Below are positions 1 to 64,000 of a stretch of 64,000 nucleotides of DNA, in pieces. Location of the stretch: NCBI GenBank assembly GCA_950106755.1, contig OX467086.1, positions 30,708,001 through 30,772,000 of the forward strand, read 5' to 3'. The notes beneath the pieces are model-generated. The model had not been told where the DNA came from, did no database searches, and was given only the letters and a program-made list of their open reading frames with translations. How positions within the stretch are numbered: the stretch's first letter is position 1; each line of letters begins with the position of its first letter. Source of the stretch: Climacium dendroides (Eukaryota > Streptophyta > Bryopsida > Hypnales > Climaciaceae). A program made the translations under genes and the position numbers.

Positions 1-2438
1 ATCACCTCGCTTCGCACTAATAGCCATCACCTCAGTTGCACCACCATTCTTCTCGTACCACTGCAGTATCCAACATGCAGCTCATTCAGCAGATACAAAT
101 ATCAAAACCATTTGAAAAACACCTCTCTCGTATGTGAGTGGATGTACGATAACAGGCAAACGATTACAACTTCTGTATCCTTGAGCAGTAGATGAAAAGT
201 TGACAAGTACCCGTATCAATACAAAGATTAGATCCTTCACTCTGAACAGAACGTGCTGATTGTGAACAGATATGATATGTACAGAAATGAGAATTACAGA
301 CTTACATGACAGAGCAGATTAGGACTAAAGAAGGGTATAAAGACATGGCTATGGTCTTCAATTACTGCTCATGAACTCAGAGGGTCCAACACACTCAGTG
401 GGTGATCTTCACAGACAGCGCACCTCTTTCTTTTTAGTAATTTCACCGGGCTTAATGAGATCTTGCTTGTTCAAGACCAGTAGAGTAGGTCTGTTATCCG
501 TCACTAGAGTCTGCTGTCCATCCACCAACATGCTCATTACCTGCAACAGGTCAAAAGAATTTTCCCAATTATTTACAGGAAGATCTACTAACAAGGACGT
601 CCTATCCAATAAAATCATCATTTATCAATGCTCATAACTGAGCCGAAAGGAAAGTGTACATTATAGGTGTGCAAGTAATAAAACGTTTCAATGGCGGCAT
701 ATCGAACAAGTTCGTTCGGGTAGCGTAAGCTCTCTACTATAAACAAAGTTTTTTCACAACCGACCAAAAACTATGATCTAAAGAAGACTGATAAAGTGTT
801 TCCTACTGCTGAACTTCTATAGGGTACAGTCTACCATTTTCTTATCAAACTTATTTGTATCAAACGCTGGTTCTGCAAGGCCACATATCAGACGGCTAAA
901 GGACCCACATAAGCAACGATTCCTAGACAATACCAGATTGGGAGGGAGGCTCAAGTACCTCCTCAGGCTGCTGGCAAGCATCCACAACGACCAGAACAGA
1001 ATCTGCATTTAAGGTTGCAGTGCGCACATTTCGCATCATCATCTCATCCAACTTTCGAATCTGCTTCGAAATCACTCCTGGAGTATCATACAATACCATC
1101 TACAATAGTCCAAGCCAACAACAGAGCAACGTAGTTAATGCTACAATGCAAAGCAGCAGAAGGATTAAAACCTAGCCAATTAATTTTTTTTAAAAGTCGT
1201 TCTGTATTTTGCCAGTCCAATCAGACCATTCAGGACAAGCACTATCCTCAAAGATGTTGAACAATTGTACACTCTTTGAGTGATTGCAACCTGACTGTAC
1301 CTGAAAATCAGGACCCGAGCAGATCCCAAGGATGCGATGCCGCGTGGTCTGCGGTTTGTTGGTTACAATGGACAATTTTTGACCTATAATCTGGTTCAAG
1401 AGCGTGCTCTTCCCTGCATTTGGTCTTCCTACCAGCGCAACGTAACCTGTACACAATGGCAGAGTTTACCAGCACACGAAACGACATCACTCTTCTGAAA
1501 TCGAACAATTATTTTCAAGATTCTAACCCGTGATGCGAATCCACCTAAGGCAACCAATTTGAAAGGCTAACCCTAATTACCAAATCACCCAATGCAGAAA
1601 TCAGCACTAGACAATGCCTTTTAGGATTCAAGTCTGATGTACCAATACCGGTTCACTCACCCTACGAGCAAATCTTCAAATTTTCATAACTTATTCTTAC
1701 AGAATCCAAATAGAACAATTTTTAGCGCATTGAAATCCTTTTGAGCGGGGACAAGACTCTAGCCAAGGCAACCAATTTGAAAGGCTAGCCCTATTAACCA
1801 CACTATCCACCACAGAAATGAGCAGTAGAACACTACCGTCAAGGATTCAAGTCTGAAGTAAGAAAACGGCTTCATTCACCCTACGAGCAAATCTACAAAT
1901 TATTCTTACAGTATCCAAATTAAACAATTTTCAGTGCATTGAAAACCTCTTGAACGGGACAAGATTCACAGAAAATGTAGCCACTCTACTACTAGAAACC
2001 GTAATCAGCAGCCGAAAGTCACGAGACTAAAGGCTCCCAACCTAATATTGCATCTGCAACCATCAACAAGATCACTACATTTGCGACAATCAAATGAAGA
2101 GGACGACCATTACCACTGCGATGATTGGGATCCACAACCAGGTTCTGGAAATCGTAATCCTCCAGCGACAACAGAGGCTTGGTATCCTCCACCAACGGCA
2201 AAGGCTTCCGCTCCGGTTTCACATTCAGAATAAACACAGGAGGCTTGGCCTGCTTGCCCTCACTAGCTCGCACCGTCGCCACTCCCCCTTTGACAAGCTC
2301 CTTTCTCCTCTGTCCTACCGCAGTCTCCATCCGCAACAAAGGGGCTCCCAGAAATCCATTCTGACGCAAGGTCTCGGACAATCTTACGGTTCCTGTGCAG
2401 GTGGTTCTAGAGGGGGCAGTTGTTCCTCCAAGCGCCAT
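1..2438 (-). CDS. ERA: Era-like GTPase, organellar (3' part off the window)
   Basis: Ras-like GTPase of the bacterial Era family, which in plants acts in chloroplast or mitochondrial small-subunit rRNA/ribosome maturation. Five exons join in frame at GT/AG sites: 2438-2114, 1446-1301, 1099-959, 540-424 and 60-1. G1 GRPNAGKS lies near residues 115-122; the switch stretch [12 protein letters not shown] follows; G3 DTPG is at 162-165, G4 NKQD at 228-231 and G5 SAK at 258-260. The first ~105 residues are rich in Ser, Thr, Arg and Gly and lack acidic residues at the start, as in a transit peptide; this and the ATG after an in-frame break led me to choose 2438. The C-terminal KH RNA-binding domain expected of the family would lie beyond position 1. 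Intron 1 (1447-2113) contains a tandem duplication. The family call is firm; plastid versus mitochondrial location is inference. Confidence 0.93.
1547..1975. repeat. 218-bp tandem duplication inside Era intron 1
   Basis: Two diverged head-to-tail copies begin at about 1547 and 1765. Each opens with AAGGCAACCAATTTGAAAGG, and both later share TCACCCTACGAGCAAATC and ATTCTTACAG. They lie wholly within the intron, so the protein is unaffected. Confidence 0.8.
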
Positions 2439-4869
2439 TTCGAAAATGGAGGAGATGGGTCAAGAGCGAAAATCTACAATGAGAGCACTAGTTTGTTCGA
2501 GAGTCATTTTTCGAAGGGGCGGAGGCGAATTTCGAAAGCTCGCTTGGGGATGGAGGTTGCATTCGCCGACACGGGCATTGACAGAAAGGCTCCGCAAAAC
2601 CCCAAGTGGACGAGAATGTGGATAAGGGATTGTACTCTAACTCAAGGGCGCATTCACACCAAGCCCACTTCCCGCACCCAATTCCGCCATCATGTACCAG
2701 CAGAGTACTTTTTAGAAAGAAAATGTGCACCACTGGTACATGAGGGAGGAGTTCTTAACATGACGACAAGGGTGTATCTATCATAAGTTAGTAAAATTAG
2801 GGTTAATTTTTTGTCCTTTAGCCATGTTGCTCATGTGGTGATAGTTTGTATGATAGAGACGTCGGTTACTACTATTTTTAGTAATATCTGAAAAATCTCA
2901 AGCCCTCTCTAAAATGGATTTGGCAAAATGTAGTAAAAAAAGATCCCAAATTTCCTATATTCTTGTTGCCAGGGAATATGAGTTTTAAATGTTTAAATGA
3001 CATGCAAATCAAAGATGCAAGTTGTTGAATTATCAACTCAATGATTGTGTAGTTTCTGTTGTATTTTAGTATATAATTCATATTTTAGGATTTCAATATG
3101 GTCTTACATATGTAGTTTGCTGTAGACCTTTGGTTAAACCCTAAAGGACCAAGGAATCAAAGTGGGCTCTTTTGTCTTGAGAACTTAGGTAGGCTCTATT
3201 GACTTTATAATTTGGAATTTTTGTATGTAATTTTTAGAATGTATGCTAATCATCCTAATCTATAGGTGATGCTTTGTTTTGTGTCATTTTAATAAATATT
3301 GCAAAAGTTATAAGATTTATTTTTATTTCAAAGTCAAATTGGATAGCAAAATATATATTTTTTAAATTTAAATGATTTTATTTCAATGTATAGATTAATA
3401 CCTACTCAAAAACATTTGAACCATTCAATTTTGAATAATTAGGTGAAAGATGGAAACTTTTATATGGAAGGCAATGATTGCATAAAAATTATATAAAGTC
3501 ATTTTTTGAATTCAATTTTGAAATTTTACAAATAAAAACAAAAGTGAAAGATATCTATAATTCACTAAAACATTCTTGTCATTAAAATGAATAATTTTCA
3601 ATTTCTTGTCAAGGTTATTTATAATTTAGGTTTTTTTTTCATTAAATACTAACTTCTATTTTATATAATTTTTTAAAAGTTGAATGTAAAAAAAAAATTG
3701 ATTGAATTTTCTTACATGTATTTTTAATCTTTTGTCTAAATTGCACAAGATATGGGATTTCTGTGTTTTTTACTAAAAATTTTGAAAGTCAAAACTTCAC
3801 CTTTAGAAGGGACTAAGAAAATAATTTTTTAAAGTTTAGGTGAATTGAGCTTACAATCAATGGATATTCTTACTCTAAAATTTTAAAAGGATGTACTTGA
3901 ATGAATTAGTTAAAGGATCCTACAATTTTGATTTGTTAAAGAATAAATAAAGATAAAGATTTTAGACTTGCTTTAGGTATGAGTATTTTGATGCAGTTTT
4001 GGACTTCAAAACACCGCAATATATTTTGGCAATTAACTCCAAAGAAAACCATGTTGAAATGTAGATCTATATTTTTTTAGTCAAAATAAAATATGTTTTG
4101 AAAAGAAAATAAACAAAAAATCTTTATTTTGTCAATTTTTTTTTCCATTCCTATCTAAACTAATTTTGAACCTTATACAAGAATCATGAACCATCAAGTG
4201 ATCAATATAGTCACATAGTTGAAAAACAAACAACAATTATTTCATTAATATACTTAAATGTACTTCCACTAGCAGAAAACACGTCAAATAGGCCAAGCTT
4301 CAAAACTTACATTGACTTGATCAAGCTCTTTACAATGTGACAAGTTTAACCAAATGTGGGTCTTGAAACTTGATCTTTTGAGCCATGTTTTCTTCTAGAA
4401 TTCATCCATTCCATATAGCTCCCTCTATAAGTTCATAAAAACATTTATAATCGATCTAGTGAATTTTAGCTCTCTTAGGAGTTAAGATTTCAAATTCAAT
4501 TGAAGTGTTGGAACAAATCTCTACATTCATGGCCTCATCTAATGTCACACATGACATGTTGGTTGGATTAATATAGCTTAAACCCTCAAGGTTATAATTT
4601 GAAATTTGGGGTTCACAAAAATTAGAGTTTGGAAGCAAATTGTAATGGTGTTTAACCCTTAAGAGTGCATTTGTACAAAAGGGAGAAATACCAAATTAAA
4701 GCCAAAAGCTAAGATTTCAAACTCAAATGACATGTTTGTACAAAGTGGGAAAATCTTTACTCCAATCCAAAGTAGTTCAAGATATCTCTTCTATTAAGAC
4801 AGGATGTTTGTTTTGTTTTGTTTGTTAGTCACGTTGAGATCTCCCAGACCGTGCGTTCCCCGGTCGCGT
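2439..4869. other. AT-rich spacer upstream of Era
   Basis: The first ~350 bases are less AT-rich and should contain the Era promoter and leader, although I see no clear TATA box. From about 2790 onward the DNA is strongly AT-rich with poly-A and poly-T runs and stops in all frames. I see no gene or structured repeat. Confidence 0.5.
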
Positions 4870-4870
4870 A

Positions 4871-5170
4871 CTTGGTATTGTTGGAAAGCCCTTGGCGAGG
4901 AGGGGTGCATTGGCTTGGGTTTGTGGCATTCGGACATACGATGTGAAAGCTGTGCATTTTTGAGTTATTTTTTAATCTCAAAAATTAGAAAATTACTTTT
5001 ACTTATATTTTGGTCACCATCTTAGTACCATCGGAAAGCTCTAAGCGAGGAGGGGTGCACGGGCTTGGTTTCATGGCATTCCAACTCACAGTGTGAAAGT
5101 TATGCATTTTTGAATTGTTTTTGGTTCTAAAAATTTAGAAAATTAGTTTTGCTTTTGTTTTTATTGTGGC
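4871..5170. repeat. 150-bp tandem duplication, transposon-like
   Basis: Two diverged copies start at 4871 and 5021. Shared blocks include GCGAGGAGGGGTGCA, a GGCTTGG...TGGCATTC segment, and GTGAAAG followed by TGCATTTTTGA. The unit is more GC-rich than its surroundings and resembles internal repeats often seen in plant LTRs, but I found no LTR boundary. Confidence 0.6.
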
Positions 5171-5485
5171 AACGGCACAAGGTACACTAGTGACTAATGA
5201 ATTATACTTAATTTTTGAAGGTTATAATTTATACTTATGAAACTATTTTATGATCTTTAAAATAATTAGATGCTAAAAGAGAATAGTGAGGGTATTTAAA
5301 CCCCATGGGAAGGGTGAGGTCTTCACAAAACAATTCAAAAAGGCTCCTAATTATACAAAACTTTCAAATTTTTTTCAAATCTTGATTTTCAAAATTTACA
5401 AGACTCTTATACAAGACTCAAAATGTGTTGTGTCATTCAGCAATGGATTTTCTTTCTTAAGCATGATTTGAAGTGACTCTCTCTA

Positions 5486-5635
5486 CACTACTAGAAAATT
5501 TCGTTTTTCTATTGTTTTGGTCGTGTTGATCCGGTCAAAATCTGACAGAAATCTGTTGAAATCAACAGATTTCTGTCAGATTTTGACCGGATCAACGCGA
5601 CCAAAACAACAGAAAAACGAAATTTTCTAGTAGTG
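5486..5635. mobile_element. CACTA-type MITE, 150 bp, TSD CTA
   Basis: An almost perfect palindrome with ends CACTACTAGAAAATTTCG and its reverse complement. The left and right flanks are both CTA (5483-5485 and 5636-5638), a 3-bp duplication typical of CACTA/EnSpm elements. It has no coding capacity. One arm differs by a base or two from the other (GTGTTGAT versus ATCAACGC), so insertion looks fairly recent. A deleted relative lies at 52362-52446. Confidence 0.9.
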
Positions 5636-6017
5636 CTATTTTTTGTCTTTTAGCATTATAGAAAACTTAGGGCCCCTAGAGGGTTGCCAAAATGAGCTTG
5701 AAGGAACTTGGTTCATCAATTAATTTAAATTTTCCTACACAATGCATTATTCCCCTAACTTTGATTGACATGTTGACAAAATCCATATGAGAACAAAATT
5801 TGATTGGCTGCCTAGGGATTAGTCAAGAAAGTCAAATGATGTGGTTGTTAGAAACATGTCACTATGAAGTTGCCTTTTAGAGGCCCAATTTTTTTTGTAA
5901 CCACTTGCTTCTAGGAGGGTTTTATTTCACTTGTCTAATTTTCAATTCCAAATTTTATTGTGCCTAATTAAATAGATTTTTTATGTGATTCCAATGATAG
6001 TAATCATAAGTCTTCAT

Positions 6018-6500
6018 TTACACCAAGTAAAACATAGAATTATTTTTGGTAAATTGTTTAGAGTGTAGCATCGGAGCATCTCTACCAAAGGTGCTCCTTA
6101 TTCCTATTCGGATGTATTTCATTTGGTTAGAGAAGAACCCTTGTCCATAAGGGTCTTGCATCTTTAAAAATTTAGGAGAAACAAAGATCAATTTGGTATA
6201 GGGCCTCATATATATCAAATGTTCACCTTTTTCCATTGCTTTGTAGAATTTGATGATCATGCACCACATTTAAAAATCCAACAAAATCATCCAATAATTG
6301 CATCTTCAAATCAACAACCGCTTCAACTACATAACTATTATCATGATTTTTATCATAGAAATCCATGGATCTTCTATTATTTGGCAATTCGACTTCTACA
6401 TGAGTATAATCAATGGCACCCAAAACTTTTGGTATACCCCACACATTCTCAAAATTCCTCTTCACAATATTCATTGCAAGCCATCATTGTTAGGCCATTG
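6018..6500 (-). pseudogene. PIF/Harbinger (HARBI1-like) transposase remnant
   Basis: Two overlapping minus-strand frames (6474-6223 and 6269-6018) together resemble the DDE nuclease core of Harbinger transposases. Visible are VLGAIDYTHVEV, matching the family's GAIDGTH block with the first catalytic Asp, and LLDDFVGFLNVVHDHQIL, matching the block with the second Asp and the HD motif. The frames must be joined by at least one shift, and the N-terminal helix-turn-helix and the rest of the C-terminus are not recognisable. Long dead. Confidence 0.72.
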
Positions 6501-6549
6501 CAAGTGATTTTGGTCTTGTAAAAGCTCAGTTACTATAAAATTCTTTAAA

Positions 6550-8170
6550 GATTTGAAAATTGTTACTAAAGATATTCCAAACAGTTCTAATATGCTATGT
6601 ATAGATTTTTCGATACCCAATCTATACTATGACATAGCAATATGATTGTCTACACCTACATCCACTTAGCTTAGAACATTGGAGGTGGATTGTATTGCAC
6701 ATGATTAGCTAACAAAAGTTACATAAATAATTGAATGTCCTTCACAAAATTCTAAAACATTTTGTGAAATCTTTCAAGTTCATTGTGCATTAAGGTAGAT
6801 CAATCCATTACTATGCAAATTTCCTATTTCATTACTTTGTAAAAGGTATTTGTAAATTCTCATATTTTTTTAGAGATTGAAAAATTTGAGAGAAGTCATT
6901 TGCAAAAAGAATAAAGACATTCCAACAAGAAGTGAATTTTCTTTGATTTTTCAAAGCTAAAATGTTAAAAGGTGAATAGACCCTTGAGTTGTTGAAGTGT
7001 GGACACACTGTTAATAGGTGGGTCACTGATACAAATGGGAGGGTCTAGTAGGTGGCGGAATTGAGTGGATGGTGGAATTGGACAATTATACCTTAATCAT
7101 AGTAAAGAGCCCACCAATACAAGGAACTTAGTTTTACATATCAAAGTCCCCATTGAATGCCAATTATATCTTTGGGTTGTAACTCAAAATCAATCAAGAA
7201 ACATACAATGTCTTCTTCTTCCATAGTGGAAAATAACGCACAAAATTGAGATAACCTCAACAAATTGAAGACAAAGACTTTCCACCCTCACAGTCTCACT
7301 TAAAAATGACAAATCATCATTCTCTTGTAAAGCAACAATGGCACGGAAAACAGATGCACTAAACCACAAATCTAATAATCCTACACTACAATTATACATT
7401 GTAATATTTTACTGGTAACTCTAACATGAAAACTTGGAAGAAATGATACTAGAATCAATTACCTACACTATTGTAATATTTATGATCCTTTTAGAATTAA
7501 TACATATTTGTATTTTCAAAAATGAACTTTTCATAATATAAATAGTATTGTTTATTATATTTATATTGACTTATAATTTATATTTATGATAACTTAAAAT
7601 ATGACCTAATAATAATAATGCACAAATGAAGAGAATAGAAAACTCTTTGTCTTGGCTAAGGGAGTGCATTTAAATATTATTTTAGAAAGTTTATTTATTG
7701 AGTAATAAATATATCCTAAAACTATATGATTTTTGATAGTCTTTTATTTTTATTTTTTTAAATACTTTTTTCATCTATATTTCTTGTTCTCTTTTACTTT
7801 AGAAGACATTTGGATGTAAAACCTCTTGGGAGTCATTGCTTATAAGATCAATGAGAGTACAAATTCAAAAAATTGACTTGAATATGCAAAACCAAGATCA
7901 AAAGGTACAAGAAGGAAATACTCAACATGTATGTCCTTATTGCACTTCTGCTCGTAGAGCATGGTTGATCAAATGATGAATTGTTGGTCCTTTGTACAAC
8001 CTACCAAGAGTGGTATGAAATTATGAGGCCAACAAGTACAAACTAGTTCATTTAGAATACACACATTTCTACTCTATAGCAAATACTTCTTCACTAATGT
8101 GGAGGATTGTGAGCAAGAGATTACCCCACTAGTGCCATTGCATTTGCAATCAATTGTCAAAGAGCCCGGA
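6550..8170. other. AT-rich spacer
   Basis: No coding frame that I can support; short frames only, with homopolymer runs. Nothing structured was noticed before the foldback at 8172. Confidence 0.5.
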
Positions 8171-8171
8171 C

Positions 8172-8462
8172 AAAAGCTTGAGAGGTTTCTTTATTGGCCT
8201 CTATTTTCCCTCTTTCCATATGTACAACCTCCCTATGTCTTACATCTTCTCTGTCTTGAGTTCTATCAAGAAATTCTACAAGTTTTTCTCTATTTGTAAC
8301 AAGTGCATCTCATAAAGCTTCTAAAGCAAACTTTTTACGAATAGATAAAAGCTTATAGAATTTCTTGATAGAACTCAAGATAGGGAGGATGTGAGACATA
8401 GGGAGCTTGTAGACATGGAATGAAAGAAAATATAGGCTAATAAAGAAACCTCTCAAGCTTTT
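8172..8462. repeat. Long imperfect inverted repeat (foldback)
   Basis: The left arm begins AAAAGCTTGAGAGGTTTCTT and the right arm ends with the reverse complement AAGAAACCTCTCAAGCTTTT. The arms are about 110-115 bases each with scattered mismatches and a loop of roughly 60 bases. Also matched are CTTGAGTTCTATCAAGAAATTCTA on the left and its inverted counterpart on the right. It could be a MITE or the source of a hairpin RNA; no target duplication was identified. Confidence 0.75.
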
Positions 8463-8469
8463 GTGATGC

Positions 8470-10590
8470 TCTTCACATGTTTCTTTGATGCTCCTTACAA
8501 AACTACATCTTAATAAACATTGGTATATTTTTTTAAATTGCCAAATCAAACAATTTTCCCCCAAGCTTGACTATACCTTTGCATATACCACTCCTTAACC
8601 TTGAAATGTCTCAATCTTTTATTGAATTTTGCACATTTTTGCTTATATTTTTGTATATAGATATCATTTACTGCAATTTCATAAAATTGGTCATTAATCC
8701 CTAAGTGCCCAAGACTTTCCAAACATGTTTTCCTATGAAAAAATAGCAAGGGCTTATAATTATCTCCTACGAAACAAATTGTTTTTTTTTCAAAATCTAA
8801 CTGTACAAACATTTAAAGAACTTGCATATTAGTGTAAATGTGAGTTTTGAGTGTTAAATTGCATAGAAATTGTGAGATTATAACAAGAACAATATACATA
8901 TCCTATTTTTAGTATATTGCCCCTTTCCACAATGTTTGAGAAATTTGTATATAAGAGTTGTTTGGGATTGGAGGTAACATGAACAATTAGAAATTGGGTT
9001 AGCACACTAAAATATCCTTCCAAAACCTCTTAAGTTCAAATGAAGATACATTAAATTCATTACACAATTTACCTTGCAATTATTGAAATGCAATTTTTTT
9101 GGATAAGTAGAAATCGCAAATAACTCCAAATCAACACTTATATGTTTAAATTTTCAACAATGAAAATCATGGAAACACTTTATACTTTTCATTGGGACCA
9201 TTTTCAAAGAAAATAGACAAGTACAATTTTTTAGATCTCAAATCAAGTGAAATTGGCAAGCTTTGCTCAAAGCTGGGAAATCAAGTAAAATTCACAAGTT
9301 TTATACTTCCACTAATGGTACATATATGATGTTAAGGACCTCTCAAAAATCAGTTATTTACCTTTTTTTTTTGACAAAAATAAAAATTTTCAATAGCTAA
9401 CCTTCAATATTGATTGTAAAAAATTTTAAATGGTCAAGGAAAATTTAACTACCCATACCAAAATGATTCCAAAATTTCTAATCAACCATATATGGTTTGT
9501 TAGGCAATTAGGGATCAAAGAATGTTGTCTTTTCAACATTCAAGTATTACAATGAATGAATTAGATGTTAGTTGGACTAATTGTTTAGAATATGGACATT
9601 TGAATGTTTAAGGATTAAACAATTGTAGTTGTGATGCACAATTGTGTCCATACATCCTATGCCTACCAAATATACAATAGCAACATCCACTTCCACTCAA
9701 TCCATCACAAAAACAAAAAATCCACTTCATCATTTTTACATGCTACAAACATTTCTCACCAATACCAATAGACTAAAATTCACTAAATATGAAATATTAA
9801 TTTATATTAACACCCAAAATATAGGATAGAATACACCCTTTTGGTTCTCCTCATGCATGCGGTACAATTCACATCCCAATTTTAGAAGTACTACAAACAT
9901 CACTAAAAATTCCCCAAAAGTGCAATCACAAATACATTAAACATTATCAAATGAATAACATCTCAATCAAATACTCCCCTTACATTTTCTTATGTAAACT
10001 AGGAAATAACCAACCTTTATCCAAATTTTGTTGGATCCACCCTAACATTTACCAAATATACTATTTTACACATGTCCACACTGAAGAAACAAAAGTTCAC
10101 ACTTTATAAAAAAAATTCTGAAAAATTTACAACCCCTCTCCTACAAATTTATCAACATTTAAAAATCTTTGGCTCTAATCTTTTTTGGACTTGTAGAGTC
10201 TTTTTTCTAGTGGAGGTATGTAGTATTGGAGTCACTCATGCTAATTTCCTTAGAAGGTTGAAGATTCTATTGTTGTTTTCAGCTCCTGGTTAGGGTTTTT
10301 TTCATTTTTTAAGAATTGCCAAAGTGGCAATATAAAATGTTATAGTGGTATTCCAAATTTCAACATTCATCCACATATTGGATAGAAAATATCACATTTG
10401 TAGATATCACATGTCTATAATTTGTTTTCATCCACAATCTAGAGATTTCATCCAAGATTTTTTTTTAATTAATTATTTTTTTTCGATTTCATCCAATTTT
10501 TTTTGACATTTTTTTGGCATTTTCTAGCCAGATTATTTTTTTCGTGGTGCAATCTAGTACCAGAAAGCCCCCCCCCCAAAAAAAAGCCCT
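8470..10590. other. AT-rich spacer
   Basis: Only short, unrecognised frames. Toward 10,300-10,590 there are poly-T runs and a C8 run next to an A run immediately before homology to the DUF72 gene begins. Confidence 0.5.
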
Positions 10591-13482
10591 GCTCCCAGTA
10601 CATCGCTGGTGTTTCTATTCAACTGTTCAAAGTTGCCATAGCAAGTTCTTCACCAGTAAAGAACCAAGAAGCTCAAAGTGGGATTCATGTTTTTGTTAGA
10701 GTTTTGAGTAGGTCGTTTAAGGACTTTCTGTTGTCAAAATTTATTTATTTATTGACCAGCACATGCAATGCTCTTCACTGATTCTGTGAATACAAGTTTC
10801 GTCCCCACTTGAGTTTTATTTTTCACAATATGATCAATCAAATTGGTCATTTTAAAACGTCCTTTGGGGGTAAGCTTCGAAGGTTCAGTAAGGTGGAGTT
10901 AGTGTTTTATAAGTCTTCATGTTTTTCTCTTTCTTTGCAGTGTTCTATCGCAGCAATTCCTGGAGATATTTGGTGCAAGTTATCTTTTGCTGGGGGTGAT
11001 GATTTGTTTAGGTCAAGCTCTCCAGAATACCAAGAGGCATCCAGTACTTCCCTCACCTTGGCTGCACCTGTCACTCTTGTTGTGCTCATCGAAGTTTGTG
11101 TCAACGTGTTTAGGCAATTTCAATGATAGTTTAGGAGCATTTGAATCCAATCAGCAGATTTCAGCTCAAACTAGTACCGATTTGGTAAAAAATTTAAATT
11201 CCTTTTTGATGAGCGGTTGAATTTGCTTGCGTAGTTTTGAATTTTTGATCGCTTCGCTACATTCTTGCTACATCAGCTCAACTATATGATTTTCTCCTCA
11301 CTGGATGTGTTTGAACTTGAATCGTTCGCACATTGTATGGAATGTATTGCTTGAACCTGCGGGAGATTAGGGATGAAGTCTGGGCAGCATTGAAAAATAC
11401 TCTGAAGCCAGTCTTTGCAGTCGATTCTCTTGAAGTGGTTTTGTTTCAGGTGATCAATCTGTTTCTTCCAGTGTTATTTGGGATAACATTGAAAGTTCAG
11501 AGGTGCATTTGAAACTACGTGTCGTTTTCGTAATCGATTTCTCATGCTGGCCAGTAAAATTCATTTCAGCAGCGGAGCGACTGTTAGACGTTGCATTGCG
11601 GTGTAACACCGACAGATTATAGAAATATGTGAGACTCTTCATTCTTGACTGAGGATTTCGCCATCCAGTTTCATCTGACATTCAAGCCAAGCACGGACAA
11701 TCGAGCGCATGTGTTGGACCCTCGATATGAAATGCTAACCCAGACTTGGAACACATTAAATAAGAACTTTAGTGGACTTCTTATACCATGTTGATAGCCT
11801 CAAAATTTTAGGGTATCTTATCAAAATCTTCAATTACTAAATCATAGGTATGAATTGCATTTTTGGTCAGTTTCGAAGTGAAATGCCTCTAAAGCAATTT
11901 AACAAAGATTTCTGATCTTTCAAGTTCAAGTTCAACTGTATATTAGATAAATTCTGATCATCAAGCTTGTCATCGTCATTCACACATCAATGGTCATATG
12001 TTTAGCGAATGTCAGTTTCGTAAGCATTTAGAGGTTATGTTTCTTAATGATTCTGGCCACTTTTGAAGAGGAGCTTCGATGGCAAGATTCGCGAACATTA
12101 ATATGAAGTACTACTGTAGTTCAGTGTCTACGACCGCTACATGATATCACTGAAAGTGATGAGGGGTTGATATCCAGACTGTAGAATTCCGAAACAGGGA
12201 TTGGTTTGTCGGTGAGCACTATCCAGCGACCTGCGACAGGTTGAGAGCTAACAATATGGCCTTCTTTGCAACTGTAAGCTCACTGTCTTACTCCATTGCT
12301 TGGTTTAGATATAGTGGAACTCTGTATGCTGCTTGTTATATACACTGAATCTACATGTTATAAAGGGTCAGTAGACTTACGCCATAGCTTTGTCTGCAGT
12401 CCTTCCCATCGTTGGCAAAGGTTTGTGCATGTCTGAAAGCTGTTTGTTGTGAACATACAGGACGAGCTAGTTCATGAAACATACCAAAAGGAGCGGGAGC
12501 AGATGGGCCTTCGATCCTGACGGCCAGGTAAAGCCATTAACCTCTAAAGCACCAAGAACGCCCGAAATGGGCGTTACAAGTATTTTTTTGCTCCAGCTCT
12601 TTTTGAGTGGCTCGATCGTACTGTATGTAGACGACGTTATTCGTTAGATCGTAATTATTTTTCCTCAACACATGCAATGCTCTACATTGACTCTGGTGAT
12701 ATGAATTTAGTCCTGTCACACAATACGATCCATCAAATATGTCATTCAAAACTTTGAAATCTTCGTCGTGTTGCCTGGGGTTAACTGCGATAGACAACCT
12801 TTTGCTATGAAGATCTAGTTGAATCAAACCTAAGGTGCTTGTTCAGGGGATCTACAGTATTATGTTGTGTAAAGACATGTCTTTACCCACAAGTGACCAA
12901 GCTAAAATAGGAAGTCCACTTCGGAAGCTTATGGTCGATTGTACTCCCTCATTCCCCATCGTCATTGCAACATTCGTCATTGATTCTGGTGTTATATCAC
13001 TTGAACCCTCTTGAATTTACGCTTTCCACACTATGATCAATGAAATTGGTATCAAACGCCGGTTACGTTTCCAACACCACTGGAGACCCTACTTTTGGGA
13101 CAGAGGGAGAGTTACCTTTCGAAACACATTTGTATTGATAAAAAATGATGTCGTCCTTCGACTGGTATATATTGAATAACCTTCCTCAAAGCTTCTGAAA
13201 TGATCTGTTTCCATTGCTATTGATGATATGGATGCGTTCCGACTATTTGGGCAGGTCGGGGGCATGCAATTAACTGAATCCGAATTTCATCATTCTAGGG
13301 TTAGCTCTTGTTACTGTTTCTTGGCAAAGTTGATGCGTGTGCTTCTCCATTGATCTCACAAGATCTTGCTCATTGTTTTTTTGGAGTTTGTTCGCAGAAT
13401 TGAGAATTAAGTTCCATCCTTGAGTGGCAAACACTCTTTTCAGTTCATTAATTACATCTCGTGTGCATCGCCGGGAGGTCGG
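10591..13482 (+). pseudogene. Truncated pseudocopy of the DUF72 gene
   Basis: This stretch is collinear with 54912-57551 through exons and introns, so it is a genomic segmental duplicate and not a retrocopy. It starts within intron 3, lacking exons 1-3, and stops after exon 9, lacking exons 10-11. Recognisable exons are at about 10941 (AAIPGDIWCKL), 11373-11450 (DEVWAALKNTLKPVFAV), 11671-11726 (FHLTFKPSTDNRAHVL), 12179 (VEFRNRDWFVGEHYP) and 12461-12525 (DELVHETYQKEREQMGL). Lesions include an 18-base deletion removing the WCRRQL segment, loss of the GT donor after the DPRYEM exon, a 4-base insertion after QMGL that shifts the frame into a stop, and a degenerate exon 9. Confidence 0.9.
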
Positions 13483-13794
13483 TGCGTACATGGATCGGAG
13501 ATGAGAGCCAATTGAGTCAGCTCCCTCATCCAGAGAATCCAAGCCCTTGATTCCGGCACTGTACTGTAGTGACGGCCTCAAACGTACTGCCAGACTCAGA
13601 CTCTCCCATTGGTCACCGCAGAACCCATGCGCTCTGAGTAATTATCTTCGTTTGATGAATCCACGAAGTGGGGGCATCGTGCTGCTCAGAGAGGTTGATG
13701 ATGCGACAACCTGATCCGAGGCCGCTCTTGGCTTCCTCATGCCAGCCAAGTGTCTGTCCCACCTCTTGCGCCAAGTGGCCCCCTCATGGCTCTC

Positions 13795-13823
13795 CACGTG
13801 CCGGTCCTTCTCTTCCATATAAG
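13795..13823 (+). promoter_or_regulatory. G-box and TATA element of the LEA-like gene
   Basis: CACGTG at 13795-13800 is a G-box/ABRE core; ATATAAG follows at about 13817-13823. They lie some 135-160 bases upstream of the LEA ATG, a plausible core promoter. An ABRE here fits dehydration or abscisic-acid control, which is inference. Confidence 0.6.
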
Positions 13824-13954
13824 CACCGCTCGACCTAGCTTCTGTCATTCCATACGCTCTTTCGCAGTCTTCCATTTGATCGTTTTTCACCTCGAGTTCG
13901 TTCTTCAATTCAATTGTCATTATCAGTTTCGTTTCGTTCCTTTTCTAGAGAATC

Positions 13955-14394
13955 ATGTCGAACTTTGGAGCCGCCAAGGACACGACCGCCCAGAAGGCCG
14001 AGGAGACCAAGGGATTCGGCCAGCAGAAGACCGGAGAAGCTCAGCAGGCCACCAAGGTTAGTATGAAGAAGAGGCACAGATGAAGTGGATTATTTGGATT
14101 TCATTTCGGTTGTTCAGTAATTGTTTGGAGCTTCTGCAGTACTAGAAACTGATTTTTGAGTGAATTGTACGCCAGGATGCTGCGGGCACCACGCAGGACA
14201 AGGCGCAGGGCGCTGCGGGAGTAGCTGGAGACAAGGCCAACGAGGCCAAGAAGGGGGCGTCTGACGCCGCTGGGACTGCGCAAGCCAAGGCTGGGGAGGC
14301 CAAGGATGGGGCCGGTAATGTTTTAAACCAAGCCAAGGACGCTGCGGGCAACGCCTTTAACCAAGCGAAGGATGCCGTCACCCCCAACAAGTAA
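13955..14394 (+). CDS. LEA-like / KIN-type hydrophilic stress protein
   Basis: Two exons, 13955-14056 and 14176-14394, with clean GT/AG junctions, encode about 106 residues. The product is nearly all Ala, Lys, Gly, Gln, Asp, Glu and Thr, with no Cys or Trp and repeated KA-E/D-AKD-A blocks such as NQAKDAAGNAFNQAKDA. This matches group-3/LEA_4-like and KIN-type proteins, which form amphipathic helices on drying and protect membranes and enzymes. It is short for the family. The ATG sits in the context AATCATGTCG, the first one after the TATA element. Coding GC content is much higher than in the flanking DNA. Confidence 0.85.
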
Positions 14395-17300
14395 ATTTGG
14401 GATGTGATTGAATAGCGGTCGTAGCTTTCCCTTCGTGTGATTTTTCTTTCCCCAAAAGGGGACGCTTACCGCCGATCTATAATTTTTGTACATTGGTACA
14501 TCCTGTATAGCACGTATTGAAAGGAATACAGAAGCTCGCCAGAGCCTACTTGTTGCTATCTATTTGGCTACAAACTTTTTGCAAGTCAGAGACGAATGAA
14601 TAGTGGCATTCATGGATTCGCTTGCTGACGTCGTCGTGTTCTGCTTGATGAATTCGATTCTTTCAATTTCAGTAGCGTGGCTAGTCCAGGAATTTTGCTC
14701 TAGTCTTCATTTTCATTGGGAATAGCGATTGTATCGACTGTGGATAGAATTCTTCTCTGGTCAACCAAAGTATTGGAAGATGAATGATTTGTCTATCTGT
14801 GTCGGGTAAAAGTATCACATGATTTGAACAACTATGTTCCCCTCTTCACAAATTGTACATGCTACGCGTTGAAAGCCTGGGTATGGTATGCAGCCGACGC
14901 TACTCTATAATCTCAAATTGGATCGTCCTCATCTCTGCCTAAATATTTGAAACGAAGACTTGATCATCTCTCTCTTAACTCACTCGATAATCTGACCATA
15001 AATTCCATATTGCCATATTTCTTTGCAAAACCCGCCGTTACGTTTGATTATACACCCAATGTTAATTAATCCATTTTTCTGGAAAAGATCTCGGGAAAAG
15101 AGATCGTAATCTCGACATAGAGAGAGAGAGTACTGTACACGCAATACCAGCTGGAAAAATGTACGTTCGAATTTGATTGAAGAAATTCGATGAGTCATCG
15201 TTTTGTAACATGCAGCACAGCTGATGAAACTCCAGACCTGTGTACAAATGCCATGTGCAGAACATTCTTGGCACGTACAGAACATTCTACACTCTGGGGA
15301 GGAGAAAAAGGATGATCCGACAGAGAGACACTAGCAAAGGTAGGGATGTGGTTTGCACCAGGTACAGTAGCAGGTTGGTATTGTAAGCTTACATGTGTAA
15401 CTTACATACTTTCCAAGTGCATGCACCTGGTCCCAAGCTGAAACTTGCCCCGCATTTGGTGGTTGGAAAGCTGATACTGTAAGTCGGTGGAGCTCCAGAT
15501 AAACCTTCTGCAATCTGCATGGCTTAGCGTCCCATTGGGTCCACAGACCAGGCAGCGTCGAGTCGCGAGCATCCACGACTTTATTGCTTGTGACAGTCAA
15601 TCTGGCGCTGGTGTGCAAAGACTGCAAGCTGGGTCATACGGTGGGTTTTTTTTTCATTTTCGACAATTGGTTCTTCAATACTCATGTAATATTTGGGTGA
15701 TACTTGGTGATATCTATATGAAAACTAGGTGGTACCTAGGTAAATTTTCACTATTGGTCTTTAAATGCAGCAGTAATCTAGCTATTTCCCCCCAAAAAAA
15801 TTAGAATATCCATTACAAAAAATAGCCAAGATCATTTGGTCGTAGCCAAGTGGCGAAAAATCGTGCATAAAAAAACAACTAGGTGGAAACACCTAAGTAG
15901 CCACCCCATTTTCAACCTATAGATTGTCATGTTTCCATGAAGTTGTGGTGTGGTTCAAGGAGTAGTTGTGGCGCATTATGATTGGCTACAAGGATGTTTA
16001 ATATTGCAACCAATTTTAAGTCGATTTTGTAATCAGCCTATGGTTAGAAATAGAAAGGTTTATATGACTAATATAGTAATTACGTTTTGTGTAATATAAT
16101 TCAAAAAAAATATGCAATCCTTCCAACTCTATTTCTGTTCATGGGAAAAATTTTGCACTCAAAAAACTTGCGTTCCAAATATGCGGAATTGCTTAAGTGG
16201 TTGGGAATGGATCGTCTACCTATAAAACAATCGATGTGAACAATTTAGCATAGTTGGAGGCACCTTTTGTAGAAAAAATATATTTTTGTAGTATAAGTAA
16301 TTGAAAATCATGAATTTTTTTTTAAAATTAGAATTTTTGGTTGTGATATGCAATATCTATGTACTTTCAAAATTGAAGCTCCCTAAATCACTAAAAACCA
16401 TCATATAGCTATAGCTGGATTTCAAATCGAATCTGAAACCGAAATCTGACAAAATCAACAATCAAGTAATTAACTAATTGCACTTAAGTAGAAAGATAGC
16501 TTAACCCCAAAATACCCAAGGTGTCAAATTTGGATGTTGACAATATTTTGAAGTTAAATAAAACCTAACCAATTTACTGTTTTGGGTATTTTATATTTTT
16601 GAAAATAAACTTTTTAAAGTCTAGTTCAAATTTTGGTGTTGAAGATATTTTGAAGTTAAATAAAACTTGACCAAGTTCCTATTTTTAGCAATTTATAATT
16701 TTTTTAAAAACTTTTTGAAGTCTAGTTTTAGTATCAAAAATTTGTTTTTGAAAATGAATGATTATGATTTTTCTATTCAAGATTTTATGCAAAGGTGTCT
16801 ATTGCAAATCTTGATTTTCTAGTGTTTAGGGCTTTTGAAAATGAGACTCAAATATGGCACTAGATCTTGGAGAAAAAATCACATTAGAAATTCATTTAAA
16901 TTTTTTTTGAGTACTAGATTTGGGGGAGCCATAAATTGATTGGGATTATGCATGTTATGCCCTTTAACCTTGTATTTTTTTAGTGACCAATTTTTTTAGA
17001 TTTGACATGTAAAGAAAAGATTGGAAGACTTCAAACTCACTTTTACAATTTTAACACCCTCATGATCAAACATTATAATCTTTCAATCCATAAGTGTTAT
17101 TGTTGTGTTTTCTTTTCTATGTGATCTCTAACATGTCTACTTTAAATTTGTAATTTTGTATGGTTACAATTTTAAAAAATTGATAATAACATTTTGATGA
17201 AAAATTGATAAAAGTTTAAGGACACTTTGAAGGAAATCTATTGTGCATGAATGGGTATAAGGATAATTTTGGGTATTTCTACCTTAGATTGCAATAGGTA

Positions 17301-19855
17301 GTAATGTTTGGATAATTTTTGGAGCTACCCAAGTTATTTCCCTCCTCTTTGTAGAAGGAGACTTGTTAGATAATGTTGGATAGTACTATTGAAGTAAAAT
17401 AGGGTTACTCAAGATTGTCCATCCTTGTATAAATTGAAGTAGTGAATTTAGAATTTACATTTCTCCAAATGGAGAAAACTTAATATAACTTTTGACCTTT
17501 CTAAAATGAAGTTGACTTTACTCTTCTACCCCATTTGAATGCTTTCTATGTATTAGGTATGAAGACAAGTTGCAAATGACCCCTTAAAATTCTATGCTTC
17601 ACATGAGTTGAAATAAAGTTGATGGAGTTTAGTTGGAATTCATCTACCATCTTATGAATGTTGTGAAAGAGTCTTGAATAAACAAATTTTTAATTAATAT
17701 TTTTTATAATATTCTTTTGAATGAAGATTATAGAGCTAAGCAGCGTTCTTAGAACGGACATAGGGGAATTAGTCCAACGGCTATTTCTGTGTGGAAAGGA
17801 AGCTATTTCCGCAACTCTTTTCCTTTTTTTAAAAAACAGGGATATACAAGTAATGGAAAAACATAGCATTTTTATTACATTTTTTTCTACTACTGTCAAA
17901 CTTGCTATTGTGTAGAAAATTTGGAAGTGCAATGGTGGCTAATTTGTGTGTTTTGGGTTAATGATAATTGCTAAGTGATACATAAAAGTGTCACAAATTG
18001 ACAACTTTTGTGAAAGTGTTGTAAACTGTATTCAAATTAGAATTTTGTGCAATGGAAAGTTCTTGAGTGAATTTTTTGAATTTATGTCTTTAGAAGATTA
18101 CAATGATAAACTATATCACCACCAAGAGAGTTGAACCCTTCTTGCCAATGCATGCCTGTCTAAAATGTAGTGATCATGTTCTACACACAAATATACAAGC
18201 TACATCAGTTTTAAAATTGCAATGGTTAGAATAGTTCCTAAACAAAGTAAAGGCGCAACAGTCCCGCATCTCCAATTGGTCTTCAAGATCAATCCCGTGC
18301 AGCTCATTTGAATTCCTGCTATCCTAGAAAGATAACAACATCCCATACTCTATGCCAAAGGCACTATATGTCAAGGAAACATGAGCAGCCAAGCTAGCCA
18401 AACCTCATAGAAACTAAGAAAACACAAATAATGACAAGTAATGGAATTTAAAAAAAGGATACTAACTCAAGGATATCAATCCACGCTTCTAAGACCTTAG
18501 AGATTTCCTTCCTTTCCAACCTTGACAATAGATTTTCAAGAATTTATAGCTTCCATATAAGGAAAATTTTCTAGAGAAAAATATCTCTGGCCAAACATTC
18601 ATACAACAAGGGATAGGTGTTTATTCAATCTATTTTCTATAGCAAGATTTAAGGAGTTTTAAAGATAAAAAACATCTCTCATCCTCTACAGAGCCTAGGA
18701 CCAAACAACACCCAATTTCAGCAACTATAAAGTATTTAGAAATGAACTTACAGAGGTGGTGCAACTATACAAGTCTACGCGACAACTTAATCATCGGTGT
18801 TGTGCTACAAATGCAAACATTATGTAAAAATTTGTATATTTATATTATGTAAGTGGGTTGTCGCATCCCTATCTCCTCGGGGTGCTCAAAGTGCCTTAGT
18901 GAGCAAAAGGGACCTTGAAAGTGACTTCCCAAGCCTTGCAAGAGCCTAAGAAGGAAAAAATGGGTGTCTCCCTTTCAAGTAGGGTGCAATAGCGCCCTAG
19001 ATTTGAAAGGTATGATAGTGTACCACACGTGCTTGAAAAACCCTTGAGAATAAGTATCCAATTGTTTAAAGAACGTGTGATTTGGACTTGTGAGTTAAAA
19101 ATTATGGCCGTTCAAAGTTGGCGGTGTCCAGATGATGTTAGGACACTTAAGGTCTAGAAGTGAGAGGTTCCCAATGAATCCTATATAAAAATATGACATA
19201 TAGCATATCATTGGAAAGATAAAAATATAATGAAGTTAGAATGACAAGCATTACGAGGTTCTAAGCTATGAATCAAAAGTTATGGCCAAGAGAAGGATGG
19301 CGTAACATCGTGATTTCGGTTGGAATCGGGTGGTCTTCTACAACTCAAGTGTGTTTGGGGATCTCTTGCAATCTAGGATAGAGGGGTCTACCAAATGCCA
19401 CAGAAAGTACTATAGGAGGAGTTGGTCTTTCTCTTCTTTCCTTTTTGGAGCCTTGGTGAGTCCCGATAACACAAGGTAAGTGATGCAAGTTTACCACCGG
19501 GGCCCAAGGCACCATGGGATACTAATGTGAGTGTCTCGTAGCACCGGTTGGATAGAATCCTAGTCTTTGCTAAGCCATTTTCCACGTGTTCTGAAGTATG
19601 AGTCTCGATTAGTAGCAAAAGCAAGTAGCAAATACTCATGGACTTAGGATGGAATTGGAGTCACATTTAAAGGTAGTTAGTATCGGTGGGGAGTAGTGCC
19701 TCTGCCCAATGCTTGGACATTAATAAAAGTTCTGCCCCATGTCACCAAGTAACGTGTCTGGTGTCATAAGTGGGTGTATATGTTAGTAGTTCTGGGGATT
19801 GGAACTTGGTAACATGAGTTGAAAAATGGGAACTAACACTGTGGGTGTTTAGCAT
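14395..19855. other. Spacer with LTR-like sequence
   Basis: 14400-15640 is of mixed composition and may hold the LEA 3' end and a neighbouring promoter, but I cannot support a gene there. 15640-18230 is AT-rich without genes. 18840-19855 is less AT-rich and has phrases common in plant LTRs (TTATGGCCGTTCAAAG, ATCATTGGAAAGATA), yet no paired LTR, primer site or polypurine tract could be placed. Confidence 0.45.
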
Positions 19856-19864
19856 GTGCAGTGT
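19856..19864. repeat. Left 9-bp target-site duplication (GTGCAGTGT)
   Basis: Identical to 34164-34172. It directly abuts the terminal inverted repeat and is exactly 9 bases long, the usual Mutator-superfamily length. Confidence 0.92.
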
Positions 19865-19930
19865 CAACGGTGCTAGAGTGTGAGTGGGGAGCAACAAGCG
19901 TTGAGCGTTGAGCAATGAGCAATTAGATTT
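19865..19930 (+). repeat. Left terminal inverted repeat with 7-bp tandem units
   Basis: Pairs with 34105-34163. After the outer 25 bases comes a run AGCAACA, AGCGTTG, AGCGTTG, AGCAATG, AGCAATT. Confidence 0.88.
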
Positions 19931-21024
19931 GAGCGCTCACTGTGAGGAATTTTACTAAAAATAGACATGTCAGAGTAATAAATAGGGTTGTCAGATCTAA
20001 ATATAGAAATGTCAGAAACCAAAAATAAAAAAATAAATCCAAGAAATTGAAATTTTTTTTATTGAAAATAATGAATTTTACATTCAAATGTTGCATGAAT
20101 GGGCATGAACAAAGACTAGCATTTCCCACAAATAGATGATTTTTCAACCATAGATTTGATGAATGAATGAGCTTCATTCATGTCATCCATTCATCATCCA
20201 TCCTCCCAAAATTTTCATTACATATTTGTAATATGTCTTAAAAAAATGAACTTTTTACCTTGTAAAAATAAAAATTTACAATTTTTTTGAAGTTTGCATT
20301 GTTGACTCTAAAACTTTGTTAACTAATTTGAGGTTGGTTGTGTTTTTTGTAATTAAGGTAGAAGCACCCATAACCGTCAAAATAAGGGGTTTGGGATATA
20401 TTGTTGATTAATAGACATTCAAAAAATTACTGAATTGTACTTAGAAGAAAAAAAAAATTTCAATGCATTTTTTAATTCATTTTTTGGACATTGTGAGAAT
20501 AAGTTCTGAATTTTTAAGAGAGCCAATTGTACGTTGACTTAAAACCACCACTTACGTCAAATTTTTAGATGAGGTACATTCCTGCAATTACATCTACCTA
20601 CTCCCCAAGATTTTCCAAGATGTAAGGAAGTGATGGTTATAGGTACAGTAACAGTTATGGGTGAGGCTACTTTAAGAAACTCTTAGAAGGTTTATTCAGA
20701 GATATGTAACAATGAGTTGTATAATGTTGTTTCATTATAATAAGTTCTCCTTAGAATGTAGTAGCACTTTCAAGATCCATTTGTAGAATTGTAACATTTC
20801 TTCCTGTAATGTTTTTTTGGCTAAATTTAGCCTTTTTAATGTATTTTTGTTATGTTTATGGTTTTACAAATCATTTCAGTTGTTTGTAAGCTGCTACAAA
20901 CTATTTCCACCTTAAACTAATTAGAATTTAGCATACGTGTCAATTTCTTCAATGGGCCATTCTATATCTACTTCTAAACAAAAGTAGTTTTCAACCTAGT
21001 ACTACAAGATGAATATACAACATC

Positions 21025-24000
21025 TTATAGATTGCTACCTACAAGAAGTAGCTTCACCTCATCAAAGCTCAAACTTGGTGCATGTATGTACTTATTGTCC
21101 TCAGAATTTGCCTTGCAAATGAACCTAAAGACATAATACAAATGCTTGCAGTTCACCCAAGATTTCCTACTACCAAGTGCAGCTGTACTCATGGTGATGA
21201 AGTCTTCGCAAGTACAAGCAGGAAAGTTTGAAATTGTGACTCGATAGACCTTCTGGTTGGGAAAGATGCCGAACAGTAGAGTTATCACTCTACCATAACC
21301 AGGATATGGAATAACAACTACGGATTGAACGATAGCTTTTAGGTTTCGTGTTGTCTCCCATTTGTTGCAGTGGTCAATTGTCGATGCATTAGGATTACGT
21401 CGTATGGTCCTATCCAATTGCTTTGTCGGATGCATATCACCATCAGATGGTTGCAAATTGCTATCTGGCTGTTTTGAGTGAAGGAAAGATATACCTCCAT
21501 CTGTACTCTCTTCATTAAAGAGATGGAGCATTGCTTTGTCTAGCTCCTCAGTTTGCAATTGAAATCCTGCTTCCTCTAGAGAAAGGATCTTTGATTTAGT
21601 GAGATGTGTTCCACATGCAATAGGCCACACATTTGGCAAAGGAGGCTAGTCGTGAACCCACTTGACCTTAGAGCCTCTTGCACAACGCATAAGGTCATCT
21701 GCACAAAACCAAAAATCAAAGTTGATGATGGCCTTGGTTCCATATTTTGTCATGCGGCCGTTGTAGGTAGGTGCTGCTGTTCCACTCTTACTTGACTTGT
21801 TTATCTTGGCCCCACATTTCTTCTTCATCCCAACTTGAACTCCATGACAAGTCTTTCCTTCCTTTTTGCATCTAGCAATGTGCCACAAAGTAGGGTTGCA
21901 ATTTGTTTCAAGTACCTTGGTAGCATGGGGACATAGTGTGCTTGGTTGTCCTTTCTCTATCAACATTGGTGTCGGCGTTGGCATTGATGCTCCTGATTCA
22001 GTGCGTGCTCTAGTTGACCGAGTCTAAACTTTGGGTGCAGAAAAGTTCACTGTATCATGGCGGTGAGAATCACTATCTAACCCAGGTGGTAGGTTTAGTT
22101 TGCGTTTTGAAGAACCAAATACTTCTTCCCCTTCCAAGTGGGGAACTCTTGTGGTGAATACACAAGCATTTGATAGTTTAGCAACAGCCTCAGCAAAGTT
22201 TGCTGGATTTCTGGTTCGTCTTGCAGCTCGTAGGCGAAGTTCATCTAAGTGGGGACCAGTTCCAGATGCATACCCTTGGAGGTATGCCCAATAATTAGTC
22301 GATTGTTGTATAGCCCGCATCATGTCATCAGTAGTGGCGACGTACAAGCATGTTCCCCTCTTCCCAGACATTTGCAATCATTTGTTGTGAACTGTCTCAG
22401 CCAAGTTGCATGAAGGCATTTCGGCCAGTTCTTCTAAGTTCAAGTTCTGTACCAATAACAACAATTTAAAGAAACAATATAAGACTTTGTTGATTCTGAA
22501 AGTGTCATTTAAGTACTAAGAATTTTATATATTCAAATTTAATTTGTAAGAATTCAGTAGATGTGAATGAAAACAATTAAATAGAAACCACATATACATT
22601 TAGGACAGAAAAACAACTACTCTACAATTAGAAGTTGAACAATTAAATAGAAAAATTGAAATGGAAGGAGGCATGTATCTTACCAACTCTAAGAATCCAC
22701 CCCATTGTCAATATCGGAAGTGCCAGAAACCCAACCAATCATCCAGTTGTCGAAGAGAATCCTCTGATGCAGCCCTTGAACAAAGCCACCAGCCCTTAAT
22801 TCCAAGGTATCTTTCTTCTGCTTCCGCCATTGTCTTTGCATCCTTGTATTGTTTGCAAAGCTTTTTGTGAGTCTCTTGGAATTCAAGTCGAATGAGTTTT
22901 TCTATATGTCTGTTTAGTGAAGTTGTCCAATGAAGTAGACAAGAGCGCTCTCGATCTTGCATGGGCTCTTGCTTGTTGCCACTTCCATATACCACCCGAA
23001 TAGCATGCCAATTTGCCATCGCATTGTCAGCCATAAAACCCTTGAATTGTGGAGAAGAAACCCCGTGACGCGCCATGACTGAGTTAAGGGATCTCCACAT
23101 CTGTTCTTGGCTCACAGCATCCTCGCTCATCATGTCACAAACACAAATAGTTTGAACCCGACAGAATTCAGGGTCATATACGTGGGTAGCCATTGACGTT
23201 CATCCTTTCACCTTCTTTACATGATCAAACATGCACCAAGAATTTTGCAAGTCTCCCCCCGGTTGCATTCGCCTTACCAAATCCACTCCACTTCCCGGGC
23301 CTTCCTTAGACATCTTAAAAAGGTAAACTTTATCTTTATCTTGGCCTGGAAATACACTATCTTGAATAAATGAATAAGTACTCTTCATTTTCAATGAGAT
23401 AATGTTGTCAATGGGTCCTCCACTTGCACTATGACGGAAATTAGAGATGGTATTCTGAATACTCGGTGAACTGAGTATTCGAAATTTATCCATGACTGCC
23501 TCAAGTGCCTCTCCGCGAAGTGGCTTTCAGTCACCTTGTAGTCCTTCCTCTCCAAGCTCCTCTCCAAACAATTCAGATGCAAGGAATTCCTTGCTAGCAG
23601 CAAGTCGTATGGCCGAATTTGTTGCTGTAGGCGTTCTTGATACCTCTTCACCAATCAAGGATGTTGTTCGATCAACAGAATCACGACAGATGCCTCTACC
23701 CACAGGATGATCATGAATTCCAACGTAGATACAAGCTCTGGGAAGGCCTAAAGAATTCAAGACCCTATACATGCGACAAGGGCATAAGGCTTTGTAGAAA
23801 GGAACTTCTTTGCATATTCGACATACAAGAGTGGACTTTGATGGAAACTGCTCTCCTACAAGGAAGACGGTAGGTGACGATCCCTCCCATTCTGTCTCAT
23901 TTTTGCTGCCACTTCGGCGTAGTCTAGGGCAGGCTTTGTTCTCGCAAACTAGGTGGCCCACACACAAGGAGTAGCGGAACTTCAGGCCAAAGTCGTTTGC

Positions 24001-24679
24001 GATGTTTGTAGTGTGTGTGTGTCCAATTATAGCCATCAAATTTACGATCCATGCCTTGTAGTTGCTGACCTACAGAAGATGAGGAAGTTGAATTGGGTCG
24101 ACTTCCAGAAGGAGATGTCGAAGAAAGAAGAGGAGGTAATTCAAAAAGAATGTCTCCATTGAATGATTGAGGAAGATGTCGTACCGATTCACAACGAATT
24201 GTACTGAGGTTTAAGAACTTCAATTCATTTCGTGCACGCGGACGACTTTGCATATTTTTAAGGCATTCTAAGACGCTCACAAATTTGGATGCCCTTTGCT
24301 GAATTGAAGGATGCAACATGCTATCATGTTGAATGTTGTCCATACTTTGAATAGTGTCTGTACACCTTTTGAATATGCTAGGTAGCTTGCGACTTGCATC
24401 AATGAAAATAGTAGCATCATCGTCGGAAGACTCTGTAAGATCAATATGGCTATGACTGGAAGACTCTACTTTCACACGAGTTCCCCAAGACATTTGAACA
24501 GTAGCAGACCCAGGTGTATGTATTTCAGTTGACATTGATCTAGTGAACCTAGGAGTGCCAAAAGCATGATACTTGCCTAGAGAAAGCCTCCAGCCATTTC
24601 CGGAGTCTATTTTGATCTTGAATAGCATGATTGTAGATGTGACTTGAAGTCCCTGAGAATCAAATAGCTCTTCTTCCAC
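21025..24679 (-). pseudogene. MULE transposase with SWIM zinc finger, broken
   Basis: Domains in order: a Ser-rich, acidic N-terminus with HIDLTESSDDD; a zinc-binding module (LVCENKACPRL, TLVCRICKEVP, LCPCRMYRV, GIHDHPVGRGICRDSVD); a DDE core with FDHVKK, CVCDMMSED, KGFMADNAMANW, the CLLHW motif of MULEs and the glutamate block CNLAETVHNK; then a Cys/His stretch (HIARCKKEGKTCHGVQ) and a SWIM finger (FPACTCEDF...WVNCKHLYYVF). An intron lies between the donor at about 22685 and the acceptor at about 22440. The product would cut and join the element's ends. Breaks: a frameshift in an AC-repeat near 24009-24022 and in-frame stops at 23527, 23200, 22378 (TGA where the family has Trp), 22024 and 21646. 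The SWIM/DDE assignment is firm, the exact family less so. Confidence 0.87.
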
Positions 24680-25368
24680 CTATAGAGACGACAACTCTAA
24701 ATTGAAGCGTACACTGAGAATTAAAGCAGATACCCATGCACTACCGCCATCGCTACAAGGAAAAGAAATTGGAATGCTGGACTTGTCACCACGAACAAGT
24801 GCCATGTCCATATTGGAATGTGTATACAATCTACAAATTCCTATAGACTGTCATTGCTTACATGGAACTATTGGTAGGATCCCCAAAGTATCTAGCGAGA
24901 ATAGGTAAAAGACAAAGAGGTAGTGGACATGGATATGACCTTTTTCATGTAGGATTTTGGTAATTTGAAATTTGAAATTTGAATTGAAGGCTCCATATTT
25001 AAAGATTTAATACACGGCTAGCAATTGAATTTTTTAAATTTAGTTACCAGTACCTGATCTTTGGAATAATGAATTGTACATAGCGCCACTTTCACATTGA
25101 AGGGTAATTAGAAGGCCCTAAATGGGGGCCTCTTCCAATGTAGTGGTGGTATATTCAAATGTGAGAGTGATTATGAAGCAGTTGAGTGAAGAACGGATGA
25201 TCTTATTGACCGTTTATATCCTGGTCAGTAGATGTTTTATTTGGAGAAGTTATAATGAATTGGATGAGAATACATTCATTAGACTTGAAGAGTGCTATAT
25301 ATTGAAGAGATTGCGGTATTGTTAGTGAGAAAGTCGAGTTCTCTTCCCTGAATTTTTTGGTTAGAGGG
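24680..25368. promoter_or_regulatory. Divergent promoter region of the MULE genes
   Basis: 690 bases separate the two head-to-head start codons and must contain both promoters. I see no unambiguous TATA box. The segment is AT-rich with a TTTGAAATTTGAAATTTGAA run near 24963. Confidence 0.5.
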
Positions 25369-26240
25369 ATGCCGAAGGGTTCTTATAGAAAGAGACGTAA
25401 GGCAGGACTTCGCTTCTCTAGCAAGAAACAGCTAGAAAAATCGAAGATGTTTAGGCGCTTACAAAAATCTAATGATGGTGAGATTAGTAGCATTGTTCGG
25501 ACCTTGTTGTATGAGGATGATGGGATTGAAGATGCACCTTTTGAACACAAGTTTATTTTGATACAAAATAGTGAAGGAATGGATATTGCCAAGCTTGACA
25601 CTATTGATGAAATTGAAGTGGACGTATGCCAACCGAGTGTGCTAGAGAAGAACATGTCCCTAGTGATCAGCGCAGAGTTGGTAAGTTTATGTATTCATTG
25701 GTAGGACTGGAACCATTAGACTATGAGGAGTTGATTGTATGTGTTGAATATTTTTTGTTAGAGGTGAATTTGATACCAAACCTCATTTTGTGTATTTCGA
25801 GAAGACGATTCCAATGGTATATAGCACGCAAAAAATGGAGCATTTTTGAATGTTCTACAGCCTAAAAACTAATTCAGCATCTTGGAATCTTCTCTGAAAT
25901 CTTCAGAATCGGCTGATTTTTCAGCTAAATCTTGCCCAAATATTTTTAGAAGACTTTGCCGATTTTTGTAAAATTCCTCGTAACTTCAAAAAATTTGGAA
26001 AAAATTGGGGTTACTTTTGAGGTTATAATCTATGTGCTCCAAAAATTTGGACCAGAAATGTATGAAATCGCAGATTTTATTAGAAAGATTCCCTTGGCCT
26101 AAATCTACCAATCTCTTCCTTATTTTTTTCTTATTTTTTTTTGAAACCAAAGAGCAACTCCATGGGCTGATCTTCGGCTTGCTTTGGTGTAGTTCTCTTC
26201 CTTCTCCATTGTTGTGTTTTGGCTTAGGGTTACTTCCACA

Positions 26241-26453
26241 ATGAACTTACGGAGTGGCATGCTGCGCAAGGATGGAGAGGCGCGCGGCGACGGTGGGGAG
26301 GCGAGCAGCGACGGTGGGGAGGGTGTCTCCAACACCATCGAAGGCGGCGATGCGATGGAAGTTCAAGTTCCTAAAAACCCTGAAGAGGTGCCACTTCTAA
26401 ACACCTCTTTTTCAAGTTGTAAACTTGACCTTGTTGACGAGGTCACTTTTTAG
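26241..26453 (+). other. GC-rich short ORF in the first intron of the methyltransferase-like gene
   Basis: A frame starting MNLRSGMLRKDGEARGDGGE lies in a locally GC-rich patch with Gly/Asp/Glu repeats, just before the minisatellite; its end runs into the first repeat unit. It might be an alternative first exon, but no good donor was found (GTGCCA only). Not called as a gene. Confidence 0.3.
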
Positions 26454-28285
26454 GGATTTAAGAGATCACTCCAAAGGTTCCGGTTTAGGACTTATGATTT
26501 TCAGAAGATTGCAATTTCAGGGTTTCGAACTTGACCTCGTTAACGAGGTCACATTCTATGGTTCTTCACAGTCTTACTAAAACAATTTCTAATTTTGATA
26601 CATAAATTCAAATTCTTTCTACGAGTTGCTGAATTAGATTGCAAAATGTGACCTCGTCAACGAGGTCTCTTTTCCGAGATTTCTGAAATCACTAAGAGAA
26701 TTTCAGTTTAGGATTCAGATTTTACTTTCTCTCATAAGGTTTGATGAATTAGATTGCAAAATGTGACCTCGTCAACGAGGTCACTTTTCCGAGATTTCGG
26801 AAATTACTAAAACAATTTCAGTTTAGGGTTAAGATTTTGCTTTTTCGTGTAAGGTTTAGGGAATTAGATTGCAAAATGTGACCTCATCAACGAGGTCACT
26901 TTTTCGAGATTTCGGAAATTACTAAAACAATTTCAGTTTAGGACTAAGATTTTGCTTTTTCTCGTAAAGTTTAGGGAATTAGATTGCAAAAGGTGACCTC
27001 GTCAACAAGGTCACTTTTCCGAGATTTCGGAAATTACTATGACAATTTCAGTTTAGGAGTTAGAATTTTTTTTTTCTCGTAAAGTTTAGGGAATTAGATT
27101 GCAAAATGTGACCTCGTCAACGAGGTCACTTTTTCAAGATTTCGGAAATTACTATGACAATTTCAGTTTAGGAGTTAGAATTTGTTTTTTCTCGTAAAGT
27201 TTAGGGAATTAGATTGCAAAAGGTGACCTCGTCAACGAGGTCACGTTTCCGAGATTTCGGAAATTACTATGACAATTTCAGTTTAGGAGTTAGAATTTGT
27301 TTTTTCTCGTAAAGTTTAGGGAATTAGATTGCAAAATGTGACCTCATCAACGAGGTCACTTTTCCAAGGTTTCTGAAATTACTATGACAATTTCAGTTTA
27401 GGAGTTAGAATTTGTTTTTTCTCGTAAAGTTTAGGGAATTAGATTGCAAAATGTGACCTCGTCAATGAGGTCGCTTTTCCGAGATTTCGGAAATTACTAT
27501 GACAATTTCAGTTTAGGAGTTAGAATTTGTTTTTTCTCGTAAAGTTTAGGGAATTAGATTGCAAAATGTGACCTCGTCAACGAGGTCACTTTTCCAAGGT
27601 TTCTGAAATTACTAAGACAATTTCAGTTTAGGAGTTAGAATTCGTTTTTTCTCGTAAGGTTTAGGGAATTAGATTGCAAAATGTGACCTCGTCAACGAGG
27701 TCACTTTTCCAAGGTTCAGAGAGGTGACAAAGTTAGTTTAATTTTCATTTTAGGCTTCTGTTTTCTCTAAGAGACTGCTGAAATGGATTGCAAAATGTGA
27801 TTTCGTTAACGAGGTCACTTTTCTAAGAGTTTAGAGAGATGATAAAGACATTTCAGTTCTAATTTTTAGGTTCATTTTTCGCTAAAAGACTGCTGAAATG
27901 GATTGCAAAATGTGACCTCGTCAACGAGGTCTCTTTTTCAAGGTTTATAGAGATTACTAAGAGAATTCAGTTTTCACTTTAGGCTTCATTTCTTTGCCTT
28001 CTCACTACTAAAATACATTGAGAAAAGTGACCTCGTTGATGAGGCTTCTTTCTTCGGATTTATTAGGGATCACTTACATGGTTCAGTTTTCACTCTAGCC
28101 TTCATTGTTTTTTCTTTACACTATTGAAATACGTTGGCAAAACAGCCCTCGTTAACGAGGTCACTTCTGCCAATGTATTCTAAACACTCACTTAGAGAAT
28201 CTAAACTTTAGTCTGAGGTTCAAAATGTATTTTTCCAATGCTTGCTTTGAGCTGAAAATGTAACCTCGATAATACGATCACTACT
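26425..28285. repeat. 115-bp minisatellite with palindromic core, about 17 units
   Basis: The core GTGACCTCGT-CA-ACGAGGTCAC recurs at 26425, 26531, 26648, 26763, 26878, 26993, 27108, 27223, 27338, 27453, 27568, 27683, 27797, 27912, 28027, 28143 and about 28259. Spacing is exactly 115 bases over the central ten units; outer units are more diverged. A second small palindrome, CCGAGATTTCGG, follows each central core. The array lies in the intron between exons 1 and 2 of the ParB/methyltransferase-like gene. Confidence 0.95.
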
Positions 28286-30135
28286 TAGGCTGATTTTTAA
28301 TAAAGATGTAAAAAATACTTATTCTTGTTTTTTCAAAACAGAGCTTTATAGATATTGATGGAGGGCTTCCACAAATCCAGCGCTTGGAGCTAGTCACCAA
28401 TGATGATTCGCAGCTTGTGGTTGGCAATCTTCAGATTACATGTGTTTCTATTTATGTTTGTATGATAAATTCTATGATTGATTTTGTATTACAGTTGTTG
28501 TCGTATTTGTTTTCATTTCCATGCCTTTTAATATTAATTATAACTTCGGTTCAATTTTCTATTGATTGTAGGTTGACAGCACTGTTGATATTCAAAATGC
28601 TGATCAAGTTTTTGAAAGGCGAACGGTAGATGAGGTGGAAGAGGATGTGTGAAATGGTCTAAAATTGGATTCCAATGCAGTCATCAACAGCATGCTCTTC
28701 AATGGTGGTGGTTCTGGATCTCGATTTGATATTCCTTTGTGCAGGATGATTGGGCTTCCATTGGTCCGTCCTCTCTTCCAAAGTCAAGTGAAACGATTGG
28801 AGGCTGAGTTTGTTCATGGATATCGACAAGGTGATCATGTACTTTACGTGTCAACAACAAATGACAAAGGAGCTTCCAAGTTAGTGACGCCTGAGATTGT
28901 AGAGACATGGGATGAACACTAGATACACGAGAATGACCAATTTGAGTGTTGGTTGAGTTCTCAATCAACCATCTCACACTTGTCAAATCACATGTTTTTC
29001 GTATGGGATGGCAATCACAAATTGGCGGCTTGGTATGCTTACAACCACAGAATGCATCGTCATAACTGCAAGTGGCATTTGCCTGTTGATTATATGTTAT
29101 TGGTGTCTGAAGGCCGTACATGCATTCTATTGGAGGCTATGAATGATATCAATTGGTGAGTTCTAATGTTGGTTGAATCAATGTTTATTTTATTTTATTG
29201 CTTCTTCAATTGTATTGTAACATTCATTCATCTTACATTCTATTTTCATTGATATTTGCAAGTCTATAGAGCACTCCCATGTCAAGAGCAACTTGGTTCA
29301 ACAATTGCACAGAATGAATACCTATGGCAACTTGCAATTGGAAGAGTCCAAGGGGCTTCTAAGTGATGAAGATTACAAGAAATGTGAGGCGAGAAAGCTA
29401 CCAGGTGCTTGGTATCCATTGACATCTCCCGGCTTTATACAATTCCTTTATCGGGTGAGTATCTTTTGTTTGTAGTACTTTTTCATTCAATTGTTGTGAT
29501 TTGTAAAATTCATTTTATACTGATTTCAAGTTTATGTTTTTCATGTGCAGCAAGAAATTGCTACTGTTTCAAATGTAACTATGCGAACTTACTATGAGAA
29601 GACACGGTTGGAAAAACGAACTCCAAAGGGTGTTCATGAGGTCATGACTCAAGCTGCCACTGCAGCTATTAAAGGATTTCGAACGGAGTTTGATAAACAA
29701 TCCGCCATTGCAAATCCAAAAAACAGCGTTGGATTTCTAGAAGAGGTATATTATTATGCCTACTTGCTTTTTTATTTATATGATTATTTTTGGACTTGAT
29801 TTTTACTATACTTATGTCTTTTCAAATTTCAGATTAACTTGCATTACAACGCCAACGAGAAGCCCGAGATGTCCTTGGAGAAACTTCAAAGGATTTCTAC
29901 ATGCCAAGTTCAACCAAACCACAAGGTTCGTTGGCTTAGGTGGTGGAATTCAAGTGAGACTTCTAGGGAGGGTTTCAGATTCCCTGCCCTCGGTTTCAAC
30001 ACAATGACTTTAGAGACTTGGCTCTGTAAGGCCTCATTTTGGGCTGAGGTATGTAATTAATTTTCTTTTTCATTCATATGAAAAAAAATTACATTTTACA
30101 AGTTTATAAATATTTTGATTTTTATCTTATAGTTG

Positions 30136-30443
30136 TACCATACCAAAGTCTGGTAAGAAGGAAATGCAGTCAAAATTCATTGCGGTTCTTTTCTCCACAA
30201 TGTTATACATGCTGTTAACTACAACTGCAGCCTTCTTTTTCAATTTTTGAATTCAATTTCTGGAATTTCATAGCATGTAATATCTTTCCAATGGTATATT
30301 ACATGCTATGAAATTCCAAAAATTCAATTCAGAAATTGAAAAAGAAGGCTATAGCTGTAGTTAACAGCATGTACAACACTGTGGAGAAAAGAACCGCAAT
30401 GAATTTTGACTGTGTTTCCTTCTTACCACACTTCGCTATAGTG
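30136..30443. mobile_element. Foldback MITE nested in an intron of the methyltransferase-like gene
   Basis: About 308 bases, two arms of ~150. The right terminus reversed reads CACTATAGCGAAGTGTGGTAAG; the left is diverged from it but clearly paired. Arms share AGTCAAAATTCATTGCGGTT and CATGCTGTTAACTAC. Its centre, CTTTCCAATGGTATATTACA, is shared with 32058-32388. Confidence 0.85.
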
Positions 30444-32057
30444 GTGTATTATAGTACCATGATATGCTTTGCCTTCATAATGTCTTGGTACTTATATTTT
30501 TGAATTTTCTTGTAGTTGGAGGAGGTAGCCAAAACAGAATTCACAAGCATCATCAAGTCTGAGAATATTGTAGTTCAATGGAATGCCAATGATGAGTTGG
30601 ATTCCATTGGGGATTATGTGGAGACATGGCGCATTGTGTTGTGGGATCATGCTTTTTGGTGGTTGTTCAAGAAGGGTTCTTCGTATTCAAGATCTACTCC
30701 TTTCAAAGACCAAGAAGGCACAGATGTGGCTACAAGGAGGATTCTATACAGGTATATCTTTTATTTTAGTTGCCTTTAGTTTTCTAAATTTTAATTGTTT
30801 TGCAAAATCATCAAAATGCATGTGCATTTTTTTCATTGTGATAATCACACACATTCTATGATTGCAGATATTTCAAGCGAGAGTTCATTCTAAAAGGTGG
30901 AATGGAACGAAAGTTCATGCCCAAGTTGTTTAGAGGATGGCTTGATACTTCCTTGAAGGGTTGTATGTTCACTTTGACTCAACAGCGAGGATTTTCTGTT
31001 CAAGAGCTCCAAACGTGTCCTTGGTATTTAGAGTGTCCAAGAGTTTTTGCCCCAGCATTTGAAGCATCTGAGAAGGAGGCTGCCAAAGACCATTCCAAGG
31101 CAGGTTTACAGGAGGAGTCTCTTGATGAAGAGGAGGTTCAAGAAGTTCCACCAGTGAAGAAGGGGCGTAAGCCAAAGGAGAAGAAGGCTACAAAGAAGAC
31201 AACAAAAGAGACAGCCACGAAAGAAGACACCCCTTCTTCATTTATTCCAGCTTCTGTTTGTGTACCTCCTCCTTCTTTTGTGCCTCCTACCACTTTGGAA
31301 GTCATTGATACGGCTCGGTCTCATTGCCCTGCAACTCTCATGTCTATTACAGCAGATGCCTTTGCTTCATCAGAGTACATTGCTAGATCCGCAATTCAAC
31401 CTGACAAATACGGTATTGAGCCTCAGGCTTTAATTCTACCATCATCGATTTCTGCAATGCTCAATGTTAAAGAGAAGACGGGGGATAATGCATCAATATG
31501 GAATCAAATGCTTGATTTTGCCCAAAAGGTAAGGTCTACGTTCTCTAGCCTTGTTATGATTAATTTCTTTCATTTCACATTAAGTTATTAGCATGACATT
31601 GCAATTCATTCATACATCTAACTTATAGTGTGCATTTTTTTATTGTCAAGATTGGTAGGGACCGGGTGCGAACTCTTGGAGGCTCCGTGAGCCCTATTGT
31701 ATGCTTTGACTTGATTGTTACCAATATCCCAGATGGACTACCGATCCCCAATGTCTCCATTCCACCTTCTAATATTCCTTCTTGGAACGTGTTGAATCAA
31801 GAAGAGGTTATTGAACCTATCTTTGAATTTGCTTCGGAGTTTATTCATGATGATGGAGCAATTTTGTTGTTCCATCCAGAGAATAGCAAGATAAAGGAAT
31901 TTACCCTTGAGCGTGCCGATACGTATGGTTTTCGTTTACTTGACTCTTGGTAGGGTGTCAATGAGATGAAGCTTTCGAGTTTCAAAAAAAAAAACGTTGG
32001 GTGAGTTTCACTAAATTTTTTCTCATTTGTAGTTTTTGATGTTTTGAACAACTTCTA

Positions 32058-32388
32058 CACTATATCAAAATGTGGTAAAAAGAACCGCAGTCAAAATTCT
32101 ATGCAGTTTTTTTCCCCACAGTGCTGTACATGCTGTTGACTATTGCTGCAACCTTTTTTTTTCATTTTCTAACTCAGTTTTTGGAATTTGAAGGCATGTA
32201 ATATACCATTGGAAAGGTATTTTAAATACCTTTCCAATGGTATATTACATGCCTTCAAATTCCAAAAACTGAGTTAGAAAATGAAAAAAAAAGGTTGCAG
32301 CAATAGTCAACAGCATGTACAGCACTGTGGGGAAAAAAACTGCATAGAATTTTGACTGCGGTTCTTTTTACCACATTTTGATATAGTG
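32058..32388. mobile_element. Second copy of the same foldback MITE family
   Basis: 331 bases with near-perfect TIRs CACTATATCAAAATGTGG. Flanks are CTA and ATA, a possible mutated 3-bp duplication. The internal sequence matches the copy at 30136-30443 (AACCGCAGTCAAAATTC, ACATGCTGTT), showing one family. It lies in the intron between exons 9 and 10. Confidence 0.88.
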
Positions 32389-33024
32389 ATAGTAAAATTG
32401 TATTTGGCAAATACTAATTGTCATACTTGTTTATTCCTTGCAGTCACAGCGCTTTCGGATCCTCTTATTTGTACGAAAACAATGGGAGGAAACATCGGTG
32501 GAATCCAAATTTTCTATCACTATAAACCAACAACTTAGTGATGCAGGTACAAACCTTGAAGAAGTTGACCTTCTCCACAACTATACCTCCTTGCAAACTC
32601 AACTCATGAATGGTACAATTCCGTGGAGAGGTGCCCGTGAGAAAGACCCTCTATTTGTACAGCTACTAATCGAGGCATCTTCAAAACCTGGTGATGTGGT
32701 ATTGGATTGTTTGCATCTACAGGTACCTTTCATTAGTCATTACTTTTTATTATTGAAACCATATAATTTTTGCATTGTATGTAACATATTTGGTGCAACT
32801 AATGACATTGCATTCAATAAACAGGGGCCTCTATCCATGCATGCCGCAACATTGGACGTCATTTGGTGGCCTTGGAGAGCGATAGTGAGATTTTTGAAGG
32901 TCTTCTTCAACCTTTGATCATCCTTCCTACTTCTACTGCCACCGTCCAAACTAAGCGGCCTTTGCCTATAGTGTTGGATGATTCTGATAACGATGACATT
33001 GTCAAGCTTTCTACAAGGCCTTGA

Positions 33025-34104
33025 AAAAAATGTTGTTGTAAGTAAGTTTGTTGATGCTTTTAAGCATGTGTTTATTTTCTTTTATTATGCAATATCTTTT
33101 AATTTATTCAAAGTTTCTAATTATTTAATCATTGCATCTTGTAAAGGCAATCTTCTCAAGCATTTGGTGCTCTCGCCTTTTCTTAGTCCAAAGAGTTTGC
33201 CATGTTACATCGAGACTCTAGCGACATCTATGGCAGAGGCTCCATCACCCATTTCTATTGCCAAACATCGTTCATACAATATTACTGTCAAGAAGTTTTT
33301 AGACCTTGAAGCAGATGTTGAGACACCAAGGCTTACATATAGTGATAGTAGTGAAGCCAGTGATAATTCTTCTCCCATATGTGGCATTGGGTCAAATTGA
33401 TTTTGCTCTAAAGACTATTGTTGTTACTTGATTTTCTAATGTCATGTAGTGAGACTAAAAGGGCCACTACATTCTTGCACTTTACCATATTTTTAAGTTA
33501 TTTTGCATTTTGGTGATCTTTAAAGTGGTAGTGAAAAGGGCATCTATTTCAAGAGATAATGGTTACTATTGTCAATTAGTAGAATTTTTTTTGGATTGAA
33601 TTTATTTCTTTTTATTAGCAACATGGTACTTCTCTTTGATGAAAACATGTAATTAGAAATAGTAAATGTTGGTGTTAGCATAAAAATAAATTTGGTGAAC
33701 TTCACAAATGCTTGAAAAGAATTGTGAATTTTAATTAAAAATGGTATCTTCACCCTAAAATGGTTTTAGAATACCATATAAGCCTAAACCCTTAGCTTAA
33801 AAAAATCCACTTAAACCTTGGATTTAAAATACTTGATAAGTGACATTTATCTAAGACAAATGATTTTATAGTTCAAATCATTGATTAATCATCCAAACTC
33901 ATTTTCATCCAATGTCATGAACAAATGTATTTCATTCAATAAAGTCAACTAAAAAATAATTCATCCAACTTTGTTCATCTCCATTCATCTCTATTCATCC
34001 TCTTTGAGTGCATCTATAGTTTTATGCTTTTATAATAAACCATAGACCAAAAATCCTTGTGGTGAAAAATTATAGGTTTTCCACAAATTTTTCAAAAAAT
34101 TCTC
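33025..34104. other. Right subterminal region of the MULE
   Basis: Downstream of the stop at 33022-33024 a frame at about 33187-33400 (ending SDNSSPICGIGSN, Ser/Asp-rich) could be an alternative last exon. The rest is AT-rich, with no other gene up to the TIR. Confidence 0.45.
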
Positions 34105-34163
34105 AGTGCTCAACACTCATTGCTCAACGCTCATTGCTCCCTGCTCATACTTTAGCAACCCTG
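34105..34163 (-). repeat. Right terminal inverted repeat with 7-bp tandem units
   Basis: Reverse complement of the left TIR pattern: on the minus strand AGCAATG, AGCGTTG, AGCAATG, AGTGTTG, AGCACTG. Confidence 0.88.
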
Positions 34164-34172
34164 GTGCAGTGT
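34164..34172. repeat. Right 9-bp target-site duplication (GTGCAGTGT)
   Basis: Perfect copy of 19856-19864, abutting the right end of the MULE; the bases on either side differ, so the match is exactly nine bases. Confidence 0.92.
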
Positions 34173-35394
34173 TAATAAGTTGAGATTCAAGTGACACTGA
34201 AAGTGGACTATGTTGAGCTCATTAGAAGCTGTAAGGTGTTATTTGAGTCATGATATGAATTTTAATATTTTTAAAGTAGTAAAAAAATGACATCATTTGA
34301 AATAGCTTCAAGATGATGCCTTTTCACTACCATGACAAGCAACTATAAAGAGAAGGGTTCACTTGAGAGCTTCATTATATTGATATTATTATTATTATTT
34401 TTTATTTAAATTATACTAATTGAATTGTAGGGATTTTTTTGAGTCATAAGATGAAGAATCTCAACTAGAGCATAAATTTGAATTTTCTTCATTGCAACTG
34501 TTGGATCAACTTCAACTACTACTAAATCTTTCATTATTGCATTGGCAATCACAAGATGAAGTTGAGCCATCTTGACCACCGAAATAATCTCACATGGAGC
34601 AATGATGGCACAAAAATCTTCAACATGATACTCGGGCATTGGTGATTTTGTTGTAAGTTGGATGCGTTGAACCCAATAACCGTGAAGTAACATTTAAAAG
34701 ATGTTTTGAAGGATTAAACGACAATAAATATTATTACATGGTCAAGCCTATCGAAGGGAGTCATGGTCACCAATGATGATTTAACTGAGGCAAATTGTGT
34801 AGATTATGTCATTACTACCATCAAACGCATCCTCGAGTTTTTGCAGATGGAATGATATTCGAATAAAATCTTTTTTTTAATCTCTATTAGACATTTATTA
34901 ATTTTTTTAATTCTTTATTCCATACTTGGAGTATTTTTCTAAATTAGTTTTGTGTGTTGTGCAAACCCAGAATCCAGAGACGGATCAAGGTTGAGGGAGC
35001 TAGGTGAGAAAAATAGAGAAAAAATTAAAAAAAATTATAGTTAGAACGTGATTTTTGTGTGAGAAAACCCAAACTAGAAAATAGGCATTCCGGCAAAATC
35101 CGTAACTGGAACTTACCCGGATCCGGAATCCGGAATTACCCGGAACGCAGAAACCTATCGTATAGACCCCGAAGCTATGGGAATAGGATACCATTAGTAT
35201 AACGGACTTGTAGCCGTTATCATGATTACCGTAGGAAGACGGTTTAGTATTTAAGTTGTTTGCCGAGGGTTTTCATCTCCACCTTCCTGTTTTGTTTTTC
35301 TGAGACTATCCATGTGAGTAGTTGAGAGAAAGAGTGGTGAGTTAGCGACTGAATTAGGGTTATTTTTTTCTCCTCTCGTTTCTACTTAGGCCTT
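34173..35394. other. Spacer, then 5' part of a TE-like unit
   Basis: 34173-34950 is AT-rich without a gene. From about 34970 composition changes, with GGATCCGG/CCGGAA-type motifs, and the DNA looks like the leader of the ORF that starts at 35395. I could not find a matching LTR or TIR downstream. Confidence 0.45.
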
Positions 35395-37344
35395 ATGGCA
35401 TCAGGAGCGGTACGAAAGGTAGTTGTATCTACCCGGATTATCTCTCCGACTATTCTAGACAATCCGGAACTACACAAGCAGTTAGAGGAGGATTTAACCA
35501 AGTTAGGGGGTGTCAATTTGTTACATCGACTATGGAACCTTAAGAGTGAGGATATGATCCAGGAACTACTCCATGGAGTTCCGAATCAGTATGAGCTCAC
35601 TTTGAGAGGACGGCCAGTCACGTGGACGGAGGACATTTGGGCGGATGTGTATCAGTTCCGGAAGAGCGGAAACGGGTTAGTGTTGAGGACGGACCATTTT
35701 GTAGCCGGGAAGTTCACAAGGTCTGCAAACCCTAAGGACGGATTCGCTATTAGCGAATGCAAGGACGAGAGACATAGGCGAATTCTAGAGTTCTTCATCC
35801 CCATCCTGTACCCGAAAAAACCTATATGGGTCACCATTACGGTGGCCAATACTATTTTCGGGGCTATGAAGAACCGAGCCGTGTACTGGGGTAGAGCCAT
35901 AGCCGGGTTAGTTTCTAAATTAGTAGAGCATGTAACCCGCGCAAAGGCAAGTCCAGTTAGCACCTACCTATTTCATTTATACCACCAGCAGGAACTTTTG
36001 AGCGCTGCAGAAATAATCCAGTACGACACCAGAAAGGCTATTCTGTCATACGGACTTTCTGGGGAAGAAGTGGAAGATCCGGTCGAGTCGGAACCGGAAG
36101 AGCACCCCGAGGAACCTCTAACCTATCCAAGGAACAAGAAGAGGAAGTCAACAGATCCGGGGTCACGAGCCAAACCACCAGTGATGGAGAGGGGGGAGTC
36201 AAGTCAAGGACCGGAAGTAAAATCCGAATCAGCATTTTTCAGTGCTGGGTTCGAATGGATACGCGAGGCTAAGGTGCTCCACGACAGTTTGGCAAATCTG
36301 GTGATAGACACGGCGGAAGTTTTGAAGATAGAACCGAATCAGATTGTGGAAGCAGTCAAACGACTGCCGAAACCGGAAGACCTAAAGTAGAGGGAGGACC
36401 GAATTCAGGAGTTGGAAGCGGATCAGAATCAACTCCAAGCCCGACTAAATTGGACGGAAGGGGAGATGGAAGCTTCAAAGGAGAAAGAGAAAGAGGCCCT
36501 TTCTCTTGTCAAAAACCTATCCGAAGCAATCGACATCAAGGCCGACGTCATCACGAAAGCGACTTTGTTTGATTCGAAGATGATACAGGAGGGCCACATC
36601 ACTGGGACCAAGATAGTGACCATCCTCGTAGACTTCACTGCAAGGATAGAGCGGGTTTTAGGAAAGCTACGGCAGCTACTGACGGCCATCAATCCGAATC
36701 AGGTGATGGATTTCTCAACCTTTCCGGAACTCCTTTTTGTCTCAGGTACTCTAGGGAGACTAGTAGTGGATCGAGCAGCTCGAATGGAGGGACTGAGAGG
36801 GATACTCACGCCAGCTGAGCCTACTTCCAGTAAGATACTAATGACAGAGTTAAATTTGAGGCCAGCTTCCATACCGGAACATGAGTCTAGTGTGAAATCG
36901 GTTCCGGTACCATCCAAAGTCTCAACTCCGGAAATTCCCAGGGCGCAAACGGTACCCAACCTTTTGAGGGGATCGTTCAAAGTTTCAGGACAGTAGGTTA
37001 GAGGAGATCTCATCAACCGGATCGGTGGAATGACCAATCTGGCCCGGATGAATTCGGAAGGGTTCTCACATATGCAAGAGACTACACCAGAAAAGAAAAG
37101 CGAACCCACAATATTGGAGGAGACACCGCCAGAGAAGGAGAAGGAAGTTCAAGTTGTTGAAGATTCCGAAGAAGAAAGTGCGCATTCCACTTCCGGAACG
37201 GAAGAGGATAGCGATCTATCTCCCGCAGCGCGCCACATCCAGACTCGAGTAGCAACGAAAACGACTCCAGCCAGAAGCGTGAAGGGAACGCCAACCAGTC
37301 AAGTAGGCAACCGCTTAAAGAAGGGTCAAAGGCCAAAGCATTAG
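35395..37344 (+). pseudogene. TE-type long ORF interrupted by two in-frame TAG codons
   Basis: Three consecutive segments share one reading frame: 35395-36390 (331 aa), 36391-36996 and 36997-37344, separated only by TAG at 36388 and TAG near 36994. Part 1 has LTLRGRPVTWTEDIWADVY, reminiscent of the domain in plant retrotransposon-associated ORFs (a low-confidence comparison), then an acidic/basic linker with NKKRKS, a likely nuclear signal. Part 2 starts with a coiled coil (RIQELEADQNQLQARL). Part 3 is acidic (EDSEEESAHS, TEEDSDL) with a basic end. No protease, reverse transcriptase or integrase is seen. It could be a decayed gag-like or host-derived gene; function unknown. Confidence 0.6.
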
Positions 37345-38904
37345 AACTTTTAGGAAGAGTAGTATCGGATCCGGAACGGGTTTTCGAGCGTGGGCCTAGG
37401 TTTCGGAATTTTAAGCAAGTAGTTCAAGAAGTTCCGGCATTCTCGGGACAACAGTAACTGGCCTTTCCAGATATCTCGGGGGGTCAGTGATTGGTTGTCT
37501 GGATTTCCGGGTTCCTCTTTAGGCTTTTAGGAGTTGACTTTGGATTTTCAGTTAGTATTTAATGGCAGGCAAGTTAGTGGTCTGCCATTCCATCCTAATC
37601 CCATCTTAGTACTTTCACGTATGTATTTCAATTTTCCTTCTTAATTTAAGTCAGTCAGAGTACTTCTAGCTACACTTTGCTTACAGAGTTTTAGTTGGCG
37701 TATGCGTTTGTGTTGTATCCTTGTACTGGAGTAAGAGAGGGGAGGGAGAGGAGGAATCCGGATCTTGAGCTACGGATCTCTTGGGTGTTAAGATAATCAA
37801 GAGGAAATGCAAGCTAAATAGAGGAATGTGAGCGTTACATGCCTTCAAATTGCCGGAACGGCAATCCGGATAGAGAGGTAGAAGTCTCTGCGAATCCAAA
37901 ACTAGGAAGGTTCTGTGTGGAAATAAGCGACCGCCAGAGGAAAGGATCTCTCGCTACTCCGGAAGGTCTACCAACCTCCACCTCAATACGTTGTCTTCTC
38001 CTTGAAAACCTACTCCTTTGAATCTATAAGTTCGGATCCGTCGTTGTAGTAAAAGAGGTGTGAGAATTTCTTTGTGTGACCTGTTTCCGGATTGGCCAAT
38101 CCGGAAACTGTGAGAGAATACTCCTCCCTCCTCCTACAACTGCGTTGTCTTGGGTGTGTAGTTGATTAGGATTAGGGTGTAGAAAGGTTAGTTACACAAG
38201 TGGTGAGTCCCCACCCCTTTTTAGACCAAGGGCGGACCCTCTGAGGGTAAAATAGAGGTAACAAAAATCATAAAGTAGAAAAGACGGAACTAGGTTCCGA
38301 AGGTGGTCCAGATCCAGAACGGATTCCGGAATGTACTAAGTTTCTAGAACGAGGTAAGGAAGTGAAACAAAGGGAATAAGGGTGTAGTTAAGATTCGGAT
38401 ACCTCTAATTCAAACAATATCATACTAGAGTTCCCTGGAACGATAATTCGTGTTATCTTGCAACAATTCATCGTTGTAAGGATATTTATGGCTAACTACA
38501 TTGTGAACCACCATACTGGTTCACTTTTAATATAATAGAAAATAATTAAAATATATATATGAGTTTTAGATTCAAAAGTGTTAGTATCCTAAATCAAACT
38601 ATAACCATTAGTTAGAAGACTTTTGGGTACATAGGACAAAAAACTAGATCAGAATTTCAACCCAAAAATATTTAAAAAGATAAAAAAATACAAAAAGGAA
38701 TTGAAAACAAGGATTAGAAGTTGAAAATGGACCTAAATATAAATCAAAAACCAACAAAAAAGAAGAAATATGAAAAGCACAAAAGAAGTTATCAAACTTA
38801 AAACTATTATGAGAAAACTAACATAGTGGTAGAAACTTTAATTTAGGCAATTAGTAATGATTTAATAAAATTTCAGTAAATTAACTTAGATGAAAGTGAT
38901 TAGG
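37345..38904. other. 3' part of the TE-like unit and AT-rich spacer
   Basis: 37345-38470 keeps the CCGGAA-rich composition, including an inverted pair TTTCCGGATTGGCCAATCCG near 38086. From 38470 the DNA is plain AT-rich. No coding frame was supported. Confidence 0.4.
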
Positions 38905-39045
38905 AGGGTTAGTTAGTTAGTTAGTTGGGGGAAAAGGTCGAATTAGGATTAGGAGTTTTTTCTTTCTCTCCTCTCTCTCTCTATCTCTCTCTTCTCTCTT
39001 GTGTGCTTGTTTTTTTTGGCTCTTGTGTGTGTGTGTGAGGATTTG
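38905..39045. repeat. Microsatellites (TTAG)n, (CT)n and (TG)n
   Basis: Short runs of TTAG at about 38909, CTCTCTCT at about 38966-39000 and TGTGTGTG at about 39022-39040. Confidence 0.8.
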
Positions 39046-39170
39046 AAGAGAAAAATGATGTTAGGAAGTGATGGCAAGGAGTTAGGATAGGATTAGAGCC
39101 AATTTGTCGAGTAGGTTTCCACCTTGAGGGTGGAAAGTGAAGATTGAGGAGAAAGGGGGGAGAGGAAGTA

Positions 39171-39530
39171 TGCTGCCGCAGCTAGGGAAGAGCGCCAACT
39201 TTGCGGGCATCCAACTGGAGTTCTACAATGAATTTGAGGCTGAAATTTTAAGGAATGAAGCGCGTAGAAGTTAGCTTTCCAACAAGCTATGGCTCGTCCC
39301 CAACGGAGCTTGGACGAGATCACGGCAACCGATTTAGTGCGAGGAGGTCTGCTGCCGCGGCGAAAGGAGAGCACCAACTTTGCAGGCATCTAGCGGGAGT
39401 TCTACAGCAAGTATGAAGCTGAATTTTGGAGGGGAAGTGAAGGGTCAAGGTAGCTTTCCAGGGAGACTATTCTTAAGCCAATTGGACAAGTATAGAGATG
39501 GCAATGGCCGTTTTAGTGGCCGCTGGTCTG
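39171..39530. repeat. 179-bp tandem duplication
   Basis: Copies begin at 39171 and 39350, each starting TGCTGCCGC. Shared blocks are GCACCAACTTTGC-type text, GGCATC, GGAGTTCTACA and TAGCTTTCCA. A further partial start (GGTCTGCT) appears near 39529. The GC-rich unit looks transposon-derived but is not assigned. Confidence 0.7.
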
Positions 39531-39549
39531 CTATGGGACTGAGGTGATG

Positions 39550-41794
39550 TTCACTCAATGTTTGTACTTGGTTGAAGTGCAATTTTGATTGCAAGTTTTA
39601 TGGAATTGTTGGTTGTTTTTGGATTATGTGGGTGGTGAGCTTTATGGACAAATTGGGGTGAAGGTAGAAGCACTCACTTAAGATTTAAGAGACATGTAAA
39701 AGAAGAGAAGGTGGAAAGAGAGTGGGGTTGAAGGTTTTGGATGGGATTAATGTGTGCTGGAATTTCTCAATTAGGACTCAAATTTAGCCCTTGGAGCTCT
39801 CAATTGCACTTTTGAGCTCAACTTTCACCTAAGAACATACCCTACTTCACAAGGTTGGTGAGGGAAAGAATCTAAGGAGGTTTTAAGGCAATTGGGTAGA
39901 AGAAGATGTGCTGGAATAAATTTGAGATGCCAATTTTACCCATTTTGAGCCCTAAGTGGAGGTTTTAAGTGCCATTTTGACCTAGGAGGATGCTACAACT
40001 TCTTAGGTGATGTTTTAGAATATTTAGAGAGTGTCATTGGACCTTTGAGGAAGTTGGTCAAGCTACCCTTTTCTCACCTAACCTCATACACATGAAAATT
40101 GGATAAAAAACTTGATAGAGTCCATTGCTTGGAGGCGTTAGTTAGAGGTCCCATACATTCCTCCCGGCCCAACCTTGTGGATGCATTTTGCCTCACGGTG
40201 AAATTCACTCACATACACGTACGACAAAGGGGACTTTAAAAACTTGTGTGTTTTCACTATATTGTAACTTGTAGTTTGTCTTTCCTTGTAAATTTTGGTG
40301 TTGTTGGTGACATGGATGAAACTATTGCTTAGCCTTTTTGTGTTGTGAAGATGACAAAGTACAATTGATCACCTACATGGTCATATTTTTTTTGTTCTTT
40401 TCATTAGTGAAGCATTTTTGTTGATTACTGTGGGTTTGAAATTTAGGAGCTAATCCCTCGAACCGTTTAGCTTGTGATTTGATCATCCCATTTTATCCAT
40501 TTGAGGCTTGTAGTTTTTTATCACCTACTTTAACATTTGAATCCGTTTCAAGCCATCTACAAGATAGGCCAATGGAAAGTAGTTTGAAAATTTAAAGACT
40601 TGAAGACTTAACTGAATTTCTTAGCAAATCATTTCTTATCGCAGTTAGAATCCTCATGATTTTACAAAGCATACCCCTCTTTACTCGACGCCGGATTTAC
40701 ATTCAATGGTGAGCCGCAAGTTACTTTATAATTGGCCTACATGGTTACTTTGAAAAGGTCCTGTTGCAAATCTAGATGAGATGTTGAGAGCAATTTCGAG
40801 GGGTATGAGGTTTGTCACCCTCATACAAAGGTTGACTCGTGTTTATTGATTTAACGTCATTGTAAAAGCTTTTGAATATAGATAGATGGTGTAAAAAACT
40901 CGCATTGGCCCTTTCTTGCATCCAATATTGGGGATATATTATTCCAGAAGCATCTTTGGGGGGTACTTAGAGTGTTCATTGAAAACCACGTTTGAAGAAA
41001 ACTTTGGATCCCCTACATACTTTTTGAATTTTTAATAAAATTAAATTAAAAAAATACGAATAGATTTTTCTACTTTGAAAGTTTATATTTTGAATTAAGA
41101 CTATGATTGATTCACATATCCCATATGGTTTATTCTACCTTCTACCATCCCATTTCTATAAACAGATTGTCGTCTTTATTCTTCTATCACCAAAGTCACC
41201 TCTCTTATATCACTAGCTTGTGAGAGGCATGTCTTTTTAACAAAAAAGTGTTAACCTTTTTGATGATTTGGTCGTTGTACTAATTGAATCAATAAAAATT
41301 TAGTGATCATTTTGTTAGCTTGTTCAAATCAAGAAAAAATTGTTAAAATGGTCAATACAGTATCCTAGTCAATAAAAAATTGTTGAGTTTTTGTTGACTT
41401 AAACACCATTTTCTAGTAGTGATACCTGAAAACTAGTGCTCAACAGAATCTTGGACTCGGTTGAAGTCCTATTGGGTGACACAAATGTGCTCACTAGTTT
41501 GGTAGTCATGGCACCGAGCGTAGACGGTAGTTTCTTTCAGATCGAAGTACAAATGATAGATGTTGTTGTCACCAGAGAACTCTTTTCACTATAGGGGAAG
41601 TTCTTTGCATTTCAAAGATACCAAATCAATGTAGCATGGGAAGTTCTCTTTATTGAAAGCAGTAGTTCCATCTATGAACATTGAGCCAACTCCTATTGGC
41701 ACACTGTCACAGCTTGGAGAAAGTTACAAATAAATATATTACGCGCTTGGAAGAGCTTAATTAAGCATTGAACTACATTCACAAGTGGAATGAA
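39550..41794. other. Spacer without genes
   Basis: No supportable coding frame. A solo CACTA-type terminus, TTTTCTAGTAGTG, is at 41408-41420 with no partner found. The last part (41440-41794) is probably the decayed 3' end of the adjoining hAT-like pseudogene. Confidence 0.45.
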
Positions 41795-43212
41795 TCAGCA
41801 CAAAGACAAAAGCACTTCAACATCAAATAAAAAGTCAAAATTGTCACTAGCCTCAGCTACAGATTTGTGCCCAAATCTTATTGTCATATCAACTCCCATT
41901 TTTACAAGAAGTGTTGTATACTCTTGCAAAATTTGTTGTGTTGGACTTCGCTTGGAGATCCACCTTGTCTTCACATTGCAAATGATTTTCAATCCCTTAA
42001 TTTCCATAAGATTTGCGAGCTTCTACAGCTTAGTGTATCTTTGATTACTGCGACATAAATAAGAATATATCGATTTGAAAAGGTCCTCAAGCTTGGAAAC
42101 CAATAGATACTTAGACAAAGTGTCCACAACTAAATTCATGTGGTGACTGACACAATTGGCTCCTAACATGAAAGGAGCCCATTTATCCTGAATTTGGGCA
42201 GTCACACTAGATTTGGCACCCTGAAAAATATTAATACCATCAACATCGAAACAAACAAGTTTCTTTGTGATCTCTTCATGATTGAGACCACCTTCATTGA
42301 TCAAAATATGCATTATCACATTAGTAAGGTGGTCCACGGTGCCACTCTTAGATATGCAGAACAAGTGTAAGAGGTGAAGCATTTGTTCCCAATTGTCAAC
42401 AATGTAGACATGAATGGCGGTCCAAGAAGAATTATCTACCACAGTGACCTCATTGGCACTTAAAAAAATAACAATAGTTGGCTACACAAGACACTTTAGT
42501 TTTGTTAGAATGCATTCATGAATGTATTTGCTCATTTCCCAACTAGTAGATTCCAACCAATGCTTCCTAGGCAAATTCTTCAATTTCAAATGCTTGAGCA
42601 AGTACTACTCCCTTTTAAAATCGCACATTGGACGACCATGAGTAAGAAGGGAAAATAGGGTGGAGAATTGTACTCCCTTCTTCTTGAACTCACCCTCTAT
42701 ACCAGCAATCAATTGATTTGCCACACTATTGGCTGACAACTTGCCCACAACTTGCCCACAACTTGTAGTGTTTGGCATACTTGCAATCAAGTTTGAAAAA
42801 AAATATCGCTCTTCATTAGATGCAGCAATGGCACACCATCCTTCCTGAAGGTACGTTTGCCTTTGTGTTTCTCCAAATTATCAAGCTTCAGTACCATGAC
42901 CTTCCTCCTTCCCATAATAGTTGTACAACTTTGGCAGATCACTCCAGTTAAATTTTCTGAACCGTTGAACATGCCCTACACCCAAGCAAATTTACATGCC
43001 CACACCTCTTGCCACCACCGCGTGAATGATGGTGCATCTGGCTTCCTTCTTTTCCACGCACCGGAATCAAAATTCACATTCTTCCACTTTCTTAGCATGC
43101 ATCGATTGCCATTATTCTCAAGTATTAGATCAGTTGGCACCGAGGATACTACAGTGTTTTTGGAAGGCGAATCATGTACAACTGTATGGCAAGTTGACTG
43201 CAAAAGTTGCAT
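41795..43212 (-). pseudogene. hAT-type (ZNF862-like) transposase, degenerate
   Basis: Minus-strand fragments at 43212-42976, 42972-42787, 42790-42605, 42442-42023 and 42007-41795 form one collinear protein. Seen in order: KWKNVNFDSGAWKRR; a BED-like pair VICQSCTTIM with a later EKHKGKRT; VCFDVDGINIFQGAKSSV; APFMLGANCVSHHMNLVVDT; and ICNVKTRWISKRSPTQQIL. These match the RNase-H-fold core of hAT proteins of the ZNF862 group (D..GxxVFxG, H..NL, TRW). Stops (for example TAG at 42975) and frameshifts break it. Confidence 0.75.
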
Positions 43213-43219
43213 CTTCGAT

Positions 43220-46200
43220 ACATGTGTGATGTTGTCAATCTCCGTTGGCTACATACAAGTATTTGGCAGGAGATACTTGCCAAAATTATTCATTAGATGG
43301 GATTTGAGGCCTTTTAAAGGCTGTGAATTATCATGGTGGGGAACTCACCGTAGTGCACTGCAATAGCGACAGAGTAGCGACAACGCGGTTAGCTGACGTG
43401 GGCAAGACCCGGCCAGTCAGTTTTCAAAAAAAAATTTAATATTCTATTTTTTTTGCATTCTAAGAACTAATTTTTTTTTAAATTTCCTAACAACCAGCCG
43501 TTCCTTCACTACAAGGGAACAGTGAGGAAATAGGCTTGAAACAGCCCTCTACATGCCTGAAATCCCATCTAATGGATGTTCCGGCTAAAACCAAAACACC
43601 ACACCCTAAAGTTTTCTAGAAGCTTCAATCAAGGTGCCATGAAACTTGCACAAGCAATAACAACACGAGCAGTACTTCCAAAAACAAGTTTGTCCAGATC
43701 ACAGGAAACCAACACAAGTACAAAAAACAAATCAGTCCAACAACAAAACAAGTGAAGCGCAAGAGTAACACAAGAGAAAATCATAGCGAGTGAAACAAGA
43801 GCAATAGAAAGAAAATAATGGTGAGAGGCTGAGAAGTGACAAATTGGGGGAAAAGATAAAATTTTGCAACTACGGCAACAATCCACATTTTCCAAAAAAC
43901 TAGTTCTTAGTCGCAGTAAATTCTAAGAAGACAATGCACACCTCCAACAACTTTACAATAGCCTAGAAGTGGTGCATTGGAATTTAGAAGCCACAAATCT
44001 TAGTATCTCACACACACAAAATCAGAGACAATAGAAGATGCCGCTATACATATTTGAAAATTGAATAACTTTTAAAGGCGAGGAATTGCAACGATGATGA
44101 CGGGCATTGAAGACAAGTTGACTTCTTAAGTAAACACTAAACATGCTTAATCAATTAACACTAATCAATAATCACATTGTTAATCACTACCTAAGTGCAT
44201 TAGTGCAAAACTGCAAAGAATACAAACCCTTAGAATTTTGGAAGGTTGAGCATGGACAAACTTGCAAAGGCTAAACGCAGATAGGAGGAGGTCTGCTCAT
44301 GATAGGAAGAAAGAGAGAGATGGCCTTGCAAACGGACGGCTTTGATGGCGCTGCCCAACTCCCCCTCAACGATGTAGATCATGTCAATGTAACAATGGAG
44401 TTCACCGAGGAACAAACAGAAACTAAAAAAATTTCGTCCATTTCAAACTTCTACAAACACACTCTAGATATCATCCAAACTCTAGCTCAAATCTACATTT
44501 TCAAATTTTTTTTCATTATAGACATTTACTTCCATAAAGTTTTTAAAAGAATTCTGGCGCAATTTAGCCAGTTTTAAGAACATTGGTGTTAAGTTGTTCT
44601 TACTGATAGTTTAACATTTTTTATATTTGTAATTATTTTTCTTAATTATATTTTTACATTTATTTGCATTTTCACTTTGCTTACTCTTATAATTTTCTTT
44701 TAGTCATAATCATAATTTTCTTCTTTCCAAATTGAAAAGTCCTACCCATCCAAACTGGAAGTTTGTCCCACAAACCCAATGTCATATCCCAACTCCCTAT
44801 TCCACTTTGTTCAACTTGTTGAACTTTATAAAAAAAGTGGATGAAAGTCTTAGTCTTCGATGAACATATCCCACCTAGATGATTTCAAGTCCTCGTTGGA
44901 AATGTTTTTATAGGTTCCCTCTTCATCACAACTTCAAGAGTGCTTTTTCCTAAGCCTCCTTCATCCATCAATCACCCAAAATATCTCTTACTAATTCCAT
45001 GGGTCTCTAACATTGTTCAAAAGATGGGATCATTACTATGCTTTCAACTTGCACCGTCCACGACCGTCCACGAGTTGCTTGACAAATATTCCATACCTTT
45101 ATTCTTTATAGCCATGTGCATTTCAAATTCTTTCTTTGTAGAAAATAGACATCAATAGTGAAGAATCTTGACATCATGCTCAATTTTTTACTAAAGGGGA
45201 TTGAGGATTGCATTAGCCTTTTGTACTCCAAGACCTCCTTTCAACAAATTTGGAGTGAAGCACAAGGTTGAGTAGGTTCTATATACTAGCTACACATTGT
45301 TGCTATTCAACCATGAGTCTTTACTAGTGCCAAATGTGAAATAAGGTACATGTAAATTTATTATGTAGTGACACTATGAAATAAGGAAGACATGTAACTA
45401 CGATTATGAGTGACACTATGAAATAAGGAAGACATGTAACTACTAACTGATCTCCCAAACGTGCCATCGACTTGAAAGCATCATCTTCACTAGATCTACA
45501 TTTAGTTAACCAATGTCTACCTCCAATGAAAAAATGATTTCAAAATATTTACCAAAAAGCACTTTGACTCTTTATGACTTTTGCATAGAATATGCAGATG
45601 AAACATTTGCCAAGAAGAAAATATAAGAATTTCACTAGTCTACTAATCATAACTATGATTTGATAGAAAAAGTGGTGCATTTGGGAGTCCCTGCCTTACT
45701 CTACAAGACGCCGTAGGGGTCGAAGTGCTCCAATGTGTGCCGGGTTTTTTTAGTGCCATACAGTATATTGATTTCTCGGAAATGTATGGGGACCACTTTT
45801 CAAATCCTGCAAACCTCATGGAAGTCGCCCCAGCATTTGAACTCTCCAAAACATATTCAAGTAACACTGTTATTGCGAAATTATTTTCTGAATGCCATGA
45901 AGGTCCAGTTCGTAGTGCACAACATTTAAGTTTAGCTCAACATATTGAAAAAATCAGTCATTTCTCAGAACTGCGACCAACGTTATCCTCTTGACCACCC
46001 AAGTGGGGAATGGCATGCACACTACAAGAAAATCAGGCACTCTGAATCAACAACGTTGTGTGGTTTCCGAACACAGTCAACTGAAATCAGCACGTTTTAG
46101 TTAATTATGTCTGAATCGAATACTTCAGGGCGGGGTTACATAATTTTGTTGATAATATTCAGAGTGAGACTTCTTCAAGTGATGTATTGTACCCTAGTGA

Positions 46201-46841
46201 AAGCTGAATTGCCGAGGTTTTCGCATCATTTGTTTGCTGATACTATCATAGATGCATCGGGTCGATCCACCAGGAGCCGTTGTTTTGCCAGCAGCAGGCG
46301 GGGCACGACGAGGGCGATGCGCTCCCTTCCGTTTACACTCCGATTCCTGCAACATCCTCGACTCTCTGTTCATGTCTACTATCCTGCACAGTCCGAAACA
46401 GTGACACCTAGTAACTAGCTGCCCGCTCTGACGTTGCCTAATACATCATTGCAACATATTTCTCACCTATGGACTTGAAAATCACACATCAAGAATGAGG
46501 GGGTAGAAGGCTAGTGACCTCGACGCTATGAGTGACGAAATTGTGTGCTTGTAACAGCGAATCAAATTCTCCTTTTCTCTGCTCCACACGAGCAAGCAAC
46601 TCAATCAGTACTTGAAGAGCTCCGACATTTTGTAATTGCTAAGAATCAAGAGCATACAAATCCAACATCAAGCTAGAAATTTAGTGTGTTGCAACTATCA
46701 TATCGAGGATTCTGATGGAGTTGTAAGCAGGCACAACCTAGCCAGGGTGGCAAGGCCTGTGAAATTTAATGCAACAAACATACTCCAGAATATGCTTAAA
46801 TGCCCGCCATACCGCTGATCGGCAACTAGTAACAGTCACAA
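43220..46841. other. Spacer with stray CACTA-type ends
   Basis: No gene that I can support. CACTACAAGAAAATCAGG at 46020 has the form of a CACTA left end, and CACTACAAGGGAAC occurs near 43508; neither has an identifiable partner. Short frames at 45643-45994 on both strands are unrecognised. Confidence 0.4.
45367..45443. repeat. 42-bp direct repeat, two copies
   Basis: AGTGACACTATGAAATAAGG followed by AAGACATGTAACTAC occurs at 45367 and again at 45409. Confidence 0.9.
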
Positions 46842-47251
46842 CTAACGAGGAGCCACGACTGGCCTTCCAGAGAAACTCATGGCAAAAGATTATTGCAGAT
46901 TAAGGATCTGACTCACGGATCGTCCCGTGAATGTGGGTGACTCCGGCCGCTTGTAGAAATTATTTTCAAGAATCGAAACACATGCATTATCAAATTAAAG
47001 AAATACTTCTACAACAGGTAATGAAAGGTGAGGTCATAGTATTACCCAGTGCCGTCGAACATGCAGGCTCTATCGGCCAACTGGTTGGGAGATCCGGCCG
47101 TGGCGTCCTTCGAGGGCTTTTCCAATTTAATGTCAACCTCGAAAGCACGGCTGGGCATTTTGATCTGTAAGCCCCACAGTTTGAAACCTTGTATAATATA
47201 AAGAGCTCGCAACTGATCTTCAATTGATTTACGAGCAGGTAAGGAAAGCAT
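46842..47251 (-). CDS. Small unrecognised protein, three exons (tentative)
   Basis: A frame starting MLSLPARKSIEDQLRALYII at 47251 reaches a donor at 47046 (GG|GTAATA). It can be joined in frame to 46949-46917 (donor GTGAGT) and 46875-46842, ending VVAPR and a TAG. This gives about 90 residues. The first exon has charged, helix-like text (GFKLWGLQIKMPS); the rest is Pro/Arg-rich. No domain was recognised. The last acceptor has a weak pyrimidine tract, and upstream exons may be missing. Confidence 0.35.
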
Positions 47252-47485
47252 GCGTATTGTGACATCTTTCCCTCTCACTTCTCGTCATATTCAAACCCTA
47301 AAACTACGTACTCTCTACATCGTACAAGCTCACACGAACAACGTCAGTGTCACAAGCTTGAATGCTTTTACGGTAGATAAGTTCGTCCTAAAGCATTCCC
47401 TCCACCAGAATCTCTATCAATTTGAAAAGATTAGGCTAGCACATATTAAATATAAATCCGTCGCGTGGGGACTCAAGAATGTTCA

Positions 47486-48461
47486 CTACGTATTGCGCAA
47501 ACGAATAAGCTTACGTACAGTTACGGGGTGCACGGCAGCCGATTTCCGAGATCGACTATCTGCAGATGATGCTCTGAAAAACAAAAACCCAATCAAACCT
47601 AATATCAGGAGGTCTCCAATCAATAGTCGAATACTCTCGACACCCACCACCAGAATTACCAAAACGTGCAGAATTCGCAAAATCTGCACGATTCGCAAAA
47701 CGTGCCCAATTCCCAAAACGTGCCCAATTCCCAAAATGTGTGCATTTCGCAAAATACACACAATTCCCAAAATGTGCGCAATGAGCAGAAACTTTTAATA
47801 GTAAAAACATTGTGGACTATCTGCAGATGATGTTCTGCAAAACAAACAAACAAACAACACCAGCAAGCCTCGAATACACAAATACTCTCATCACCCACCA
47901 CCAGAATTACCCAAAGGTACACAATTTAGCAAAATGCAGGGTGCTTCCCCCCATTAACAGTACCAATTTCCTGGGATTGGATCACCTCAAGCTTCGCCGC
48001 AATGACAAGGGCCTTCTCTTGGCATTTCCCGGCGAGTTCACCCTCGACCCCCCTCCCCCAATCAACAGCACCCCCAAATCATCCGCCGCGCGTTCATCCG
48101 CCAAGCTCGCGAACGTCGGCCCTCTTTCGCTGGTCGCAGGTGCAGGTCGCGGCACCTCCTTTGTCGTCTCACCCCCCGTGGGATGAATCACAATCGTCAT
48201 CGGCCCTCCTCGCAGCACGCGCACGCCCTGCGGCTTCTCCGAGTCCCCTCCGCCCAGGGGAGGAGAGCCCAGGGAAGTTGCTGGTCGCATGGAGATTTGG
48301 AAAACTTTTTTCCCGAGGGACTTTTTTATGTACAAGTGGTTGCAGGAGGAGGGGAAGCCGGGACCGAGCTCATTCGGGAGGGAGGAGAGAGTGGTAGCGC
48401 ACATGCAAGAAGGGTGGCCAGGGAGCATTTCCCAACGGAAACGGGAGGAGGACTTCTCCAT
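47486..48461 (-). CDS. Unrecognised basic protein, two exons (tentative)
   Basis: Exon 1 spans 48461 (or a later ATG at 48290) to 47986 and ends at the donor CTTGAG|GTGATCC; exon 2 is 47573-47486. The joined frame reads RRSLRASSADSRSRKSAAV and ends LIRLRNT. Exon 1 lies in the most GC-rich patch of the window and contains MTIVIHPTGGETTKE. The product is 130-187 residues depending on the start, with an Arg/Ser-rich C-terminus. No family was recognised. The intron holds a duplicated acceptor: at 47835 a near copy of the exon 2 start (AACATCATCTGCAGATAGTC) would give a different, shorter tail. Confidence 0.4.
47660..47790. repeat. 18-bp minisatellite
   Basis: About six degenerate units such as GTGCCCAATTCCCAAAAC, alternating AATTCGCAAAA and AATTCCCAAAA variants. 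It lies in the intron of the gene at 47486-48461 and creates a spurious Lys/Ile/Cys-repeat frame on the plus strand. Confidence 0.85.
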
Positions 48462-48853
48462 AGCTCGAGAAGTCGAGTTTTTTTGCGGCTAGGGAAAGAG
48501 AGGAAGAGTCGTCGGGACACATGGTTCGGGACACATGATTCTCTTGCTGTTGCTTCGTCCTCTTGGAATTGTCTGTTAGGGTTTAGGATTGGAAGGTAGG
48601 AAGATCGAGTTACGAAGAAAAGACTTCAAGAGTCCTCGGGACACTGCTTTCCCTCCATGCTGTTTTTGCTGGTGCTTCGTCCTCTCACTAGTCGTCTTCT
48701 TGTGGTCCCTGCGCATTCCCCTGGTTTCCCAGTTCTCCGATTCCTGCTGTTTGCCATCCCCTTTGCTACTCTCGTAGATTTTGATTTTCACATTTCGCCC
48801 TCTGCAGCAAGTGATTTCTCCGATTGCTAATTTCCCCTTTGCTACTTTTGCAG

Positions 48854-49041
48854 GTTTTGGCTTTTACAAAACGCCTATTCCAGCAAGTGATGTGCCCGAT
48901 TCCTTCCTTGCAAACACTGCATCATTCATTTCCGACGGCGATGCTCAGACATTGGCACATCCTGAACGACCACTGCGTTTGAATCCCGTAGAAAATCAGG
49001 AAAGTTGCATTAAATTGGAAAGTTTAGTGCCATTGAAGTAA
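48854..49041 (+). CDS. Possible terminal exon of an unrecognised gene
   Basis: After a good acceptor (CTACTTTTGCAG at 48853) an open frame GFGFYKTPIPASDVPDSF continues to a TAA at 49039-49041 (ending LESLVPLK). The sequence looks coding (mixed composition, no homopolymers), but I cannot place upstream exons. A promoter near 48,400-48,600, divergent from the minus-strand gene, is possible. Confidence 0.3.
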
Positions 49042-49049
49042 TCTTACAT

Positions 49050-52000
49050 TCAAACCATTTTCAATTATAAAAGGATCAGACAGGTTGCTTGTGCATTTCA
49101 TCTGTGGTAATCGGAAAATTGCCGATTCAGTTGAAATTGCTGGCGGATTTCACGGGTTCGGAAAGGATTGCGAGCGCCTTGAAAACAGGTTGAAGTAAGG
49201 TTGTGCGCAATTATAATCTGAGATTCGAAACCTACAAAATTATAATCTGAATGTACAAAAGCTAAGTGCGGCGGCAAGAGGGACTTTGAAAGAGGTTCCA
49301 GTGTTTGGGAGATGAGAGAGCTCGACAATGGGATGTCAGGGGACATTGATAGTCATGACGATGGTGATGGAAAGAAAACCAAGAAAAGAGGAAGAAAAAT
49401 GAAAGAAAAGAGAAAGAAAAGAGAAGGAAAAAGAGTTAAGGCTATTTTCTTTAAAGTGGTTACAAGAAACAAAGTGACTAAACAAAGAGGCTGACATTGG
49501 GTTGTTCTCATCCTTTCAAGTTCTAAGAGGAAACTTCCACGTTGCATTGGAATCGGTAATGACTTTCACAATTTTTTAGAGTTGGTATAGTCTTCATGAA
49601 GTTTTATGATGCTTTCACTTCCATACAAGTAGGGAGAAAGGCTACATTTTAGGAGTAGCTTCACCTTCCTCTTGCACTACATGGAACCAAAAAGTTGAAG
49701 CTCCATATTAAAATTAGTTATTGAAGTTTTGAAACTTGCCTCCTTCATTTTTCACAAGCCTCTTCCAAATTCTTTTGCCACACAACAATTATGATTCTCT
49801 TCTTGCAACCAATGCACACTTTCATATAGAATTTTAGATTTTTTCCCATATATATGAGGGTTGGCCAATTTTAAGTGCATGAAAGTCTACCCTAGAGAAT
49901 CTTCTAAAATCAAATTAATAAATATCTAAGCATAGTTCCTATTATTAAAATGTCTTGAATTTTGTTGGAACTTATTTGCAATTATATGAGGATAAATTCT
50001 ATATTTTTCGAGCTTGATTTTTTAAAATTAATACACTGGTAGAAAAGAAATATTCAAATGAAGTTGTTTGAAGCAATGTACAATCATATCCAAATTGATA
50101 TAAAACATGTTCAAAACAACTTTGTTATTATTTTAGTGGATGGTCACTCAATCTATCAAAAAGTCAATTAATAAAATCAAAGCCAAGCACTTTAGTACAA
50201 TTTTTTTAATTATCTTTTCAAATTCTATGAATTAAAATACCAATGCCAAGTCAAGCTATTAACAAAACTACAAAAGATGTTAAATAATCTGCACCCTTAT
50301 CAATAGGTATATATTATGCGTATTTGTAGATATATTTGTAACTATGTCTAATTATAGTTGTATTGATATATGTTTATAATTGGATTTTTAATTTTTGATA
50401 TTTTGTACCCCAAAGTAACTTATTTTCTGAGATAGGATGATTGATATTTTGAGTAAATAATTCATTCATTTTTGGATTAAGTTATTTGAAACAAGACAAT
50501 ATGTTGATTTGGACATTGTTTGAATAAATTTTCACTTTCTAAGTGTTGATTATTGGTATATGTGAAATCAAAATTGGGTCTCTTATATCTAAAAGGCTTG
50601 TATTTTACACAAGAATCTAATTGAAACTATTTTGATACCATGATTGAAGTTAATAGGGCTTACTTTAGTGTATCCAAAAGACACATCCAATTCCTTCATG
50701 TTTCCATTTTATTTATATCGTGTTAGCTCTTTAACATTGGTATGATATGGATTTCCAAAATCCTTTTTGCAATAATTTATAATTCAAAGAAAACATGTGT
50801 GTCTCAACTCAATTTTTTTTCTGTACTTAAAAATAATCATTAAAAAATGGTTTCAACAAATAAATTACACAAATGCCCACAAAAGAAATACCACAGTCAA
50901 AATTATACATTAAACTAAAAAGGAAGAAATTTTGTTGAAATTACAAATATTCAATTTACAATTAATTTAAACATAGATTTTAAATTTCATTTTAAATTAT
51001 TGGTTGGTATAATAGTAGATTCAACAATATGGATACAATTGATGAATCAATTCTTTTGTAAGTTTTGTTGAAAAATCATGGATAAATTACACCTCAAAAG
51101 TGTGTTTTAAAATCTCATTTTGACATTGTCTTTTGGAAATTTAACCCCTAAAGCTTTGCAGTGAGTTGAGATCTATAATTGCTTCAAAATACTCATACTC
51201 CAAACAAGGTTATGATACTCATCTATATTTATTGTCTAAAAATTCAACTACATACTCTTTTAATTAACTTTTTCAAGCAAATCTTTCACCTATTTTGGAT
51301 TGATTGTCCACCCCCAATCAGAAGATTAATGTGCCTAAATTTCAAAAGTATTTTTTTGAAGCCCTTCTTAAAAATGAGATTTTTCTTTCAACATTTTTAG
51401 AAAAAAGAAAATGTGTATTATATAACTTGTGAAATTTAATCAATGTGTTGCAAAGTGGGTTGAGAGTATGTTAAAGAAAACTTAACCAATTTTTTTCATA
51501 TCCATCTTAAAAAAATTTCTAATATAAAAATGGTATTTGATGAAAAAAAAAACTAAATTGCTAATAACTTTTACAAAAATCTCAAAATTGTCAATCCTAG
51601 TAATAAGAATGTTTTAATAAAAGTATGTATTCCATGTTGATTTTTAAAATTTAAAATTTTTAAAATTGTGTACTATAAACAACTTCATTTGTTTTTTTGC
51701 CTTTGTTGACCACAAAATAAAACTCCACATAACTTTCATCTCATAACTCAAAATTGAATGGTCTAAAGGATTTGTATAGGTATTATTGTATCCATTTGTC
51801 TTTATCAAAGGTAGTAGTTAGATTCAAAAATAAAAAATAATAATCATTGATCTTTAACTGATTTCTTCAACTTCTAAAGGACTAAATGTTCAAATTTCAA
51901 ACAATGCATGAACGCAAACATGTCCCAAGCACACAAAGTTTTAGTTTATTCATCCATCTAAATGTTTAATAATTCTTATGTTAATTTCTTTATCTTGCAC

Positions 52001-53460
52001 AATATAGATCCTTAAAACTTTTCTTAATAAATCATACTTTTATAATTCAAGGAGGGTAAATATGTATAATTTTAAAAACTAACTTTTTTACTTCATAGTA
52101 TATTCATTTGATGTCCCAAAAATGCATTCAAAAAATTAAATTTAGAATCTTCCTTCAACTTCCAACAAGATCTAATAAAAACTTAGTCAATTTAATTATA
52201 TGAACTATACTCAATGGCCTACTTGGACATGTTTAATCCTAGAAAGATGGGTTGGTCAATGAGAAATCAACCTTTTTGGTATTGTATGAATCATTTACTT
52301 AAACCCCCAAGAGCACTCATTGGGAGTCAAACTATTGTGCAAGACCTCCTATATTGATTTCCACTACTAGAAAATTTAGGTTTTCTGTTGTTTTGGTCGC
52401 GTTGATCCAGTCAAAATCTGACAAAAAATGAAATTTTCTAGTAATGTTCACACAAAATTCCAAAGATGATCATCTACATTTTTCTCCTACATAGAAGGAT
52501 TCTTTGTCATCCATTTAACACTTAGTGTCCGTAACTTCCTTCTAGGATTGAATGTAGTTATAGGTAAAATTTCTCTTAGTTCATGGTGTTGGGACTATGC
52601 ACTAAAAGAGATTTATGCATGTTAGAGAGGTGTAATAAATGACCAACTAACAAATGTCAACTTCCAACACTACTTTTTCAAAGAATGTCCTTCAAATTGG
52701 TTCCACCTACAAACTCCATTACTACAAGTTATACACACAGAGGATATGGAGTAAGAGAGGTTTTACTTGTATTTTACTACGACTAAAAACAATGACTACT
52801 TAAATTAGTGAAATATAATCCAAAAAATTCAAAGTAATTGTAAGTTTCCATATGTTTCATCTTTCCTTAGGTCCAAGTGGCCAATGTTTCTCCTAGTGTA
52901 CCTTAGAGATTTAAAATCCCAATCCCTTCCATTCTTTGCAGAACAAATCTTATTAGTTGATATTGAAAGCGTCAATTTGGAATTTTTTATGAAATGAATT
53001 AGGTTTTAGCTTTATAGAAACATTAATCATGCATTTAGACTTTAGACTAACCCCATTTGAAGAAAGCAAAGTGTTTATTTCATATTCCTTTCAATTATGT
53101 CACTTACTCTCATCATTTTAAAGCTAATGATACTTTCTTATCTATATAACTTTCTCACTAACTATTTAACTATTTTTATGGTGGTTAATCTTCTCCTTCC
53201 TTTTTGGTTCTTTTGGTTCCTTGTGTATAAATCTATCTAGGATTCTATATATTAGTAGAGGCATTCATTTTATTGGGTAAAATTGAGAGGCATCAATACC
53301 CCATGGTAACCACGGTAATAGACCCCTGAACTTTGCTTCCGAACAGATAATGCAAGTTGACCCAGATGAACGTTCATCACAGAACTACAGTATATTCAAA
53401 AGCTTCAGCCCTACGCCGAATTGCCCATTTGGCGCGAATCCACTCGCAGACAGCCCAAAG
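49050..53460. other. AT-rich spacer
   Basis: A purine-rich run of GAAAGAAAAGAGAAAG type lies at 49372-49435; beyond it the DNA is AT-rich without a supportable gene. The only structured item is the deleted MITE at 52362. Confidence 0.55.
52362..52446. mobile_element. Deleted CACTA-type MITE, TSD TTC
   Basis: The left end, CACTACTAGAAAATTT, and the following TTTTCTGTTGTTTTGGTCGC match the 150-bp element at 5486-5635; most of the second arm is missing, and the end reads ATTTTCTAGTAATG. The flanking trinucleotides are TTC on both sides (52359-52361 and 52447-52449), a 3-bp target duplication. Confidence 0.85.
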
Positions 53461-53467
53461 ACGGCGC

Positions 53468-53473
53468 TATAAA
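53468..53473 (+). promoter_or_regulatory. TATA box upstream of the DUF72 gene
   Basis: TATAAA in the context GGCGCTATAAATTCC, about 315 bases before the chosen ATG. The intervening leader contains a short upstream frame starting at 53549 (MPRSFRTVKF). Confidence 0.55.
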
Positions 53474-53783
53474 TTCCATATTCCTCCCAGAAGGATCCAA
53501 TTCCTTCTTTCTGATTCTCTCACACACACTGACAACAGCCCTGTTGCGATGCCACGCTCTTTTCGCACCGTCAAATTCCACCAAGTGTGTGTTAAAGTCT
53601 TGCGGAATTTGCATAGTTTTTGAATCTAGCACCATCCCATAGAGCTTTCAGCTCCTCTTCGAAGCTCAGTTGCGGATCATTCGATGCCATGCAATGTCGA
53701 AGTTGAGCTATGAAGCTAGTTGTTTAAAATGTTGAGTTGCGAGTGTGAGTTGGTGGTTACCAGGGTTTAGTGCTTCGGAGAGA

Positions 53784-56700
53784 ATGGAAGGAGGGAGTAG
53801 GGATGAGGGGCGCAAGCAGAAAGTGCTCATGGGGACTTGTGGTGGGTGACTAATTCATATTTGGGTTTTTGTTCTTTGTTCTTGTTAGCTCTCTGGTTTA
53901 CATTCAGGGAGGAAATGCAATAGTTGAATTTTCATAATGTGTGCTAATTGTAGACTATACTTTTGACATTTGTGTTTTATGTGTATTCTGCTCAAGTACT
54001 TGTAATATATGAAAAATAGATTCGCGTGCTTGATCAATTTGCGTGAAGTAATTTCAAGTGAAGGTGCATTGGTTGTACTTGCTGTCATACTTTGTAACTC
54101 GTGAAAATAGATCCTCCTGCTTGATCAATTTGCAAGTGATAGTGCTTCGTTTGTGTTTGTATTCTGCTAATGTACTTGTAACAAATGAATAATAGATTCG
54201 CCTGTTTGATCAATTTGCAAGCAGTTTCAAGTGATGGTGCTTTGTTTGTGCAGGCTGGAGTGACCACACGCTCTTGAGGTGCGGGAAGTTTTACCCTGCG
54301 TCTGTGCGTTCTGCTGAAGACCGTCTCCGTCACTACGGCACTCACTTCCCTTGTAAGTTTAGTTGCTTTATGATTTTGGTAGGAATGCTTAGTAAGGGCA
54401 GAATGTGTGATGTGACTCAGAGAAGCTATGAGTCATGTTTCTGACGGAGGCTACGAGATGGAATGGAAGTGGAACCATGAGTTTTTACTTCTGTACGGAT
54501 TTGTTCTGAGTTTTCGAAGTGTTTTTCCGTTATAGCCCTTTAATATTCGTATATCTCGCCGAAAAATTGGCAAAATTTATGTCCTCAATGGTGATCTCCT
54601 TCGACTGTTGTGACCGCGATATTACTGAGAATCAATCTAATGTTAGGACCTTATTGGGGTTATCATTTTTAACTCAAGTGGTAGAAGATTCTGTTGTAGG
54701 TACTAAATCACTCTGTTACTGTAACTGGAAACTCAGAATTGTGTCTCAATGTTCAGTGCCTTCAACTTTTGTCTGGCAGGTGTTGAGGTGGACACTTCAA
54801 CTTATGCTATTCCATCAAAAGTCTCCGTTCGGCGGTGGTTGCAGGCAGTACCAGCTGGCTTTATCTTCCACTTTAAAGCGTTTGGACTCTTTTGTAGGTC
54901 TGCTTTCAGCTCCCATTACACCGCTGGTGTTTCTACTGAACAATTCGAAGTGGACTAACTGTTGTAGGGATAATTACCGTCTTCTAGAGTAGACGGGTCT
55001 TAACACCCGAAAAGGACCAAGGAGCCCATGCATGTTTCATTTAGAAGTTTTGAGTAGGTCGTATGGGGACTTTCTGTCGTCCAAGTTTATTTATTTATTG
55101 AACTTCACGTGCAAAGCTCTTCACTGATTCTGGTGATATAAGTTTCGTCCTCATTTGAGTTTTATTTTTCACAATATGATCAATCAAATTGGTCATTTTA
55201 AAACGTCCTTTGGGGGTTGAGCTTGTAAGGTTCAGTAAGGTGGAATTAGTGGTTCATTTTTGCTCTTTCTTTGCAGCAAATCGTGTCCTATCACAGCAAT
55301 TCCTGGAGATATTCGGTGCAAATTATCTTTGACAGGGGGTGATGATTACGTAAAGCTCTCCAGTCTATCAACAGGCATCCAGTACTTTCCTCACCTTGGC
55401 TGCACCTGTCACTCTTGCTGTGCATGTCGAAGTTTGTGTCAACGTGTTTAGGCAATTTCAATGATAGTTTAGATGCATTTGAATCCAATCAGCAGTTTTA
55501 ATCGCTTCTTGCTACATTAGCTCAACTGTATGATTTTCTCTCATTGGATGCGTTTGAATTTGAATCGTTCGCACATTGTATTGAATATATTGCTTGAACC
55601 TGTGGGAGATTAGGGATGAAGTCTGGGCAGCATTCAACAGTACTCTGGAGCCAGTCTTTGCAGCCGGTTCTCTTGGAGTGGTTCTGTTTCAGGTGATCTA
55701 TCTGTTTCTTCCAGTGTTATTTGGGATATCATTGAAAGTTTAAAGGTGCTTCTGAAACCTGGTGTCGTTTTGTGATCGACTTTACGCGCTGGCCTGCAAA
55801 ATTGATTTCAGCTCAATCCAATAATTGTTCTATCTTTACTTTGTGATCATGAAAGCGACTCTTAAAAGTTGCTCTGCAGTGTATTACCGGCAGATTAATC
55901 TAAACCTGAGATTCTTAATTCTTGACTAAAGTTTTCAACTTGCAGTTTCATTTGACATTCAAGCCAAGCATGGACAATCGAGCGCATGTGTTGTGGTGTC
56001 GCCGCCAGTTGGACCCTCGATATGAAATGGTAACTTGTAGTTTTCCAGACTTAGAACACACTAAATAAGAAATGTAGTGCACCTCTTATTCCATGTTGTT
56101 AGCCTCAAAATTTCAGCGTATCATATCGAACTTCAATTCCTAAGCATAAAAATTACAGTTTTCAAAGTCAAGTGCTTCTAAAGCAATTTGACAAAGATTT
56201 GTACTTTTCTTTCAAGTTCAACTGTATAAGTGAATTATGATTGTCACGATTATCAATTTCTTTTAGACATCAATGGTCATGTTCATAGTATATGTTAGTA
56301 TTTGTAGGCAATTAGACGTTATGCTAAGGCCCTCCAGACAGGGGTTGTCTACTTGCTGTTTTTTAATGATTCTGGCCACTTTTGAAGAGGAGCACCAATG
56401 GCAAGATATGGGAACATCAACATGAAGTTACACTATAGTTAATTGTCTATTATCGGTAGCTAATAACTCTGACGTGATGAGGGGTTGATATTCAGGCTGT
56501 TGAATTCCGAAACAGGGATTGGTTTGTCGGTGAGCACTATCCAGCTACCTGCGACTGGTTGAGAGCTAACAATATGGCCTTAGTTGCAGCTGTAAGCTCA
56601 CTTACTCCTTTGCTTGATTTAGAACTAGTGGAATACTGTCTGCTGGTTATATCGACTGAAACTAAAGGGTTAGTCATAGCTTTATCTGCAGTTGTTGGCA

Positions 56701-58753
56701 TAGGTTTGTGCATGTCTGAGAGCTGTTTCTTGTGAACTTACAGGACGAGCTAGTGCATGAGACATACCAAAAGGACCGGGAACAGATGGGCCTTCCTGAC
56801 GGCCAGGTAGAGCCATTAACCCGTAAAGCACCAAAATCTCCCAAAACGGGCGTTATAATTCTTTTGTGCTCCAGCTCTTTTGAGTGGCTCGTATGGTGAC
56901 TTTCTTTCTGTGAGATTTATTTATTTTGAACCAATGCTCTTTATATATGAATTTTAGCCCTGTCTGCATTATATTTTTCACAATATGGTCCACCAAATAG
57001 GCTATGTAATACCTTGAAATCTTTGTGATTTGGGGGTTAACTACCGATAGATAACAGTCCGCTGTCTAACCATCATTGTAGGCGGAACTGAAGCAAACCT
57101 AAGGTGCTAGTTGGGGGTCTATCATGTTGTGTAAAGGCATACAACATGCATGAACTCATAAGTGCCCAAGCTAAAACAGGAAGTCCAGTTTGGAAGCTAA
57201 TAGTCCATTATTGTAACTTTCAAAACATGTTTCTGTTCAAAAATTATTTTCTTCCTTCTATTGGTTCATTTAGTAACCATCTATGACGCTTCTGAAACTA
57301 CCTATTGCAATTCCTATTGATATGGAAGTCTCCACTTATGACTATTTGGGCAGTTAGGGGTTAAGTGAATCAGTGATTTATCGTTTTAGGGTTGCCTCCT
57401 GTTTCTTTGCCAAGTTGATTCGTGTGCTTCTTAATTGAGCTCTCAAGATAATACTCGTGAGTTCGTTCGCAGAATCGAGAAGTTCTCCCTGTGGCTTGGG
57501 ACGTCACGAAACCCTCTTTTCATTACATTCGTGTTCATCGCCGGGAGGTGAGTGTATGACCACCAGTATATTCATCTTTTACTTCTCTTAGGTTTCCATT
57601 GCAGAAAGGAAGTTGATCATTGACACTGAAGTTGATGATCGTTTTTACGAGAGTCAGCGTATTTGTGTATTATAGGGTTGCAAGCGACTGCTATCAGACT
57701 TAGAGCTTCAAAGATGGGTGGCTCGTCTGCAGTCAAAACTTCCAGATGTTCTGCAGGTATTTTGCTTGTAAGATTTTTTCTCATAGTGAGGTCAATTCGA
57801 ACGGAATCCATCTGAATAGAGAGTGATGGATTCAGGCTTCATTATTTCACTCTCTATTCCAAAATTGTTCGCTGTGCCACTCGTGTACAGTTCACACGAA
57901 GGGCTATTTGTGGATATCTCGTTATATAAGGAATACTGTAAATTCCTATTCGCATGGTAACGACATGTAAGGTAACCACCTATTGCAACACTCACCTAAT
58001 GTGACACTCCCAAGACTTGCACAATGGGTACGATTTGATTTTGAGACCTCAACCTCTGAACTTGTGGGGTTTACCAATAATATTTTGAACCTTTGAAGCT
58101 TTTACATACGGTATCCAAATAATGTATTCCTTGGTGCGTGGAAGCCTATATGATTGCTACTCGAGCGTTTCTAAAATCTGAACATCCTAATAATAGAACT
58201 ATGCTCAGCGCTCAAAATATTGCAATGTGCTATCAATGAGTGTCTGTTTTGGTCTAGATCAATTTCTTATCTGGTGATTGTGCATGCACAGGGGCCCATA
58301 TATTTCATGTGGGGCACGGACTGGGAGGATCAACCAATTATCAATGCACGAAACCTACAAGACCTCCTGCCAACAAGTATGATTTTCAACTGGAAATCAA
58401 CTCAACTGGATACCCCTGCAAGAGGCAACTTACTTTCCTTGTTCAAGACAGCAAAGACTTCTGTAGAGAGTGCAACAAAGCTGCCTGAAGCTCCTGGAGA
58501 TGATGACAGCACTCAAAGAGCTCTTTTGGAAATGAGCAACACCATAAGCTTTGAGTTTCCAAATGCGAAGAATGGGGATACCCATAAGAGGACGCTTGAA
58601 CACTGTACCGACCCTAAGGAGAGATTGGTTGCCTCACCTCCAATACCCAAGAAGGCAAAGCCATCACCGAACAAGAGGAAAGGTAACTCTGGGTCGGGTG
58701 CAGCGTCGTCTACTATCACTTCCTTCTTTAAACCAGCTTCCAGTGGCATGTAA
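53784..58753 (+). CDS. DUF72 (YecE-like) protein with C-terminal PIP-like peptide
   Basis: Exons: 53784-53841, 54254-54352, 54780-54897, 55277-~55349, 55609 (or 55614)-55692, 55946-56029, 56496-56591, 56744-56806, 57473-57547, 57676-57756 and 58292-58753; about 430 residues. Family landmarks of this TIM-barrel-like domain are GTCGWSDH, HFPCVEVDTSTYAIPS, WLQAVPAGFIFHFKAFG, LGVVLFQFHLTFKPS, AVEFRNRDWF, HYIRVHRRE and GPIYFMWGTDWED. The family's biochemical role is unknown; bacterial YecE proteins are close relatives. Beyond the barrel is a ~110-residue tail with a basic stretch (KKAKPSPNKRKG) and STITSFFKP, close to a PCNA-interacting peptide. Only the exon 4/5 boundary is unsure. A truncated duplicate lies at 10591-13482. 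DUF72 call firm, PIP inference. Confidence 0.92.
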
Positions 58754-58816
58754 AGTACGGAGCGTAGAGTACATAGATATTTGTTTTGTTCCCTTCCCTT
58801 AGCTATATCCTGAACT

Positions 58817-58940
58817 CATAACATTCTAGACCCTCGATTGTAGCTGTTAAGTTCATAATCTAGAGTCTAGAATGTTATGTTCATAATAGGGGAACATTCT
58901 AGACCGTAGATTGTGTAGCTGTTGTGTTCATAATGGTTCT
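58817..58940. repeat. Inverted and direct repeats in the DUF72 3' region
   Basis: CATAACATTCTAGA at 58817 is inverted as TCTAGAATGTTATG at 58866. The AACATTCTAGACC unit with AGCTGTTnnGTTCATAAT recurs directly at about 58891. It might form a hairpin in the 3' UTR. Confidence 0.7.
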
Positions 58941-58944
58941 GGAA

Positions 58945-61900
58945 TGTGGGTAAATCTTGGAGAATTACGAGCTATTCATAAATAAAGTGGTGAGGCTCCA
59001 AGGTATCGGAATGTGAGAATCCAGTCACCTTCTTGAGGGTAAAATGGATTTGAACCTATAGGTCAAGAATGTTATGAAAGTGCCCTAATATTGGGCAAAT
59101 AACGAAGTGTATTACCAATTCCTATCTCCTACAGTCAGTAGCAACCATTTCAAGCGAGGATGTCTCCAGCGCTATGGGATAGGGGCCAAGTAAAAGAATA
59201 TTGGACCTCTGATGCTGCAACATGCATGTCAACAATTATTTTCACTTTTTCCTCAGGCTCAAGAAATCCCCCATATTGCAAACAAAGTCTCCCAAAATGT
59301 GCAGAAAGTGTCTCCAAAATTGTCATGAATCACCCAAACAACTTCTCATTCATCCAACCAATGTAAAAGTTTTGTATTAATTGCTAAACGACCAGCCTAC
59401 TAAATTTGGCAACATAGCAATTTTGGGTAGGTATGTGTGATTGGAGATTTCCATGTTTTTGGCCCAAACTTTAATAGAAGATGTGGATAAGAAATATCTT
59501 TCATGTGCACTAAAACTTAGAACATTTGAAAATATGAGTAAAAAGTAATGGCCTAAAATGTTATTTCTTTTCATAAATGGGCAGTCCTAAATAGCTTAGA
59601 ATCATTATATTTTGATGAATGAGTCAAAAGTAATGAGGAGTTCTAGTTTGCGGTAGGTATGGGTTTTCTTCTCTAAAATGAACTTTGAAGTCCTTTATTT
59701 AATTCAATTTTCAACATTTAAAAAAAAAATTTAAAAATTAGGTGTAGATTATTTATTACAACATTAAAACCATTGGGATTGGTATTTCTCAATTCCATAA
59801 CTAAATTCTTAACAAAAATTAGTATTTTGAATCATTCATTATTTTTTTATACTTACTATTTTTTTCCTACATGTTGTACAATTCCAAATGATCTAAAAAT
59901 TTTCAAGTATGTAGCCAACTTACCTTGAAAAATGAATCCAAAGAAGCACTACCATTTTGAACATTCTTTCATACTAATGTGACCTTGTAAAGTGTAGTTG
60001 CCTATTTTTTCACAGGGCCAAAAAAGGATTTTTGTGAATTTGAAAGTTTATATCTTGCAATCCATTTAGTAGAAATTTCTGAAATTTTTTCCACATGTTC
60101 TCAAGTCAGCATACTACAAGATCCTACAATTATATGTGTCCAAAATGATTTTTTAACAAAATTTGGTACTTCTAATAGAAATGACAATTTTGGAGCATTT
60201 TTGGTGAAAATATGGTCAAGGAACTTAAAGAAATTAAAAACTTTCTATGCAATGAATTTGATGAAGTTGAGGTAAATATATTAGTAAAAACATTTTGTTA
60301 CTAAACTATCTACTAAAATTGAGTTGTAGGTAGTTTTGTCCTTGACTAAAAACATCCTCACCCATTTGATCCAACTGAAGTAGAAAATAATCCCCCCTTC
60401 CAATGTTCAATGTTGTTGATTCAATATAAAAAATAGTGACAAAATATAAAGAGGACATCTAATTTGCCTAGTCTACCCTCTAAACCAAAATCATAATTTA
60501 TTTATATAGATATTGTAATATGAAATATATATGAATATAGTATGGTAAAATGTATGGATGTATAATATATATAGAATATATATAGTTATAATACAATATA
60601 TGATGTATAAATATTGATATTCATATGGGATACTAATGACATGTATGTATATTTATCTATCTCTATGTGTGTGCATGCGCACGCTATGTATTATCATATC
60701 AATTGTAGTCTCACAACTTCATCAAAAATATAAATAGGAGGGGGGTACTCAATCATTTTACAAGTAAATTCAGATTCATGAATTTATAAATTTATGTGAG
60801 TGTATTTTTGTACACAAGTTTGTCACTATCACTATCCATTGAAAAGTGGCAAACAAGTTTTGCCTAGGCCTCCCCTTTGACTAAGAATACCCTCAGCCTT
60901 ATAATTTGAGTAGGGAAAAATCCCCCTTTCCTTCCAATGCCATTGATTCAACATAAAAAATAACAAAAATGCAAAGAGAACATCTAATTCACCAAACCTA
61001 TACTCCAAACAAAAACCAATTTTTTTTTTTGATATGGATAGTGTATATAGAGTACCTTTGGCTATATAATGTGATATAGTATATAAGAATATATACAATA
61101 TAAAAATATACATTTATTATAAAAATATACAATTATAATACAATATGGTGTTTAGATCATGGTTGTCATATTGGACAAGTTACTATTCATTTCTTGTCCT
61201 GTAGGACAAGTTACTATTCATCAAATTTCTTTGATTGTAATAAAACAAATTCATCTACTATGGTATATATCTCAAAAAGATCACTCTTACATATAATGTC
61301 AATTTTGTTTAGTTGGTGTATTCCATGACTAAATTCAGTGCTTTCAGGCGGCGCTGTAAAATCTATACCTACCCTTGTTTTTAGAGCTTTCTGTAGATTT
61401 GGATCACAATTTTTGGTTTAGGATGATTCTAATTTAATGAGATTGACAATATGTGTTAGAGTGCTTCAAGGATTCAAATTGCCTCAATGTTGTGAAGTGG
61501 TAGTAGATGACTTATTTCCTCCTATGAACTGGATTGAGAAGATTTGCACTAGATTCCAGAAACCTATTAGGATGAAAACCAATCGTAGAATTTAAAGCCT
61601 TGTGGAGTACTGAAACACCACATGTCAAGTGAAAAGAGTTTAAGAGTTTACAATGGGGTAAATGAAACGAAGTTTATCATCTCAAATGAGCCAATACCAC
61701 CTCCTTGTAAGTGGAAAACTCCGTTTCATTAGCACGGCTTTTCAAAGTGAACGTACCATCCAATCGAAAGAGTCATACTGTACATCCACAGGATAGTTCA
61801 ATCGGACTTTCAATTCCCTGACAAAAGCGAAACTTAATTAACTAGTGGACGAACCAGAGCATACAAGCAGACTTCCGGCCGGCCCTGCTTGACCGGCGGG

Positions 61901-62580
61901 TGGACAGGCATGTCACTTAGATATTGTTTAAGTTGATCGACCAGAACACTGTCTTGGTTCAGAAGAAGAAGATCGAGTCAGTTAGCAGGGATGAAGCCGG
62001 ATCGACAACCTATATAGTATCCGATTCTGGGATTCTGGGAAACCCGAAGTAGAATGATGCTGACGCCGGATCGAAGACTGTTTGATCGAGTCAAGGTTTA
62101 CTACAACTTCCACTGATACCGCAACATTGCCATAATTATATAGATTGACAAGCAGATCGAAGGCTGGCTAGCGATGGACCGGGATAGCAGGCTCGAATCT
62201 TCTGCATTCCACTTGATGAGGTGATGATGATGACTATCATAACATTCAAGACAATTAATGTCCATATTGGAGAATTGGAAATTTGTAACCAGATACAAAT
62301 CATGTAGAACCAGCTGTATTTCTTATTTTTTTTTGCGAGTTACATATATATCCAGAGCATACAGTCACATGACTGTACCTACCCCAGCATACATCGCGAT
62401 CAAGTAACAGTACATGTGTCTGAGTCTACATCCAGATCAGCCGTGGATCTAGCTCCCTCATGCAATGCAGGTTAAGCGAAGGATCATGCAGCGCAAGACC
62501 CTGAAGTGTCTTCTGGATAGCCGGTCGAGCTTGTGGAGGTCGCTGCCGAGACTCGCTCGATCGCCACCAAATTCAGCGAC
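58945..62580. other. AT-rich spacer
   Basis: No supportable gene; TA-rich microsatellite-like text at 60480-60660 and 61030-61150. From 61600 composition becomes mixed and may hold the 3' flank of the lectin gene. Confidence 0.55.
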
Positions 62581-62584
62581 CTAG

Positions 62585-63016
62585 CTAGTAGTTGATGGCG
62601 ATGGTGGCGTACAAGTTGTTGCCGTCTTCTTTGTAGTACTTAACGGTGATGCGGGCGCCCTTGCTGGTGTGCTTCTCCAGTTCCCCGGTCTGCTTCGGCG
62701 GCACACTGCTGTGGTTGCCCCCGCCGTAGTATTGAGGATGGATCTCCACGGCCGTGTTGCTGGCGCTCAGGTCGGGCAAGATGTCGCACCAGCGTTTGTG
62801 GTTGTGAACGCCCAAGGCCACCAGGAAGTACTCGCCCTGAGGGTTCTTGAAGCGCAGCGTGCCGGACGTGCCGCTGCCGCCCATGCTCAGCGTCTGCTCG
62901 CCATCGCACTCCGCCCAAGTGCCGCCTTGGGCGAAGTGCCACACCGTCTTCTCCACAATGCTGAACCACTTAGCGGGCTCGTTCTGGATCACTCGCACGC
63001 GGATGGTGTAAGACAT
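62585..63016 (-). CDS. Fungal fruit body lectin family protein
   Basis: A single-exon gene for 143 residues, full length for the FB_lectin (Agaricus bisporus lectin-like) family. Hallmarks are YTIRVRVIQ at the N-terminus, MGGSGTSG at 45-52, GVHNHKRWCDI at 69-79 and EIHPQYYGGG at 91-100. Family members are cytosolic homo-oligomeric lectins that bind Gal-beta-1,3-GalNAc and, at a second site, GlcNAc-ended glycans; a defence role against invertebrates or fungi is often suggested. There is no signal peptide. The family is mainly fungal, with copies in bryophytes, probably by horizontal transfer. Coding GC is far above the flanks. The ATG at 63016 fits the family's start exactly. Confidence 0.95.
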   Translation of the reverse strand: MSYTIRVRVIQNEPAKWFSIVEKTVWHFAQGGTWAECDGEQTLSMGGSGTSGTLRFKNPQGEYFLVALGVHNHKRWCDILPDLSASNTAVEIHPQYYGGGNHSSVPPKQTGELEKHTSKGARITVKYYKEDGNNLYATIAINY

Positions 63017-63155
63017 GCTGAAGGCAGGGACTTCGGGAAGTGAGGGCTAGTGAATCGTGAGTGACGGAAGGACGCGCAATGTGTGGAATAATGGAAGCAC
63101 GTTGAGATCGAAGTGAAATGGATTGAGAGTGTGTTGGAATGGGAAGGAGACTCGG

Positions 63156-63163
63156 TTTATATA
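63156..63163 (-). promoter_or_regulatory. TATA box of the lectin gene
   Basis: TATATAAA on the minus strand (TTTATATA on plus), 140 bases upstream of the lectin ATG; it implies a leader of about 110 bases. Confidence 0.75.
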
Positions 63164-63169
63164 CTAGGG

Positions 63170-64000
63170 CTGGCGTTGTGGAGATTGATGGAGCGAGCTA
63201 GCTGCTGACGACGGATTAACCTTGCTTTGCTTGGTCCAACGCTAGCATGAATCCCTGCATTGGCCTGCCATTCCGTGCAATAGTTATTAAGCATGGTCAC
63301 ATACTTCTTGAGCATGGGCTCCATGACTACATTTTGTTCTGTGAATATAAATACACGTCATAGATAACGATTAATTCCTGTACTGATGACTTAGTCCAGA
63401 TTTGGTGTCAATGGCTATGGGCTCAAGTTGACCGAGAGTGTATTATCAATCATGCTTTACTCGTGGTCTCGATGACTGTCAACTATAGATTTGATGCCGG
63501 ATGGCAGTCTTGAAAATTTCCAGTTCAGGAAAGGCTCCCCATAAAATTTGAATCGTCAATTTCGTTAAATTGGCGCAATTCGCCTCCAGAAGTGCAATAC
63601 ATCTACTCAAAGCTCTAAAAGCTAGTACAGGTGTGGATTCATGTTTCAGTCCCTGAGGCCGGAAAGTGCCAATTGCAAAGTAGTGGGAATTACAGGGGTC
63701 TCATATTGCATTCCCGGTGTCAAAATTCCTTGTGAGTCCCACTTTCCCCGGTGTGTCGTACACTGGGAACAGGGGAAACACAATATGAGACCCCTGTGTT
63801 AACGAAATTGACGTTCCGATAGTTTTCATCATTTAGAACCAACGTACTCTGCCCAGTCATAACTTATCGTCAAATTCGTTGAATTGGTTCGACTCGAGCT
63901 GAGTCACCAAATATTGTGACATTCATCAACTGGTACAAAGCTCCCAAAACTAGGACGGGTATTGATTTACTTACTTTCCAAGCAGAGATAGCGTCCTGAA
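63170..64000. other. Region upstream of the lectin gene
   Basis: No gene seen. A diverged direct repeat (ATCGTCAAWTTCGTT...ACAAAGCTC-type text) occurs near 63552-63645 and again near 63868-63968, with the foldback at 63692 between the copies. Confidence 0.45.
63692..63797. repeat. 106-bp foldback with 17-bp inverted ends
   Basis: The ends ACAGGGGTCTCATATTG and CAATATGAGACCCCTGT are perfect inverted repeats. The interior is GC-richer and partly palindromic (TTCCCGGTGT, ACACTGGGAA). A MITE is likely, but no clear target duplication was seen. Confidence 0.75.

Follow-up and report, generated by a model that had tools for sequence, protein, structure and literature searches.

A Mutator-like transposon family of the moss Climacium dendroides encodes a protein with ParB-like and methylase-like domains beside an intronic palindrome array

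The DNA analysed here (the window) is a stretch of 64,000 nucleotides from the moss Climacium dendroides (contig OX467086.1, positions 30,708,001 to 30,772,000). It contains a transposon of about 14 kb, spanning positions 19865-34163 and exceeding the stretch first noted (25369..33024). The left terminal inverted repeat (19865..19930, plus strand) starts with CAACGGTGCTAGAG; this left end is common, to within one base, to nine other close copies. The right one (34098..34163, minus strand) ends with CAACCCTG and is an inverted match to the left. Directly outside lie the two target-site duplications, GTGCAGTGT, identical over 9 bp (19856..19864 and 34164..34172). According to our reading of a genome search, the element is present at at least 35 loci. 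The order of its two genes is common to ten copies, the one in the window and nine that were fetched. Terminal inverted repeats are present in nine of the ten (49-93 bp aligned, 76-85% alike); the right end of copy D was searched for and not found. Target-site duplications of 9-10 bp are exact in eight of the nine copies with both ends and carry one mismatch in the remaining one. In the Mutator-like (MULE) superfamily such duplications measure approximately 8-11 bp. The carriage by a transposon proposed in an earlier note is thus borne out by inverted ends, target duplications and the number of loci.

One gene of the element lies on the minus strand (21023..24679), divergent from the other. 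It is a broken transposase-like gene, delimited from open reading frames and read-through, and bears near its end a CxC...CxH stretch, placed by eye, which we take to be SWIM-like. The gene also occurs in copy F (93-97%) and copy J (48-73%). No Pfam match was obtained with the window pieces or with copy F, so that the MULE transposase named earlier is unconfirmed as such; its only supports are the SWIM-like pattern, the inverted ends and the target duplications of 9-10 bp.

The plus-strand gene runs from ATG at 25369 to TGA at 33022-33024 in eleven exon-like blocks, which confirms the coordinates first given. Most of the blocks have GT...AG borders; the donor after 28434 is degenerate. Exon 1 (25369..25680) encodes a basic N-terminus beginning MPKGSYRKRRKAG, ends at a gtaagt donor and is present in all ten close copies. 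The exon model and comparison with copies define exon 2 (28342..28434), exons 4 to 7 (29263..29454, 29551..29745, 29833..30048 and 30516..30751) and exon 8 (30868..31528), which codes for a middle part rich in Lys and Glu. Exon 3 (28572..29156), supported by its relatives and by predicted fold, encodes the ParB/sulfiredoxin-fold domain, which reads DGNHK where most relatives read DGNHR. Exon 9 (31651..32000, its end near 32000 taken from comparison with copy F) contains the presumed methylase motif IV (NIPDG). Exon 10 (32444..32722) holds methylase motif X and the start of motif I, and exon 11 (32824..33024) the remainder of motif I, motif II, the C-terminus and the stop; both follow from copies and a Pfam match. 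Two homologous foldback insertions interrupt the introns. That in intron 6 (30137..30443) has inverted arms of 147 nt, 90% complementary, and is common to copy F but not detected in J or K; that in intron 9 (32058..32388) has 165-nt arms, 100% complementary.

The window copy is a pseudogene: exon 3 contains a TGA and a TAG, exon 9 a TAG (31951-31953) and a frameshift in an A-run, and one base is missing near the end of exon 10, before motif I. Decay accounts in part for NIPDG and GNHK in this copy, as most relatives have DIPDG or DIPNG, and GNHR. We read the window element as a defunct member of an old transposon family that is Mutator-like and carries two genes. Between it and copy F we counted 843 transitions and 612 transversions, a count that includes overlapping array alignments and carries no weight as evidence here. 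The encoded protein has approximately 1,100 residues: the basic N-terminus is followed by a ParB/sulfiredoxin fold and then, beyond a long middle of about 500 residues, by a permuted amino-methyltransferase fold. Values of dN/dS for this protein are 0.12-0.29 (F-J), 0.21-0.40 (F-K) and 0.21-0.44 (J-K), those for the methylase exons 0.29, 0.38 and 0.39, respectively. The protein, methylase exons included, is under purifying selection. Eight fetched copies with internal deletions do not qualify as sources of a ParB gene under selection, each having stops in 3-7 of seven exons tested. No helix-turn-helix was identified, and the region between the domains had no match in Pfam, points that count against the binding proposed below; Carot_N and similar weak Pfam matches of the protein were taken as chance. 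When the full-length protein was compared with 5.8 billion proteins, 0 of 7990 scored candidates reached E<=0.001, and exon-sized queries did find relatives.

A query with exon 3 retrieved 65 relatives among 125 candidates, with E down to 6.8e-91. The predicted fold of this domain is that of ParB/sulfiredoxin, in agreement with the ParB-type assignment made earlier. F-x-x-D-G-N-H-R is nearly invariant among 49 aligned relatives, and the conserved arginine of the GxHR/GNHR motif is R in 43 of the 48 rows with a residue there, K in the window copy. In sulfiredoxin a catalytic Cys immediately precedes His-Arg; the corresponding position is Asn in 49/49 rows. Among 31 members, PF02195 (ParBc) was not matched even with E allowed to reach 1; the weak Pfam matches there were DUF1015 (5), DUF6551 (2) and CB_ParB_C (2), the best at E 0.058. 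There was no ParB match in PHROGs or NCBIfam, none of the exon profile to PDB sequences and none in Foldseek with the predicted fold at E<=0.001; in viral contigs, 49 pattern matches yielded 0 confirmed members.

The permuted N6/N4-type methylase domain is supported by profile matches. PF01555 (N6_N4_Mtase) is found in full-length copy F with E=3.6e-9 (37.3 bits), over the cut-off of 26.7 bits, and in the window copy with E=5.2e-5 (23.7 bits), under it; a PHROG annotated as DNA methyltransferase matches with E=9.5e-7. The PF01555 match is collinear (profile positions 32-217 of 221) and starts downstream of DIPDG, whose assignment as motif IV was made by eye from pattern and position, outside the Pfam match. 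A search of the genome with PF01555 alone returned 0 matches, possibly because the exons are short. Active enzymes have (D/N/S)PP(Y/F/W) as motif IV and FxGxG as motif I. Judged by eye, motif IV is DIPDG or DIPNG in F, J, P0001 and P0004, with the aromatic residue gone, and motif I is FxSxG in F and J; in the window copy, K and P0002/P0003 the catalytic motifs are changed further. Of the DNA-modification module proposed earlier, the methylase-type domain stands, and modification itself is weakened. Because both catalytic motifs depart from the active consensus, it is at least as likely that the domain binds or reads DNA as that it methylates. That both domains are present and that their carrier is a transposon we regard as nearly certain.

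Intron 1 harbours an array of 16 palindromes, TGACCTCGTYRACGAGGTCA (26427..28162, plus strand), defined by spacing and conservation, with related arrays in the other copies examined; the earlier note had overlooked it. The spacing is 106, 117 and then approximately 115 bp; all 16 units are in register and none is missing. By chance, 0.02 such palindromes are expected in the window. In the six most diverged window units the palindrome is 72-100% identical to a reference unit and the flanks 46-64%, and over 122 units from ten copies conservation averages 0.90 in the palindrome columns and 0.75 and 0.69 in the flanking 20 bp; units for both counts were picked by their match to the palindrome (up to 3 and 6 mismatches), a procedure biased in its favour. 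The exact palindrome occurs at 163 sites in the 412.6 Mb genome, its reversed control at 0. Among the matches listed (50 of the 163 exact sites), every one falls into one of nine arrays, each belonging to a copy of the element; the nine close copies were likewise found via the palindrome. Copies differ in their number of units. The array is situated in the middle of the element, with about 6.6 kb between it and the left end and 6 kb on the right. The idea that the element marks its own ends is unsupported: the site that is repeated and conserved belongs to intron 1, away from them.

Divergent copies were chosen by protein similarity, and related arrays were present upstream of exon 2 in 5/5, the set being five of six divergent loci noted, with C38:17.63 Mb left out. 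Their period is approximately 115 bp (TRF 105-117) and their core resembles CCTCGTYAACGAGG. A single unit type is common to J, N and O, and the five therefore represent three lineages besides that of the window. When the window copy is paired with N or with K, the best 18-mer shared by the two arrays falls on the palindrome and outscores every one of 60 shuffles; for M and K it overlaps the palindrome and again beats all 60. For the window copy and M it lies at the palindrome without significance (12 of 60). In the pairs M-N (7 of 60) and N-K (24 of 60) it is off the palindrome or merely at its edge. Pairwise comparison of single decayed arrays thus gives a mixed outcome across lineages. Between F and K the palindrome agrees at 18/20 positions, modestly above background only, because the aligned introns (78-83% alike, gapped) are no less alike than the array flanks (71-76%).

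A ParB-methylase gene beside regular, near-identical palindromes hints at a self-recognition system undescribed for such elements. The reading we prefer is that the protein binds the array of its own element and controls or protects that element, as VANC proteins do but from unrelated parts. We give it about even odds (0.5), a figure that covers binding and control jointly; the alternatives below are not mutually exclusive with it. Binding of the palindromes by the ParB-methylase protein, taken by itself and judged from sequence, is somewhat the better bet, although the transposase or a host factor could be the binder instead. That the purpose is anti-silencing is a more tentative proposal, drawn by analogy; the array makes the evasion of silencing suggested in the earlier note more plausible. 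A dimer of the protein would recognise each palindrome. Sites approximately 115 bp, near 11 helical turns, apart would place the bound dimers on one face of the DNA, where they could assemble into a single large complex. NTP binding by the ParB fold may permit spreading from the array. The complex would adjoin the divergent starts of both genes and keep the element expressible against host silencing, its action being restricted to array-carrying DNA, with the methylase domain serving in DNA binding or reading instead of methylation. A more specific version, in which a phage- or plasmid-type ParB-methylase was co-opted by a eukaryotic transposon, with parS-like loading on the array, NTP-gated clamp spreading and a methylase-derived reader blocking silencing, is rather doubtful in its entirety.

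The palindromes might instead be transposase-binding or internal cis sites for transposition, a role played by subterminal repeats in other elements, with the ParB-methylase protein serving another role. The eight internally deleted copies retain array and left end although both genes are ruined, as this would predict. Such retention is not specific, because dead exons are retained too, and array-less deleted copies would be missed, because the deleted copies were found via the array. The array is moreover mid-element, not subterminal, and we consider this alternative unlikely. Equally unlikely is that a host factor binds the array and that the array thereby controls expression of the element, whether as a bidirectional promoter, an enhancer or a splicing element. 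Its place in the first intron, close to where the two divergent genes start, would suit such a role, yet a site for a host factor should also turn up in other parts of the genome, and all 50 listed exact sites, out of 163, are within the element. Less probable still is that the protein is active as an amino-methyltransferase and marks the element by methylating adenine or cytosine within the array or close by. This reading has in its favour the PF01555 score of copy F, the purifying selection on the methylase exons and the similar fusions in phages (PMC12704722) and the ParB-methylase of Bacillus cereus (PMC5512222). Against it stand the changes from DPPY to DIPDG/DIPNG, with loss of the motif IV aromatic residue, and from FxGxG to FxSxG (by eye) in readable copies and relatives. 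A chance minisatellite without function is very improbable: introns commonly contain tandem arrays, unit number differs among copies and unit comparisons across lineages in part lack significance, but the palindrome is conserved where flanks diverge, and place, approximate period and kind of palindrome recur in five divergent copies of three lineages.

Parts of the preferred reading, in which the protein binds and serves its own element, have counterparts in known systems. MuDR (Mutator) is likewise of Mutator type and has two genes, the second of which, mudrB, is its own; the likeness is one of description only, and to our knowledge mudrB is not a ParB or methylase protein. According to PMC5735166 and PMC10398659, VANC proteins of Arabidopsis VANDAL elements remove silencing and bind short motifs that are repeated in tandem in non-coding sequence. 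Repeats of this kind also occur in introns of VANC21 itself; the motifs vary between related families, as here. In both systems a transposon encodes an extra protein besides a transposase or transposase-like protein, and short motifs stand in tandem in non-coding sequence, introns of the extra gene included, protein binding being a prediction in the moss. VANC has DUF1985/DUF287, whereas the whole joined ParB-methylase protein gave no such Pfam match at E up to 1; the moss element has instead a ParB and a methylase fold, a 20-bp palindrome and a period near 115 bp, and would be anti-silencing by analogy. Phage and prophage ParB-N6_N4_Mtase fusions (PMC12704722) and the Bacillus cereus protein (PMC5512222) unite the same two kinds of domain, but are prokaryotic, whereas the moss gene has introns, approximately 500 residues between the domains and apparently altered catalytic motifs. 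Neither "plant" nor "transpos" occurs in the main text of PMC12704722, and sulfiredoxin is given there as the commonest eukaryotic representative. Plasmid F, according to PMC6238139, also encodes a ParB-family protein beside a tandem palindrome array, parS-F, where ParB binds 16-bp inverted repeats. Its units measure 43 bp as against 115 bp in the moss element, its ParB is canonical and it has a ParA partner; no ParA was found among the subset of element ORFs scanned with Pfam. An earlier description of a transposon carrying a ParB-methylase did not surface in the literature searched, partly with searches aimed at neighbouring topics.

It is an open question by what means transposons evade silencing while doing their host little harm, and VANC/VANDAL is the sequence-specific anti-silencing case that surfaced in the literature searched. 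If our reading is true, a ParB fold, an altered methylase and a palindrome array would make a second such system, and the strategy would have evolved more than once. The protein has a predicted target site and is directly testable in vitro. The eukaryotic ParB fold would be extended beyond sulfiredoxin, possibly as a DNA-binding module with a 20-bp site. Should the more specific version hold, a ParB/parS-like clamp system would operate in a plant nucleus, and VANC-type anti-silencing would have a second, independent origin.

The palindrome repeated in intron 1 of the plus-strand ParB-methylase gene (array at window 26427-28162) served as the pattern in a search of the 412.6-Mb assembly, in which the window occupies C34:30708001-30772000, and 20 kb were fetched around each of nine arrays (copies A-I). 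All nine belong to the same element, with plus-gene exons on one flank and the transposase-like minus gene on the other. Ends of the fetched copies agree to within 1-2 bases with window positions 19865 and 34163, the limits of the window copy (W). With shared end bases set aside, exact target duplications of 9-10 bp border eight of the nine two-ended copies (W, A, B, C, E, F, G, H, I), that of copy A containing one mismatch; the right end of copy D was sought and not found. A protein search of the genome, in which 42 of 3187 candidates were scored, gave at least 122 matches, read as at least 35 loci.

Two copies are full-length, W (14,299 bp) and F (13,740 bp). In the others (A, B, C, D, E, G, H, I) exons 7-9 and the core of the transposase are missing, and in each of them 3 to 7 of the 7 exons tested contain stops. 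The arrays of these copies have a gap of 874-919 bp between palindromes 3 and 4, a stretch that regular units occupy in W and F. Both full-length copies harbor one foldback insertion each in introns 6 and 9, homologous and about 74% alike; in the window these lie at 30137-30443 and 32058-32388, the latter with 165-nt arms that are 100% complementary. Five deleted copies (B, D, G, H, I) were inspected at the deletion junction. Their intron there consists of the start of intron 6, one foldback and the end of intron 9, with an additional stretch in copy G. Given the similarity of the two foldbacks, exons 7-9 were probably lost by recombination between them.

The exons of the earlier note were borne out: 11 blocks from 25369 to 33024 join in frame with mostly GT-AG borders. 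In W, exon 3 contains two stops and exon 9 one, an A-run is frameshifted and a single base is lost upstream of motif I; its plus gene is a pseudogene. Pairwise dN/dS between subfamilies, calculated without J exon 3 and K exon 11, is 0.12-0.29 (F-J), 0.21-0.40 (F-K) and 0.21-0.44 (J-K), in all cases below 1 although the divergent copies J and K are dead. The ParB exon family (relatives P0005-P0069) is abundant in the protein sets searched, one cluster having 101 member sequences.

The same note had read the C-terminus as amino-methyltransferase-like. As to fold, this stands: copy F scores 37.3 bits against PF01555 (cut-off 26.7; E=3.6e-9), with a match that spans profile positions 32-217 of 221, and W reaches 23.7 bits, below the cut-off. 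PHROG matches of the region are DNA methyltransferases, as are the weak PDB sequence matches (DpnA, E=0.006; MboIIA, 0.036; CcrM, 0.22), and comparison with a profile of six phage methylases aligned 65 columns at motifs X-I-II (Prob 95.7, E=8.8e-9), motif IV lying outside this alignment. The canonical forms are (D/N/S)PP(Y/F/W) for motif IV and FxGxG for motif I. The presumed motif IV, placed by eye upstream of the PF01555 match, is DIPDG in F, J and P0001; P0004 has DIPNG, W has NIPDG and K has DISNG. Motif I is DCFASTGASIHA in copy F, and P0002 and P0003 have Asn in place of Phe. The fold is thus still that of a methylase, with an active site that is probably altered.

The window contains 16 palindrome sites at up to 3 mismatches (0.02 expected), all in register in W and with no unit missing from first to last. 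Among the six units that have diverged most (u0, u1, u12-u15), identity to a reference unit is 72-100% for the palindrome and 46-64% for the flanks. Across 122 units of ten copies the mean is 0.90 at palindrome columns versus 0.75 and 0.69 in the 20-bp flanks, a comparison biased towards the palindrome, by which the units were picked. The exact palindrome occurs at 163 sites genome-wide (reversed control, 0), and the 50 listed all fall inside the nine element arrays. Because close copies had been found by palindrome, five of six noted divergent loci (J, K, M, N, O) were chosen by protein similarity (exon 3, 55-79% where aligned). All five carry an array upstream of exon 2 with a period of about 115 bp (TRF 105-117) and core-like sites at up to 3 of 14 mismatches (J 6, K 8, M 9, N 7, O 7). 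Exon 1 upstream of the array is clear in M, N and O and weak in K; it was not found in J. J, N and O share a unit type and are thus not independent. The arms vary by lineage: TGACCTCGT in W, TGACCTCRT in K, CCGCCTCGT in J, N and O, and TGGCCTCAT in M. Statistical support from comparisons of single decayed arrays is mixed.

Directly right of the element, two successive plus-strand ORFs (345 and 201 aa; 35353-36996) gave no family above chance in a Pfam scan. An apparently intact minus-strand ORF at 62585-63046 encodes a fungal fruit body lectin (PF07367, FB_lectin; E=5.8e-48), a family that occurs in bryophytes; together with the presence of introns, this gene suggests that the DNA comes from a bryophyte. 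A diverged direct repeat (10591-13479 and 54909-57549; about 2.8 kb, in pieces that are 66-84% alike) may stem from a duplicated gene or a further element, and an inverted pair (3385-4019 and 51156-51796) is 67% alike over about 650 bp.

Phages are already known to encode fusions of ParB with N6N4 methylases, and ATP was bound by ParB domains that are joined to bacterial SAM-dependent methyltransferases (PMC12704722); an earlier study cited in PMC5512222 reports nicking by a B. cereus ParB-methylase. Among the papers listed by literature searches, mostly of texts free of subscription, none described a ParB-methylase protein in a eukaryotic transposon.

Since a ParB-fold gene adjoins a repeated palindrome that lies in its own element at every listed site, it is most simply inferred, with a probability of about 0.6, that the protein binds the intron-1 palindromes. 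The 115-bp period approximates 11 helical turns (115.5 bp), a spacing at which the sites would be in phase. There are two precedents. PMC5735166 and PMC10398659 describe VANC of VANDAL elements, which binds tandem motifs in non-coding DNA, some of them within introns of the VANC gene itself, and removes the silencing of these elements; the arrangement of tandem motifs, here too in an intron of an extra gene, is alike. The ParB of plasmid F binds inverted repeats of 16 bp that lie within tandem units (PMC6238139), again a ParB-type protein with tandem palindromes. On these precedents we propose self-recognition: the chances are roughly even that the protein would bind the array and control the element bearing it, and, more tentatively, the likeliest form of such control would be anti-silencing.
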